From Podocnemis expansa (lineage: Eukaryota > Chordata > Testudines > Podocnemididae), in contig ML682059.1 of assembly GCA_007922195.1 (NCBI GenBank), positions 12,575,181 through 12,639,180 on the forward strand: a DNA stretch of 64,000 bases, read 5' to 3'. Below the pieces are notes generated by a model. The model was not told where the DNA came from. It ran no database searches and worked only from the letters and a program-made list of their open reading frames with translations. The translations under genes were made by a program, and so were the position numbers. Numbering within the stretch: the stretch's first letter is position 1; every line of letters begins with the position of its first letter. This document shows positions 1-64,000 of this stretch, piece after piece.

Positions 1-99
1 TTATTAATAAATATTGCATATGTGTTCAGACCTATATGTATTGAAATAAATGCATAAATGCTTGCCATCCCTAAAAAATATCATGATCATATTTTGCAG
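1..99 (+). other. End of upstream intron with acceptor for exon 1
   Basis: AT-rich intron end. It finishes with a short pyrimidine stretch and GCAG at 96-99, directly before the first resolved dynein exon. No other feature is visible. Confidence 0.7.
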
Positions 100-251
100 A
101 CTCCAGGATCTTTTGATTGATTACAAAAAGTTTGTAAATGGAATTCCTACTGTGCTGGAACCAGTGATGAAACCATTCATGGAACAGATTGAGGAAGCCC
201 TCACTCCAGGACTGACACAAATATCATGGACTTCTTCAATCATTGACCAGT
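100..251 (+). CDS. DNAH5/DNAH8-like: Dynein exon 1 (N-terminal tail)
   Basis: Starts with the last base of a codon after GCAG and ends with one base of the next codon before GTATGG. Encodes a tail helix segment including [15 protein letters not shown], which matches the PGLT-x-WTS-x-NID block of outer-arm gamma-class heavy chains. The open frame continues to 397, but the residues after 251 no longer resemble dynein. Splicing at 251 joins in frame to exon 2 to give DQFIEKVY, which restores the family pattern, so 251 is the chosen end. Confidence 0.88.
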
Positions 252-3200
252 GTATGGACCTTTGTTATTTATATGCAAATCATAGAGTCATAGTGTTTGC
301 AGATGGAAAGACCTATTCCTATTATCTCATCCACTCCATCCCACTGTCAACCAAGTATGGTTTTCTACAGTATAATCTGCAGGTTTTTCCAGTCTAGTTT
401 TACATGTTATGAGTGATAGATGGTGCACATGTACACAAACTTAAATATTTTATATTTTCTTGATTGTAAATTGGATGACGTTTCAGTTGTTTTGATATGG
501 ATTATACTAGATAGGGACAGACCTGAATAGAGGATGGGTCATTGCCTCATGGCTCTGCAGGGACTCAGGCAGCATTTGTTCCTTAGTGAAGTAATGTCAC
601 TTTCTGCACCCCCTGAAAAGAAGAGTCAGCATTGAGAAGGGATGGCGCCATTGCCCCTTGAGAAGAAGTGTGCATATCTAAAGGTAGATCAGAGTACTAA
701 ATAAAAAGATATAGATCTGACACACCCATATCAGTACAGCTGACATCACCCATTATAACTTAAGGTTTTAAAATCCAACCTTGGAAATTCAGTAATTAAG
801 GTAAGGACACACACTACCATTGCTGTAGTCACCATACTTCACAGTGCAAGTACTGCCACTTTCACTTAGACCCCCTTTCTTCCTCTCTGCACATCCCTTG
901 GCAGAGTATTTTTTCCTTAATGCTCATAGTTGTGAATGTTTGATGTGTTGTATGTGTTGGGAGAAGATAGCTTGGTAAAGAATTGTGTGTAGGAGGGCAG
1001 TTAAAAGGTGTGATACAAAGATAGGCTCTCTTGGGGGCAAAGTGAAGCAGGTGGTCGCTTAGTGCCCCGAGCAGTTAAGGAGGCCCCATAGTGGTTGTCT
1101 GCTTCACTTACCCTTGTGCTGGTGCTGCAGGGTGGTGGGGGAGCGGGGGCTGCGGACTGCCAGGGCCAGAAGCTGTGCTGCCCGCCTGCCCAGCCAGCAT
1201 CTCTCCAGCGGGGTTAGAACGGCGTTTCCCCACGTAGACCCAGCCGGCTGTGACTCCCCAGGGGGCGGGAAGGTAGTGGCTGGTGCGGCGCTGTGGTTTG
1301 CTGGGAGTGGGGCTCCCTGGAGCAGCCCACTCCAAAGAGTTTGGGCTGCTTTGCCCCTGGCCACCCAAGGCCTGAACGGGCCTGATCCAGGCCCTGGGCT
1401 GCCTGGAGGTGAAGTGGCCGGAACTCTTCAGAGTGGGATGCTCCAGGGGGCCCTACTCCTGGCAAGCTGCAGCACCGTGTTGGCTGCTCTTCTTCCTCCC
1501 CCTGGGGAGGCATGGCCGTGTGTGGATAGATGGGGAGAGCTGCTGCACCCCTGGTGCAGAGAGGCTCCACAGACGCGCAGCGTAGCCTCTGGCCTGGGAG
1601 GTCCATGGCCCCCTGCCCTCCCCCATCCACAGGAGTTGGGACTGTGGGGGGGTGGTTAGGGCAGCAGTGGGGGCCTGGGGCCTTGGTGAGGGTGACATTG
1701 GGGGCCTATAGGGGGCTCCTTAAAGGGTCCTTGCCTGGGGTCCCCAATTAAGACTGCCTCTGCCTATAGATGACAAAAAAGAGAGTACCTACTACTGAAT
1801 GACTTAACTTTTCATTTCCTTGTTTGCATGGCTTTTTGTCCTGTGTTATATGTAAAGCAAACAAAAAGGCTTCCCAATTAATTTTTTTGTTTATTGATCT
1901 AATGCTTATTTAGATGTGGAAATTGCATGATTTTGGGATGAAGGGGACAGATCTGTAGGGTTTGAAATATAGCTGCTGAAGGAGAATATTTTGTCTGTGA
2001 TCCACTGCCTATCAAACCTTCACCATTGCAGGTAACAATCTGAGAGGAAATTATAGGTTGTGATGGAAAAAGTCACATGTCCAGCCCCATCACTCAGGCT
2101 TGGATGCACTTGGCCTATCAATCCTGATTACATACACAGTGCATACATTTTAATTTATAATTTGAAAAAGATGTTTCAATGGAGAGAGATAAATAGCAAG
2201 GTCCTTTAAGGGCTTGTACTGGGGCCTGTGCAGTTCAACATATTCATAAATAAATGTGACAAAATTTACAGATGATACAAATTTAATCAAGAAAAGTCCA
2301 AAGTTGACTGCAATGAGTTATAAAGGGATCTCACTATTCAAACTGGGCAAGAAAATGGCAGGTGAAATTCAGTGGTAAGTGCAAAGTAATGCACATTGGA
2401 AAACACATCCTCAAATATACATTCAAAAAGCTGGCTGTAAATTAGCTTTTAACATTCACAAAAGAGCTCATGGGGTCATTGAGGATAGTTCTTACAGAAG
2501 GTCAGGAATTTTTGGAAAAGGGTTAGCTATTAAGATAGAAAATATAATGCACTATAAAAATCAAACTTATGTTCACACCATCAATATTTCAAACAGTTCT
2601 GGTCATCCCATCTCAAAAGAATCTATAATAAAATATGATAAGGTACTGAGAATGGCAACAAAAATGATCAGGAGTAAGGAATAGCTTCCACACAAGGAGA
2701 GATTAAAAAGACTAGGATTGTTCAGTTTAGCAAAGAGATGGTTAAGCAGGACTATCATAGTGGTCTATAAATCAGTTATTAAATGGTGGTGTTTACCTCT
2801 TTATGTAGCACAAGAACTAGGGGTCACCCAATGAAATGAATAGACAGCAGGTTTAAAACTAAGAAAAGAAATACTACTTCATTCAATGTGCAGTTAACCT
2901 TGTAGAATTCATTGCCATGGGATGTTGTGCAGGCCAAAAGTACAACTAGGTTAAAATAAGAATTGGATAAGTTCATGGAGTATAGGTCCATCAATGGCTG
3001 TTAGTCAAGATGATTAGAAGATGCAACTTTCTTAAAGAAAAGAGATTTAGGAGCCTGAAGGAATCCTTCACCGGGGATGTCTGAGGTCATGTCACTTACA
3101 TGCCTTTACTTCAGTAACTTAGACTACCTCACGCTGACCTAAAGGAGAGTTCTGTGTAAACTCCAAAGTGCTTCTCTTTCACCAACAGAGGTTGGTCCAG

Positions 3201-6200
3201 TAAAGATATTACCTTACCAAGCTTGTCTATCCATCTTAGTCAGTCAGACTCCTTTAAGTCTACTAAAGCTTCTTCTCCCATGTACATAGGTGCAGTTATT
3301 TGCTGATGAGCTTGAAGAACTTATATTACCAATACAGGATGGTGTATACCAGCTATCTAGTGTCAGATATGCAAAACAAATTCTTCTGTCAGTTACACTA
3401 GTATAACTCTCAAGTAAGTTCACTGATTTCACTGCAAATTCAGTGGAATTACTCTGGATTAATAGTGGTGTAATTAACAGCAGAATTTGATCTATATATT
3501 TTAACTGTTAACAACACTTCCTAATTATTTTCCAAAACCTATAGAAACCCTGATCAGAAAGACTCATTTTAATCTAGGTGATAGTATTGTACGTGCATTA
3601 TTTCATAATAGTAAACAACAATTTTACAAAGGAAAAAGGTGAGGAGTACTTTTTAAGATGGGAGCTACTTTAATTTCCACCTTCTCTAGGGCGTCAACTT
3701 TTTTGTTTTCATACAAGTTTTTAGTGAGTACCAAGCAATTCATGTATATTTATGCAAACTACTTATTAGGCATTCTAGTTCCAGGTAGGCTGAGTTTCTT
3801 TAAAGATCATTGTCAAAATTCTAGTTTCTATCCATTAAGTTATACATAGGACATGCTGGTTTATAGCTGAACTTTAAAAAAATTGAATGTAAATGCGCAT
3901 GATATGCCATTCACTGTACAAACCTCAAGTACACAAACCCTGCCTCGAAGAGCATAAAATGCCTAGTAATAGGGTCATGATAGATCCAAATGCATAAATG
4001 TAAAGCTGTGAGAAGGAATTTGTGTATTGTAGTACTATAACAAGCCAACAGGTTCTGCTTGTTGATCAGTTTTCAGTTGAGGCAGATTGGTATATGGCTT
4101 TATTCATGTTCTTTTAAATGTAAATAAGATAATTTAAAAAAGCGTGGTTTATTTTACAGTCTCAACCAAAGGCTTTTTGGTGCTTGTTTAATTAGTACAG
4201 TAGCACATTATTCTTAAAAAAGATACTACAAATATTCTTTAAAATAATAATAAAACATTGGTTACTAACACCCACCTCACTACCCACACAATGTTAATTC
4301 AGTAACTGTGCTTTTAATACCCTACAGCAAGGGTTGGCAATCTTTGCTGGCCCCTGTGCCAGCCCTGCCCCCTGAACCCTTAGCAGGTGCCAGGTAGGCC
4401 CAGCTGGGGAGCGGGGTCAGCAGGGGATGGGGGCTGCGTGGCAGGGCTGGCTGGGGAGGCAGCCATGGCACCACAGGACCAGGAACTCTGTGCGCTGCTG
4501 TGCATAGGCCTGCATGTCAGGGTGGCTAACCCCTATCCTATAGTCTGAATATTTGGAACAGTTTTTACTGATGGTTTCAGCTGATGTGGTCTGTGTGGTT
4601 CTTTGGGTTCTTTGTGGTTCTTTGGGCCAGCTTCCTCTGTGGCAGCTTTTTCCCCCTTGTCTGTTGACTTAAGAGTTATAGCAGGGTTGTATGGGTGGCT
4701 GGTATTGGCTTTCCCGTGGGAATTGGAACTGGGGATTATCAACTTTCATGGAAGTGCATGCTTTTCTTGCATGAGGATGAAATGCTTTCTTTTTGTGTCT
4801 GCTCTGCTAGAAATTAAACTGGGGTTTTTGAAGGATTAATTATCCAGTATATTTTGCAATTAGTTCTGGTAAAGTGCATCTTTTACTTCAGTATGAACTA
4901 GATCCTTTTCTTTCTCACTGTACAGAAACACTTTTTTTTAGAACACTGTCATCCTCAGATGTTAGAACAATTGTGAACATCAAAACTGGCTGGCAGTATT
5001 TGCCACTTTAATAGTGTCCCCCAGTTGCTCATTAAAGGCTCCATCCTGCCAGCCTATGATTTTCATTTGTGAGGTGCTGAGTGCATTCAATTCCAGTTGA
5101 TTTAAATGAGAGCTAAAGGTACTTACAGGTTTGCACCTTTACAGAGTGGCGGTTGTGAATTGTTTAGTGTAATGGGTGTTGCTCTTTAGCATGCACCCTA
5201 TTGGCCATGCTGGTGTACTGCACTCAGCATCTCACTACCCAGAGTAGATTAGTTCAATACATACCCACTTTGTGGAATCTGATTTACTAAGTATTTCTAC
5301 TAAGTTTAACTCACTTCATTGGCTGCTGAATTTCATACCTGCTCTGGATCCGTATAAAAATCCCAGTTAGTTTTCTTCCCTGTGTTCTAGATGCCTCATT
5401 ACCAAATACTTCCTGGAGTTTTGAGGGTAGGGTGGGATGTTCTTTAAGCAGTCATTCTCTATCTCTCCTTAAACCAGGAGTCTCCTTCTTGGAGAAGTAC
5501 TGTAACTTAGGCGGTTACTTTCTTTTCTCCTTAGGACAGGAAACCCCTGCTGCTTTCCTGTAATAGGGTATACGTGAAGCAGTCATTCCATCTCCTTAAG
5601 GCAGGAGCCCCAGCCCTTCCCTTGGAGCTGGGTAATTCAAGCAGTTGTTAACTCTCTCCTTAAGCCAGGAGTCCCCACAGCCAGAGTTCCCTCTAATTTT
5701 TCATAGGCTGTGTGCCCAAAAAATTTCATTTGTGCACATTTTTGGAACCAGTGTCTGAATTTGTGCACACTCAAGTGAGTGTTGTCAAACTTTAAGTGTG
5801 TATGATGCAAATAATGTCTAAACTTCATTTTGATATGGTGATGGAATTGATTTTATAAATTACAAAACCTTATTTGAAACATGCTACTTGAAATCACCTT
5901 CTTAAAGTAGCATAAAAATATTAGCACTGTTGAATTTTTTGTGCATGCTTTGTGTGCATGGGTTTCACGACTTGTGTGTGCATGCACACGTGGATAGCTT
6001 AGAGGGAACAGTGACTGTAGGGCCTTAGCCAGTTTGTCCTGTCACTGAGTCCTTCCCTCCCAGTGAGTCCTCAGACTTGGAAGATTCAGTAGGCAGCCTT
6101 TCCTTGGTGTCTGGCATGCTTTGAGGACAGAGGCAGCATGTATGCTGGTCCTCTTCCTTACAGCTTATCCCCAAATGACCCTCTGCATGGATCCTAATTC

Positions 6201-9200
6201 CAGGCCCTTAAAGAAATAGTGAATGATTTTCTCCCAAAGACTGCTCATTCCTTAGGCTGCTTCCTCTCTCCCAAAACCCCTTATAACCTATATCTTTGGA
6301 TACATCAAAACATCCCTAAATCTTACAGGGTTATGACAGTGTTGGGGTGGTGGGCCAGCCCCAAGCTACCACTACCCTTAAAGTGGCTATCTTTTCAATC
6401 TTAGTTTATACGTGTCTAGGTATTTATATGGCACTCATCACTTGCGTCTGGGCTTAGTGCAGACATTAATGAATTTATCCTCATAACACTCTTGAGAGGC
6501 AGGGAAATATCAATATCTCTGATAGAGGACTGAGATGCAGAGATTAGGCCAATTGTTTAAATCTGAGAGAGAGAATTGAACCTGGATTTCCAGAAGGCCA
6601 ACCTAGTGCATGGGCAATAGGACATTGTACACCTCCACCATACACCAACAGGGAAGAATGAAGATATTGAACAGAACTGGACTCAAAACTGGTCCCCACA
6701 GGACCACTTGGTATGCCCTTCTAACTTGTCTGTGCATCACTGATGATTACTCTCTGGGAACAGTCTTCCAAACAGCTGTGCACCATGTTATAGTAGCTTT
6801 ACCTAAGTTGTATGTTCTTAGTTTGTTAACGAGAAGGTCATGTGACAGAGTATCAAAAGCCTTAGCAGTCAAAATACATCACAGCTATCACATCCCCAAG
6901 ATCCACAAGACTTGTAGCTCTGTCAAAGAAAGCTTTCATGTTGGTATGACATGATTTGTTCTTGAGAAATCCATGCTGACTGTCACTTACCACCTTGTCT
7001 TCTAGGTGGTTGCAAATTGATTGTTTACATACTTGATCCATTATCTTTCCGGGTACTGAAATTAAGCAGAATGGTCTGTAATTTTCCAAGCTGTCTTTAT
7101 TTCCCTTTTTATAGACTGACACTATATTTGCCCTTTTTCAGTCCTCTGGAAGCTCTCCTGTCTTTTATGACTTTTTGAAGATAATCGTTATGGCTCAGTA
7201 TCTCCTCATTCAGCTTCTTTAGTATTCTAAGATGTATTTCATCAGACCCTGGTGACTATATGACATCTAAACTAAGTAATTTTCAGCTTGCTCTTTCCCT
7301 ATTTTAGTTTCATATCCTATATCATTTCCATTGCCATTTACTGTGTCAGATGGCCAGTTATGACAAACATTTTTAATGAAAAAAGAAACAAAAGTCATTT
7401 AACACTTCTGCCATTTCCTCATTTTCTGTGACCATTCCCACCCCCCATTAAGTAAGAGGCCTACCCCATCCTTGGTCATCTTTTTGCTTCTAATGTATTT
7501 GTTGAATGTTTTCTTATTGTGTAGAATGTTTTCCTGTTACCCTTTATGTCTGTAACTGGTTTAACCTTGTTTTGTGCATTGACCTTCTAAGTTTTACCCT
7601 ACATATTTGTGTTATTTGTTTGTATTCATCCTTCACAGTGTGACCTAATTCCAACTTTTTGTAGAACTTTTTTTGAATTTCAGATCACTGAAGATCTCCT
7701 GGACTGTGATATCACAGTCAACACACATTGTTCATATTTGTTTCTGCAGGCAATGCATTTCTGTTGACAAGAGATGTTCATGTTAAGTATGATAGTTTCC
7801 TTGTTCAGTATTTTCCACTGAAAATATCAATTTTTGCCCAGTATTATCACAAATTGGTAGATCAGATATCACAGCAATTCTTCTTTACATAGAACAGGAA
7901 ATACTTTTGGTTATACCAATACCACTGTGTAGTAAATGTGGATAAACAATGACTTTTTAATTATGACCACAGTATAGTTACAAAGAGATAAAAGTATCAT
8001 GATTTGCTGAATGTACTTTTGTGTGATTTTATTTTTATTCTACTTTATCATGAAAATAAAACAAAAGATTTGTTTTAAGAAATGTGTGCAGTACTTTGTT
8101 GCAAAGTAAGGCTGTGTGGAGGAGAGGTCTGGAAGTATAAATAGAAGCTAAAGATTGAAGAGTTAGAGGGAAAACTACTTTTCCACAGAGACCCTTCTCT
8201 GGCATGATTTAGTTCTCACAATGCTTGTAGAGGATTCCATTAAATAATACATTTGTAAAAAGAAATTCATTGACATAATCTATGTACTTACTAACTTTGA
8301 AGAATTTTGCCCATTAACTTTATAAATGTATTTGGATGATGAAATACTGAATAGTTGAGATGAAATATGGAGCAGGTCTGCTTTTTCTTAAGTAGGTGTA
8401 TGTATGAAGGATGAAATATCTTTTCAATAGTCATATCCCCTTTATTTCCATTGTACTGTTATTGATTCTTTCCATTAGTTACTGTCCTCTTTAATATAAC
8501 ACATTTAACATATGTATTCCATTATGTCCTTTTCTTGTAAAACAGTTATATTTTAAAGATTCAGATGTACCTAGACCCATTAAATCTTTGGTTTCAGGTC
8601 TTTAAATTAGTAAGTAATCATTAATTATGATCCACATTTAGGAAGATAAGTCTTTTATATTCCAATGTGATGTATTTTTAAATGAAGTGATTTCATGTGC
8701 TAAATTTTGCATGTTCTCATTTTATTTTCTGTTTGCTTAGTTATTGAGAAAGTTTACAGTTCTCTGGAAGAAGTGGGATATATAGTCAAAGAAGCTTCTG
8801 ATACTCTAGAATGTAGAATTGAAAGAATTCTGCAGGATATGTCAGACACTCATCTTATAACGCTGCCTGAAGATGAACCTATTGAAGTACCTGCTTTCCT
8901 GGAAAGGACAGAAAAACTTACTGCAATAGCTGCTGAAAGTCTGTCTCAGTAAGTCTACTCATGTGTGGTTTGTAGATTCCATAATGGTAGGACTTATAAT
9001 GGTATATTTAACATTTTAATCTCTATTGTAACAAGATTTCTGGACCAAACAAATCTTATTTTGAATGTAGCAGGGTAGTTTCTCTGCTCTGGCTTAGAAA
9101 GGGTTAAAAACTTTGCATGGAGTGACTGGAGCAGAGGGCTGCAGGATCAATCAAGGCACAGCAGACTATATAAAGCCAGGACTGCAGCTCTTGCTTGGGG

Positions 9201-12200
9201 CAGTTTGCCTCAGACCTTGGAGGAGGAAGTTCAGTCTGTCAGCGGTGTTGTGGGGACTGGACCCTAGACAGATCCCAAGTTACTGCCAAGATTCAGTGAA
9301 ACCACGGCCTTGATACAAGGTGGAGGTGTGAATGGCCTAGAGTACCTGGTGAGGGCACAGGCTGAGGAGTGAGGGGGTTGAGGTGGCGAGTGCATAGGGT
9401 CCCTGGGCCAGGGCCCAAAGGAGTGGGAAGGCTCAGGTCCCACATGCCTTCCCCGACTACCAGTGAGTGGTAGAGGGCTGATATTCACTTGCCTTTCTTT
9501 TGGGTAAAAAGTTTTAGAGCAGCCCATTACCTATGAAGTGACAAATAAACTTGATTCTTAATGTTAACTTACTGATTTAGGTTTAGAAGATAGACTCTTC
9601 AACTATCCAGTAAAAAAAGCAAGGAGTCTTTGGGGCACTTAAAGACTAACAGATTTATTGGCTTTTCAAAGCATCTGATGAAGTGGGATATTCTCCCATG
9701 AAAGCTCATGCGATAAATAAATCTGTTAGTCTGTAAGTGCCACAAGACTCCTTGCTTTATTTTACTTTACTATACTAACAGGGCTGCTCCTTTGTAACTC
9801 ACCTATCCAGGTGCTGCATACAGTATGTTGCATCATTACATTATCATGTAATTCTTTTTCAACTGTGTTTCACTGAAACATATCTAAATGTGCTGTGGGT
9901 GTCAGAATGAGGAAAGGCTGCTTCACTTTTAACCGCTAAAACTTTTTTATGATTTGGTGCGCACACCAAGTTAGCTTGCTGTATTGTCCTGATAAGCCCT
10001 ATCTAAATGAAACATACATCTCTGATTTCTCACCAGGGCTGGAAAAAAAAAAATTGATCCTCTTTAAAGAATCCATGAGATTTAGTTTTACTGAATGTAC
10101 TGCAGTCTGCAAAATAGGATGCTTGACATCCACAGGATACTTTAATATCTGTTTGTACTAACAGTAGAAACAAACTGAAAAGTTGAGATGTGCTTCTTCA
10201 TTTACCTTTTAATATAGGGTGCTGTGAAAACCACTGTAGCAGGAGGCTTTCTTCTTTTTTAGGCATCCCTATTTCTTTTGTGGGTGGTTATATTCTGAAA
10301 TCCATAATGTTCCTTTGTAGACAAAGCCAGCAAGTGGAACGTTCTATGTATGAATTAATAGACATTCTGATGCACAGATTGAAACCAGAAGACAAAAGCA
10401 ATCTGCAGGTAAGACCTAAAATACACATAATTATGAGTCATTTATTAAGATGCCCATATTTCATATATGAAATATGATTTATTTGGAGAAATTATTTTGT
10501 TTTTGTTGCTTCACTTTGACTTTTCAGGATTCATTTGCCTGTGGACACCTTGATGTGAAACAGAAAACACGCTGCCAAGAATGTCTGTCCTGTAGTTACT
10601 ACAACCTTATGGGGCAGCTTTGTCAGAAAAATACTGACTCTCTTGTCAAAAGTAGGTCTTGCATTTTAAACTATACTTACTAGTAACTTGTTTATTGCAG
10701 TACACATATGTATAATATTTTAAAATTTTCTGCTTCTTGTTGTCACAACTATAATTTTGCTAAAATATTCTATTTATATAGGCACCAGGATTTCTCTGGA
10801 CACTTTAAGGCATCGTTTGCAGGTTCTCAACTCTAAATATCAAATGACCAAATTCATAAAGGATCAAAGAGTTCCATTATTCAAAGCTGAAATTCAACTG
10901 GCTATTCCAAATGTTGTCTTGAGACCTAGTCTTGATGAGATCCAGGTAATAAAAAAAATCCACATTACTATCATTCTTGGTATAGCATACTTATTTAAAT
11001 AAGTTTTTAAAAAACAAAAATAAGGCTTGTCTATTAAACCTCAGGTAAGAATAGAAATGAGGATAAATATGACTCTATTTTAAAAAAATGGTACACAAGA
11101 TAGCATTTTGAGAAATTAGAAAAGTGTAGACATCAATCAAGATGTTGTACTGGTCAATAAAAGCAATAACTCAACTGAAAACATATCACTTTGTCTGCAA
11201 CCCTCTACTTCCAAAAGGAGAACTGTTCAAAGAGTCTGTGCAAACCAAGGAAGTTGAATTCAAAGCATAAATAAAAACTGCTCTGGTTGCTCACATTACT
11301 TAGAACTCCTCAAGAATATTCAATAATCACATCACTGTGAATTAACAACTGTATGTCAGCTGCCATACGGTGACATCCTGATTTAGTGAAGAGTTTTAAA
11401 ACATTCTTAAGTGTAAACATGTGAGTAATACCATTTTATTTCAGTAAAGCACTTAAGAACGTGCTCAGAATCCAATGCTACAAAAATTGTTTTACACTGA
11501 CTCCAAAAGTAACTGATTATAATGGGACTCTTTAAAATCCTTGGATGAAAGGCATGTAGAATAATAAGGGTTATCAATATATGGTTTAATCCGTGTCTAA
11601 GATAATTCATAAACAGGTTTATCTTTGTGCTGTTGTGGATAGAGCTTTATGGAATACCCCTTTCTTAATGTATCTGAATTATTTGGAGCGCCCTTTAATA
11701 CATCACTACTTAGAATATAGAATTGCTAAGTGGAAGAATGTAAAGACAAGAGGTGCATTTTTTCACTTTACTATTAGTCAGACATGGGCTTTTTAGATCC
11801 AAAGAGGCAGCCGTGTTAGTCTAGTTCAATAAAAAGCCTGACCTTTATGCTTGTATAAGATGAGTGTTTTAATCTTTTTAGAATGCTGTAAACAAAGCAG
11901 TAAACATCATATTGTTGATGGCCAGAGATATCCCACAGTGGAACTTTGCTCATTTACATCATAGACAGCAACAGGTAGGGTATTTTTTTTAAGACTTCAG
12001 CAGGTGGAGTGTTTCTTAAAATTTGAATTGCATGGAATGTTAAAGATGAATGGTTAAAGAAATAAATACTTAGAGTTTACATTTCAAATTTCCCAGAAAA
12101 GTTTTTGTTCACATTAATATTTTGACTTGTAGCTTTGAACTTTTTCTGGTGAGGTACATTGTACAATTTAGTGAAAACATATGTATCTGTGTAAAATCTT

Positions 12201-15200
12201 TATATTAAGCAATTAGTTAAATAGAAGACATATTCATTATTAGTACATTTATTAGTATTTTCCATATAAAAATAGCACTAGATTACATTAAGAGATTTTT
12301 AGAAATATGTTAGCATGTTAGTCCTATTATAAATTTCCAAAGGCATAGCTGTGTTAGTCTAATCCAGCAAAAAACAAACAAATGAGTCGTGTGGCACTTT
12401 AAGACTAACAGATTTATTTTTCTCATGAGCTTTCGTGGGACAAAATCCCACTTCAGACTGTAAGAGAAGATGAATATCTGTGTTTTATTATGCAGCTAAT
12501 TATGCATAATAAAACACTTGATCTTCCCAGGCATAAACAACTGTGAAGATGTGTTAAGGCTGAGAATACATACTTTCAGTAATGTAAGAATTAAAAAAAT
12601 TATATGGACCTTGTTTTGTACTAAAACAGGCATTACAAACAGAGAACAGTCATTATCAAGGCTAAACTTAAATTCCACTTTTGTAAAGGTATGGAAATAT
12701 GCAGTTGATACCCAAACAACCTTGATTCTGCCTTGTAGTGATGGTATGCAATGGACATAAAATTATTGTTAAAGCATTTTAGTGATCATAGTACCAGATT
12801 AAATTAAACTGATTTTTTACAAGATACTTTCTTTTGTCCATATTTTTTTGTCTTCATAGACAAGTGTGCAAGTCTCCCACTGTAGGACTATTTGACACAA
12901 CACATAGCTCTTAAAGAGACATGGGGAGTAAATAGGAAAAATAAGTGAATCTGTGGAGCTTCCAAAGGAGTGTCAGTGGCTTTCCAGAGAAAAAGAAAAA
13001 GAGTGAATGAGGGAATGAAAAGGACAGAAAAATAACTAGTTTATCCAACAAAAATATTATCATTGTGAGCAACATCTTTTGGAATGGTGGATCATAAGCT
13101 TATCATGACTGTGATATGGCTGCATAACAGGGCAGAGTTATAGTCATTCGCCTTTCCTAGCAGATGACCACACAATAGCAGTAGGTTTGGCTTAAAGAAG
13201 AAGAATGTTGTGTTCATAGCCCTCAGATGTAAGGGTTTAAAGAAATTACATGGAGGCACATGCTGTCTGGGCTGGTCCGCTGTAGATCAGCCAAGGCACA
13301 GATGTTATACTTGTCAAAGCAATATGTTAAATTTATGGTAAATAGATCTTTAAAAAAAACTATTGCCTCCAGACATTCAAAAGTTCTGCAGCTAGTAAAA
13401 TAGTTACCAGTCCTGTGCATTGCTTGAGCCAGCTTAGTGGCCACAAGGTGGGGAACTGGCCCTCTGTTTGTCGCGATTTGATGCTCCATGGTGATTACAG
13501 AAGGAACCCAAAGCATTCATGTTCTTACTCTGTCTTTTACAGGGGTTAGCCTTCATACAATCCTATGAATCTTGCTGTGTCATGCTGCCTCTGGATTCTG
13601 TATATCAAGTGCAAGCAAGCATGTCCTCTCCTCTTCTAATATCTTACTTCATTTCATCCTCAGGGTTGATTCCTCGATATTTTAGGGTTGTTTATGTGCT
13701 TTCTTTGACCTTGAGGATCAGAATGATAGCGGTACCTGGCTTCTTCACTCCGGTCTTTGTTGTCCAAACAGTTGGGGCTAGTGCCTTTCTCTGCATCTAT
13801 TTGTGTCTTACACACACATTCCTCACTCATAATCCAAAAGCATTTTTTTTTTAGGTTCAATAGTACAGGGTTCAGAAGAACAGCAAAATAGAGTAAAGTA
13901 ACAAAATGAAATCCACTTATGTGAAACTATAAGGAAAATTATCCTTAAACAGTATTGTACTCTAAGCAATAACCATTATTATATCAATCTTAAAAATACA
14001 AAAGAAAGACCTATCTAAATTTATTTCTATTTTACTCAGGTAATTAAACAAAGAATCTAATTTGGTTATAGAACTGTTGGAGTTGGTTCATACAGAAACT
14101 CTAGGGGACAAAATACAAAGTTACATTTTTGGTTTGTGAATCTGTATATAACACAGCCAGGGAAAGCAGACTTCAATCAAACCTTGACAATTTTGTAAGC
14201 TGTGCATCTTTCAAATGTAGCATGTCTCAGAAATGAGCCTGAACGCCTGGAATAACCAAGTGGGAGGTATTTCTGGTTCACCTCATCCAGACAAAGTGTT
14301 GTTAATGCTGTGGCACATTGGTAAATTTACTAAGTTGTTCATCCTGCCAGTGCTGCTATTCCTGCAGCTCCGATGTCAGCTGCATTCCTCGGGAGTGCAG
14401 CATGTGTATTCAGCACTCCTCAATGTCATTCGTAAAGAAATACAAATTGGTTCAGTGGTGTGAAGGTGCTTTGTCAGGTTTCTTGTCAGCAAAGCATGGT
14501 ACTAGCAATCTGTCCAATGGGTCACAGGGATGTTAACATGTATGCCTGTGACAAGATAAAGGCTCCGTCAGCACAGCTGTGTGTTGTGCTGTAGGTCAAT
14601 GTCCATCCTATTACTTCTTCTTTCATATATTGATACAAGCCAGTTACATATTACACTCCAGATATTGTTAGTCATCCCCTTTTATACCTTGTAACTGCTA
14701 GTTCGAACAAAAAATCCTCATCTGTTATCCTGTTATCCCCTCCTTATTTTACAAGGGAGTAGTGTGTTTTTGTACCATTTTTGGAGAATGTCTCTATTTA
14801 GTTACCTGAGAGATCTGTGTCATTTTGTACCATTCTTTCTGCCCAGGAATGTGCTTACTTGGCAAGTTTACCTCTAGTACATTACTCCCATGCCAAGGCC
14901 AGTCATATTTCTGTTCTGCAGCCTTTGGTTCACACTGTTAGCTACGGCTAGGGCTCCAGGAAGATCGACACATGGAAGTCATTTCTCCACTGGAGAGTAG
15001 AAATCATGTTATTCCTAGTCAGATTTAGTAAGTATTGTAGGATATGTTTTAAAAAGATGCTGGAGCTGCTACCAAAATATCTAGGTGTGTGGGGCCTGCG
15101 GTGCCATCCTGCAGCTGTATAAAGTTGATAGTTAAAGGAAAATCTCTATCAGATTGCATGTGGTCCAAATTAACTTTCTATTGCTGTAACTATCCAAGAG

Positions 15201-18200
15201 GGGATACGGCTGGCTCAAATTCCAGGGAAAGGAAGGAGAAAGTGCTTCATTTCTAAGCTGGTTCAATATATGAATATTTTAACATTTGAATTCTAGTTTT
15301 TTGCTGTCTTCATAGAATCATAGAAACTGGAAGGGACCATGAGAGGTTATCAAGTCCAGTCCCCCGCACTTGTGGCAGGACCAAGTACCTCCTTAAACTG
15401 TCCCTGACAGATGCTTGTCTAACCTGTTCTTTAACACTTCCAGTGATGGAGATTCCAAAACCTGCATAGGCAACTTAATCCAGTGGTTAATCACCCTGAC
15501 AGTTAGGAATTTTTTGCTAATGTCTCACCTAAACCTAACAGATTTATTTTTCGCATGACATGACTCCTTGTTTTGTTTTGTTTTGTTTTGTTTTGTTTTG
15601 CTGGACTAGACTAACATGGCTATCCCTTTAGAAATTAACCTAAACCTTCCTTTCTGTAATTTAACTCCTTTGCTTCTTGTCCTGTCATCAGCAGTTGAGA
15701 ACAGTTTTTCTCCCTCTTCCTCTTGACAGCCTCTTAGATACTTGAAAATTGTTATCATGTTCCCTCTCAGTCTTCTCTTTTCTAGGCTAAAAAAAACCTA
15801 GCTCTTTCAGTCTTCCCTCATAAGTCAAGTGTTCCAGACCTTTAATCATTCGTATTGCTGTTCTCTGGACTTTGTCCAGTTCATCCACATCTTTCCTGAA
15901 ACAAGGCATGCAGAACTGGACACAATATTCCAGCTGAGTCTTAATCAGAGTGGACTAAAACAAGAACTACTACTTGCCTTTCTTACAGTACTCCTGTTAA
16001 TACATCCGAGAATGATGTTTGCTGTTTTTGCAACAGTGTTATACCATTGACTCCTGTTTAGCTTGTGGTCTACTATGTGGTCCCCATTTCATATATGTAC
16101 AATGGACTGTTCTTTCCTAAGTGGAGTACTTTGCACTTGTTGTTATTGAATTTCATTCTGTTTACATCAGACCATTTTACCAGTTTGTCCAAATCATTTT
16201 GAACTGTGATCCTATCCTCCAAAACACTTCCAACCCCACGCAGCTTGGTATCATCGGCAAACTTTATAACTGTACTCTTTTTGCTATCATCTAAATCACT
16301 GATGAAAATATTGAACAGAACTGGACCCAGAACCAGTCTCTTCAGTACTCCACTCCTTCCAGCATGACTGGACCATTGATAACTACTCTCTGGCGTTTGT
16401 TATCCAGCCAAATTTTTACCCATCTTACAGTAGCTCCATCCAGGCTGTATTTCCCAAGTTTGTTAATGAATTTTCCCATAGTTATTGTAGTTATATTTAA
16501 AGTGTAGGTATTCTCAGAAAAGTGACTTTGTAAAAATGGTGCTGCCTTACTCAGCAGATCTGTCCACCATCTGTAGTTCATCAAATCTGCTGATTTCAGT
16601 GACAAAAATAAAGTATTTTTATTCCTCTTAGCACTATATCATGAAAACAGCTAAGAGAGGAGGAGTGGAAGTCAGCTTCTCCTTATGTATAATCAGATCA
16701 GAATGGTTTGCTATGTTCCAGTTACTTTTTACAGCTTACAGAAGCTTTTACATGCAAGAAGAAAAGAATTCAACTTTGCTGTCAGAACCCAGGCAGGAAT
16801 TGCAGGGCTACTAGTTGCGGAGAAGGGGCGGAAGAAATCCCCAATAATTTTATGTGAAAATGCAGCACAGTTGATATGAAAATCATTGAGCCACAATAAA
16901 CATGGAACACCACAAAGCCATTTTTGCAAAGTCATCTTTATGAATAGAGGAATTATAATTCAGTGACATAGTCCAAACTAAGAACAAGTGGTTATTTGTG
17001 AGGGGTTTTGCTTTGTTTTGTTTTATGCAATTTTTAATCTGCTCTTATAAACTGCTCATTCTTGTGTCAGAATGTCCAGTAAAACTACTGGATGGAAGTT
17101 TACTGTTGTTTTCATTTACAACAGATGGAACAGGCTGCTGCCATAGAACTAGGTGATGAGAGCAAACTCACCAAGATGCTGGCCTTGAGACCTTTGGACA
17201 AACATATCAGTGAACACAAGGATGTGAACAAAGTTATGGTGCAGCTTACCACAATAATTTCATCTCTTAAAACTGATACAGTGGATATTTTGAAGAGCTT
17301 TGCTAAATTCTCCAGCATCTGGAATCAGGTTAAATATATATGGTGATGATAAATATCTGCCAGTTTATTGCAAAACATGCTACTTTTTACTAAGTAAACT
17401 GATCTGCTTTTGGTTACATTAGTAAATTATGTTTCCCGTAAACTGTATATGATTTTGCTTGTCTTGTGTTTTCCCCCCTCAAACATTTTTTGAGTAATAG
17501 GTTTATTTTTCATACTTAAGTGTTCACTATACTTTAAGATTTTACAGCATAAGGTTGATACTTCAGCCTTAATATTCCCCTTCCTCTCTTATTGACTACA
17601 TAAATGACCACGATTTCTGATGAACTATGCCAGAACAACAAGATGGATGAAGTAATATATTGTAGTGGTCAGAAGAAGACAGAAAACCAAAATCCACCCT
17701 GAATCTTTCTGACAGAAGCAGAAAGGCATGCCACAGGAATGTGCCTCTGCTGAAAAGAGCCATCACCTCCTCCAGCATTGCCTCTGGGAAATCAAAGACT
17801 GCAGAGAGGTTCCAAAGAGTGAGCTGACTAATCCTCCCTGAATGTATCAACAAGGCTTCAGATGTAGGCACCAGCTGCTGCACAGAGCTTTCATTCACCT
17901 TCACAGAAAAGATAAGCTGAATAGAGAAAAAACAAGCTAGGACTGAAGATCCTAAACCAGAACGGGGTCCTGGCAGGTGGATTGGGTTTTGCTCTGGGTT
18001 GAGCCCCATCACATACTTGTTGAAATCTGAGGAATCTCTTACCCAGTAATATCATGTGAGATCAACCCTGTTACCTCCTGAGTAGGGAAAGCTGGTGCAG
18101 GGAAACATATATTAGCAGTGCCTCCTTGAGTGGAAACAAACTACCAAACTTCATGCCAAAGAATGAGAGAGTTTGTCTGATCCTGAATGCCATCTCTAAC

Positions 18201-21200
18201 AACTGGGTGCTTCCAGAATCCCGTCCTAAGCAAAATCATAGAGTACATTGTGACAACCAAACTCCAGGAATCTATGGCACCAGCTGATAGTCTGGATCCT
18301 TCACAATCAATAGACTTCAAACCACAGAGGCAGCTCTAAAAGCCTTCTTGAGGAGCTTCCTTGTGCCTATGGATTTGAGCTGAACCTCAAGGGCTTAAAA
18401 TTTAATTACCTAACATTTCTGCAGTTGGGCCCTGTTGTTGCTGATTCATGCATGAGACTTGAAATATTAAATAAAACAATACTGCAAATGGCTTCAATTA
18501 TTCTTCTTCAATAATATCCCAAGAGTTGTGAATGGCAGCTGCTCTTCCTCCACAAGAGCACTCATATATAGTTTTTTGCAGGAATCAAAGCTGTCCTTCC
18601 TTTCTTCAGTGTCTCTGTGGGGCCATTTGTGCAAGTTGTTATGTGCCATGCTGTTCATTGCCAACAATACACTGGTGATACTAAGCTTTCTTTCTCCTCA
18701 GCAGATGCTACCAATGTAATCACAAAGAACTCATGATGCCAGGTAGAGATTAACACCTGGATGAAGATCAGTTGGCTCAAAGTAACTCTAGGCAAGACCA
18801 AAAAGAGGTCTGGGTCTGAGGGTGGAGGTGAAACTGCATCTCCAACTTGTACAGAGTCCAACATCCAGCCATCTTTGAAGCAGAATGTCACCAATGCTTG
18901 GTTCCCTTAACTTCACTGTTACTCTCTTCTCCCACCAAGCTGCACTGTATGCTGAATGATCTGGTCCAGAATATGGCCCAATCTTATATTTGCAACTAAG
19001 AAGTATAGGTAAAATTTACAATCTCTGGGAGAAGGGAGACTGTTCATTCATTCAGCTACTGACAGGTGACTATGGGAACTGTATTTTGAACTACATGAAG
19101 ATATTATAGATGTGGGTGAACGTGAGTTGCTCTGCAGGGAATGGGAAGGGCAGACTAAATATTCTCACCATAGTTTTGGTAGCTTGGTTATAAACTCCAT
19201 AGATGTATTTGGAGTGGGAACAGGAATCATGGTCTATGTTAGTTTCCTGCTGACAGATAGAGAAAAAGTTATTCAAAAGAGTAATGGGGAAAAGGAGAGG
19301 AGACAGAAGAACAAAGCAATTAAAATGATTTATAAAACTTAAATTAGGTTTTAAGCTCTTTGAGACAGAAACCATGTTTTCATTTATGTCTGAACAGCAG
19401 CTAACCCAAATGTGGGCTAAGAAGGGTGCTATAAATGATAAATAATGATGCAAAATTCTGCATTTATGTAGGATCCAGAGGAAAAACTAAAAGAATTCCT
19501 AGAGACTAATCCGGTGATGTCTGAATTCCAAACTCAAATTAATTACTTTTCTGTAAGTATTGTCTAAGATTCTTTTATTGTTCAGAGAAAAGTTATAGTG
19601 CAGAATAATTGATAATCTATCTTATTCTTAGCAATTAGAAACCCAAATTAGAGAACTGCCAAGTCACCTCATACTGGAGTCAGTAGATTTTGCAACAGAG
19701 TCCTTGAAACTGGCCTTGATTCAGGAATGTCGGTTAAGGCAGAGAACATTTGGATTAGCGTTAAATAAAAAAGCTGCCATGGACATGGATGAAATTTACA
19801 CATTCATTGACAATCTCAGCAAGCGATTAAACAGGCCAGTCAATGACCTTCATGATGTGCGAGGAGCAATGGATGCACTAAAGGAAATACGAGAGGCTGA
19901 GATTAAAATTGACATGACAGTTGGACCTATAGAGGAATCTTATGCACTTCTACATAAATATGATCTGCTGTTTAAAGATGGAAATGCAGAAAGAGTTGAT
20001 GGGTTGGCATATGCTTGGAAGAACCTAAATGCACAGGTACTGTAGCCTTCCACAGTATGTAAACTACAGTCATTCTTGTCAGTATTTTTTGTGCCACATT
20101 ACTAGAGCAGAACCAATTTGTTTTAGACATTCACTTATTTCAAATTGTTTTAATTATTTTCCCTTTCTTGCATATATTTACTTATGTCAGGTATTGAAAA
20201 TGCAGGACTTGCTGCTTAAAGTGCAACCATCCATGAAAATAGATTTACTGGATGGCGTTAAAAAGTTCCAGATTGATACTGTGGAGTTCTACAAAGACTA
20301 TAATGAGAAGTGAGTAAATCATGATGCAGTGTAACTTTATATTACATTGCTAATTGTTCCAGAATGGTATATCTAAGATGTATTCAGGAAGCAAACAAGA
20401 GGCTGCAAAAGACACATGACACCTGAAAAGAAACACTGCAGGAAGTGGGGATGGGTAAACTAAATATTCAAAAAAACAATTTTTTCCCCATGTGTTTTGC
20501 TGTTAAAGATCTGGGTTGGGCAAATGCTACTCTAGCCATAGATCAAAAGTCCCCAAACGATGGGGTGGGCCTCTCAAGGGAGGCACATGAATGTGTCAAG
20601 CGAGGAATGAGCTGTGTGCTTTATCTTTTTTAAAGAGCTCTGGTGTCAGCCTTGCATGGCTGTGGCTTGTGCAGATGGACTGTGAACACCTGGTAATTGG
20701 GGAAACAGTGGACAGACAGCCAAAGCCCTACCCCCTGTGCTCTCCTTCACACCCCCATTCCCTCAGTGGGAGGCGCTTTGGGCTCTCCTTCCTCCTTGCC
20801 CCTTCCTCATTCCTTCATCGTAGGAAGTGGAGTTCTGGGCATCAGCCCTCAGGCCAGCAACAGTGCAGAAGAAAGGGTGGGAGTGGGGCACTGAGTCTGT
20901 TGTAAAAAGTGATATTGACATATATCACTTGTCACGCTGCCACCCCTTTATGCTGCTGTTTGTGTGGTAATGCCTTCAAAGCTGGGCACCTGGTGCTGGC
21001 AGCAGCTTCTGCTTTCTGCTCTGTCCTCATAACTGTATGGTGGTATATGTACTTGTGGGTGGGAGGGGTGTGAACAATTACAAGCACAAGGAAAGGCGGG
21101 GGAGGGGACAATCAACTAATCGAGATTCATTTAAGTCATTTCAGTGTAAGACTGCAGTTTGAAAGGTCAGAAGGATTAATAGGACTGGAACGAATAAGAG

Positions 21201-24200
21201 TCAGCCAGACCCTCCACCCAGATCTAAAGCCAAACTCTTCTGAGATTCTCATCCAGTGAAACACTTAAGCATGTGCTTGATTTTGATTTGTGAATAGTCT
21301 CTTTGAAATCAATGGAGATTTGGCCTGCTGAATCCTGTTACACAGTGCACAGAGCAATCCTAGTTTGCAGTTAGGAGCAAAACTCTTAAGCCTTCATTGT
21401 ATTTGCTCGATTGTTTAATTTTGTCTCTGGCATTCGCTGTTTATAATCTCCTTTGAGAGGAGTTTGCTGTCTATTGTAACCATTTTTCCTGTTTCATTAA
21501 GAGCAAAAATCTCATTCATTAAAAACATGTTAAGAAATAAAAATTCATGTAAAGTCATAGAAGCAAAATTAAAAAAAAAATTGTAGATCTTTTTGGCTTC
21601 TATTGACTTCTGTTGGCAGTTGGGGCAAGCTGTGTCACCAGAAGTGTAAGGCATATCCTTTGGAAAGATCTGACAGCTGATGTGAAAATGTTAAATATAT
21701 TTTTGCTCTGTCTTCACAGTTCTTTTGTGATAAACTTCAGTTATAAGAAAACAATCCTATGTTTTAAAAATATTTCATTGTGCATGGGCTTGGAGAGTTT
21801 TCCATTTCTTTAAACAATGGCTATGCTGATGCCTTTTAGAACACCTGTACAGTTGGTATTCATGTGTGTGTGAATTTGATGCTGTTGATTTTTTGCAGAG
21901 GCCCTGGTGTGGAAGACATTCCTCCTTGGGAAGCAAGTGATAGGTTACAAATCTTCCAAGCCAAATTTGATGAACTGTGGAGGCAGTATATCACTTTTTC
22001 TGGTGGGGAAGAATTATTTGGTCTTCCTGTCACAGGTAGTAATGCCACAATTGCAGTCAACCTTGCAAAATGAATGTCATGCAATAATATTAGCCACGTG
22101 TCAGTGTGATTGCTGTCCAGCTGGCAGATTTGTCATAAATGTTTGATTCTTGGTTACACAAAGTTCTTAACAGCTATCTTTAGTGGAATATCATCTCAAC
22201 ATTTCTTCTGTAATCGGAAGGTCTGAACAAATACCTGGAGAATTTAAAAGGTTATTGATTTTAATTAGCTCTATTATGGGCATCTCTAACAAATGTGTGG
22301 CTTCTTATGACCTCAGCATGACAGTAAAACAGATCTCTAGTACTTTAGCTTCAAAAATACAAACTAAAATTAAAGGGAAATGATCTCAACGGCAGTAGTC
22401 TGTACCTAGCATCAAACTGGTCTCTTGTTGTCCAAGGTTAGGGTGACATTTGTAAAGGTATATAGTCAACTAAAGATGCAAGATCCCAGAAGAATCTACT
22501 GGGATTTTCAAAAGTGCCAAAATGCTTTTGAAATAACCATTATGTCTCAATATGCGTCTTTAGGGCCTAAACACCTTCAGTTGGCCCTGGGCAGCTGCCA
22601 GGTGACTTTAAGCTACCGTTGCTCACCTTCCTCAGGTGCACAAAGGGGAGTTGTGATACACCTTAAGATCTGGGCCAACATCATCCAAAGAATCTTTTAT
22701 TGGCAGTCCTAGATGAGTTAGACAGCCCTGTGCAGGTATGGACTTAAACCATAGATTCCATCTGGCATAAAGAAGACAGCTTTTTTGAGAAATGGAGCTC
22801 TGAATGAGGTGCAACATGTCACATTCTTGTAAACGGAAGAGTATGTCTACACTGCAGTTAAACACCTGTGTCAGCTGCCTCGAGCTTGCAAGAAATTGCA
22901 GAGCAGTTTAATTGCTGTGTAGATGTTTGGGCTTGTCTGTGTGGTCCCAGAACATGGACTTCAGCCTGAGCCTGAATATCTACACCAGAATTAAACAAGC
23001 TCTGAGCCTGAGCCCCGGTTAGCTAACACAGCCCAGCCATGGGTATTTAACTGCCATGTAGGCATATCCATAGTGATTGCTCCCATGAGACAGCATGCAC
23101 TCTTATTGAAGATCACAAAGGTATTCTGGATAGAGTGCATCTCCTTCTGACAGAAACCTGAGCTTCTGTCTCTGTTGTACTTTGGTTGCACTTTTAGAAA
23201 AACATATTATCAATAAAGTAATAATGAATTGAAGTAAAAATTAGTTGAATTGAGTATGAGTACTAATATCTGTGGGCATGATTGAATATGAGTAATGAGG
23301 TTGCATGAATGTAGGCTGAGGGACTGCCTGTTTTGATGAGGGCAGGGGCATTATAAACTCCAGGTATCTGGTTAGAAATAAGGGACAGTGAGAGCAGTGA
23401 CAGGAAGGAACGGGGCTACAGAAAATTGTTGGGGGGTAGCTTCTTTGGGGTATGGGGTCCAACAAGGCTCTGGACCAAAGAGGGCCTTAGACACCATAGC
23501 CTGGGCCCTATAAATCCTGATAATGGCCCTGGTAAATGCATTCAGTGTCATCTGCATTGCAGTAAAACATGTTCCTTGTCTAGAGTAAAGTGCCTTCCCC
23601 ATCAAAACTTTGATTCAAACACCTTATTTTGTAAATATTAAATTTGCCCTACACTGGAGATGTTCAAAGTATGTACGCATTCCTGTCCTCTTTTAGGCAC
23701 TTCTTTTGTGTATGTTTTGGTGTGAATGATTTTCTGTTACAAGGATAGTCCATGTTTTACTATACCACAATTCCATAAGGGGAGGTGTGTCACATTTTTC
23801 TAATAATGTGCAATACAGAATCTAGGTTATAACAATAAAGAAGAAATTAATTCATCATTTTGTTTAAAATGTACATCCTTTACTGGTACATTAAGCAAGC
23901 AGGCTGGGGGATCTCTAGGAAGCGGACATTTTGTCGTAAGATGAAGCTACTTAACAATTTCTTCCCCAAACTGCCTAATTTCTTGACAGAATCCCCTTTC
24001 CCTTTTCCTTTCCTTGCAACCCTTCAACAGAGCACTTCTCTAGTAACAAAAATATGATGGTTCTCAAGTGAAATCAAGTGCCATATAGTAATTTGTAGAA
24101 ATTTTGATTATGAGCTACACAAATTGAAGATAGATATCCCCTTTCTCATCCAGAAATCCACTTGTCCGGCTCAGTTTCTTTGTCCTAATCCCTCTCCCAT

Positions 24201-27200
24201 CTTTTCATCTAGGTTGTTTAATTATTGACATCTTTTTCTATCAAAATTGTATATATCTTAGAATTTAAACCATCTGTTCCAGCCTGATCTTATGCTAACT
24301 CCTCAAATGTGATTAGAAGTCTAAACAGAGCAACTTTGTAGATGTTGAGAAATGTGGTCACCCTTTTTAGCAAATTCAGAAGAGAACGGCTCCCTAGGGG
24401 GCAAACCAGGGTCTTTAGTCAGTTTCTTTGACTATTAACTTGATCCGAATAAGTAATGCATGGTGAAGTATGTTAATACATTTTTTGTAATTTTGCATTA
24501 GTAAAAATTAAGAAGAAAACAAATTATCCTACATACAGCAAGTTTGACATTTCAGAGTTTTAACAATGTATTTAGTGAGCTATATAAAAAAGGGGGGGCA
24601 TTTCTAAATGCTTCTAACTTTTAACATATGATTTCAGAACCTCCTAAAGATTAACATTAAATCTGTACCTCTTTAGTAAATGGTGCAAATTTGTAAAGAA
24701 ACTATTTTAGTTTTCCTTTTGAAATCGGTAGACTATGCCTCTACATTAGCTGCCTTTTTCATCACAAATTCAAGTGCAAAGTCATGAACAGTAGCTACAT
24801 AATATGGTTATGTTTGCAATATAAAGAATTGGGCCATACACTGACTAGAAACTGAGTAATTATTGTGGGCCAGATTCTGATGCTTTTGCTCAGTAGGGCA
24901 TTTTGCGGGACCATTTGAGGAATATTCACTATTCACTGTGAATAATGCTGTCAGAACCCAACCTTTTATGTTTATTAAATCTTCATTTTAAAATGGCACA
25001 ATTTAGAATTATTTTTTAAATAGTTTGAATGTAACATATAATCACAATCTGCTTCTTTTAAATTTTGGAACAGAATACCCAGAACTGCAAAAAATAAAAT
25101 GGGAGCTTACTCTGCTTCAGAAACTTTATGGTCTTTACAATTCAGTTACTGCTAATATCAGTGGATATTATGAAATACTTTGGAGTGATTTGGACATTGA
25201 AAAAATTAACAGTGAGCTTCTGGATTTTCAGAACAGGTAAATTAATTAGTGTATGTTGAAGTGCCTCAAAATTCTTCTCTCTCATTTTTCATTCATTTAT
25301 GAGAATTGATCCTTCAGGGAATTTTCTGAAGATGCTTATTTATTTCCAGCTTTGGCCTTATCTAATATCCAAGAAGCAAATCTCCAGACAGAGTGAGGCA
25401 GAAGAATCAGCACCACTGCTACATGAACATAAATAGAGATTGATCCTTCAGTTGCAACCTAAACCTTTGAGCTTCTTAGTTAGAAATCTGTCTAGTGACT
25501 ATCAGTTTCTATACCTCCAGTTTTCCGATTTTCTTTCATAGAAGACTTCGCCGCTGTCAGTTCGAACTTCCTGATCGACTGCTTGTGTCTGTGAAGACCA
25601 GCTGAGCCGATCATGAAGTCAGTCTCTGAACACCACCCTGGCAACTGGAGAAGCACTGAGTTGAACGGAAGGCCCTTCCTTTTGACTCAGTGCAGTGGAC
25701 ATGTGGGGAGTAAGGAAGTCAAACACAGTTATGCAATTCATTTTGAGTAAATTATGTTTCTCCATTTGACTGATGCCGAAAAGGACAGGCAGTATAGACC
25801 TATCCTATGTATGCTGGTCTTTGGAGAATCCAGTTTGATCTGGTATATACACATTTCTCCAAGGAGGACTTGAAAGGTAGATAACTAAGCAAATTCATTA
25901 GCATCCTCTCTTGTTATGAGAAAAGGTACATTAAATTTCAGAATCACACATACACAGTTTTGTTTTTAATACAACAGAGCTCAAAGGTTTTTAACTCTAA
26001 TTCAATGAAGTTTAACCTAACCCAGCAAAGCTTAATTTCATGATGTTTTTCAGTATATTATGGAATATTTTCAGTCTGTTGCAGTCAGGTGTTTTATTTA
26101 CAGCCTTTTCACCCACAAATTGAAAAGTGAGATATTGATAATTGTTTTAAAAGATGTTCCATTCTCTTTTTAGAATTCGTAAATTGCCTAAGGCTCTGAA
26201 GGAATGGCAGGCTTTTCATGACCTAAAAAAGAAGATTGATGATTTCGCTGAGAGTTGTCCTTTGCTTGAAATGATGGCAAACAAAGTTAGTTCAACATGA
26301 TACTTTAAAGAGCAGAACTTGAAGATCAAATAATTTTGTTATGTGTATAAGATGCTTTCAACCTTTCATTTTTAAAAGATCAAAGCAACTTTATGCATGG
26401 TAATATCTGATTAGGATTAGTTACAGACAACTAAAAACAAAACACTTCACAGTTTGATTAGATGAATGGTAGCATGTTAAATGGAATGGAGATTGAGACA
26501 TTCACACATATTGAACAGTTTCAGTGGAAAATTGCATAACTTTTTCCTAATAACACTCCCTCTCTCTCTCTCTTTCTCTCTCTCTCAAATTATATATATA
26601 TATAAAATTGATCCTAAAAATTTGCTGCTTTTTAAACATTATATAGTCCAATTCCTGTGAACTTTTCTAGGCAATGATGCCAAGACACTGGGAAAGAATA
26701 GCACAAGTAACTGGCCATAACTTTGATGTTCTCTCTGAAAGTTTCTCTCTGAAGAACATAATGGATGCCTCTTTGTTAAAATATAAGGAAGATATTGAGG
26801 TACACAAACTTTTCTGTTGGCATTTAAAAGTTAGCTTTGTGGTCTGGGATTCTTTATGTTTAAAGTCCTGCATTCCTACATAGTTTTATCATACAAACAA
26901 ATTTGATTTTGCTTATTTGGTTCATTTGGAGGATGGAATTTGATCACTGAAATGGTTAGCTTGCTTACTTTGATTACAGAGCTGCAAAAAAGGGGATGCA
27001 TTTCATAGTATAAAGTTAATACTTGTAAAGAATTTTTTTTGTTGTTGTTTTTAAGGCTCATTTGCACTCTGGTTTTAGATGCTGTTTATTGTAGTTTTGT
27101 TTTGCACCTAATGTTGTATAGGAGTAAAAGAAAAAAGTCATTATAGGCCTGACCCTGGGAGCTGTGGAGCAACATCCACTCCACTGAACTCTGTGAGAAC

Positions 27201-30200
27201 ACTGAGCAGAATTGGCTCTTAGGTTAATATATTAGGGGTGGTTTGGGAGAATATTAAAGGTTAGCAAAATTCTTATATTTTTCAATCACCAGTATTTCAC
27301 AGAAACAGAAGAGGCTGGGAAACAAGTAGGCTTCTGTGAGGCACACCCAGCATAAACCTATGCATTTATTGGGCATGGTTGCCCAGAAAATATGTTAGAT
27401 TTACAAGACCTGATACCTTTTCCAACAGCAGAAGAATAGCAAAAAAAAAAAAAAAAAAAGGATTTTTTTTAAACTTGTTATACTGGGAACTTGTCAGCCA
27501 CAACAGTAGCGCTTTAAAACACTATGGACTAAGTTGTCTTGTTCCTCAACAAACCCTTTACATCGAAGGTGAAAAACTAAGTCAAATACTTTGTACAGAT
27601 GCTTCCTACAGGAGATTGGATTACTTAGCCTTCTGGAAGGTTCAGGGACATCACCTTGCATTCATGGGGTTGCCTGGAATCTGGGATGATTGGTAGTTCA
27701 ACTTGGTAGATCCACACAGAGTGTCTGCCCTGCTCCCCACAATAACATGGTATTTTAGTGACTGTGCTACCACTGGTGTCTCTCAGGGGCAACAGCAGCT
27801 GCAAATCTGAAGGTAATGTGGCTTTGAGTTGTCACAAAAATGTCTTCTGGAAGATCCAGTGGAACAGCTATGCCCTCCTGTGGGTAGTCATGTCCTGAAG
27901 CTTCTACTAAGCCCCTGATACCTCGTATTCAACAAAAGAGCTGATGAAGAGGTGCACTCTCCTCTCTTTCTAAGATTTCTTGCTTTATTTCATGAGTGAT
28001 GCACATTTCCTTCTAAGCCCAGGTATAGTTCATATACAAATACAAATTTTACCTTCTTTTGCACTCATGAAAGTCCAATAACCTCTTCACAGCATTACTG
28101 GCTAAGTGTAATTGATGGCAGAATTTGGCCCATAGAACAGGTGAAGCATATTCCAGTCTTGAAATGTAATCATTTTGAGCAAGTTTAATTTATTATTCCA
28201 AACAGGTACAATTCCTTTTGAATTCTGAATTTGGTCTGTGAGTTTTAATTGCTTTGATAATATATGTTACATTAACTTCAGTGTAATAAAACACAGTAAC
28301 TTGATATTCAGGATATCTGCATCAGTGCTGTTAAAGAAAAGGATATTGAAGCAAAACTGAAATATGTCATTGGTGAATGGAGCACTCAAGTCTTTACGTT
28401 TGGTCAGTTCAAAACCAGAGGAGAACTGCTCCTGAAAGGCTCAGATACATCTGAGAAGATAGCATTGATGGAAGATAGTCTCATGATTTTAGGGTCCCTC
28501 ATGAGCAACAGGTACAAAACTAAAGAATATATTATATAAGTATAATTAGTACCAATAAGATACAACAACCTTATTTTTTTTTAAACTCATGTTTATTTTA
28601 TAGGTACAATGCACCATTCAAGCCCATGATCCAACAGTGGGTCCAGAAATTGGCCAATGCAACAGAAATAATTGAAAACTGGATGACTGTACAAAACCTC
28701 TGGATTTACCTTGAAGCTGTTTTTGTTGGGGGAGACATTGCAAAGCAGCTGCCTCAGGTCAGTTGATTTACAGTAGCAATATATGAAGGCACAATATCGT
28801 GATAGGTAGACAAACCACTGTACCCTTTAAATAACAAGAAGTTAATCTATATGAAGTCTATACTAATTATACTATACTATACTCAGGAGAAACTACCACA
28901 GATATTATTAGAAGGAGCTTTTTCTAGAGTAAGGTCTGCAGGGTTGGATGCTTAGGGCTTGAATCAAAACGACAAGGGAAGACACTTGAAAGTTAAGACT
29001 GAAATGTTTATCTTAATTCATGTTGTTCCAAAGGGGCAGCTGTGTTAGTCTAGTACAGTAAAACAAACAAGAGTCCTGTGGCACTTAAAGACTAACACAT
29101 TTATTAATTTATATAAAATAAATAAACGTGTTAGTCTTTAAGTGCCGCAGGACTCCTTTGTTTGTTTTAATTCATCCTCTATTATTCAGGTATTATATCA
29201 CATATTGGTGGAGGGGTAAATTTTGGCTAATGCTGTGATAATGTGATCCCTTATTCTGCCTGACCCCCTCCCTTACACATGTTTTCATTCCATATTGCAT
29301 TCCATAGTGCTGAAAGTTGGAATAGCTTTTGCAAGAGGCTGTACGTTAGGGTCATTGCTAGGCCTGGGCAGCCACTCACGTATGTACATACATAAGTATG
29401 TGTTTGTATCTATAACCTGAATTAACAGCAAAGAAGGCCTTACTCTGCTACGTCTTTTCCATGATGTCAGTTGCAGAAAACCTAAAGATTGATCTCACTC
29501 TGACTTTCTGGGTGAGGTAGAATGAGAGCAATAAACTACTTCTGTTTCTCCTGGTAGGGTTTACATGTGTGTCAGCTAGCCAGAATTTGACTTTTGGCAC
29601 ATAGGATCATATGCTGCTTAAAGATGTTTTAGGCGTTATAATTAAATATCTATGGTTTCCATTTTTCATAACCCAGAACATTTTGTTTTGTGATCAGCTA
29701 AACTCATCTTTGCTGTTATTTACAATTATAATAAATTGCCTCTTTGGTCCCACAGTATATTTATGGGATAACATTCATAGTGGAGAAAATAAGTGGCTTT
29801 TGCAGATGATTAAACACCGCATCAAAGCTGTTGCATTAGATAACTGCATAGGCCACTTCTTGTAAGTATACTGCATGAACATTATTCCTTTTGTACAAGA
29901 AGAATTATAAAAAATCACATGATAAAGTCCAAAAAAAATACGTCTTTTCTGGTCATGTAAGGATTTGAAAATCCAGCTTCCTTCATTTACAACACTTTGT
30001 GGATGGCTCATTTAACTTTGGAACAGAACATGAATAATAGTTTTCAGGAGTGACCTGTGTGAAAAAGCCATGTTATGACTAGAACTGGTGTTTTATTGTC
30101 CATAATGTTTTGTTAGATTTAGAAGAGGGTGCTATTTGACTTTTCTGGTCAGAGATTGATTGAAATCCTATTGTATAGCCACTTAGTGCTAATTAAAACC

Positions 30201-33200
30201 AGGTAACATAAGGCAAAATGCACAGCCAGTGCTGCCCCATCAACCTGGTGCATCTTTGTGGTCTGCCAGTGTTACAAAAGCACTCTGAAAATATTCATGC
30301 AGTATACTCCTCAGGAGACAGGAACAGCAAAGTAAATATTAAACTTTTATTGATTGGTTGGTTGATTGATTGTACAAAGTAGAAGCCCTGGTCACAGACC
30401 AAGAACCCCAGACACTAGGCACTGTACAAACACAGAACAAAGAGCTGAGTTGTGCCCCACAGATCTTGCAATCCAAGTATAAGACAGGAGTTAATAGATG
30501 GAATCAAGCAGAGTGATGGGGGAGTACAAAGAAACAGCGGGGACAGTACCAGTCGGCTTGATAGGCAGTGGTCTCAGCCTCAGTAGCCAAACTGTTGTTG
30601 AGTTTTTTCATAGGCACGAAGGAGACTTCTAAGGGGGAAATTAAAGGAAGATAATGAGATAGCTTGACAGATGTTTAGGAGGTGAGCTCCCAACTGAGGG
30701 TCAGCATGGGAGAAAGCACAATGGTACTTGCCTGTAAATTTAATAAGTGGACTGTGACCCATCAGTGGCTTGGCTAGCCACCTGAAGATGCCAAGGTCGG
30801 AGCAGGCTGCAAAAAGAGAGCAGATTCTCCCAAGATGGTGTCTAACACTCTGTAAATATATCACCCAGTCACAAACAGTGCTTCTATTCCTCTTCATTGG
30901 TTATCAAAATCTAAAAACAAGAAACTAGACATCCCTTTAGTGTATTTCAGTCTCAGGCTCCCAGTGAGCTACTAGATCCAGTAAAGGAATAAGTTATTAG
31001 GACACTATTTCATTTAAAAAAATGTTCTTCTAATCCCTGAAGGGTCAGCCACATTGGCATGTCAATATAAGTTTGGATCTTACCCAAAATTCCATTCTGC
31101 CAACCAATCCTTTAGGAACCACAGCTAAAGGTTTATTGTAAGAGTAAACAAACGAACAAGAAAAGAGGTGTTAAATGGTCAAAGGAATCAGATACATACA
31201 AATGATTTTAAAGTCCCGATATAGATATATAGTACACATTCAGTACCTGGATGGGTCTCAGTCCTTTGTTTCACAGCTTCTGTTGCAGATGAGTTGCTCT
31301 AAAATAAGAAGCAGCAATGAAGACCACATAGGATGGAGCAGCTGCTTTCTATGTCCCTTTGCCATGCAACTTGTAGAAATTCACAGGAACTAACAGAGTC
31401 CGGGGTCACCCAGGAAAGTCCTGGTGACTTCTAAGATGTAACCCCTGGATTCTTCTATGTATTCATTGTACCTGTGAGTTCCTTTAATGGGACAGTAACC
31501 AGGCTTATTGCTAATGCCATCCTGTCTGGGATGTCTCCCAGAAACACAGCTCAGGTTGAAATATGTATCTACCAAACATATTCACAACTTACAATACAAA
31601 CATGGAGCAGATGTAAAGAATATCATCATATTTAGCAAATTATAACCTTTCTAATGGTACCTGCTGTGGCCTATCTTGTATGAATTATTTTAATTTTGAA
31701 ATATTGATGTTGAATAGTATTATAAATGGTCTCCCTGATCCAGATAGCATCACATGGACAACGAAGGCAGGCAGCTTTGACCAGTTGTCATCCAGAGGAC
31801 AAACTGATTATTAGAATCTGATTCACTTACAGTATACATTATTTTTCAGCATTTTGGGAAGCGAAAGGAATAGCTAATGGATTTTTAATGTGTTTCAGGA
31901 AGCCAAAAGGTTTCAGAACATAGATAAATCTTGGCAGAAGATTATGCAGAGAGCTCATGAGACATCAAACATTGTACAGTGCTGTGTTGGAGATGAGACA
32001 TTGGCACAGCTATTACCACATTTGCTGGAACAACTAGAAATATGTCAGAAATCACTGACTGGGTATTTGGAAAAAAAACGATTAGTATTTCCCAGATTTT
32101 TCTTTGTATCTGATCCTGCACTTCTGGAAATCCTTGGCCAGGCATCAGATTCACACACAATTCAGGTACAAATTATGTAGCTATAACCCCCTTCATAGTC
32201 ATAATTAGTAACTGAATGAAACAGGTGATAAATTGATTTCCCTTTTGTTACTAAGTTGAACTGAATTTACTTATTGGCGGAAGGATCCATTTAGCCTTGT
32301 AAACTTGCAGGTTTTTTTGCAGTTTAAAAATAACATTGTACTACATTTTACGGATCTTATTTGCTTGACCAGATATTTGTTTATTCTAGGCACATTTGCT
32401 GAATCTGTTTGACAATGTTAACCGAGTGGGATTTCATGAAAAGCACTATGACCAGATTTTATCATTTGAATCTCAAGAAGGAGAACAAGTCAATATTATT
32501 GAGCCAGTTCTAGCACAGGTAGTAGAAGAATTTATTATGCATTCTTCATGACCTATTTTACAGCAAATCTGTGTTACAAAGGTCTGGTCCAGTTGTCAGG
32601 CAGTACCACAACAGACTTCCATTTGGGAATCTGAATTAGAGACACTTCAGCTCCCCAGTACAGGGGCAAAGTGTTTTTGCTGCAGAGGGAGAAAGGAAGG
32701 GCTTTGTATTACCCTAACAACCCTTCTGCATGCCTCTTCAGTTGCGGTGGAGGTGTTAAATTCATCACTCTGAGCCTGGCAGAACAGCTGGGCACAACTA
32801 GGAGGAAGATCCTTTGAGGACAAGTGAATGGAAAAGTGGAATATAAGCATGGGGAAGGAAATGTATTGCTTGATTGGGATAGTTTGCTTTAAAAGTGCTT
32901 TTTTGTCTTCCAGGGTAATGTGGAATTCTGGCTAGGACAGCTGCTGAATGGGATTAAGAAAACAATCCATTTCATCATTAGACAGGCATCTATAGTCATT
33001 AGTGATTCAGGATTTCAGCTGTATGACTTTCAGAGAATGTTCCCTGCACAAATAGGTCTTCTGGGAATTCAAATGATTTGGACCAGAGATGCAGAAGATG
33101 CTCTAAACAATGCCAAAACAGACAAAAAGGTTGTACATAGCAAATCCTATGGGGTTAATTAAAAGAATCATTTAACTGCACACTGTGTAAGTTAAAAATA

Positions 33201-36200
33201 AAGCATGGTAGACATGACAAAAGAGAAACAAGTAGAATGACCTGAAAATGCTATTGTATTGATATATAGAATGGTGATAGCATCCTCTATGCATGCTCTT
33301 TGCATTACCATGCTGCCTAACCTGAAAATGGGTAATGTGGGGCCAGTACTCAGCTGGGGGAAAGACAGTGTATCTTAATGGCAGGGCATTGATTTACACA
33401 AGCTGTGGGTCAGGCTTGTGGCGTTTATGCACCCCCTACTTCCATCTATATTGGCATGGATGGAGAGGCACTATTAAGAGCCTCTCATTCAGTGGATTAG
33501 TGAGGAGGGGGGCATGACAGACAATGATAGAAGATCAGTCCCCACTTGCTTTGGAACTAACTTTAAAACCATTTCTAATGGTATGTTTTCTCCCCACTGT
33601 ACTGCTGGTGGCTGCCTGCATGGGGGGGGGGAGCAGTTTGGGAGCAAGGGAGTGTCATTTTCTACCCTAATCCTAAAACTGGTTTGGGGGAAGTGGGAGC
33701 CACCAGGATGAAGGAATAATAGTGTCTCTCCTGTGCATGGAGCTGCTTTAGGGAAGGGTACCCTTCTTTTGGTGTGAGGGGAGAATGGGTGCTAGCTTGA
33801 TGTGTGGTTGATTCCACCTCATGCCCAAGAAAGATGCTGCCAGCGGCACAGATTTTTTTGAGAAGCGCCTCTGTGGCACTGATGTGGAGGCGCAAGAAGG
33901 CATGCTAGAGGAGTCTCAGCCCGTCTGTGCTCACGAGTGCTAATACAGTGGTTAGGAACATTTGCAGTAAGACTAGGCTAAGAGCTAGTAACACTGTTCA
34001 CACATGAAAATAAACTCAGGCAAAACCCCAAGAAAACAGCATACCCTCCCATGATATTACTGACTACAATTAAACTAGACAACTCCAGCACAGGGGGAAA
34101 AGACCTTACAAATCCTTTTTTCTGTATCATACAAAGCTAAAAATGGCACTTATCTAGGTTTTTTGTTGTTGTTTTTGTTTCACTGCAACTTATTTAACTA
34201 GACTCAAATGTCACTGATACCTCAATGAAAATAAAATTTCTTGGGGGTTTTGTTTGTTTCATTCTTTGAAAAACAATGTTTATAATTTTTATCATTATAT
34301 GGAGAGTGTTTAGGTCTGCAGATATCTTCAAATAAATCAAAATCCCAATGTGATCATCCCTTCATGTGTTTAGAGTAGAATTTACACGTGGACTGCTCAC
34401 TGTGGCCTCGGTCCTACAAACTATCCATCACTCCTGGGCCTGCACAGAGTCCCATTTGCAGTTATTGACAGGGACCCTATTATACACATAAGAAGTCAGT
34501 ATTCTGTTATGCAGTCTTTCATAGCAGAAATAAAATGGTAGCTCACAAAAACTGTTACTTCAGGCACATTTGAACTGTCCTCTCCTCTGAAAACTATCAT
34601 GGTTCAAGGGACATAGAATCCCAGCTTCACATTTCCCAGAAGTGAACATCTTGGCTGATGTGCATATAGCTCAGTATTCAAAGACAGAAGTCTGATGGCT
34701 TAATTGCTTTTGAGGTGTACTATATTAGGCCCCTATCCTGCAATGGAATCGGCTAGCATAGTCCCCTCAGCCCATGTATTTTCCCGCTAAACTGGGACAC
34801 CCCAGGGGCTCAGAGGGTACATGCTTTAGTAGATCTTGATTCAGGATTGCAATCCAAGTTAATAAAAAGTGAGTCTGGAGTAAAAGGTGGATATAATGGG
34901 GGGATATATATTTGTAAATGTCTGCAACTGTTCAACCTCTAGAGGTTGAAGAGCATATAGTGTTTGTATTAATATAACTGCATTCTCTTGGTGTGTGGGA
35001 AAGGTCATGCACACAACAAATCAGAAGTTTCTGGACCTTTTAAATGACTTGATTGACATGACTACATGTAATTTGACAAGGATGGAACGGACAAAATATG
35101 AGACTTTAATCACTATTCATGTGCACCAAAAGGACATTTTTGATGATTTGGTGAGTATTTTCTGAAGAGAGCTCTCTCCGTGAAACTATATTTTTACATA
35201 TGTAAAATAATCTAAAAGCAAATCTCTCATTTCTTTGCTTTGTTAAACTCTGCTGTTAGTACTGTCATGTGCATGCTATCCAGGCTTGTATTTTCTAGTG
35301 GCATCTTAAAAGCTTTACATTACAAATATCTTATTGGTTTGCGGTGCTCAGTTGTTTGTTGAGGAGAACGTAAACATACTCACCAAGAAAAATGTAAGTT
35401 TCCATCCATATTAGATGTCACTGCATACAGGCAGATTGCAATGTCCTGATGGCACCCTTTTGACCTCTCTGTGACTCCCTCCAGAGATGGCAATCCATCT
35501 ATCTGCAATAAATTGCAGGACTGTGGCCTTAAAAACATAGAGTGAGTTCTTGGCACCACTGAAGTGATATGAGTTGCACCATTGGCTTCAGGGGGACCAA
35601 AGTTTTGCAACATGCAACTTTAGAGTTCAATCCAACAGAGAGATCCACATCCACAGATCCTTATTCCCCTGTGGAATCCCTTTGATCCACAGGCATGCAC
35701 ACTCCACACAGGTGGAAGTGTGCATGCTTGTGGATCTGTTTGCAGGGTCATACTCACAGCTTGTGCTCATTCCTTTTTGAAATTATTATTCATTTTCAGC
35801 ATAAAAGAGCTGTCTTTGCTAAGGGGAAAGCACTGTTTTCCTTATCCTCTGACTCAAAATGCCTTTGCATAACTAGTGTTTTTAAAAAATATGTTTCCTT
35901 TTAGTATTAAATTGAGTTTTGTGATTTCCAGCCCCAGCGTCTCCTTCCTGATTTGAGGCAAGGGCTTCTGGAAGACTAAAAAGTTGGGAGTCATATATTA
36001 TGAAAAGGGGAGTAAACAGTAACTTAAAGGGGCTTGCTGGTTTATTTTTAATATTTTTTATGCATTAAACTTTTCCCTAAGTTAGATAATATGAAAGCAT
36101 GGGACAATGATTAAGAAACTGGAATAAAAAAAAGGAGCTGAGAGTAGTAATTCAGTAGGATATGTACTGTATAAATGATTTATACATTTCATATAGAGAA

Positions 36201-39200
36201 ATACTAGATGAGTTTCTAAATAAGGACAGAAAAGTATATAGAATGAATATTGATAGCTAGAAGGCTTTTCCCTTCCCCCATCATTTTCATGAATTTTTGT
36301 GTGTATTTCGTATCAGTTAATTCAGTGCCAGGTATTACTGAAGTTTGCTATATGTTAACCTTTTGGAAAATGGTTAACTCTGTTGTATTTTGCTTAAAGT
36401 TACAAGGTATCCCCTGTGCCTATGCAAGGTAAAGGAAGGGTCTTGGACCAGTAGAACTAGGACAGGTTGAAAGAGTCATTGGCCAGTGTACCTCACATCA
36501 TCTCCTTTACTTAGTGTGCCTCCTTTCCTTACTATACATTTCTTACTATACTTTGAAGTGGGAGATCTGTGAGCATCTGATGTAGAACAGAGCTCAGAGT
36601 AGCTACATGCTGTGAAAATGGCTGATGGCAGAGATGAGGCAAGAAGAGAACATAAGCTCATTCTTAAGACTTGAATGGACCAGCTGTAGACCAACAACTA
36701 AGGCTACAAATTCCACAAGAGGCTGGGTGATTCCATCCTCTTAAGTCATTCCAATCTGGTGTGGCAGAAATTGTGCTGTGAGATCCATTAGTCCAAGGGC
36801 TCTCAACCTTTTTTTGCTGGGACCCCCTTTGAAAATATTTCAGGCTTTGATGACCCCTTCCCTCCAAAATGATAGCCCGTGCCGTGTCATCCTTACTAGC
36901 ATGTGTGGGGGCTGACAGTTCGTGACCCTCTGATAGTAACCTTGAAACCTCCTGAGGTGTCGCAACTGCCAGTTTGAGAACTTCTGCACTAATTTGTCAC
37001 TAATCTCCCAGATGTGTTTCCTAAGTAGGTTTCTTGCAATATAATGTGAAAAATACGTGCTTTTTTAAACTCGTGGAAAAGATAAATGCGTACTGAAAAT
37101 ATGAGTCCAATTCACTGTTTAAAGTTGCTATCTGCAGCTAGCATGACAAGTACAATGCTGTAGAACAATAATAATACCTATCATTTTATAGTGTGTTGTA
37201 GTTATTAATTAATTAATCAACCTCCAACACTTCTGATTGGTAGGTAGGTAAGTATTGGTGTTCCCAGTTTAGGAATGAGACACAGAGTGGTGGAATGACT
37301 TGCCCAAGGTACCTGAGCAAGTCACTGGCAGAGAAGGGAATAGAATTCAGGATCCTCTGACTCACAAACTTCTGCTCATTCCTCCAGCTCACACTATGTG
37401 TGTTTTTGCTGTGACCATTTTTTGGAAATGGAACACAGGCACTTTAGCATGTATCCTTCACTCCTCTCATATTTTTTTATAGTATGCCATGTCTGCACTA
37501 ATGATTTTACACTTTTGTTACAGGTCCGCATGAACATTAAATCTCCATTGGACTTTGAATGGCAAAAACAATCCAGGTTTTACTTTATTGAAGATATGGA
37601 CAAATGCATCATCCAAATCACTGATGTGGAGTTCAGCTACTGCAATGAATATTTAGGCTGTACGGACAGACTTGTTATAACTCCTTTAACTGACAGGTAA
37701 TCTTACTAAAGGTATTGTTTCTACTTTTGAGGCAAAATCCTACTCCTGTCCACATAAAAGAAAACTATGATTTATCCCCTGTTAAGTGCTAATTACTGTT
37801 AACACAGATGAGAGTTACCAAGGCTTCATAGAGAGGAGGAACATCCCTTCCCAACCCCCAGTTTTGCGTAACAGTAACTACACTTCAGGCAGATTATAGT
37901 GAAGAAAAATTAAAGGCACTTTCAATGTCTCCAGATGTTACATCACATTGGCTCAGGCTTTGGGAATGAGCATGGGAGGTGCTCCTGCAGGACCTGCAGG
38001 TACTGGGAAAACAGAGACAACTAAAGACATGGGCAAATGTCTGGGAAAATACGTTGTTGTCTTCAATTGTTCAGACCAAATGGACTACAGAGGCCTAGGT
38101 CGTATTTATAAAGGTAAGGCACTGTTCTGTTTATTCATTTTAGCAGTTAAAAAACAAATGCATTTCTTTATGGAGTGTTCTTGTGATTGAGATTGAAATA
38201 AAGTGAGCTGCAGCTAGTGAGGCTTTTCTATTGCCATTGGGAGAGTGAAGCAGTAGCAGCCTGCTTAAAATTAGTTTGGTGAGAAAATGAAATAAATGGG
38301 GTTCTTCGGGTGATGGTCCCTATTGGTATTAACTGGGGGTATGTATGTACTCCATGTACCTGAAACCAGATTTTTCATCAGCTGTGTCTGTTGGTCCATA
38401 TGGTGCCCCGCATCAGCTTGTGTTGTGAACCATCTGTATAAGAGTTGGTGGGGACCAGCCACCTTTCCGGTTCCTTTCTATTCCCTGTGGTCTCAAATGT
38501 AACCTCCTCACGGTCTGCAGTTTCAGCGAGCATTACTGCTCTGTTGCAGGGTTTTTCCTGTGACCAGGTCATTTATGCAGTTGGTTTTTGGTGATTGTAT
38601 TGTGGTTTCCTCCACTATTTGGGGCCCTAGTATGCCCAAGATCCCTACATTCAGATCCTCTCTGGGCTGCCCCCAGCATTCCCAGTTAGTGATCCCCAGA
38701 GATCTGTCTTTACTGTCTTGACGTGAATATCATATACCTTCTATGGCTATGTGTACACTTGCTCCCTGCTCACATCCATTTGCTCTATGCTAGCTCTCTT
38801 TGAGCTAGAGCACTAGAATTACTCTAGTTAGGCTAACTCAAATTTAGCTGTGCCCGTAGTGTACACTTAGTGTTCAGGTGTATTTGTACTTGCAGGGGGG
38901 CTAGTCAGTGCAGCAGCTGCCCATGCTATCCTGACTTCAGTACTGTTTTTAATGTACTAGCTCTCACTGAGCTAGTGTGAGTATGTCTGTGTAAGCTATG
39001 TATCACACTACCAGCTCCAAGTGTAAACCCTAAGTATGAGATATGTCATTCTGCCTCTCCTCAAATCTGACCCTGGTCTTTTGTCTGTCTCACTGCTAAG
39101 TAGTGCCCCTCCTGCTCTGGCAATCCCTAGCTCAGCATCCTTAGAGCTCAAGCCCAGGGATGACTTCTTATCACATCTGAGCTTGGACAAGGGCAAACAT

Positions 39201-42200
39201 CTTCCTAAGAAAAAGGAAAGATTGTCTCCCAAGCCCCCAATCGGAAAGGTCTGCTTCTTCTGAGCCCTCAGGATCTGGTGAGATTCCATGCCCCAGTACA
39301 GGTTGTCACACTGTCTGGAGTGAGTCACAACTATGATGACCTACTTCACCAGCCAACTTTCAGGAGACAAGGCAGAGACCTCCAGCTAGTGGTGTGTGCT
39401 GTCACTAGATTTCACCAAGCCAGTAACAAATGTGAACTACTGGACCATTATACTGGTCTGACCATAGATCACAGACAGTCCTCTGAGATTCTCCAGTGCA
39501 TCTTGCCACCCAGACAAATTGAACTTTGTGACGAAAGGTCACTCAAACCGAAAATCTCACCTCATCAGGTTGCTGCAATCCCAAAAACCCATTCCCTAAT
39601 CCCAGTGAAGTTGATACTCTAAATCTTACACTAAGGACAACACTGGTAGCCAATTCTGTAGTTACCTAGTTAAAAATTTGTTAGTTACAAAAAAGAAGTG
39701 AGAGTTATTGAGAGGTTAAAACAAGTAAAATGTATGCATAGGTGAGTCATACTTTGTAATCCCAAATGGTGGCAGTGATAAAATGAGCTGGCAATTTCCC
39801 AAAAATCTCTTCAGGATTCCCAAAGGGGGTCTCCTCTTTGCATCTAGCACACTTCACTGTAAGAGTGCAGGGATGTAGACTCTTTCCTTGAGTTCACAAT
39901 TACAGCTGCTTCTCACAGAAAACAAACTGATGGGCATCACTACTAATGTGAGCTGTACCTTTGCTGATGGAGCCTGAGGAACACATTTTGAGTCTTTGAC
40001 CTTTGATCATCACACACAATTAACACTTGCTTTGAAATGAGGTCTTTTCCAGTAGAGCTCTTCATTTGCATTCTACAAGGCTTTGTTCTTGTTAGATGGA
40101 TTATTTAATTATAGGGTTATACACCATGTAAATGTTCACTACTACATTGTAACAGAATACAGGTAAATGGAAACAATGCAAGTAACATTGCACTAGTTGT
40201 CATTGAAGTTCAAACACTGAATACATTCCTATACATTTAACAATCGCTATTCTATACTGGTTTGGGGCTACAGCATGAGCCAGTACCTGGTCTGCCAGAG
40301 TCCCACAAGTGTGTTGAGCTCCTGTGGCCATAGGTCTGCATATATCACTACTGAAAACTAAGGGAGAAGCAGTCTGTGTTATATTTATAAAGATAACTGG
40401 TTCTATTTATTAATTTTAGCCATTAAAAGAAAAATGCAATTCTCTGTGGAGTGCATTTGTGACAGATTGAAACAAAGGAGTGACTGATAGCTAGTGAGGT
40501 TTGTCCACAGCCAGCAGAAGGATGAAGAAGTGTAGAAGCAGCCTGCTTAAAATTAGCTTGATGAGGAAAAAAAAATTGGGGATACAAGTAAGAGTAACTT
40601 GTTGCTGTCCTCACTGCGCTTGATTTACTTCCATTTCTGCTTGGAACGATCTCTGCTTTAAACAGTTCCTTCCGCAGATATTAACTTGTGGCTCAGTGGC
40701 GGCTGTTGGATTCATTGAAATTTACTTAATCTGCACTCTGATCACCTTTAATTTGAAAACATAGTTCTGCTCCTATCAGTACCTGGCTTGTGTCTTCTGG
40801 TCTCCCTGCTGACATTGCTCTCTTGACAACATGTAGCTGGATGTTCTTTTCTGTAACCTTTGATTTCAATCAGTTTTGCTGTTGAAACTGGGAGATACAT
40901 CCTGATGTCCTTCCCACAACTCGCTGCTATGGGATATATATCCTGTGCTTAGGCTGTCAGCTCATGAGGGACTGTCCTGGACAATATCTGACCTCTACTG
41001 ATTAGCACTGACAGCTTATCAACTTGCATTGCAGTCTCTTTGCAGGATTAGAAGGGGATTTGCAGGATTGTCCGGGTAGGGTTGTGGGCTGATCACACGA
41101 TCACTGGAGGGGTGCAGGTACCGATGGAATCACTCCACTTCAAATTCCACAGCCAGAAGCTCTCTTCATGTTTGAGCGTACCCCCGTGGAGTCTCCAATA
41201 GGGCTCGGCTGGCATAAGCACCCTGCTGCTCTTGCAAAAGAGCTACATCCATTCCTTTCTCTGGCATCACTCTGCCATGTCAGTGGCTCACCAGGTTGGC
41301 AGGACTTCAGAAGAGGGACAGTCATAGTTTGTTTCAGCATATTTAATGCTTGCTGTTAAGAACCCATCTAGTCCAACTCACCATCCTGCCTTGTGAGCTG
41401 CCATATGAATTCCAAAGTGCTGTACCCTTTCACGGCCATGGGACTAGGCATGTCTCTGACTGCCCTCATCTTGTTGGGATCTGCTTTCAGTCACTCTGCT
41501 GTGAGTGAATGTCCAATGTATGTCACCTCCCACTCTTTGAGTTGTATTTGTTCTGGGTTGAGTTTTATGTTCTTGGCCCTGAGTTGCTGTAGAAAAGCTT
41601 GTGGTTTTCTGTCATGGTTTCCTTCAGCTTCAGTGTCATTGCTCCCTTCACCTATAAAGAGGACACCCCAGAGAGTCCTGTCAGTCTTTTCTAGAACTGA
41701 TGTGGTGCTGTGCTTATGCCTGCTGGCCTTTGCAGTTGTCTGTTGCAACCAAATGTTGTCGTGCTGGACCCTTTATCCAGGTTTATGTGCCAAAACCTGT
41801 TCCTCACATCACAGACCATAAAGGATTCTGGCATTGGAAAGTTCTGGTAAGATGTTATGGGCAGAGGATAGTGGTATCTTTTCAAAGCCCCGCTCAGTGG
41901 CTATGCGTCAGTGCAGATGCATGATTTGCTTTATGGCTTCTTCACCACCACTATGCTTCTTACCTAGTCTATGCTGGCTTTTCCATAAGCTGTGATAATA
42001 TCCCAGGGCTGCAGAATTTTGAACTCCTTGCATACTGTATTACATATCACCATTGGAATTTTCCCTTGTGGCAACTGGATGGCTTTCATTGTGTAGGCCA
42101 CTTTGAGTCCCAGCTGTCATTCAGGGAACGTGTTGTCTTTGAAAACATCCCCATATGCTTTTAATATAGTCTCCATTGTTCATGGGGCTTTCCTTTTGCT

Positions 42201-45200
42201 CCTTAAACTGCAGCTGTGAGATTCTTATGATCACCCTGATCAGATCCATGGCTTTTTTATATTTCCTAAGAGGGTCTGAACTGTAATAGGCATTCATGCC
42301 TAAAAGTAGGATTTGGGGCTAGGCATGTAAGTAGCTTTGTGAATTTGGATCTCAGCTCCTTGCATGAGCAGTAACTAATACTGCTCTAAAATCCGATGGG
42401 GCTGGCAATTCACTTGTTGTCTGTCGCAGGGTTTCTTCTTTGTGACTTCACCTTGGGGATTAGCCCTCACCTGGTTTGATGTCCCCTCCTTCAGCTGCTT
42501 GCTCCATGGTCTCTTTCTTTCTTTGTCTGTCTCAGCTCTGCCCACGGCTGAGCTTTATTAGCTATTAGACGTTCTCAGTCTTGCCTTTCTTGAATTGTCC
42601 CATTTTTAGACTCAGGTTTAATGTGCAAAATGTCCATATCACATACCCTCCACATCAAGCCTGTAACACTCAGGGGTATGGATGCTTCCTTCCCTGGAGT
42701 TGTCAGAGGTGGGCCCATCAGCTTTCTCATTCCTGCTCCAGGTCCCTCACCATAAGAAGAAATTTACCCTTCTCCTCCATTGCATTTCCCTCTGAAATTC
42801 TAAGACTTGCAAAGCAATCCCAAAGCTGGTTCTGCAGCTATTAACTTCTCTCGACTTTCCTCGGTGCTCTCTACAACCACGGTGTACACATTACAGGCTT
42901 CTGGATCTTCCTTTTATTCCTTTGTTGATACTATGCCCTTTTCCTAGCTACTTTCTTTTTTCTTGAGGGGACAGTGCCTGCTCAAGTATCTTCATTTCCC
43001 ACAGGAGAAACAGGTTTTCCTTTTCCTACTTCCTCAGCATGTGGGACTTTTGAGGCTTTCCTATATCCCTCACTTGATGACTAGATTTCTTGTCCTGATA
43101 CAGAGAGAGACTCTCTTTTCAGGCATCCCTTCTGCCCACAGCTGTTACACTCCCTTGGCCTGGCCACTGGCCACCAGACCCTGAAACAGTGGGTTACTCT
43201 TCAGTAACCATCCTTCTTCGAGATGGGCTGCTCGGATCCATTCAGTAATAGGTGTCTCTGTGCTGGAGCGCTGGATTGGTCGGAAAAAACTTGTCCTAGT
43301 CTGTCAGAAGAGGGGAGGTGGCCGCCGCTCCTCACGCCACCCGTGGCTATATATACGGCCACCTCCCTGACCCCTCGTCAGTTCCTTAGAGTCACCAACT
43401 CCAGAAGCGGGGATGGAGGAGAGGAACCTGAATGGATCTGAGCAGCCCATCTTGAAGAAGGATGGTTACTGAAGAGTAACCCACCATCCTTCTTGGAGTG
43501 CTGCTCAGATGGATTCAGTAATAGGTGACTGCTAGCCATGCTGAAAGGATAGCGGGTGGAGTTGGTACTTCCATCTACAGCACAGCAATAAGCCCTGTAA
43601 GGTAGAGGCCCCGCAGCAAGACATTCGCCAAAGACAAGAGGTGAATGAGCCTTGGCGGCCCGTAAGAAGCAAGGGCTGAGGGTCAACCAGAACAGGGCAA
43701 AGCCGAACCCGCCGAGGCAAAGCGCATAAGCAGGTCAGCAGAGTCACCGGAGCTGGAGAGAAGGGCGCAACCTATGAAGACAGGTTACGTGGGTGCCCCT
43801 CCCAGGAGGAGAAACGTGGAATGTAATCGATAGACTACACTGTCTGGCCTAGGCCGTGTCACGTGGCCTCAAAGGAGAACACTGAAAACTGGCCGATGAG
43901 ACTAGTCATATGGCCGTGTTTTGTGCAAGAACAAAGAAAGGGCAGGCATGGAGCAACCGAAGGCTTTGCAGGAGCCACGTAGTCATGGACTGATCTGGCG
44001 ACTACCGAGTACTCAAGGAGAAGTAAGGGGATGGCCATGCCCCTTATCTAGGATGCGGTCAAGCAAGCCGTCTGGCTAAGGAGAGGGAAGGATACAAGGT
44101 TGTGAGGTGGGCTCGAGAGCGACTGAGAAGACCATGGGACACTAGCCGCGACGTATAGAGTCGAGGCAAGCAGGATGGGCCTATGGCATGCTAATTCACG
44201 ACCTGGTAGCAAAGGACTGCAGATTGCAGCTAAGCTGGTGCCACGACCGGGCTCTCACAGGAGAGAGGCCCCGGAAAAGTACCAACTGCATGGTAGCCTA
44301 AGACAATGTTGGCAAAAATGGCCTACTAAGGGTCGCTGGGAGCTGGGATGTAAGGTAGGGTCCCCGTTGGTCTAAGCTTATGGGGTTTTGCCCCTCAAGG
44401 CTCTCACTAAGCATGAGGGGAAGGAAAAAGGATGGCAGAGAACCTTACTACCGTCTAGACAGCTCCTTGGAGACCAAGAAATTGAAGGCGGGTCGAGAAG
44501 GACCGCGGACTCAGTACCTAAGGTGCATTCCTGAGGGAGAACACTACCACTTTGCCATGTCAGGGCTGCCCAGGCAGAAAACTCTTCAATACATGGATAG
44601 TGAAGAGCTCCACTGCCAAGGAAGGGTCCTTCTTGAGCTAGAGAATGGCCCGTAACAAGGTGGCAGTTGCCGCGTCTGACGGCCATCTCAGGATCAGAGA
44701 ACCCAATGAAGTTTTTCTCCCTGGAGAGAGCCAAAGGGCTAATAAAGGGTTACAGCCCCAAACTGTTACATGTTGTACAGACTGGATTCCGTGTGTCATG
44801 CCGTCATAATGGCAGTGGGAGTAGGCGGGTCCTTAAGAAGGGAAAAAGGGGAACTGCAGAACTGCCAGGCGTCGCCAACGTGTATGGGGAAAAACGCTGT
44901 AGCATCAAGGAGCTACGTTCGGCGTAGTGGGATAGTCCCGCAGGGGGCAGGGCGGAAAGCAGGAGGGGCCAGTGCTAGGGAGTAAGACCCTAGGTCTCGG
45001 GATGACGCAAGTGCCCTGGAAGCAAGGAACTTTCTGTCTGCTGTAGACAACGGTCTGGGGGGCAACTGGTACGGAGGCGGGAGCCACATGGGAGGGCACT
45101 CTAAGGGATAGACCTTACGTAGTTTCCCAACCTGTGATACACGGCAAGGTATTTCCCCTTTAGGGTTTAAAAAGGGTGACCCCGGCCGTACTTTGGTGAG

Positions 45201-48200
45201 GTTGCGGAAACATGGGCTACCTCAGAGGTGGTAGACCAAGGAGAAGGCAAGCCTCTGGTTCGCACTCAATGACCATAGTCAGAGATGAGGAACCGTACGA
45301 GGGTGGGAAGGGGGGGGCCATACCTGGGGCCTGTGCAGGGGTAAAACCCCCTGTAGAGGTCCCTTTCTGATGAAGTAGCGATCCAGGTAGCTGAAAACTA
45401 CACAGATGTGTCCCCTTAATGCACAGAGGAAGGTCTTATTGAGAAAAGGTTGGGGGGGGGTGTTTGAGTCACAGCGAAGAAGATGGTGGTGTGACCCGGG
45501 ACATCCCCTCCCCTTCCCCTAACCCAGAGTGAGGGGGCCTACCAGGGACATGTGTCATGGCCACAGGCACAGTCCTGTTGTGAGTAGGCTTTGGATGTGC
45601 GCGTCTTGGAGCCCTGCCGTAGCTGGGCAACGACGAGATGCATCTCCATCCCTCGACAAGGGATTAGGGAGGGAGCGCGATGGGGAGGATTCAGGAAGGA
45701 GGGTTGTTAGGGTTAGGAGAGCGGTGGCTTTCGTCCTCAGGAAAGTCGCTGCTTAAGGTGTGTGGGGGGGTGGTGGTGGTGGTGACTACTGTATTGGGAT
45801 ACCGGCACCATAGGTGGGCATGATACGTTGTCAGTCCCGGTGTCCCGATTGAATCTTTGGTCCCACAATCGAGGGAGGGAGAGAATGGAGAGGGATCGGG
45901 TGGTTCCCCACAGGCCTATCTTCCCTATGGGGAAAAAAGGGCGATAATGATGTCACAGGGGCCCCCCGCACCCCAAGAGTAAAGAAGGTAATAGTCAGAA
46001 GGGCCCCTCCCTGGGGAGGGGTGACCGAAGGCCCTCTTTCCACCGAGAGTGAGGCAAAAGGGGGAAAACGGGAGGTTGTCCCGCCCAGGGGATTGGGAAG
46101 CTAAGTCGGGGGGGGGGTGGATCCGGGAGGGAGGAGGCCAAAATACTTGGCTTCTCCCCGAGGATCCCAGGCCATACCCACCACGGAGAGGGTTTTGGGG
46201 GGAAACAGGACATTTCCCTCAAAAGGCAGGTCAAGGACTGCCTGCTGAGCATTAGGGGGCGCTCTAGCCTCCCTGAGCCATGCTACCTTACGGAGGGTAA
46301 CTGCCAAGGTCATGGTGCGAGATGCAGTGTCCACTGCACGGTGGGCTGAGAGAAGGAGATCTTGAGATACTATGTTGCCTTCCTCCAAGAAGGCATCATA
46401 CTCATCCCTGGCCTCGGGCGGGAGCATATTCCTAAATTTCCCAAGGGACTCCAAGACATCCAGCAAGTACCTGCTGGTTATAGCCTGGTTGTTTGCCACC
46501 TGCAGTTGAAAAGCCGATGAGGAGTATACCTTGCGGCCTAACAAATCCAGTTCCCTGGTCTTCCTGGCACCAGGGAAGGGGTCCCTGGGGGTTCTCAGGC
46601 CCCCATTGCCATCTGGATCACGTCCCTGGGGGGGGGGACCAGCTGACCAGCGAGAGAGGAGTAGTCTGATTTGGATACCCGATATTTCATGCTTGCCGTA
46701 TCCGAAACCAGGGGGGACAGAAGTTGGACTTTGCCGCCGAGAGTGTGCAAGGTCCCACATGCTCGGGTGGGGTGGGATTGCTAAAGGCGCCGTAGAGGTG
46801 AATGATGGTCCAAACAAGGTATCGGGAGGGAGGTTCAGGGGTTCCACCTCCATACCTAAGTGGGCCATGGCCTAGCACAGCATATCAAAGTGTGCCAGAA
46901 GGTTGCCCATGAAGGACTCCGGTGCCGGGGACAGTGTGGCACCCGGGGTCCACTGCGGAGGGGGGGAAGTGCCCTCAGGAGACCACTCTTGTGGTCAAAA
47001 TCGGAAGGGTGATGGAGCCGATGTGCGGCACCGGGGCCATTTGGAGCCCCTAGAAGGTCCCTCTTCTGGGCTGGAGGCAGGGGGTGGGGATCGGGATTCC
47101 TGGCCCGGTGCCGTTGATGGAGTGGTGCCTGCCCCTGCCGGGGTGGAAGGTGGAGGCTGGACGGTGAAGGTGAGCGTCCCGTGTGAACCCAGGTCTTCGA
47201 AACGAAGGCCGGTTTGCCCCTTCTGGTTGGGAGTGGGGCAGGTGGGGTAGGAAGGAGCAGCAGGGCTCGTGCTGCTTCCACTGCTTCCGGGGTGGATGGG
47301 ACAAGAAGCAACTCTGCGTGAGTTGCAGGGAGGTCCTCGCTGGGGAAGGAGGACTGCTTGGGTGTTCCCGATAACTCGGTACCGGACTTCGCGGTGCCGA
47401 GGCTGGGGTTAGCTGGTCCCGAGGTGATGTTGGCACTGGTGAGGCCGGGCTGTACCATGCTGTTGGCACTGGAGATGATCTGGCGTGGTGCCGAGGTGAG
47501 CCCGGCACTGACGGTGCCAAGCTGGCTGAGGGCTACCTCGATCGGTGCCAAGGCGCTGGGTAGGCGCTGCGGTGCCGGAGTTGGCACCGAGGTGGTGCGG
47601 CGGCAGTGGCGGTGGCCACTAGTGGTGCGGTGCTGCATAGGCTCCGGCGCCGAGTTGGGTCTTGGTGCTGGGCTCTCACCCGAAGCCTCGGGTGAAGGGT
47701 GCCGAGCCTCCTACAAGGCCAGGGCGCGGTGTTGCTGTTCTCTCTCCTTAATTGTTCGAGGTTTAAAGGAGAGACAAATGGAACACACTGAGACCATGAG
47801 GTCTTTGCCTAGGCACCTGAGGCACTTCCCATGGGGATCGTCCTGGGGGAAGGCCTTGCCGCACTTGGCACAGGGTTTAAACCCTGGCATCGTCGATGCG
47901 ATGTTCCGGTCCGGTGTTGGGGTCTCGCAGTGGAATTAAATCCACAAAGGAGATGTGCCCTGCAGGACAGTGAATCCAACGAAGAGACAGGCTGCTTGTG
48001 ATTAGCAAGGAGCGGATGTTCCACATCTGACGTGCAAGGCGGAAGAAATGAAACTGAGAAGGGGGTGGGGAGGTGGCCGTATATATAGCCATGGGTGGCG
48101 TGAGGGGCGGTGGCCACCTCCCCTCTTCTGACAGGCTAGGACAAGTTTTTTCCGACCAATCTGGCGCTCTGGCACTGAGACACCTATTACTGAATGCATC

Positions 48201-51200
48201 CGAGCAGCGCTCGAAGAAGAACTTCTGTTCACTTCCAGTTTCATCAGCCCCTGCTGACTTCTTTGAAAGATCTTAAATAAACATGTTTGATGTCGCACCC
48301 ACTTCTTTAAATACCTCAGCAGCTACAATGGTGCTTCCCACTATTTTTATAGGGCCTATGCAATCAATGACATGATCCCATTGGTTGCTTTTCTTCATTG
48401 ATTAAATGGGAAGGGGATCTCTGGGGTTCAGTTTGGTAGGGTATACTGGTTTTCTCCAGAAAAGGCCACCATACCGTGCAGCTCCATTGTCTCTTTTTTT
48501 CTAATCTTGCTACAGTGGCCTCTCATGTTCCCCTTGTGTCCAGGGGCATTTACCACCAAATTGTCCAAGTGCTTACTACTGACCACAGGGCTTCCTTTTA
48601 ACTCACCTTGACCAGTTCGACCACCTCATGTTCAGTTGCTTGCCTCATGGTCTCTCTATGCCTATCCAAGCTCCTCCTCCTCAGCCATGAGGCCTGAGTC
48701 TATTCCATGATCAGCCTGTCATGGGGCTAATTGGTTGTTTATTCCTACTGAGGTCCCATATAAGGTAGATATTTTACCACACTGTGCTTTTTTGCACAAG
48801 TGAAATTATTTTGCAAGGGCTTGATTTCATTGGCAGTTATGGGACTCTCAACTTGTGAAAATTAGGCCTCCCAATTCTAAGACACACACAACTTTTCCAG
48901 CAGGTGGCATTATAAAACAAATGATTATTTCCTTCCAAAGGAAAAAAAAAATCTGACCAGAAATAAAGACAAGGTAAATTTAAGATCATTTCATACACAG
49001 CTCACAGCATGCATAAAATGTCAATAGTATACTCAACAATATATGCTTATGTTAAAGAATTGTGTTTTATTTTTTCATGTTATTTCCCCAGAGTGCAAGT
49101 ATGATCATTATTGCAAAAATAGTGTTTAGAACAGAACTTGATAACTTGCAATAAAAGCATGTGACTTAAAGCAGAAAACACATGGGGCCAAATCCCTCCC
49201 TAGTGTAACTGTTAAGTGGTCAAAATCTTTGAAAACTCATCACATTCTTATTGTCTACATAGGGGAAAAATACTTGAGAACAAGCCAGTTCTTGCACCAC
49301 TGAAAACTATGGCAGTTTTTGTAACTGTTTTTAAAGGGAAAGGATTGGGTCATAAGTCTTCTGAATATCTTTGTCCCTCAGATGGGAAATTCTGTTAAAA
49401 TGTTTGCTTCATTATAGCAGTATGGTATCTGTAAATATTCCAGGAGCTTTTAAAAGTAAGAATTAGATCTCTTAGGCTTGTATAGTGTCCATAAAGTCTT
49501 TTCTTTCACTGGATGAATTTTAATTACATTAACTGTTGTTAGTCAGAGCCAATTCAGGAAAAGATAAATACTGTTACTGTTTACACAGGATTGCATTTCA
49601 TGTGGAGTCTGTGATATTACTTAGAAGATTGTAACAAACATACAGGATCAGAACTCTTGACTTCATTTCCACTGATATAAATCTGGAATATTTCCACTGA
49701 CTTTGCTGGAGTTTCTGCAAAGTTAAGCAAGTGTGGCAAAGAGCAGGATCTGATCCTAAAATGCTGCTGTTTTGCTCTAATCACTGTAATATCACATAAA
49801 ATGAATGGATGTCTCGTTAGGGAGAAACTGAGAACTACAGCTGTAAGATAATTGTTTTCATATTCTATTTACTTTGCTGTTCTTATAGTCTCCAAGATTG
49901 AAGAGAATTATTTGGGTTGTGGTAGTTGATGGGTTGGAGAAGAGAGATAGGCAGGCCTCTAAGCAAGATTGGTGAAAACTGAGAATGATGATGCACAACA
50001 AAACACAGGAGAGAACAAGGGAGAATGAGACTAGGGAAAAGAGAGCAACGGAGAGAATGGAAAATGAAGAGTGAAAACAGAAATCACAGAACAAGAGTAA
50101 GATGATGAAAAGGAAGTAACTAGCAAAAGAGAAAATGAAACAAAGGGGAGAGAGGCAGGAGGGGAAAGAAAACAATGAACTTGAAACATGCTTATTGTTC
50201 CTGAGTACTTACTCATGCAGAAGTTTAACTATTTTTTGGAACTGTGCATTAAATATCAAGATATTCTGGTAACAGCATTTTCTCAAGATTCCTGCTCCTA
50301 AGGGTATGGAGGAGCACATTTCTGACTTACTAGATCAGGATCTAGGAGAATGCATTTAACTTCCTAACAAACATTTATTACTATCCCGTGAAAGATCAAG
50401 GAATGGAGTTGAGGAAATGAAATATCATTGTGGTCTTGAATACAAACTTCTCAGCACAACCACCATTATTCCTAACCTGATTGTGGATGAGACGTTAGAC
50501 TTCATGTGGGTACGTGACTTTACTGATTCTTCATTGTCATGATGCATCTCTGTCAATTGCACTATTCACTCTGAACTCCTGGCCTCACATTTCCACATAT
50601 AATGGTTGATGGACGGAACCTTTGATTGGGACCACCTATTACCAGAGCTTTTTCAAAGTAAAGGCCAGTGGAGAGACATAGAATTGTTTATTTTCTAGAA
50701 ATTGATAGTGCATGATAATCAGTCCATGGTGTGGTATGTGTTGCTTAAATATAATCCTATTACTTTATAAAGGTCTGTATGTTATTGTATTTACTTGCAA
50801 AGAATTGACAAACAAACCTTTAACACTCTAAAATGAATCTTTTCATGTGTTCACAAAAGCCAAGTAAGAAAAAAGAATTCAGACAAATAAAGATGTGGGG
50901 TGGATGTGATCCCTCAATTTACAACAATAGATCACCAATAAGGTAAATGGAATCTTAGTGACATAAAACTAGCATTGTGCTGTGGTCAGTTGACTCTATC
51001 AGAGCTTAAAAAACCCGATCACGTTAGAAAAGAGTTAGCCTTTCACATAAGCAAGCTAAGCAAGATATAGCCCAAGTACTGGTTCATCGCCCTTCCCTGA
51101 TCTGCATGTGTCAAGGAGCCTCTGTGCAAAGATCAACCCTGTCTACTCAGAAGAGGGCCCAGCTGTGGCATGTCTTTTTTCTGCTACAATCCCTGCACAA

Positions 51201-54200
51201 ATGGGCCCTGAGGAGGCTTCACAGTATAAACTTGGAGAAAGAACACTGGGTAGGTATGCACATTATACCATGTCCAGGTTTGTGGAGAAACCCTGAAAAA
51301 GGCAATACAGCTCCATACTGTGGTATTTTTTCCACAGACTCTCCCTCTGGAGTCCCAAAAGCCACTGTAGCCAGGGCGGGTTCCTAGTAGTACAGCTGGC
51401 AGGGTGACAATGAGCAGCCTACTGGCTCCCAGAGTTGTTGTAGAAGCATTGGACTTCCATGTAGTGCAGGTTTAGGAGTCGACCAGTGTCTCCTTGTGCA
51501 GAGATCAATCACTCGTCTCCATGGGATGCTGCGACGAAATCCTCATAAAGATTTCTTCCCACAGAGTCCCCTGCTCTGGTTTTTAACATCAGAGGTATGA
51601 TCTTTCCCCAAGCATGCAATTTACAGGCAGTCCGCATTAACATACTTTGTGTGTAGGAAAAGTCATATGCACAGAGACCTGAGCATTTTCAGTTTCTTGG
51701 AATTCTGTGGGTCAACAGTTTCTACAAAATCCACAGAATCAGCCCTTGGTTTGTTTTTACCTGTCCTGCAATCACTGGCACAAAAAATTTGAGGACCTAG
51801 AACATACTTACATACTGTAGGGCAGCGTCATAGAGCCACAGATGCATCTTGTTGGACATATGCTTGACTTATAAAGGCTCAGTGCTTGGGGTAGGGAGGA
51901 GCAGGAAGGAGGTTTCCAGACACGTTTAACCTATTTCCTCCTAAGCTAACCAGTTATAAGAGGATGAGTTTTCTATTATGTTCTTTTTAAAATCTCCAGT
52001 AGTATAGTTAAAATAGAGTCTTAATTAATAAAGCAAAACGTGGCCTGCCTAAGCCAGTTTTAGGGTATCTCACCATAGATATGCCTGCTATATATGTTTG
52101 AGACTTATGTTTTCTAACTTCCATGTAATCTAAGGCAAGTTAGACCTAAATTCTGCCTCAGGCCACTGGATTCTTAAGCATTTTGGTGTAGCAGATGAGA
52201 AATTCTGTAGCAGCTTTATTGAAATTAAAAAGGAAAAGTTTTAAAGAGTTAAACATGAAGAGGAAAAATGCATTCAGTATAACCGCTCCTCTGCAATTTA
52301 TTTTGTTATGAAATTCCACTTACTTTACACTGTCTCCACATTTCATGCTTTCAATATGCTGCACACTTCTGCATTGCAGCTGTTCACAGAGCTGAAGCTG
52401 GAAATTTTGGCTTCTGGGTTGGGGTAAACGGGTTTTGAATGCTTGAGGTTTTCAGAGGAATGTTGGCATTGTGGGATAAACATATTAGGTGGCTGTTTCT
52501 GTTTAAAAATAGCAGTAGTGAAGTAGTTAAGAGAGTTAATATTTAAGCCCCAACTCTGAGAAGCACTTAAGCATATGCTTAAAACTAAGAACATGCTTAG
52601 GTGCCCTTTCTGAATAGAAATGCTCTCCTGCATCAGCCTGGTAAATATTAGGTTTCATTGTTAGCTGCCCATTATGATGATTAGGACTGCTCACAGTTCT
52701 CTGATACTGTTTCAGACTACCTGCGCTCTGCAGGAAGACAACCCTACATTGATTGTGATCGATTCATGTTTATACATATTTTTTACATAACAATAAAGAC
52801 TAGAAAAAAATTAAATGGAAACTTAGGTTCTGGAGGATAATTCTGTCTCCACCTGTCTCCACCCCGGTGACTATAACATTCTGCCACCTGGCTTCTTTTT
52901 ACTTTATCCCTTCTTGCTGCAGCTGGGGTTCTCAAATTGGAGGTCATGACCCCTCAGGGGGCATGAGTTTATTATGGGAGGGGAGGTCATGAGCTATCAG
53001 CCCCAGTTGGTGAAAGGTAGGATGGCGTGAGAGGCAGTTGTCGCTTTTGGGGTGGTCATTACAGCCTGAAATATTTTCAAAGAGGACCCAGCAAAAAAAG
53101 TTTGAGAACCCCTGCACTACAGTCTGTCCAAAAGAATACCATCAAAGTCATCTCCTTCTTATCTCTTTTCCCACATCTTAGATCTTTTTACTAACTCCTC
53201 CTCTTTTCTTTTCTCTCTCTCTTTTTTGTTTTGTTTTGTTTTGTTTTGTTTTGGAGTTTCTTATCACTGTTTTTAAAGCATTCTATAACTTTTTTCAAGC
53301 TCACATCTCTAGCTTTATCTCCTTCTATGTCATCCAATGTCATTCCCACTACTGTGAAATGGTCCTCTCAGTTTAAGACCATCTTCCATATCCTCCTCTG
53401 TGCTTGGAATGGCATCCCAATCAGTTGTTACAAAGGGCCAGTCTACAATGCCAGGAAATTTGGTGATGGTCGATGGGAGTTATGCAAGCTATGTAGAGTA
53501 GCTGGTGTAACTCCAGCCAATTTCCTAACTCACCTTCAGTGCAGCATCTTAACTGTGCTGAGCAGCCTGAGGGGGTGGTTTTACTGAGTTGATTTCTGAA
53601 TCAACTTAGCGTATTTTAACTGACCACTAAGTTGATCCAAAAAGATCAATCTGATGATGGCAACTTTGCCACTGTCAGTGTGGATGCTGGTCAAGTGTTA
53701 GCCAGTTTCTGCTCCAAACTACTGTCCAGATCAAATTCTGATGTATCTTCTGCAGCCATGAAGAGCCTTCCTGCGGGAGGATGGGGGAGACTGTTATGCT
53801 AGAGAAGGGGCAGGGATTAGTGTGCTTTTACAGAGACTGCTCCAAAGGGGCCTCCCTGGGGTTCCCTCAGTCCAAGTGCATGGAGGGTGGAGGTGGGGCA
53901 GCAGTGGGCAAGGAGAGGAGAGGACACATTGAATCAGCTCCTGCACATGTTTACTGGCTGTTGCCTCCCTTGAGGTAGGAGTGAAATAGCTGAACAGGGG
54001 CTACTGCAGCACCTTCACTATCGCTCAACCATCATGGGAGAGAATTTCTTCCTTCACCCTTTTAACTGCTTAACCCCCAGATGTAAGCAGGTGAGCTGGG
54101 TTTGATGCAAAAGGGAAGGATATGATCCTCTTAAAAGTACACCTGGTCGAAGAGATGTATAACATCAGACCACAAACTCCATCCCACTGCCTGTTATATG

Positions 54201-56128
54201 CATTTGTTGTAATAATTTGTGACTACAGAAGAGGAGAACTCTGTCTGCCAATCAGTTCTTGCTGAGCACAGTTGCTCTTTCAGGAGTGCAGTGATTCCTG
54301 GTGGTGATCAGTCCCACGCTCTACTTCAGGTGGATCCTCTCAAACAACTTCAGGCATGCCTTTATTGGCCCCTTACACTGTTGGGCCTCCATGTGCTGCA
54401 AAGACTGTCAGCTCCCCGCCCCCCCCGCGCGCCCCTGGTGCTGTTTATAATATTTACAGGAAATCCAGGCTTTGATCGTGATGGCTGTAAAAGCTCAGGC
54501 TTCTCTGTGAATGTGTTCATAAGTCTGTTTTATTGAGTTTTTGCTCCTCCTAATTTCCAAAGGGGTGGCCATGTTAGTCTAGTCCAGCAAAAAAAACCAA
54601 AGAGTCATGTGGCACTGTTAGTCTTTAAGTGCCACGCAACTCCTAGTTTTTTTTCCTCCTTCTGCTACTGTATTATCACACTCTCTTAGCTTCTCCTCTT
54701 CTACATCATATGTCCAAAATAGACTGTATTTATATATAGCCTGGTATACTGTATCTAACAAAATTCTTGTTGTTCCCCCTCCTTTTCTCACAGGTTTAGC
54801 CCAGTCGGGTGCATGGGGCTGCTTTGATGAATTTAATCGCATCGAACTTCCTGTTCTATCAGTAGCTGCTCAACAGATCTATATTGTACTTCAGTGTAAG
54901 AAAAATAAGAAGCCCCAATTTGTCTTTACTGACGGTGATGTTGTTGACATGGACAGAGAATTTGGCATATTTCTGACCATGGTATGTGCGTGTGAATAAT
55001 TGTTGTCATAGGACAGATTCTTGTTTCCCATACCCATGAAAATAGTCTTACGGGAGTATTTGTAGGTCATCAGTGGGACTACTTGTGTGAGGAAAGCAAT
55101 CAGAATTTCAAGGATAGTGTATTGGCTCATGAATAGCATTGACATCCTCTATTGCACATATCTCTAACGGAGGAATTGCTGTACTGGGTAATAGTCATAT
55201 TTCCCTGATACATCCACATGTTTTAAGGTACTTCTTTTTGAAAAACTGAATATTGAAAACTTGTCAGGCTGAGATGAAAAAATCCAAGTACTAAATATTT
55301 TTACAAACAGGAGCAAAACCAAAACAAACAAACAAACAAAAAGGAGACATGGTTGGCTCTTCCAAGACTCATGATAGTCTGTTGTCCCATCATCCTCTAC
55401 CTCAGAATTTAGAATTTTTGGCATAAGTCCTTCAATACCGGGGATGGCGCAAAGCTGCTCCAGTCCAGTAACTGACCATTGGAGGATTCTTTCTGGGAAG
55501 GGATCAGTGCACACACCCCCTCTGCCTGCCAGCATACTGGGTATAGGAAACAGGGGAGCAGAAAGATGACATAAACACCTCTTTGCCTCCCTGTCTCTAT
55601 AGCTGTGCAAAGTATTCTAAAGTCATGATTCAAGAACGAGGCATTTAAAATTGTTTTAAAACTATGAATAATGCTACAGTGATTTGCCAGAGTGTCACAT
55701 TTACTGGACATTCCAAGGGCTTCAGAATAGTGGGTGTGGTGTTACATATTTCTTAAGTGGCAGTATTTTAGACAAAATTGGATAGTGGTATGTGAGTGCT
55801 GTATGCTCTGGTTGTCATTTTCCAGCACTCCTGTGTTTTTATCAAATCATACCCAGGATGGAAAAAAAAACCCAAATCCTCTCTGCTTGTTGGGTAAGTG
55901 ATCATTTATTATTTTGCACCCTGTGTCTTTCAGAACCCTGGTTATGCAGGACGTCAGGAACTTCCAGAAAATCTAAAGATTCAGTTTCGTACAGTAGCTA
56001 TGATGGTGCCTGACCGTGGTATTATTATGAGAGTTAAACTGGCAAGTGCAGGATTCAGAGACAATCAAATCCTTAGTCGAAAATTTTACACACTCTACAA
56101 ACTTTGTGAAGAACAGTTATCTAAACAG
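100..56128 (+). CDS. DNAH5/DNAH8-like: Axonemal dynein heavy chain, DNAH5/DNAH8 class, partial (24 internal exons)
   Basis: Motor subunit of the ciliary/flagellar outer dynein arm; couples ATP hydrolysis in its AAA ring to sliding of doublet microtubules. The span contains 24 exons with acceptor AG and donor GT at each visible junction; all 23 phases fit and none contains a stop. The joined reading frame is about 1,342 codons, against roughly 4,600 for the complete family, so about 30 percent is here: distal tail, linker and start of AAA1. Diagnostic blocks are the tail segment ending SLPEDEP-like (here TLPEDEP), the linker segments [20 protein letters not shown] and [17 protein letters not shown], Walker A GPAGTGKT, Walker B FDEFNR and the [15 protein letters not shown] sensor segment. 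Introns range from 79 bp to 16.7 kb. Family assignment is firm. Orthology to DNAH5, DNAH8 or a third DNAH5-like paralogue is not resolved. Start and stop codons lie outside the window. Confidence 0.95.
1030..1755. repeat. GC-rich interspersed element with imperfect terminal inverted repeats
   Basis: Sharp GC-rich block in AT-rich intron. The left edge reads CAGTTAAGGAGGCCCCATAG and the right edge CTATAGGGGGCTCCTTAAAG; the reverse complement of the right edge matches TTAAGGAG-CCCC-ATAG in the left edge. This suggests an old DNA transposon or a similar dispersed repeat rather than a gene. Several overlapping open frames on both strands are composition artefacts: they resemble no family and are mutually incompatible. 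Confidence 0.45.
2190..3010 (+). mobile_element. CR1-type LINE 3' fragment, sense
   Basis: Matches the 3' part of a CR1-type retroposon as known from turtles and crocodilians: a segment on small messages held against the genome (GCACATTGGAAAACAC, GGTCATTGAGGATAGTTC), then AAAATGATCAGG, GAGAGATTAAAAAGACTAGG and AACTAGGGGTCACC, and finally TTCATGGAG..GGTCCATCAATGGCT. Frame is broken throughout. Recognised from memory, without alignment. Confidence 0.75.
4324..4545. mobile_element. hAT-like non-autonomous DNA transposon
   Basis: Left end CAAGGGTTGGCAATC and right end GTGGCTAACCCCTA are imperfect inverted repeats of the GGGGTTGGCAACC kind. They are flanked by CCCTACAG and TCCTATAG, matching at 6 of 8 positions, consistent with an 8 bp hAT target duplication. 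The interior is GC-rich and non-coding. Confidence 0.5.
5447..5685. repeat. Tandem array of about 64 bp units, four copies
   Basis: Diverged units start near 5447, 5508, 5575 and 5638. Each has an AAGCAGT(C/T)-type head followed about 12-20 bases later by CTCCTTAA-CAGGAGTCC-like sequence. The array stops where the 5682 transposon begins. Confidence 0.6.
5682..6013. mobile_element. hAT-like MITE with GTTCCCTCTAA ends
   Basis: Left end CAGAGTTCCCTCTAA and right end TTAGAGGGAACAGTG form inverted repeats of a type known from hAT/Charlie-like MITEs. The interior is AT-rich with GTGCACA/TGTGCATG motifs near both ends and no coding capacity. I could not confirm a clear target duplication. Confidence 0.65.
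6425..6615 (+). repeat. MIR/CORE-like SINE relic
   Basis: Resembles the MIR tail: ATCCTCATAACACTCTTGAG, then GACTGAGATGCAGAGATTA, AATTGAACCTGGATTTCCAG and a closing GTGCATGGGC. Strongly diverged. Confidence 0.5.
6655..7705 (-). mobile_element. CR1-type LINE fragment, antisense, with RT coding relic
   Basis: The plus strand is the reverse complement of CR1 ORF2. The minus strand 7122-6862 keeps an 86-codon open frame with the non-LTR reverse-transcriptase blocks [30 protein letters not shown] and [10 protein letters not shown], corresponding to the RT region ahead of the YADD active site. Upstream and downstream frames are broken. Part of a 5'-truncated, inactive copy. Confidence 0.88.
8741..8948 (+). 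CDS. DNAH5/DNAH8-like: Dynein exon 2 (tail)
   Basis: Acceptor TTGCTTAG, donor CA/GTAAGT. Encodes [13 protein letters not shown] followed by [12 protein letters not shown] and [12 protein letters not shown], the last matching the conserved LPEDEP segment of the DNAH5/DNAH8 tail. It ends with two bases of a codon, completed in exon 3. Confidence 0.93.
9067..9530 (+). repeat. Possible solo LTR-like block
   Basis: Starts TGTAGCAGGGTAG, has TATATAAAG at 9169 and GC-rich downstream sequence, resembling LTR promoter architecture in reptile retroelements. No paired LTR, primer-binding site or clear target duplication was found, so this is tentative. Confidence 0.25.
9611..9802. mobile_element. Short foldback (Penelope-like-derived) insertion with TSD
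   Basis: Two inverted arms carry the family sequence: GCAAGGAGTC, GACTAACAGATTTATT, then CATCTGATGAAGTGGGATAT, AATAAATCTGTTAGTC, GACTCCTTGC. The right end is TACTAACAGGGCTGCTCC. CTATCCAG occurs on both sides (9603-9610 and 9803-9810), an 8 bp target duplication. Confidence 0.75.
10321..10408 (+). CDS. DNAH5/DNAH8-like: Dynein exon 3 (tail)
   Basis: Acceptor CCTTTGTAG, donor CAG/GTAAGA. Completes a Gln codon from exon 2 and reads [20 protein letters not shown] then KPEDKSNLQ. Ends in phase 0. Weakly conserved linker between tail helices. Confidence 0.85.
10528..10651 (+). CDS. DNAH5/DNAH8-like: Dynein exon 4 (Cys-rich tail segment)
   Basis: Acceptor TTTTCAG, donor AAA-A/GTAGGT. Encodes a cysteine cluster, [11 protein letters not shown] with further Cys before and after, then [13 protein letters not shown]. 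The C-x2-C-x2-C plus tyrosine pattern resembles the CxxCxxC stretch I recall in DNAH8. Ends one base into a Ser codon. Confidence 0.9.
10782..10945 (+). CDS. DNAH5/DNAH8-like: Dynein exon 5 (tail)
   Basis: Acceptor TATATAG, donor CAG/GTAATA. Reads [16 protein letters not shown] and ends with [18 protein letters not shown], matching the IPNVVM-P-LEDIQ block of the family. Phase 0 at the end. Confidence 0.94.
10946..11881 (+). other. Intron 5 with a transposon remnant next to exon 6
   Basis: Mostly AT-rich without features. At 11808-11838 lies a remnant of the foldback family end (GGCAGCCGTGTTAGTCTAG), 43 bases before the exon 6 acceptor. Confidence 0.65.
11882..11974 (+). CDS. DNAH5/DNAH8-like: Dynein exon 6 (tail)
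   Basis: Acceptor CTTTTTAG, donor CAG/GTAGGG. Encodes [20 protein letters not shown] followed by [11 protein letters not shown]. This matches the I-x-VN-x-I-x-IPQW helix of the family. Phase 0 on both sides. Confidence 0.92.
12335..12476. mobile_element. Foldback-family copy
   Basis: Starts CCAAAGGCATAGCTGTG, followed by TTAGTCTAATCCAGCAAAA, GGCACTTTAAGACTAACAG and CATGAGCTTTCGTGGGAC; ends at AATCCCACTTCAGA. One arm only. No target duplication was identified. Confidence 0.7.
15312..16500 (-). mobile_element. CR1-type LINE 3' region, antisense, interrupted
   Basis: The plus strand begins CATAGAATCATAGAAACTGG, the reverse complement of the ATTCTATG-repeat 3' terminus of CR1. It continues through TCCCTCTCAGTCTTCTC, GACTTTGTCCAGTTCATCC, CAGAACTGGACACAATATTC and AATATTGAACAGAACTGGAC. 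Frames are degraded. It is split by the insertion at 15536-15637. Confidence 0.88.
15536..15637. mobile_element. Foldback-family fragment inserted into CR1, with TSD
   Basis: Carries TAACAGATTTATTTTT, a (TTTTG)n run at 15571-15600 and CTGGACTAGACTAACATGGC. ACCTAAACC is present on both sides (15527-15535 and 15638-15646), a 9 bp duplication of CR1 sequence. Confidence 0.8.
17125..17328 (+). CDS. DNAH5/DNAH8-like: Dynein exon 7 (tail)
   Basis: Acceptor ACAACAG, donor CAG/GTTAAA. Encodes 68 codons starting [15 protein letters not shown], then [20 protein letters not shown] and [10 protein letters not shown]. The SEHKD-x-x-K-x-V-x-LL and F-x-FS-x-W patterns match the family. Phase 0. Confidence 0.92.
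18040..18950 (+). mobile_element. L2-like LINE reverse-transcriptase relic
   Basis: Scattered reading-frame pieces on the plus strand spell non-LTR RT blocks. Around 18230-18310 are [13 protein letters not shown] and LDPSQS; around 18655-18810 are a degenerate form of the YADDT active-site block (here beginning A-N-N-T-L-V), then [15 protein letters not shown] and LGKTK. Order and spacing agree with L2/CR1-clade RT. Many stops and frameshifts. Confidence 0.6.
19340..19445 (+). repeat. Dispersed-repeat tail (TTTTAAGCTCTTTGAG type)
   Basis: Resembles a widespread amniote repeat tail: TTTTAAGCTCTTTGAGACAG, a diverged middle, then GGGTGCTATAAATGATAAAT. A longer antisense relative lies at 30340-30790. 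Confidence 0.4.
19472..19552 (+). CDS. DNAH5/DNAH8-like: Dynein exon 8 (tail)
   Basis: Acceptor TTATGTAG, donor TCT/GTAAGT. Reads [20 protein letters not shown] then TQINYFS, matching the KEF-x-x-x-P-x-x-SEF-x-x-QI block. Phase 0 on both sides. Confidence 0.94.
19632..20036 (+). CDS. DNAH5/DNAH8-like: Dynein exon 9 (tail, longest exon)
   Basis: Acceptor ATTCTTAG, donor CAG/GTACTG. 135 codons including [39 protein letters not shown] and [20 protein letters not shown]. The RLNR-x-x-x-DL-D-x-R and [11 protein letters not shown] blocks are strongly conserved in DNAH5/DNAH8. Intron 8 before it is only 79 bp. Confidence 0.96.
20191..20309 (+). CDS. DNAH5/DNAH8-like: Dynein exon 10 (tail)
   Basis: Acceptor TTATGTCAG, donor GAA/GTGAGT. 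Reads [20 protein letters not shown] and then [14 protein letters not shown]. Ends two bases into a Lys codon completed in exon 11. Confidence 0.94.
20310..21898 (+). other. Intron 10
   Basis: No gene. GC-richer stretch around 20500-20900 with overlapping meaningless frames; otherwise AT-rich. I recognise no repeat family with confidence here. Confidence 0.55.
21899..22035 (+). CDS. DNAH5/DNAH8-like: Dynein exon 11 (start of linker region)
   Basis: Acceptor TTTTTGCAG, donor CACAG/GTAGTA. Encodes [20 protein letters not shown] and [11 protein letters not shown]. The EASDRL-x-x-F and [11 protein letters not shown] blocks are hallmarks of DNAH5/DNAH8. Ends one base into a Glu codon. Confidence 0.96.
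22036..25073 (+). other. Intron 11
   Basis: Contains one foldback MITE (22842-23070). The remainder is AT-rich intron with a few short open frames that resemble nothing known. Confidence 0.6.
22842..23070. mobile_element. Foldback MITE with TATGTCTACACTGC ends
   Basis: Left arm TATGTCTACACTGCAGTTAA and right arm TTAACTGCCATGTAGGCATA are inverted. Inner sequence continues the palindrome (TTTAATTGCTGTGTAGATGT against ATATCTACACCAGAATTAAA). About 230 bp, non-coding. A similar but more decayed element may lie at 38743-39032. Confidence 0.7.
25074..25236 (+). CDS. DNAH5/DNAH8-like: Dynein exon 12 (linker region)
   Basis: Acceptor TTGGAACAG, donor ACAG/GTAAAT. Encodes [20 protein letters not shown], then [20 protein letters not shown] and DFQN. 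Ends two bases into an Arg codon. Confidence 0.96.
25237..26173 (+). other. Intron 12
   Basis: No recognised feature. A locally GC-richer stretch at 25530-25700 carries no open frame of note. Confidence 0.55.
26174..26285 (+). CDS. DNAH5/DNAH8-like: Dynein exon 13 (linker)
   Basis: Acceptor CTTTTTAG, donor AAA/GTTAGT (a weaker donor than its neighbours). Reads [20 protein letters not shown] then [18 protein letters not shown]. This is the start of the DHC_N2/linker domain with its W-x-x-(F/Y)-x-DL-K-x-IDDF motif. Phase 0 at the end. Confidence 0.96.
26558..26608. repeat. (TC)n/(TA)n microsatellite
   Basis: TC dinucleotide run to 26586 with one interruption, followed by TATATATATATATA. It lies in intron 13, about 60 bp before exon 14. 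Confidence 0.9.
26671..26799 (+). CDS. DNAH5/DNAH8-like: Dynein exon 14 (linker)
   Basis: Acceptor CTTTTCTAG, donor GAG/GTACAC. Encodes [20 protein letters not shown] and [16 protein letters not shown] sequence (here [21 protein letters not shown]). The RHW-x-x-I-x-x-x-TG block is typical of the linker. 43 codons, phase 0. Confidence 0.97.
26800..28311 (+). other. Intron 14
   Basis: Contains an A-run at 27440-27458. Nothing else is recognised. The open frame at 27379-27696 runs through the A-run and resembles no protein. Confidence 0.55.
28312..28511 (+). CDS. DNAH5/DNAH8-like: Dynein exon 15 (linker)
   Basis: Acceptor GATATTCAG, donor ACAG/GTACAA. Reads [33 protein letters not shown] and [15 protein letters not shown]. 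Matches the DICISA-KE-DIE-KL and GELLL-G blocks. Ends two bases into an Arg codon. Confidence 0.97.
28604..28757 (+). CDS. DNAH5/DNAH8-like: Dynein exon 16 (linker)
   Basis: Acceptor TTTTATAG, donor CAG/GTCAGT. Encodes [19 protein letters not shown] and [20 protein letters not shown], a near-invariant linker segment in outer-arm gamma chains. Intron 15 is 92 bp. Phase 0 at the end. Confidence 0.98.
29022..29166. mobile_element. Foldback-family insertion with TSD
   Basis: Starts GTTGTTCCAAAGGGGCAGC, then TGTTAGTCTAGTACAGTAAA. Two inverted arms of about 45 bp (29060-29105 and 29117-29166) contain GAGTCCTGTGGCACTTAAAG and its reverse complement. TTAATTCAT flanks both ends (29013-29021 and 29167-29175), a 9 bp target duplication. 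Confidence 0.82.
30340..30790 (-). repeat. Antisense dispersed repeat
   Basis: Contains GGCACTGTACAAACACAGAA, GATCTTGCAATCCAAGTATA and CAGCATGGGAGAAAGCACAA, a repeat I recognise as widespread in turtles and crocodilians in this orientation. The open frame at 30580-30897 on the minus strand is part of it. Class is uncertain (SINE/LINE tail or other). Confidence 0.5.
31899..32165 (+). CDS. DNAH5/DNAH8-like: Dynein exon 17 (linker)
   Basis: Acceptor GTGTTTCAG, donor CAG/GTACAA. 89 codons including [40 protein letters not shown] and [17 protein letters not shown]. One of the most conserved linker stretches. Phase 0. Confidence 0.98.
32390..32518 (+). CDS. DNAH5/DNAH8-like: Dynein exon 18 (linker)
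   Basis: Acceptor TATTCTAG, donor CAG/GTAGTA. Reads [20 protein letters not shown] and [16 protein letters not shown]. The family has a SREGE/SQEGE motif here. Several substitutions set it apart from mammalian DNAH5 and DNAH8 as I recall them. Confidence 0.95.
32519..32913 (+). other. Intron 18
   Basis: 395 bp. I see no repeat or gene in it. Confidence 0.6.
32914..33129 (+). CDS. DNAH5/DNAH8-like: Dynein exon 19 (linker)
   Basis: Acceptor TGTCTTCCAG, donor AAG/GTTGTA. Encodes [20 protein letters not shown], then [20 protein letters not shown] and [10 protein letters not shown]. The FPAQ-GLLGIQM-WT block is near-invariant. Phase 0. Confidence 0.97.
33130..35003 (+). other. Intron 19
   Basis: No recognised gene or repeat. 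A G-run lies at about 33622-33631. Short open frames here are not coherent. Confidence 0.55.
35004..35150 (+). CDS. DNAH5/DNAH8-like: Dynein exon 20 (end of linker)
   Basis: Encodes [20 protein letters not shown] and [18 protein letters not shown], both diagnostic. The acceptor GGGAAAG/GTCATG lacks a good polypyrimidine tract; it is chosen because it alone keeps frame with exon 19 and yields the conserved K-V/I-M-x-x-TNQ-x-FL start. Donor TTG/GTGAGT. Confidence 0.94.
36796..36983. mobile_element. hAT-like MITE (CAAGGGCTCTCAACC ends)
   Basis: Left end CAAGGGCTCTCAACCTTTTT and right end CAGTTTGAGAACTTCTG are inverted repeats of the hAT CAGGGGTTCTCAAAC type. Flanks CATTAGTC and CACTAATT match at 6 of 8 positions. 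A reverse-orientation relative lies at 52925-53115; shared interior GGGACC..TTTGAAAATATTTCAGGCT. Confidence 0.7.
37195..37385 (+). repeat. MIR/CORE-like SINE relic
   Basis: CCCAGTTTAGGAATGAGACA, GTGGTGGAATGACTTGCCCA, AGGTACCTGAGCAAGTCACT and TTCAGGATCCTCTGACTC follow the MIR tail. Preceded by a short TTAATTAATTAAT run. Confidence 0.65.
37524..37696 (+). CDS. DNAH5/DNAH8-like: Dynein exon 21 (linker to AAA1 junction)
   Basis: Acceptor GTTACAG, donor ACAG/GTAATC. Reads [40 protein letters not shown] and ITPLTD. The TPLTDR segment leads directly into AAA1. Ends two bases into the Arg codon. Confidence 0.98.
37935..38113 (+). CDS. DNAH5/DNAH8-like: Dynein exon 22 (AAA1, Walker A)
   Basis: Acceptor TGTCTCCAG, donor AAAG/GTAAGG. 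Starts [19 protein letters not shown] and contains the P-loop [13 protein letters not shown], followed by [20 protein letters not shown] and GRIYKG. This is the main ATP-hydrolysing site of dynein. All catalytic P-loop residues are present. Intron 21 is 238 bp; the intron after this exon is 16.7 kb. Confidence 0.99.
40900..43100 (-). pseudogene. Ty3/Gypsy gag-pol relic (zinc knuckle, RT, RNase H)
   Basis: Read on the minus strand, in order. Around 43015-42965 is a gag zinc-knuckle-like CFSCGK..SRHC interrupted by a TGA. Around 41975-41935 is SIVVVKKP of the RT entry region. Near 41885-41770 is [23 protein letters not shown]. Near 41640-41490 is a block ending [20 protein letters not shown]. 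At 41465-41420 is [13 protein letters not shown]. Near 41340-41095 come RNase H fragments ([30 protein letters not shown]). The order matches Ty3/Gypsy. Several stops and frameshifts. No LTRs or primer-binding site were identified, so the ends are approximate. Confidence 0.82.
43212..43386 (+). repeat. DIRS-like inverted terminal repeat, left copy
   Basis: Inverted match to 48050-48222 over about 170 bp with few differences, for example ATTGGTCGGAAAAAACTTGT in both. Contains GGCTATATATACGGCCACCT, a TATA-like motif present in both copies. Left-specific outer sequence CGAGATGGGCTGCTC distinguishes it from the right copy. Confidence 0.88.
43428..43540 (+). repeat. DIRS-like internal complementary region
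   Basis: First half (43428-43484) is the reverse complement of the outer left end with about two mismatches. Second half (43485-43540) reads GGAGTGCTGCTCAGATGGAT and matches the reverse complement of the right end (GAGCGCTGCTCGGATGCAT) better than the left. So the region equals the reverse complement of the two outer ends joined. Confidence 0.78.
46101..47890 (-). pseudogene. DIRS-type gag (degenerate)
   Basis: Start ATG at 47890-47888 gives [14 protein letters not shown], then [10 protein letters not shown] and [14 protein letters not shown]: the Cys-rich N-terminus typical of DIRS gag. A Pro/Ser/Thr-rich middle follows (open 47638-46856), then the gag core in a different frame (46868-46101), with [40 protein letters not shown] and [13 protein letters not shown], matching the SADSAART and LPFDG-x-LF blocks. 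Disruptions: TAG at 47713-47711, a frameshift somewhere between about 47050 and 46900, and TAG at 46874-46872. It would package or bind element RNA in an active copy; it is inactive here. Confidence 0.85.
48050..48222 (-). repeat. DIRS-like inverted terminal repeat, right copy
   Basis: Reverse-complement partner of 43212-43386, carrying CCGTATATATAGCCATGGGT and AAGTTTTTTCCGACCAATCT. Similarity stops near GAAGAAGAAC at 48222. Confidence 0.88.
48280..48560 (-). pseudogene. Possible retroelement integrase fragment
   Basis: On the minus strand a piece near 48390 reads [11 protein letters not shown], resembling the W-x-x-x-x-ID-x-IGPL start of retroelement integrase cores, and further on [13 protein letters not shown]. 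Upstream, PGHKG with a diverged continuation could be the HHCC region. Too short and decayed to be sure. Its position upstream of the Gypsy gag/RT relic does not fit a single element. Confidence 0.25.
52925..53115. mobile_element. hAT-like MITE, reverse relative of 36796-36983
   Basis: Left end CTGGGGTTCTCAAATTGG and right end AAGTTTGAGAACCCCTG are inverted repeats. Flanks TGCTGCAG and CACTACAG agree at 5 of 8 positions. Interior shares AGCCTGAAATATTTTCAAAG with the reverse of the other copy. Confidence 0.75.
53221..53253. repeat. (TTTTG)n microsatellite
   Basis: Six or so TTTTG units, preceded by a CT-rich run from 53205. Confidence 0.9.
54557..54650. mobile_element. Foldback-family copy near exon 23
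   Basis: CCAAAGGGGTGGCCATGTTA, GTCTAGTCCAGCAAAA and GTCATGTGGCACTGTTAGTC, then TTTAAGTGCCACGCAACTCC. It ends about 145 bp before exon 23. Confidence 0.75.
54794..54981 (+). CDS. DNAH5/DNAH8-like: Dynein exon 23 (AAA1, Walker B)
   Basis: Acceptor TTCTCACAG, donor ATG/GTATGT. Completes a Gly codon and reads [33 protein letters not shown] and EFGIFLTM. The Walker B FDEFN acidic pair is intact. 62 complete codons plus the completed glycine. Confidence 0.99.
54982..55933 (+). other. Intron 23
   Basis: 952 bp. A (CAAA)n run at about 55320-55341; nothing else recognised. The minus-strand open frame of 148 codons at 55164-55610 resembles no protein. Confidence 0.6.
55934..56128 (+). CDS. DNAH5/DNAH8-like: Dynein exon 24 (AAA1, sensor region)
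   Basis: Acceptor GTCTTTCAG, donor CAG/GTAAAG. Starts [20 protein letters not shown], then [20 protein letters not shown] and [22 protein letters not shown]-x-ELP is the sensor-I segment of AAA1. The next expected segment (a VHYDFGLRN-like start) is not in the window. Confidence 0.99.
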
Positions 56129-56483
56129 GTAAAGTAAACCTTTATTTAAGAGTGAGCCACTGCTGTAAAGGGAATCGAGATTAGTTTGTATATATATTAC
56201 TGTCCATTATGAAGATAAGTAGGCCTACCTTTTTTGTTAGGTTCACAGTTCAAAATGTGCTACCAACTGGATTCTATTATTCAAAGTATTTTACCCACTA
56301 GCAGAAACTTGTTGATTTGGTGTGGGGTTCTACTGGTTTTGTTTTTTAGTTAAAACATCAAGCTTTAATGGATGAAATATCAGGGACAGTTTACAGTTAT
56401 GTGGGTAGAAGCCAAATTGTTCAACAATTGCTTGTAAAATTTATCTTCTTTCTGATTTTGGTTATTTGCTACAGAATATATAT

Positions 56484-56484
<1 letters not shown>

Positions 56485-56545
<61 letters not shown>

Positions 56546-56577
56546 TGAGAGTGAGAGTGTGAGACAGAGAGAGAGAA
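56485..56577. repeat. (GT)n-(GA)n compound microsatellite
   Basis: GT dinucleotides from 56485 to 56527 (about 21 units), then GA-rich repeats with GTGAGA interruptions to about 56577. Confidence 0.95.
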
Positions 56578-57654
56578 AAAGAAGAGAACTTGGATTTTTT
56601 GAATTTTAACCAATTTCACAGTCTCCAGAAATCACATTCCTGTGTTTGGCTCATCCTCCGGGGTGTTATGTAGAAGTATACCATTTTATCTAGTGAGAAT
56701 TATTTAAATGTAGGCAAGGTACAGATTTTTGTTGAGAGTCTATACAGAAGTTGCTGAATTTTGAATTTTCTGTCCAGGATGCCCAAAGGGGTATTCTGAG
56801 AGAGGAGACATAAACAGTTGAGTTAAAGCACAAACTATGTGTCCTGCACAGGATCTAGTGAAAAGATTCATGTTGGGCCAGATTCACCACTGTATTATTT
56901 TCATTGTACCCCATAGTTTCTGCATTGACTTTAGTGACGTTATTTTGGCATATGGCTTGAGCAACATGGGGGAGATCATGCCCATTATTTCAGAGAGAAG
57001 AAGTGTATAGGTCAGGATGTTTTTCTTTTCTCGCCATGTTAACTCTACCACCCACACATCCAGACTCTGTTAACTGCCTGGCCTTGTTATTTTTGACAGT
57101 AGACTGAATTTTTTTTTTTCAGGCTAATTTCACTCATATAGCAGCTCTCTGTTGGAGATTGATTTTCTGCAGGGTCATCTCAGCTGCTGGCTTTCTTGTA
57201 ATATTGCCTGGTGGGTCTGCATTGTCTGTGAACTTGATTTTTGAGCCAATATACATTCCCATGTATTGATCCAGCATTAATGGTAACAATTTGCATATTG
57301 CATATGTGATCTTGCTTCATCAGTCCAGGCAACAGTCTACTTTTAGCTTTCTAGTAGGCCCTTTGAGATAGCTAGAGAGTGTTTTCTGTAGGGACAACAT
57401 CCATTACGTAGGGAGAGAGGGTTTAACTGTGTGGGAGGGTGTTGTGGAATGAGAGGACTTGTCTCAGAGAAACTCTGTGCTGGGTACTGATTTGTCACAA
57501 GATTTAGGAATATTTATGTATGCACCATTTCCTGGATAAGCAAAACAGTTGTCTGTAGAGATATTGTATTGGACATGCTCTGGCCTGTTTCCCCAGGGTA
57601 GGTCTGTGGGATGTTGTATTGGATTTTCTCCTTGTCTGAATGGTTTGTCTCTTT

Positions 57655-57820
57655 TCAAAGGGGTAGCCGTGTTAGTCTAGTTCAGCAAAACAAATAAAGA
57701 GTACTGTGGCAGTTTTAAAGACTAACAAGTTTGTTTATTTCATGAACTTTCGTGGGAGGAAATCCCACTTCATCAGATTTTCTCCCACAGAAGTTCATGC
57801 AATAAATAAATTTACTCAGG
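57655..57820. mobile_element. Foldback-family insertion
   Basis: CAAAGGGGTAGCCGTGTTAG, TCTAGTTCAGCAAAACAAAT, TTTAAAGACTAACAAGTTTG, GAACTTTCGTGGGAGGAAAT, then the inverted arm TCAGATTTTCTCCCACAGAA and AATAAATAAATTTACT. Target duplication not found. Confidence 0.75.
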
Positions 57821-58014
57821 GCTCCAAATAGCTTAGTCTCCAGAGCTCTGATGCAGCAAAGTTATTTCTACTGCCACGCTCTTGAATATCCCACTGTGGG
57901 ACTAAGGTCATCCTGCAGCTGTGTGTGTGATTATGTAAACAGATAGCTCATAGTACGAGTTAATTAAGTTCAAAAGTGATAACAAAAAGTTATGTAGGGG
58001 TTTCACTTGACTGA

Positions 58015-58880
58015 GTGACAAATGGCAGATGAAATTCATTGTTAATAAAAGCAAAGTAAACCAGATGCGAAAAAATAATCCCACCACTGGAAAATGGTGG
58101 AGTCTAATCTGTTACTTAAACAAATCCTGGAGTCATTGTGGATAATTCTCTGAAAACGTTCCCTCAGTGTGCAGCAGCAGTGAAAAAGGGTAACAGAGTG
58201 TTAGGGAAGAAGAGGCAAGAACAATAGTAATGCCCTTATGTAAATGCATGATACATCCAAACCTTGAATACTGCATTGATTCTGGTCCCTCTATTTCAAA
58301 AATGGTATATTAAAATATTGGAAAAAGGGCAAAGAAGAGCAACAAAAGTAATTAGGCATGTGGAACAACTTATATATGAGGAGAGATTGCAAAAACTGGG
58401 GCTGTTCAGCTTAGAAAAGACTAGCTAAGGTGGGATATGATAAAAGTCTAGAAAATCTTGAACAGTATGGAAAGAGTAAATAGAGAAGGTTATTTACCCC
58501 TGGGCATAACATGAGGGCTCACCCAATGAAATTAATCACTAACAGGTTCAACACGAATAAAGAAATACTTCTTCAGGCAGTATACAGTGAATTTGTGGCA
58601 CTTATTGTAATGTGGTAGTATGAAGTCCAAAAGTACAACTGGCTGCAGAAAAAAAATTACATAAATTCATGGAGGAAAGGTTCATTGGTAGCAACTAGCT
58701 AATGTAGTCAGGGACACAACCCCATGCTCTGGGTGTCATAAATTTCCAACTGTTAGAAGGTGGAACTGGGCTATTGGGGATGAATCACTCAAAACTATCC
58801 TGTTCTGTTCATTCCCCCGAAGCATCTGGCACTGGCTAGATGGACCACTGGTCTGACCTTGAATGGTTGTTCTTATGACC
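58015..58880 (+). mobile_element. CR1-type LINE 3' end, sense
   Basis: Follows the reptile CR1 3' end: TGGAGTCATTGTGGATAATT, AACCTTGAATACTGCATTGA, GCAACAAAAGTAATTAGGCA, GAGGAGAGATTGCAAAAACT and GGGCTCACCCAATGAAATTA. It closes with CTAGATGGACCACTGGTCTG and TGGTTGTTCTTATG. Frames are broken. Confidence 0.88.
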
Positions 58881-61848
58881 CATCCCTAATAACAACAGAA
58901 AGCTTGATACCAGTTGAAAAGATGAGATTTCTAGCTGTGCAATGGCGCACACATCAGTTGCTTCTGGTCCTTGAAAGTCCAAACAAACAGAACTTCAAAG
59001 TAAAGAAAACCTCTTTTAGGTGCTTCTATTTTTTTCTCTCCCATAATTCCCTTGTATTTGGAGTCTTGAAACCAAATTTTCAATGAGGGTTAGGCACCTA
59101 AACTGCTTAGGTGCTTTTGAAAATTCCACTAAACACTTGCCTTCGTCTTTGAGTATCTAAATACATTTGAAAATCTGGCCTTGGTAACTAAGGCAGTTTG
59201 AGTCTTTGAGGCAAGTTGGTCCTCCCCTTGATCCAGAGCAGAGACTTGTCTGAGGAAACAGATGACAAAGAGAAATGGCCAACAAGCAGGCTGGACCAGT
59301 AACCAGATGTCAGTAGTCTTCCTAGGACTATGAAGGGGTAAGTGCCATGACCTTCACAGTAAAGAAATTCAAAACAAAGCCTGAAGAAAGAGACAAACCA
59401 GACCTGGAGAAAGTAGAGCAGCAGTGTGTATGGGTGCATACCCTGTGATGTTGTGCTGGTGTGAAATTTGTCACAGAAGTGGAAGTAAAATTTCTATGAG
59501 TTAGAACTCAAAGGAGGCTGCTGAGTGCCTAGAAAAGAGCAGGAAAAACTTCCTGTACCTGTGCAGTTCCTGAATATAGGCAGTTTATCCATATGGCTGG
59601 TGACCCAGGCCAAGGAGAATCTGTGAAATGATTTGCCTAAACCAAACTTCATTTGGAGGGACCTGTATAAAGCCAACAGGAGTAGCTGATACTGGATACT
59701 ATGTCCACTGTTGCGGCTTTATGCTGGTACCAAAAAAATACCTCACTGACAACATAAGTTCTGAACATAATTTGCTGAATTTACACTCTAAGAATAAATG
59801 AACCTACCACTGAGGAAAGGCTGACTGCTAGGTACGAGATTGTGTTTGAGGGTCTTTTTGGATTTGAAGGAGAGCGTTACCTGAATACAGCTCCCAGACG
59901 ATGCTGGTTGTACAAAGGTGCTGAACTATATCCTTGATGGTACTGGAAAAAGCAGGAGTCATAACCTGGGTTGGGAAACCCACACACTTGCATCAATTGC
60001 CTTCAGATCATATAGGAAAAGAATAACTGTTTGCAAGTGTGTTTGGACCTACAGGACCTTAATAAAGCTGTGTACACACAGTGTGATATTTTAGCCATTT
60101 TGCTATTCAGAAGAGTCTTCACTGTCCTTGATTGAAAGTATGACTGTTGGCAAATAAATTTGGACAAACATGTCTGCGCATTCAATACCCCACATGAAGG
60201 AAACTTTTGATATCTGCCATTTGGAGTCAAGGTGCCGCAAGTTAGATCTTTCAGCAGACTCAGCTAGCTGTGGTGGGCTGGCTGGTGCTGGAAGGGAAGG
60301 GAGAGCAGAGCCCTAGAGCCAGAGAGGCCAGGATCCATGGTGCTTCTGCTTCTCCCCCCTGGGCTAGCTGCTCTGCCCCAGCAGATCCTGGAACACAAGC
60401 TGAGGCCTGAGGCAGACCAGCCAGATGGCAATGCAGCACTCCAGAAGTGGGGGTTCCTCCTGTCCATAAGTGCTGTTGGATAGCATGGGAGCAGTGCAAA
60501 AACCAGTCCGAGATGGGAAGGATGATGGGATGGAGTAAAGAGGCGGGTACAGCAGTATGCAACATGCAATCCAATGGCAGCAGCACTCCAGGGGTGGGTA
60601 CTCCCTTCCCCTGGGAGTTCTGTCAGATGGAGGCAGGGCGGGACGACCACAGAGAAGGCCCTGGTCAGCAGCAGGCTGGGCAGTGCGAGCAGCAGATTGG
60701 ACTGGATTTTTGTGGGGCCACAGGGCCACCTTTTATCCTGGGGCCCAGGGCTGTAGCCCCTAAAGCCCCTGAGTTAATCCAGCCATGTATTTCTGAAGAG
60801 TATTAAGCAGAATTAAACCTCTAAGCTATATATGTAAACCCCTGAATATAGATGTTAATGACAGCAGCCAGTCAGCCTGAGAGAGAGAACAATGCAATTA
60901 ATTATTAACAAATATTTAATACATCCACAAACATTTGCAGAAAGTATTTGGAATACATTTGAATAACTTCTTAAGAATTATTTGGTAATAAACCTGTTGT
61001 GTTCTGTATACAATCTCTCCCTACTTCGCCGAGTACTATAATAGCCTTCAACAGAGCATGCTTTTGTAGTTTTATGTTTATATCTTACAGCAGATACGCA
61101 GACACATTCTGTCTGCTCTTCTCAGAGACAGTTTCTCCATGTCTGTAGTACAGCCTTGAAATGTATGTATGTGTCACCTGGAGGCTCCAGAGTCAGAAGA
61201 GAATGACAGCCTCAACTCCCCTCCAAATGCTTCAGAATCTCTTTGGCAAACAGCAGGTTCTTATAGCCAGCAGCAAGTACAAGTTTTGAGCCAATAGCTG
61301 ATGATCATCTTAATTTCCATCCGAATAGGGAATCTGTAGCCTGTATCCGAACTATCATCCTCAGAAGAAGGTGAGCTTTCTAGAGTCAAATAACATAAAG
61401 CTAGAACAAGATACTCCAGAGGGATTTTCTCTCCTGATTTGTTTGACTGCCTATCTGTTGAAGGATAATTGCTAACCTTACTGTGAACTCAACACAGGAA
61501 CCAGGGGAGATTCAGATAATAAGGAGACACTAACCTCTATTTTCTGATGATTATGATAGTATTTCTGCAAGCTTGGTAAGGAAAACCATTTCTAAAGTCA
61601 CCTACCATGGGGACTATCAAATATATTGTCCCTATCTATCGCACAACTTTGCTGAACATTTCCTCAAGACAAATGAATTGTGAGAAGTTTATCAGATTTC
61701 ATCATTAAGGTGTCATCATCCATCCCAGATGTCACAGGAATTATTCTACCATCTACCTGTCTGTGCCAGGACATCACCTTTGCACAGTCTGGTTGAACAG
61801 ATTACAGTCTTAATATATAAAAACCTATGAAACTGTTAAGAAAATTAT

Positions 61849-62070
61849 CAAGGAGTCTTGTGGTACTTTTAAAGACTGACAAATTTATTTATTGCATGCG
61901 CTTTCTTGGGAGAAAATTCCACTTTGTCAGACACCTGAAGGTGGAGAAAGAACTTACTGTAAATTCTGTATGTTTAACTGTCTGATGAAGTGGGATTTTC
62001 TCCCTGAAAGCTCATGCAATGAATGAATTTGTCAGTCTCTAAAAGTGCCACAAGATTCCTTGTTTGGAAC
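61849..62070. mobile_element. Foldback-family insertion with TSD
   Basis: Left arm CAAGGAGTCTTGTGGTACTT and TGCGCTTTCTTGGGAGAAAA; right arm GTCTGATGAAGTGGGATTTT and AGTGCCACAAGATTCCTTG. TTAAGAAAATTAT (61836-61848) and TTAAGAAAAATTAT (62071-62084) flank it, a 13 bp duplication with one indel. Confidence 0.82.
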
Positions 62071-62667
62071 TTAAGAAAAATTATGTGATTGTTAGTGGTA
62101 ATTCACCTTATATGTAAATTACATATGTCCTCAAAGTAGCCAACTGTATTAAAAAAGGCATCAGAGAAGCTGATGTGCATCAAAACAGCCACTCACAGAG
62201 GAAATAAGAGCTTCCACAATTAGATCTATAGCCATCTTCTTCTGGGGAAAGATGTATGGTCACATCTAAACAAATAAACAAGGCAGAGTTGTAGACATTC
62301 GTATCTTTCAGTAAGCACTACAGACTTGGCATGCAGTCTTCTGAAGATGCATCCTTTAGGAAAATGTTGCTTGATGTAGTGGTTCCCAAATAAATATCAA
62401 AATATTTGAAGGGAGGATATAGTCTTCTAATCTAGCTATTAATCTTTTTTTCTTTCTCCTTTCTTATTCTTGATTTGTAGTTTATAATTTCCCAGCAGTG
62501 AGATGTAGAAGAGAACCCACCTTAAGAATGGTAAACTTTTTGCCTGAAAATTTTCTTTCTAGAAATTGCATCTCCAGTAGTTTATCTCACCCAGAGGAAA
62601 TAGGAACATTGTACTGGGTTAATTGTTTAATATTTTGTTTAAAGTTATGAGAATACAATCAGGTGTG

Positions 62668-63332
62668 AGCTTTCATGGGAGAAAATCCAACTTCATCAGA
62701 TGCTTACAGAATGGAAGGAGTAAATGCAGGGAAGTGTAAGTCAAGGGATCAGGTCACACCACAATTAGTAAATCATCAATGGAGTGATCAGGAAGGTTGA
62801 AATGCTGACCCACTGGTTTTAGAGTATTGTGATTTCTGATATCAGATTTAGAAATCACAACACTCTAAAACCAGTGGGTCAGTATTTCAATCTTCCTGAT
62901 CACCTCATTGGTGATTTACTAATTGTGGTGCTCAGACAGATGAATACCAGATCAAGGGTTCTAAGAGAAGCTGCTGAGATTGAATTTATTTGCAAATTTG
63001 ATTGCATTGCTTAAGGGCTTAATAGGGACTTTGGATTTTTCTCTCATTCCAACAGGTGATTTGACCTCATCTTCCTCTATATGCTCTTCCCCAATGTTTG
63101 AATTTTTACAACTGCTTTGATTTGCTGTTACAGTGTGACCTGATCCCATGACTTACACTTTCCTGCATTTGTTTCCTCCCATTCTATAAGTTCCTCCATC
63201 TTCAAAGTGTCTGACAAAATGGGATTTTCTCCCATGAAAGCTCATGTAATAAAAATAAATTTGCTAGTCTTTAAGTGCCACAGGACTCCTTGTTCATTTT
63301 ACTGAACTAGACTAATACAGCTGCCCCTTCGG
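62668..63332. mobile_element. Head-to-head inverted Penelope-like insertion with 11 bp TSD
   Basis: 665 bp unit flanked by AATCAGGTGTG at 62657-62667 and 63333-63343. The left part is an inverted, internally deleted copy; the right part is a longer copy in plus orientation. They meet in a palindrome with arms of about 85 bp (62757-62840 and 62846-62930). The right copy encodes a GIY-YIG-like relic and ends in the same 3' sequence (CTCCCATGAAAGCTCATG, CCACAGGACTCCTTG, ACTGAACTAGACTAATACAG) that defines the short foldback family. Inverted, truncated dimers and variable target duplications are known for Penelope-like elements; assignment is by motif memory. Confidence 0.72.
62829..63055 (+). pseudogene. 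GIY-YIG endonuclease C-terminal relic (Penelope-like)
   Basis: Plus-strand frame reads VGQYFNLPDHLIGDLLIVVL, then REAAEIEFICKFDCIA, a TAA stop at 63012-63014, then GLNRDFGFFSHSN in the same frame. The H-FN-PDH-x-x-DL-x-x-x-VL..RE-x-x-x-I-KF..GLN pattern resembles the C-terminal half of the GIY-YIG domain fused to Penelope reverse transcriptases. The catalytic GIY-YIG start is missing because the copy is 5'-truncated. Confidence 0.55.
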
Positions 63333-64000
63333 AATCAGGTGTGCTTGCTAATTCTTGCCTGCTTGAATTATGAAAATGCTCAAGTGTACATCAAGAGGAA
63401 GAGGTGTGCCCTGAAGGACGTGGGTTTCATGGTTGTAACATTTCAGTTGCTACTGGAATCCTGCAGATATGTGCCTTCAGAAAGATGTTACTGGATGAGA
63501 AGCGATCTTCCAGCATTTCCTCTTTTGTATCTAGAATTACTCTGCACTTCTTCCTCTCCTAGTAGGTGCTTCTTTTTGCCTGTCTCAGCTCTGCTAGGTC
63601 AACATTAAGTATCTTCCTTGAGGACATGCCACTTGCAGATAAACTGCTGTGTATGGATTCATTAGGAGTTAATTTTGTACTTCCTTTTCTCTGTAATGAT
63701 AGTAAAATGGTAATAATTTTCTGTCTTTATCACAGTCCATCGGCATTGCTTGTAGCGGCAGTGTGGGGATTGCTACTTGGTAGAAGATTGGATCAGGCAT
63801 GTTTGACATGGAGAGCCTAAAATACTTGGCAGCTTGTGGGAGCAACTCTGTTCTGCTCTAAACTAGCTATGTGGGAGAATTATTCCAACCTATTGCCAAA
63901 GTGACTTCAATTTGCTTTACACAAACATGATTTAAAACATATGAATATGCAGAATTGTGAAGCGAGGGAGGACGTGACTGATTTGCGTGAGCTCTCAACC

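Follow-up and report, generated by a model that had tools for sequence, protein, structure and literature searches.

Two oppositely oriented copies of one element 3' region, enclosed together by a short exact repeat, raise the question of whether such a structure inserts as one unit or by two events, and of how a unit with two opposed arms is made. The locus lies in a 64,000-nt stretch of Podocnemis expansa DNA (GCA_007922195.1, contig ML682059.1, 12,575,181-12,639,180, forward strand), which we analysed whole and refer to as the window. As listed in Table 1, both arms are flanked by one exact 11-mer, and with the boundaries set from family copies an exact match of at least 11 nt near both of them was reached by 1 of 2000 random site pairs in the window (P = 0.0005), which confirms the original prediction of an exact 11-base repeat around two opposed copies of one 3' region. 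The length of this target-site duplication (TSD) is ambiguous, as its starting AA also matches the family end ...TTTGGAA and its final TG matches ...ATGAGCTTTC; read from these letters, the target duplication may be slightly shorter than 11 bp. Because the TSD is common to both arms, it also supports the view that the unit arose in one insertion event and not in two.

Table 1. Features of the focal unit and family copies elsewhere in the window (positions of the 64,000-nt stretch)
Position	Strand	Feature	Basis
9606..9797		c1, head-to-head, TSD CTATCCAG	profile and TSD test
11798..11835	-	c2, single-orientation 3' end fragment	profile
12335..12457	-	c3, single-orientation copy	profile
15534..15633		c4, head-to-head, TSD ACCTAAACCT; left arm short and weak, E 0.034	profile and TSD test
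29026..29169		c5, head-to-head, TSD TTAATTCAT	profile and TSD test
54555..54654		c6, head-to-head, TSD TCCTCCT	profile and TSD test
57653..57823		c7, head-to-head, no TSD found	profile and TSD test
61841..62065		c8, head-to-head neighbour, TSD TTAAGAAAA, no clear tail on either arm	profile and TSD test
62657..62667	+	target-site duplication, left copy AATCAGGTGTG	11 bp, exact
62668..62849	-	left arm, element 3' region, tail-less	outer end within hammerhead-like motif
62838..62849	-	12 nt at junction, 5' end of left arm, minus-strand reading AAATCTGATATC	natural copies
62850..63011	+	GIY-YIG endonuclease C-terminal coding piece, RNHNTLKPVGQYFNLPDHLIGDLLIVVL...ICKFDCIA then stop	ORF and protein alignment
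62850..63332	+	right arm, element 3' region, tail at its end	family-copy comparison
63211..63246	+	degenerate hammerhead-like motif of pLTR	by eye; Rfam: no match
63300..63332	+	tail, optional ~33-nt 3' extension	family profile
63333..63343	+	target-site duplication, right copy	exact repeat of AATCAGGTGTG

The two arms had been described as joined at a long palindrome, and this held for their complementarity: the 81-nt blocks 62757-62837 and 62850-62930 are 93% complementary across a 12-nt spacer, and further inverted blocks are formed by 62713-62759 with 63133-63179 and by the outer hammerhead-like motif. The centre of the palindrome, however, is imperfect and the arms are unequal. At the junction site AAATCTGACATC or a close variant of it precedes AGAAATCAC in the majority of 30 natural copies, so that the spacer belongs to the left arm as its 5' extension and the right arm starts after it; a perfect palindrome centred on GATATC was rejected for this reason. 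At its 5' end the tail-less arm is accordingly 12 nt longer than the tail arm. The left arm is otherwise without about 200 nt, equivalent to ~62931-63132 of the right arm, and it further lacks the terminal portion of the pLTR as well as the tail, its outer end lying earlier than that of the right arm, inside the hammerhead-like motif and off the usual site. Reading the ~200-nt gap as an intron was rejected by eye, with GTG shared at its boundaries, no GT..AG fit and coding sequence lost; an internal deletion or a template jump, with the GTG as microhomology, is the preferred reading.

The right arm holds one frame open until the stop at 63012, and this frame is likewise uninterrupted in the left arm over the part that both share. 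The encoded piece aligned with one turtle protein (P0004; 26 of 51 residues identical, E 3e-18) and gave no alignment with the protein P0012, and its 55 amino acids found no Pfam hit and no homologues in the protein search. Nine open pieces from longer sister copies of the same genome were scanned against Pfam; one of them, from locus L070, matched GIY-YIG at the cut-off (22.6 bits, E 1.3e-4), and no such match came from the other eight. The reverse transcriptase (RT) domain RVT_1 was matched in the sister copy L067 (E 8.3e-6) with 26.1 bits, under its cut-off of 29.6, the focal unit being truncated before any RT. A stop-free stretch of 180 amino acids in L071 returned 14 protein hits, of which the 11 from turtles (Caretta, Malaclemys, Chrysemys, Lepidochelys, Natator, Pangshura and Terrapene among the genera) were 53-69% identical over 36-96% of the query. 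When three L071 homologues were rescored with Pfam, GIY-YIG was found in all, in one of them just under the cut-off; the likeness of the turtle proteins to L071 is one of protein identity. Searches of viral_contigs and genome_contigs for relatives returned none, and the PDB search gave nothing useful. We also noted a 106-aa GIY-YIG fragment filed as Listeria monocytogenes (P0010, 345-base contig), 61% identical over 56% of the L071 query, which probably represents animal DNA that entered a bacterial assembly.

The coding piece is followed by a 3' untranslated part, the hammerhead-like motif, the pLTR end and the tail of ~33 nt. The core-like motif, which is degenerate and was recognised by eye, we take to be hammerhead-like; the Rfam hammerhead had no match in 60000-64000, 57640-57830 and 9600-9815 at E <= 10, nor anywhere in the window at the gathering score. 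Family arms terminate either at or near profile position 123, the tail end, or mostly at 86-97, and thus carry a pLTR with the optional tail of ~31-37 nt that marks PLEs (EN+). In L091, L105 and L107, and partly in L080, L087 and L115, the tail runs past TTTGGAA to ...GGAACTT or GGAACTTGG, and the profile may miss about 5 nt of it. Judged from sequence, the coding content together with the pLTR, tail, inverted arm and TSD supports a Penelope-like family, and the focal unit represents an insertion of a Penelope-like retrotransposon (PLE) of the endonuclease-bearing type, truncated at the 5' end. The resemblance to Penelope-like elements that had been suggested for the unit is thereby borne out, by its GIY-YIG coding content and by an architecture of pLTR, tail, inverted arm and TSD of which accounts for PLEs are found in PMC3846280 and PMC11167929. 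The focal architecture has thus already been described, and the added value here lies in counts over many units.

Such counts could begin in the window itself. Scanning it with a profile of the terminal ~137 nt revealed 9 family loci in 64 kb, 7 of them head-to-head and 2 in single orientation. Exact TSDs of 8, 10, 9, 7, 9 and 11 bp surround 6 of the 7 head-to-head units, and none was found at c7 or at the single copies c2 and c3 (random pairs in the window reach at least 7 in 3.2%). Apart from the family, 19632-20045 (+) matches the dynein axonemal heavy chain 2/5/8 coiled coil (Pfam E 5.6e-12), which probably places the window within or close to a vertebrate dynein heavy chain gene. Between 42000 and 48000 the G+C content rises to 0.49-0.61 and long frames are open on both strands (46101-47939), three of which were scanned and had no Pfam match.

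The assembly searched comprises 2.39 Gb in 1487 contigs, and with the focal unit as query yielded 12154 first-look candidates; the scoring covered 40 of them. Three samples were drawn, each from the best 40 scored by similarity and hence not random: sample A (39 loci) from a 123-nt single-orientation query with the tail included, sample B (38 loci) from the focal unit, giving long copies, and sample C (38 loci) from a 73-nt query with the tail excluded. An opposed arm was present no more than 450 bp upstream in 21/39 loci of A, 3/38 of B and 17/38 of C. Opposed neighbours on the tail side numbered 1/39, 3/38 and 1/38, respectively, and same-strand upstream neighbours 0, 2 and 2. Sample B is low at this limit because long element bodies push most partners beyond it; when the limit was lifted, an upstream opposed hit was present in 17/38, not all of them within one unit. 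The head-to-head counts are too low, since the profile detects only arms with a pLTR end and missed, for example, L062. The head-to-head shape is therefore common in the Podocnemis expansa copies of this PLE family, and other dimers do recur across the genome, where a single-orientation consensus would have spoken against the original prediction.

To score target duplications we allowed at most 2 mismatches, set the score to length minus 3 per mismatch and required at least 8, a value reached by 2.1% of 800 random pairs. By this measure TSDs were present at 10/21 near pairs in A, 3/3 in B, 9/17 in C and 6/7 in the window, overall at 28/48, and the scoring test detected none at the other 20/48. 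An inverted pLTR or arm within a short TSD of variable length, as in PLEs (EN+), was thus found at these 28 near pairs. The listed TSDs have an A+T content of 0.67, the window as a whole 0.59. Target duplications of 8-13 bp had been expected, and while duplications do recur at head-to-head units, their range proved wider, 7-15 bp with a median of 12.

The two arms of a unit differ regularly in their outer ends. Among 15 TSD-verified units that were not selected for the tail (sample C and window), 13 have exactly one tail (binomial P 0.0037), the exceptions being L091 with two tails and c8 with no clear tail. When unverified pairs of sample C were included (n = 17), 13 had one tail, 2 had two (L091 and L100) and 2 had neither (L085, and L099, which ends at 110). 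In sample A, where one tail is given by selection, the partner reached the tail end in 0/21 units, the furthest stopping at 107 of 123 (L031). Moreover, the tail state of one arm depends on that of the other: in A and C together the partner is tailed in 1/30 cases given a tailed main arm versus 5/7 given a tail-less one (Fisher P 0.0003), and in C alone in 1/9 versus 5/7 (P 0.035). Both arms point outward with their 3' ends; one of these lies at the tail end, and the tail-less one, by a hand count, falls at profile 86-97, a T-rich stretch, in 22/26 verified one-tail units. For a rotifer PLE, one of the inverted pLTRs was already noted to carry a tail of 31 bp (PMC3846280), and for a purified anole PLE enzyme the text of PMC11167929 describes two adjacent internal RNA start sites that bound the tail. 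The two-tailed head-to-head unit L100 was left out of the tests as its flanking DNA is mirrored too; either the locus underwent inverted duplication or the assembly is at fault here.

At their inner, 5' ends the arms are coupled yet unpolarised. Among 23 near units (16 from C, 7 from the window), with the focal arm ends taken as corrected above, the median 5'-end difference between arms was 15 nt as against 45 nt for permuted partners (P 0.0002), although the 450-bp limit on arm distance partly biases towards small differences; in sample A alone the 5' ends showed a weak rank correlation (rho 0.39, P 0.08, n = 22). Counted by hand, the 20 tail-unselected one-tail units from C and the window comprise 9 with a longer tail-less arm, 7 with a longer tail arm and 4 with both equal, with the partly tailed L099 scored as tailed and a few of the differences just 2-4 nt. 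In sample A, with its query biased towards long tail arms, the corresponding hand count gave 13/21 for the tail arm and 8/21 for the tail-less arm. Both cases occur in sample B. In L053 and L068 the tail arm far exceeds its partner, whereas in L064 the opposite is seen: within an exact 12-bp TSD, the tail arm reaches only to +60 and the tail-less arm to -367. Later deletions in one arm could imitate this absence of polarity.

Comparison of 47 units revealed that most junctions differ between loci, which indicates that the dimer is generally not itself the propagating unit and that dimers usually form anew; alignment of junctions, as had been proposed, thus bore out the recurrence of head-to-head units but not a dimer that is copied as such. 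The partner arm was the closest relative, first or tied, in some cases only. Near-perfect palindromic junctions with spacers of 0-3 nt occur at L079, L080, L083 and L113, and L079, L080 and L113 have a common junction near -12. Within the best 40 scored for the focal-unit search, the sole other match spanning query positions 10-678 was L002, a head-to-head unit with a junction unlike the focal one and a left arm without the 200-nt gap. In L062, also head-to-head, the right arm begins at AGAAATCAC as in the focal unit and the left arm ends 5-6 nt further on, but the left arm has no pLTR and the right arm no tail; the likeness of the two junctions reflects either a shared hot spot or a common ancestor followed by a small deletion.

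We think that these units are probably the product of two reverse transcriptions, one per cut strand, followed by head-to-head joining. The GIY-YIG enzyme would make staggered cuts in the two target strands, some 8-15 nt apart, and this offset would later become the TSD; the 3' ends of both cut strands would then prime reverse transcription at internal RNA sites near the 3' end of the element, a start at the distal site giving the tailed arm and a start ~33 nt upstream the tail-less one. The two truncated cDNAs would meet and be joined head to head through end joining or short annealing, and repair would duplicate the target. Priming on both strands and the subsequent joining are what we infer here from the arms and their ends; that a PLE enzyme can cut and extend both strands has been reported for the purified anole protein (PMC11167929). 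One tail per unit, combined with the fact that either arm may be the longer, argues against a simple fold-back of cDNA and for two reverse transcriptions. Several observations, however, count against two cDNAs: the coupled 5' ends, the two tails of L091, the lack of a clear tail in c8, the 20/48 pairs without a TSD and the unusual end of the short arm in the focal unit. In particular, coupled 5' ends are not predicted by fully independent cDNAs, and both cDNAs may copy one RNA. We put forward tentatively, as a possibility that may well not hold, that PLE insertion involves a division of labour, in which each insertion would take two reverse transcriptions, one per strand, with obligatorily different starts on the same or an equally truncated RNA, and the one-tail head-to-head unit would be its regular product and not an accident.

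Self-priming, which palindromic inverted junctions led the authors of PMC3846280 to hypothesise for PLEs, offers another route, in which one cDNA or antisense transcript folds and is copied back before the hairpin integrates. The four near-perfect palindromes and the coupled 5' ends agree with it, as does the preponderance of longer tail arms in sample A, favoured though this is by the query. Since a copy cannot hold sequence absent from its template, under fold-back the tail arm would have to serve as template, and the copied arm could not extend beyond it in the 5' direction, whereas the tail-less arm is the longer in 9/20 tail-unselected units, the focal one with its 12 nt included, in 8/21 units of sample A, and in L064 by several hundred nt. 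Fold-back could thus be the general route only if later deletions were frequent, and we consider it unlikely for these units, though it may apply to L079, L080, L083 and L113. That a head-to-head dimer is itself mobile and copied whole would fit the junction shared by L079, L080 and L113, and the identical right-arm start of L062, where a small deletion could unify both junctions, slightly raised our estimate for it; with different junctions in most of the 47 units, another junction and no gap in L002, and an L062 whose arms end elsewhere and lack the left pLTR and the right tail, a dimeric master nevertheless appears improbable.

The mirrored flanks of L100 are an example of inverted duplication, if not of an error of assembly, and inversion or inverted duplication after a single insertion, or two separate insertions, could in principle place arms head to head. 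Yet a single TSD encloses both arms in 28/48 near pairs, and tail-to-tail neighbours are rare, 1/39 in A and 1/38 in C versus 21 and 17 head-to-head (3 versus 3 of 38 in B), which makes such an origin very improbable. Inverted arms within an 11-bp target duplication would also be expected of elements with terminal inverted repeats (DNA transposons or foldback elements) and of twin-primed LINEs. DNA transposons and foldback elements are defined by identical terminal inverted repeats at the TSD, and here the outer ends differ, with the tail on the right and the hammerhead-like motif on the left, and lengths vary. Twin priming in LINEs leaves a single outward 3' end and inverts 5' sequence, whereas in these units both outward ends belong to the 3' region. 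As the right arm in addition encodes the end of a GIY-YIG endonuclease, we give these readings next to no weight.

Two reverse transcriptions per unit, the reading we prefer, can be set beside known systems. One close likeness is to the Poseidon PLE of Anolis carolinensis (PAc), also a vertebrate PLE with a GIY-YIG endonuclease. PAc has a hammerhead motif and two tail-defining RT starts, and its enzyme cuts and extends both target strands; in the portions of PMC11167929 concerned, PAc is reported as tandem copies and in vitro products, in contrast to the head-to-head genomic units described here. The Penelope elements of Adineta vaga, such as Pen2a_Av, have as main examples in PMC3846280 single or low-copy elements around a long ORF, whereas most units sampled from Podocnemis are short 5'-truncated ends from a family with thousands of candidates (the 12154 in 2.39 Gb). 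According to PMC11167929, steps of PLE integration beyond first-strand synthesis await validation, and the many short, TSD-flanked two-armed units of one genome allow this integration to be tested through counts. Any model of PLE integration has to satisfy the measurable constraints given by the one-tail rule, the coupled 5' ends and the unpolarised arms; our literature search, which covered few subscription papers, brought up no paper evidently on tail state versus arm length in such units. Finally, L004 and L063 are partial tandem copies, in which a pLTR end is almost directly joined to the endonuclease region of a second copy, similar to the tandem arrangement described for PLEs.
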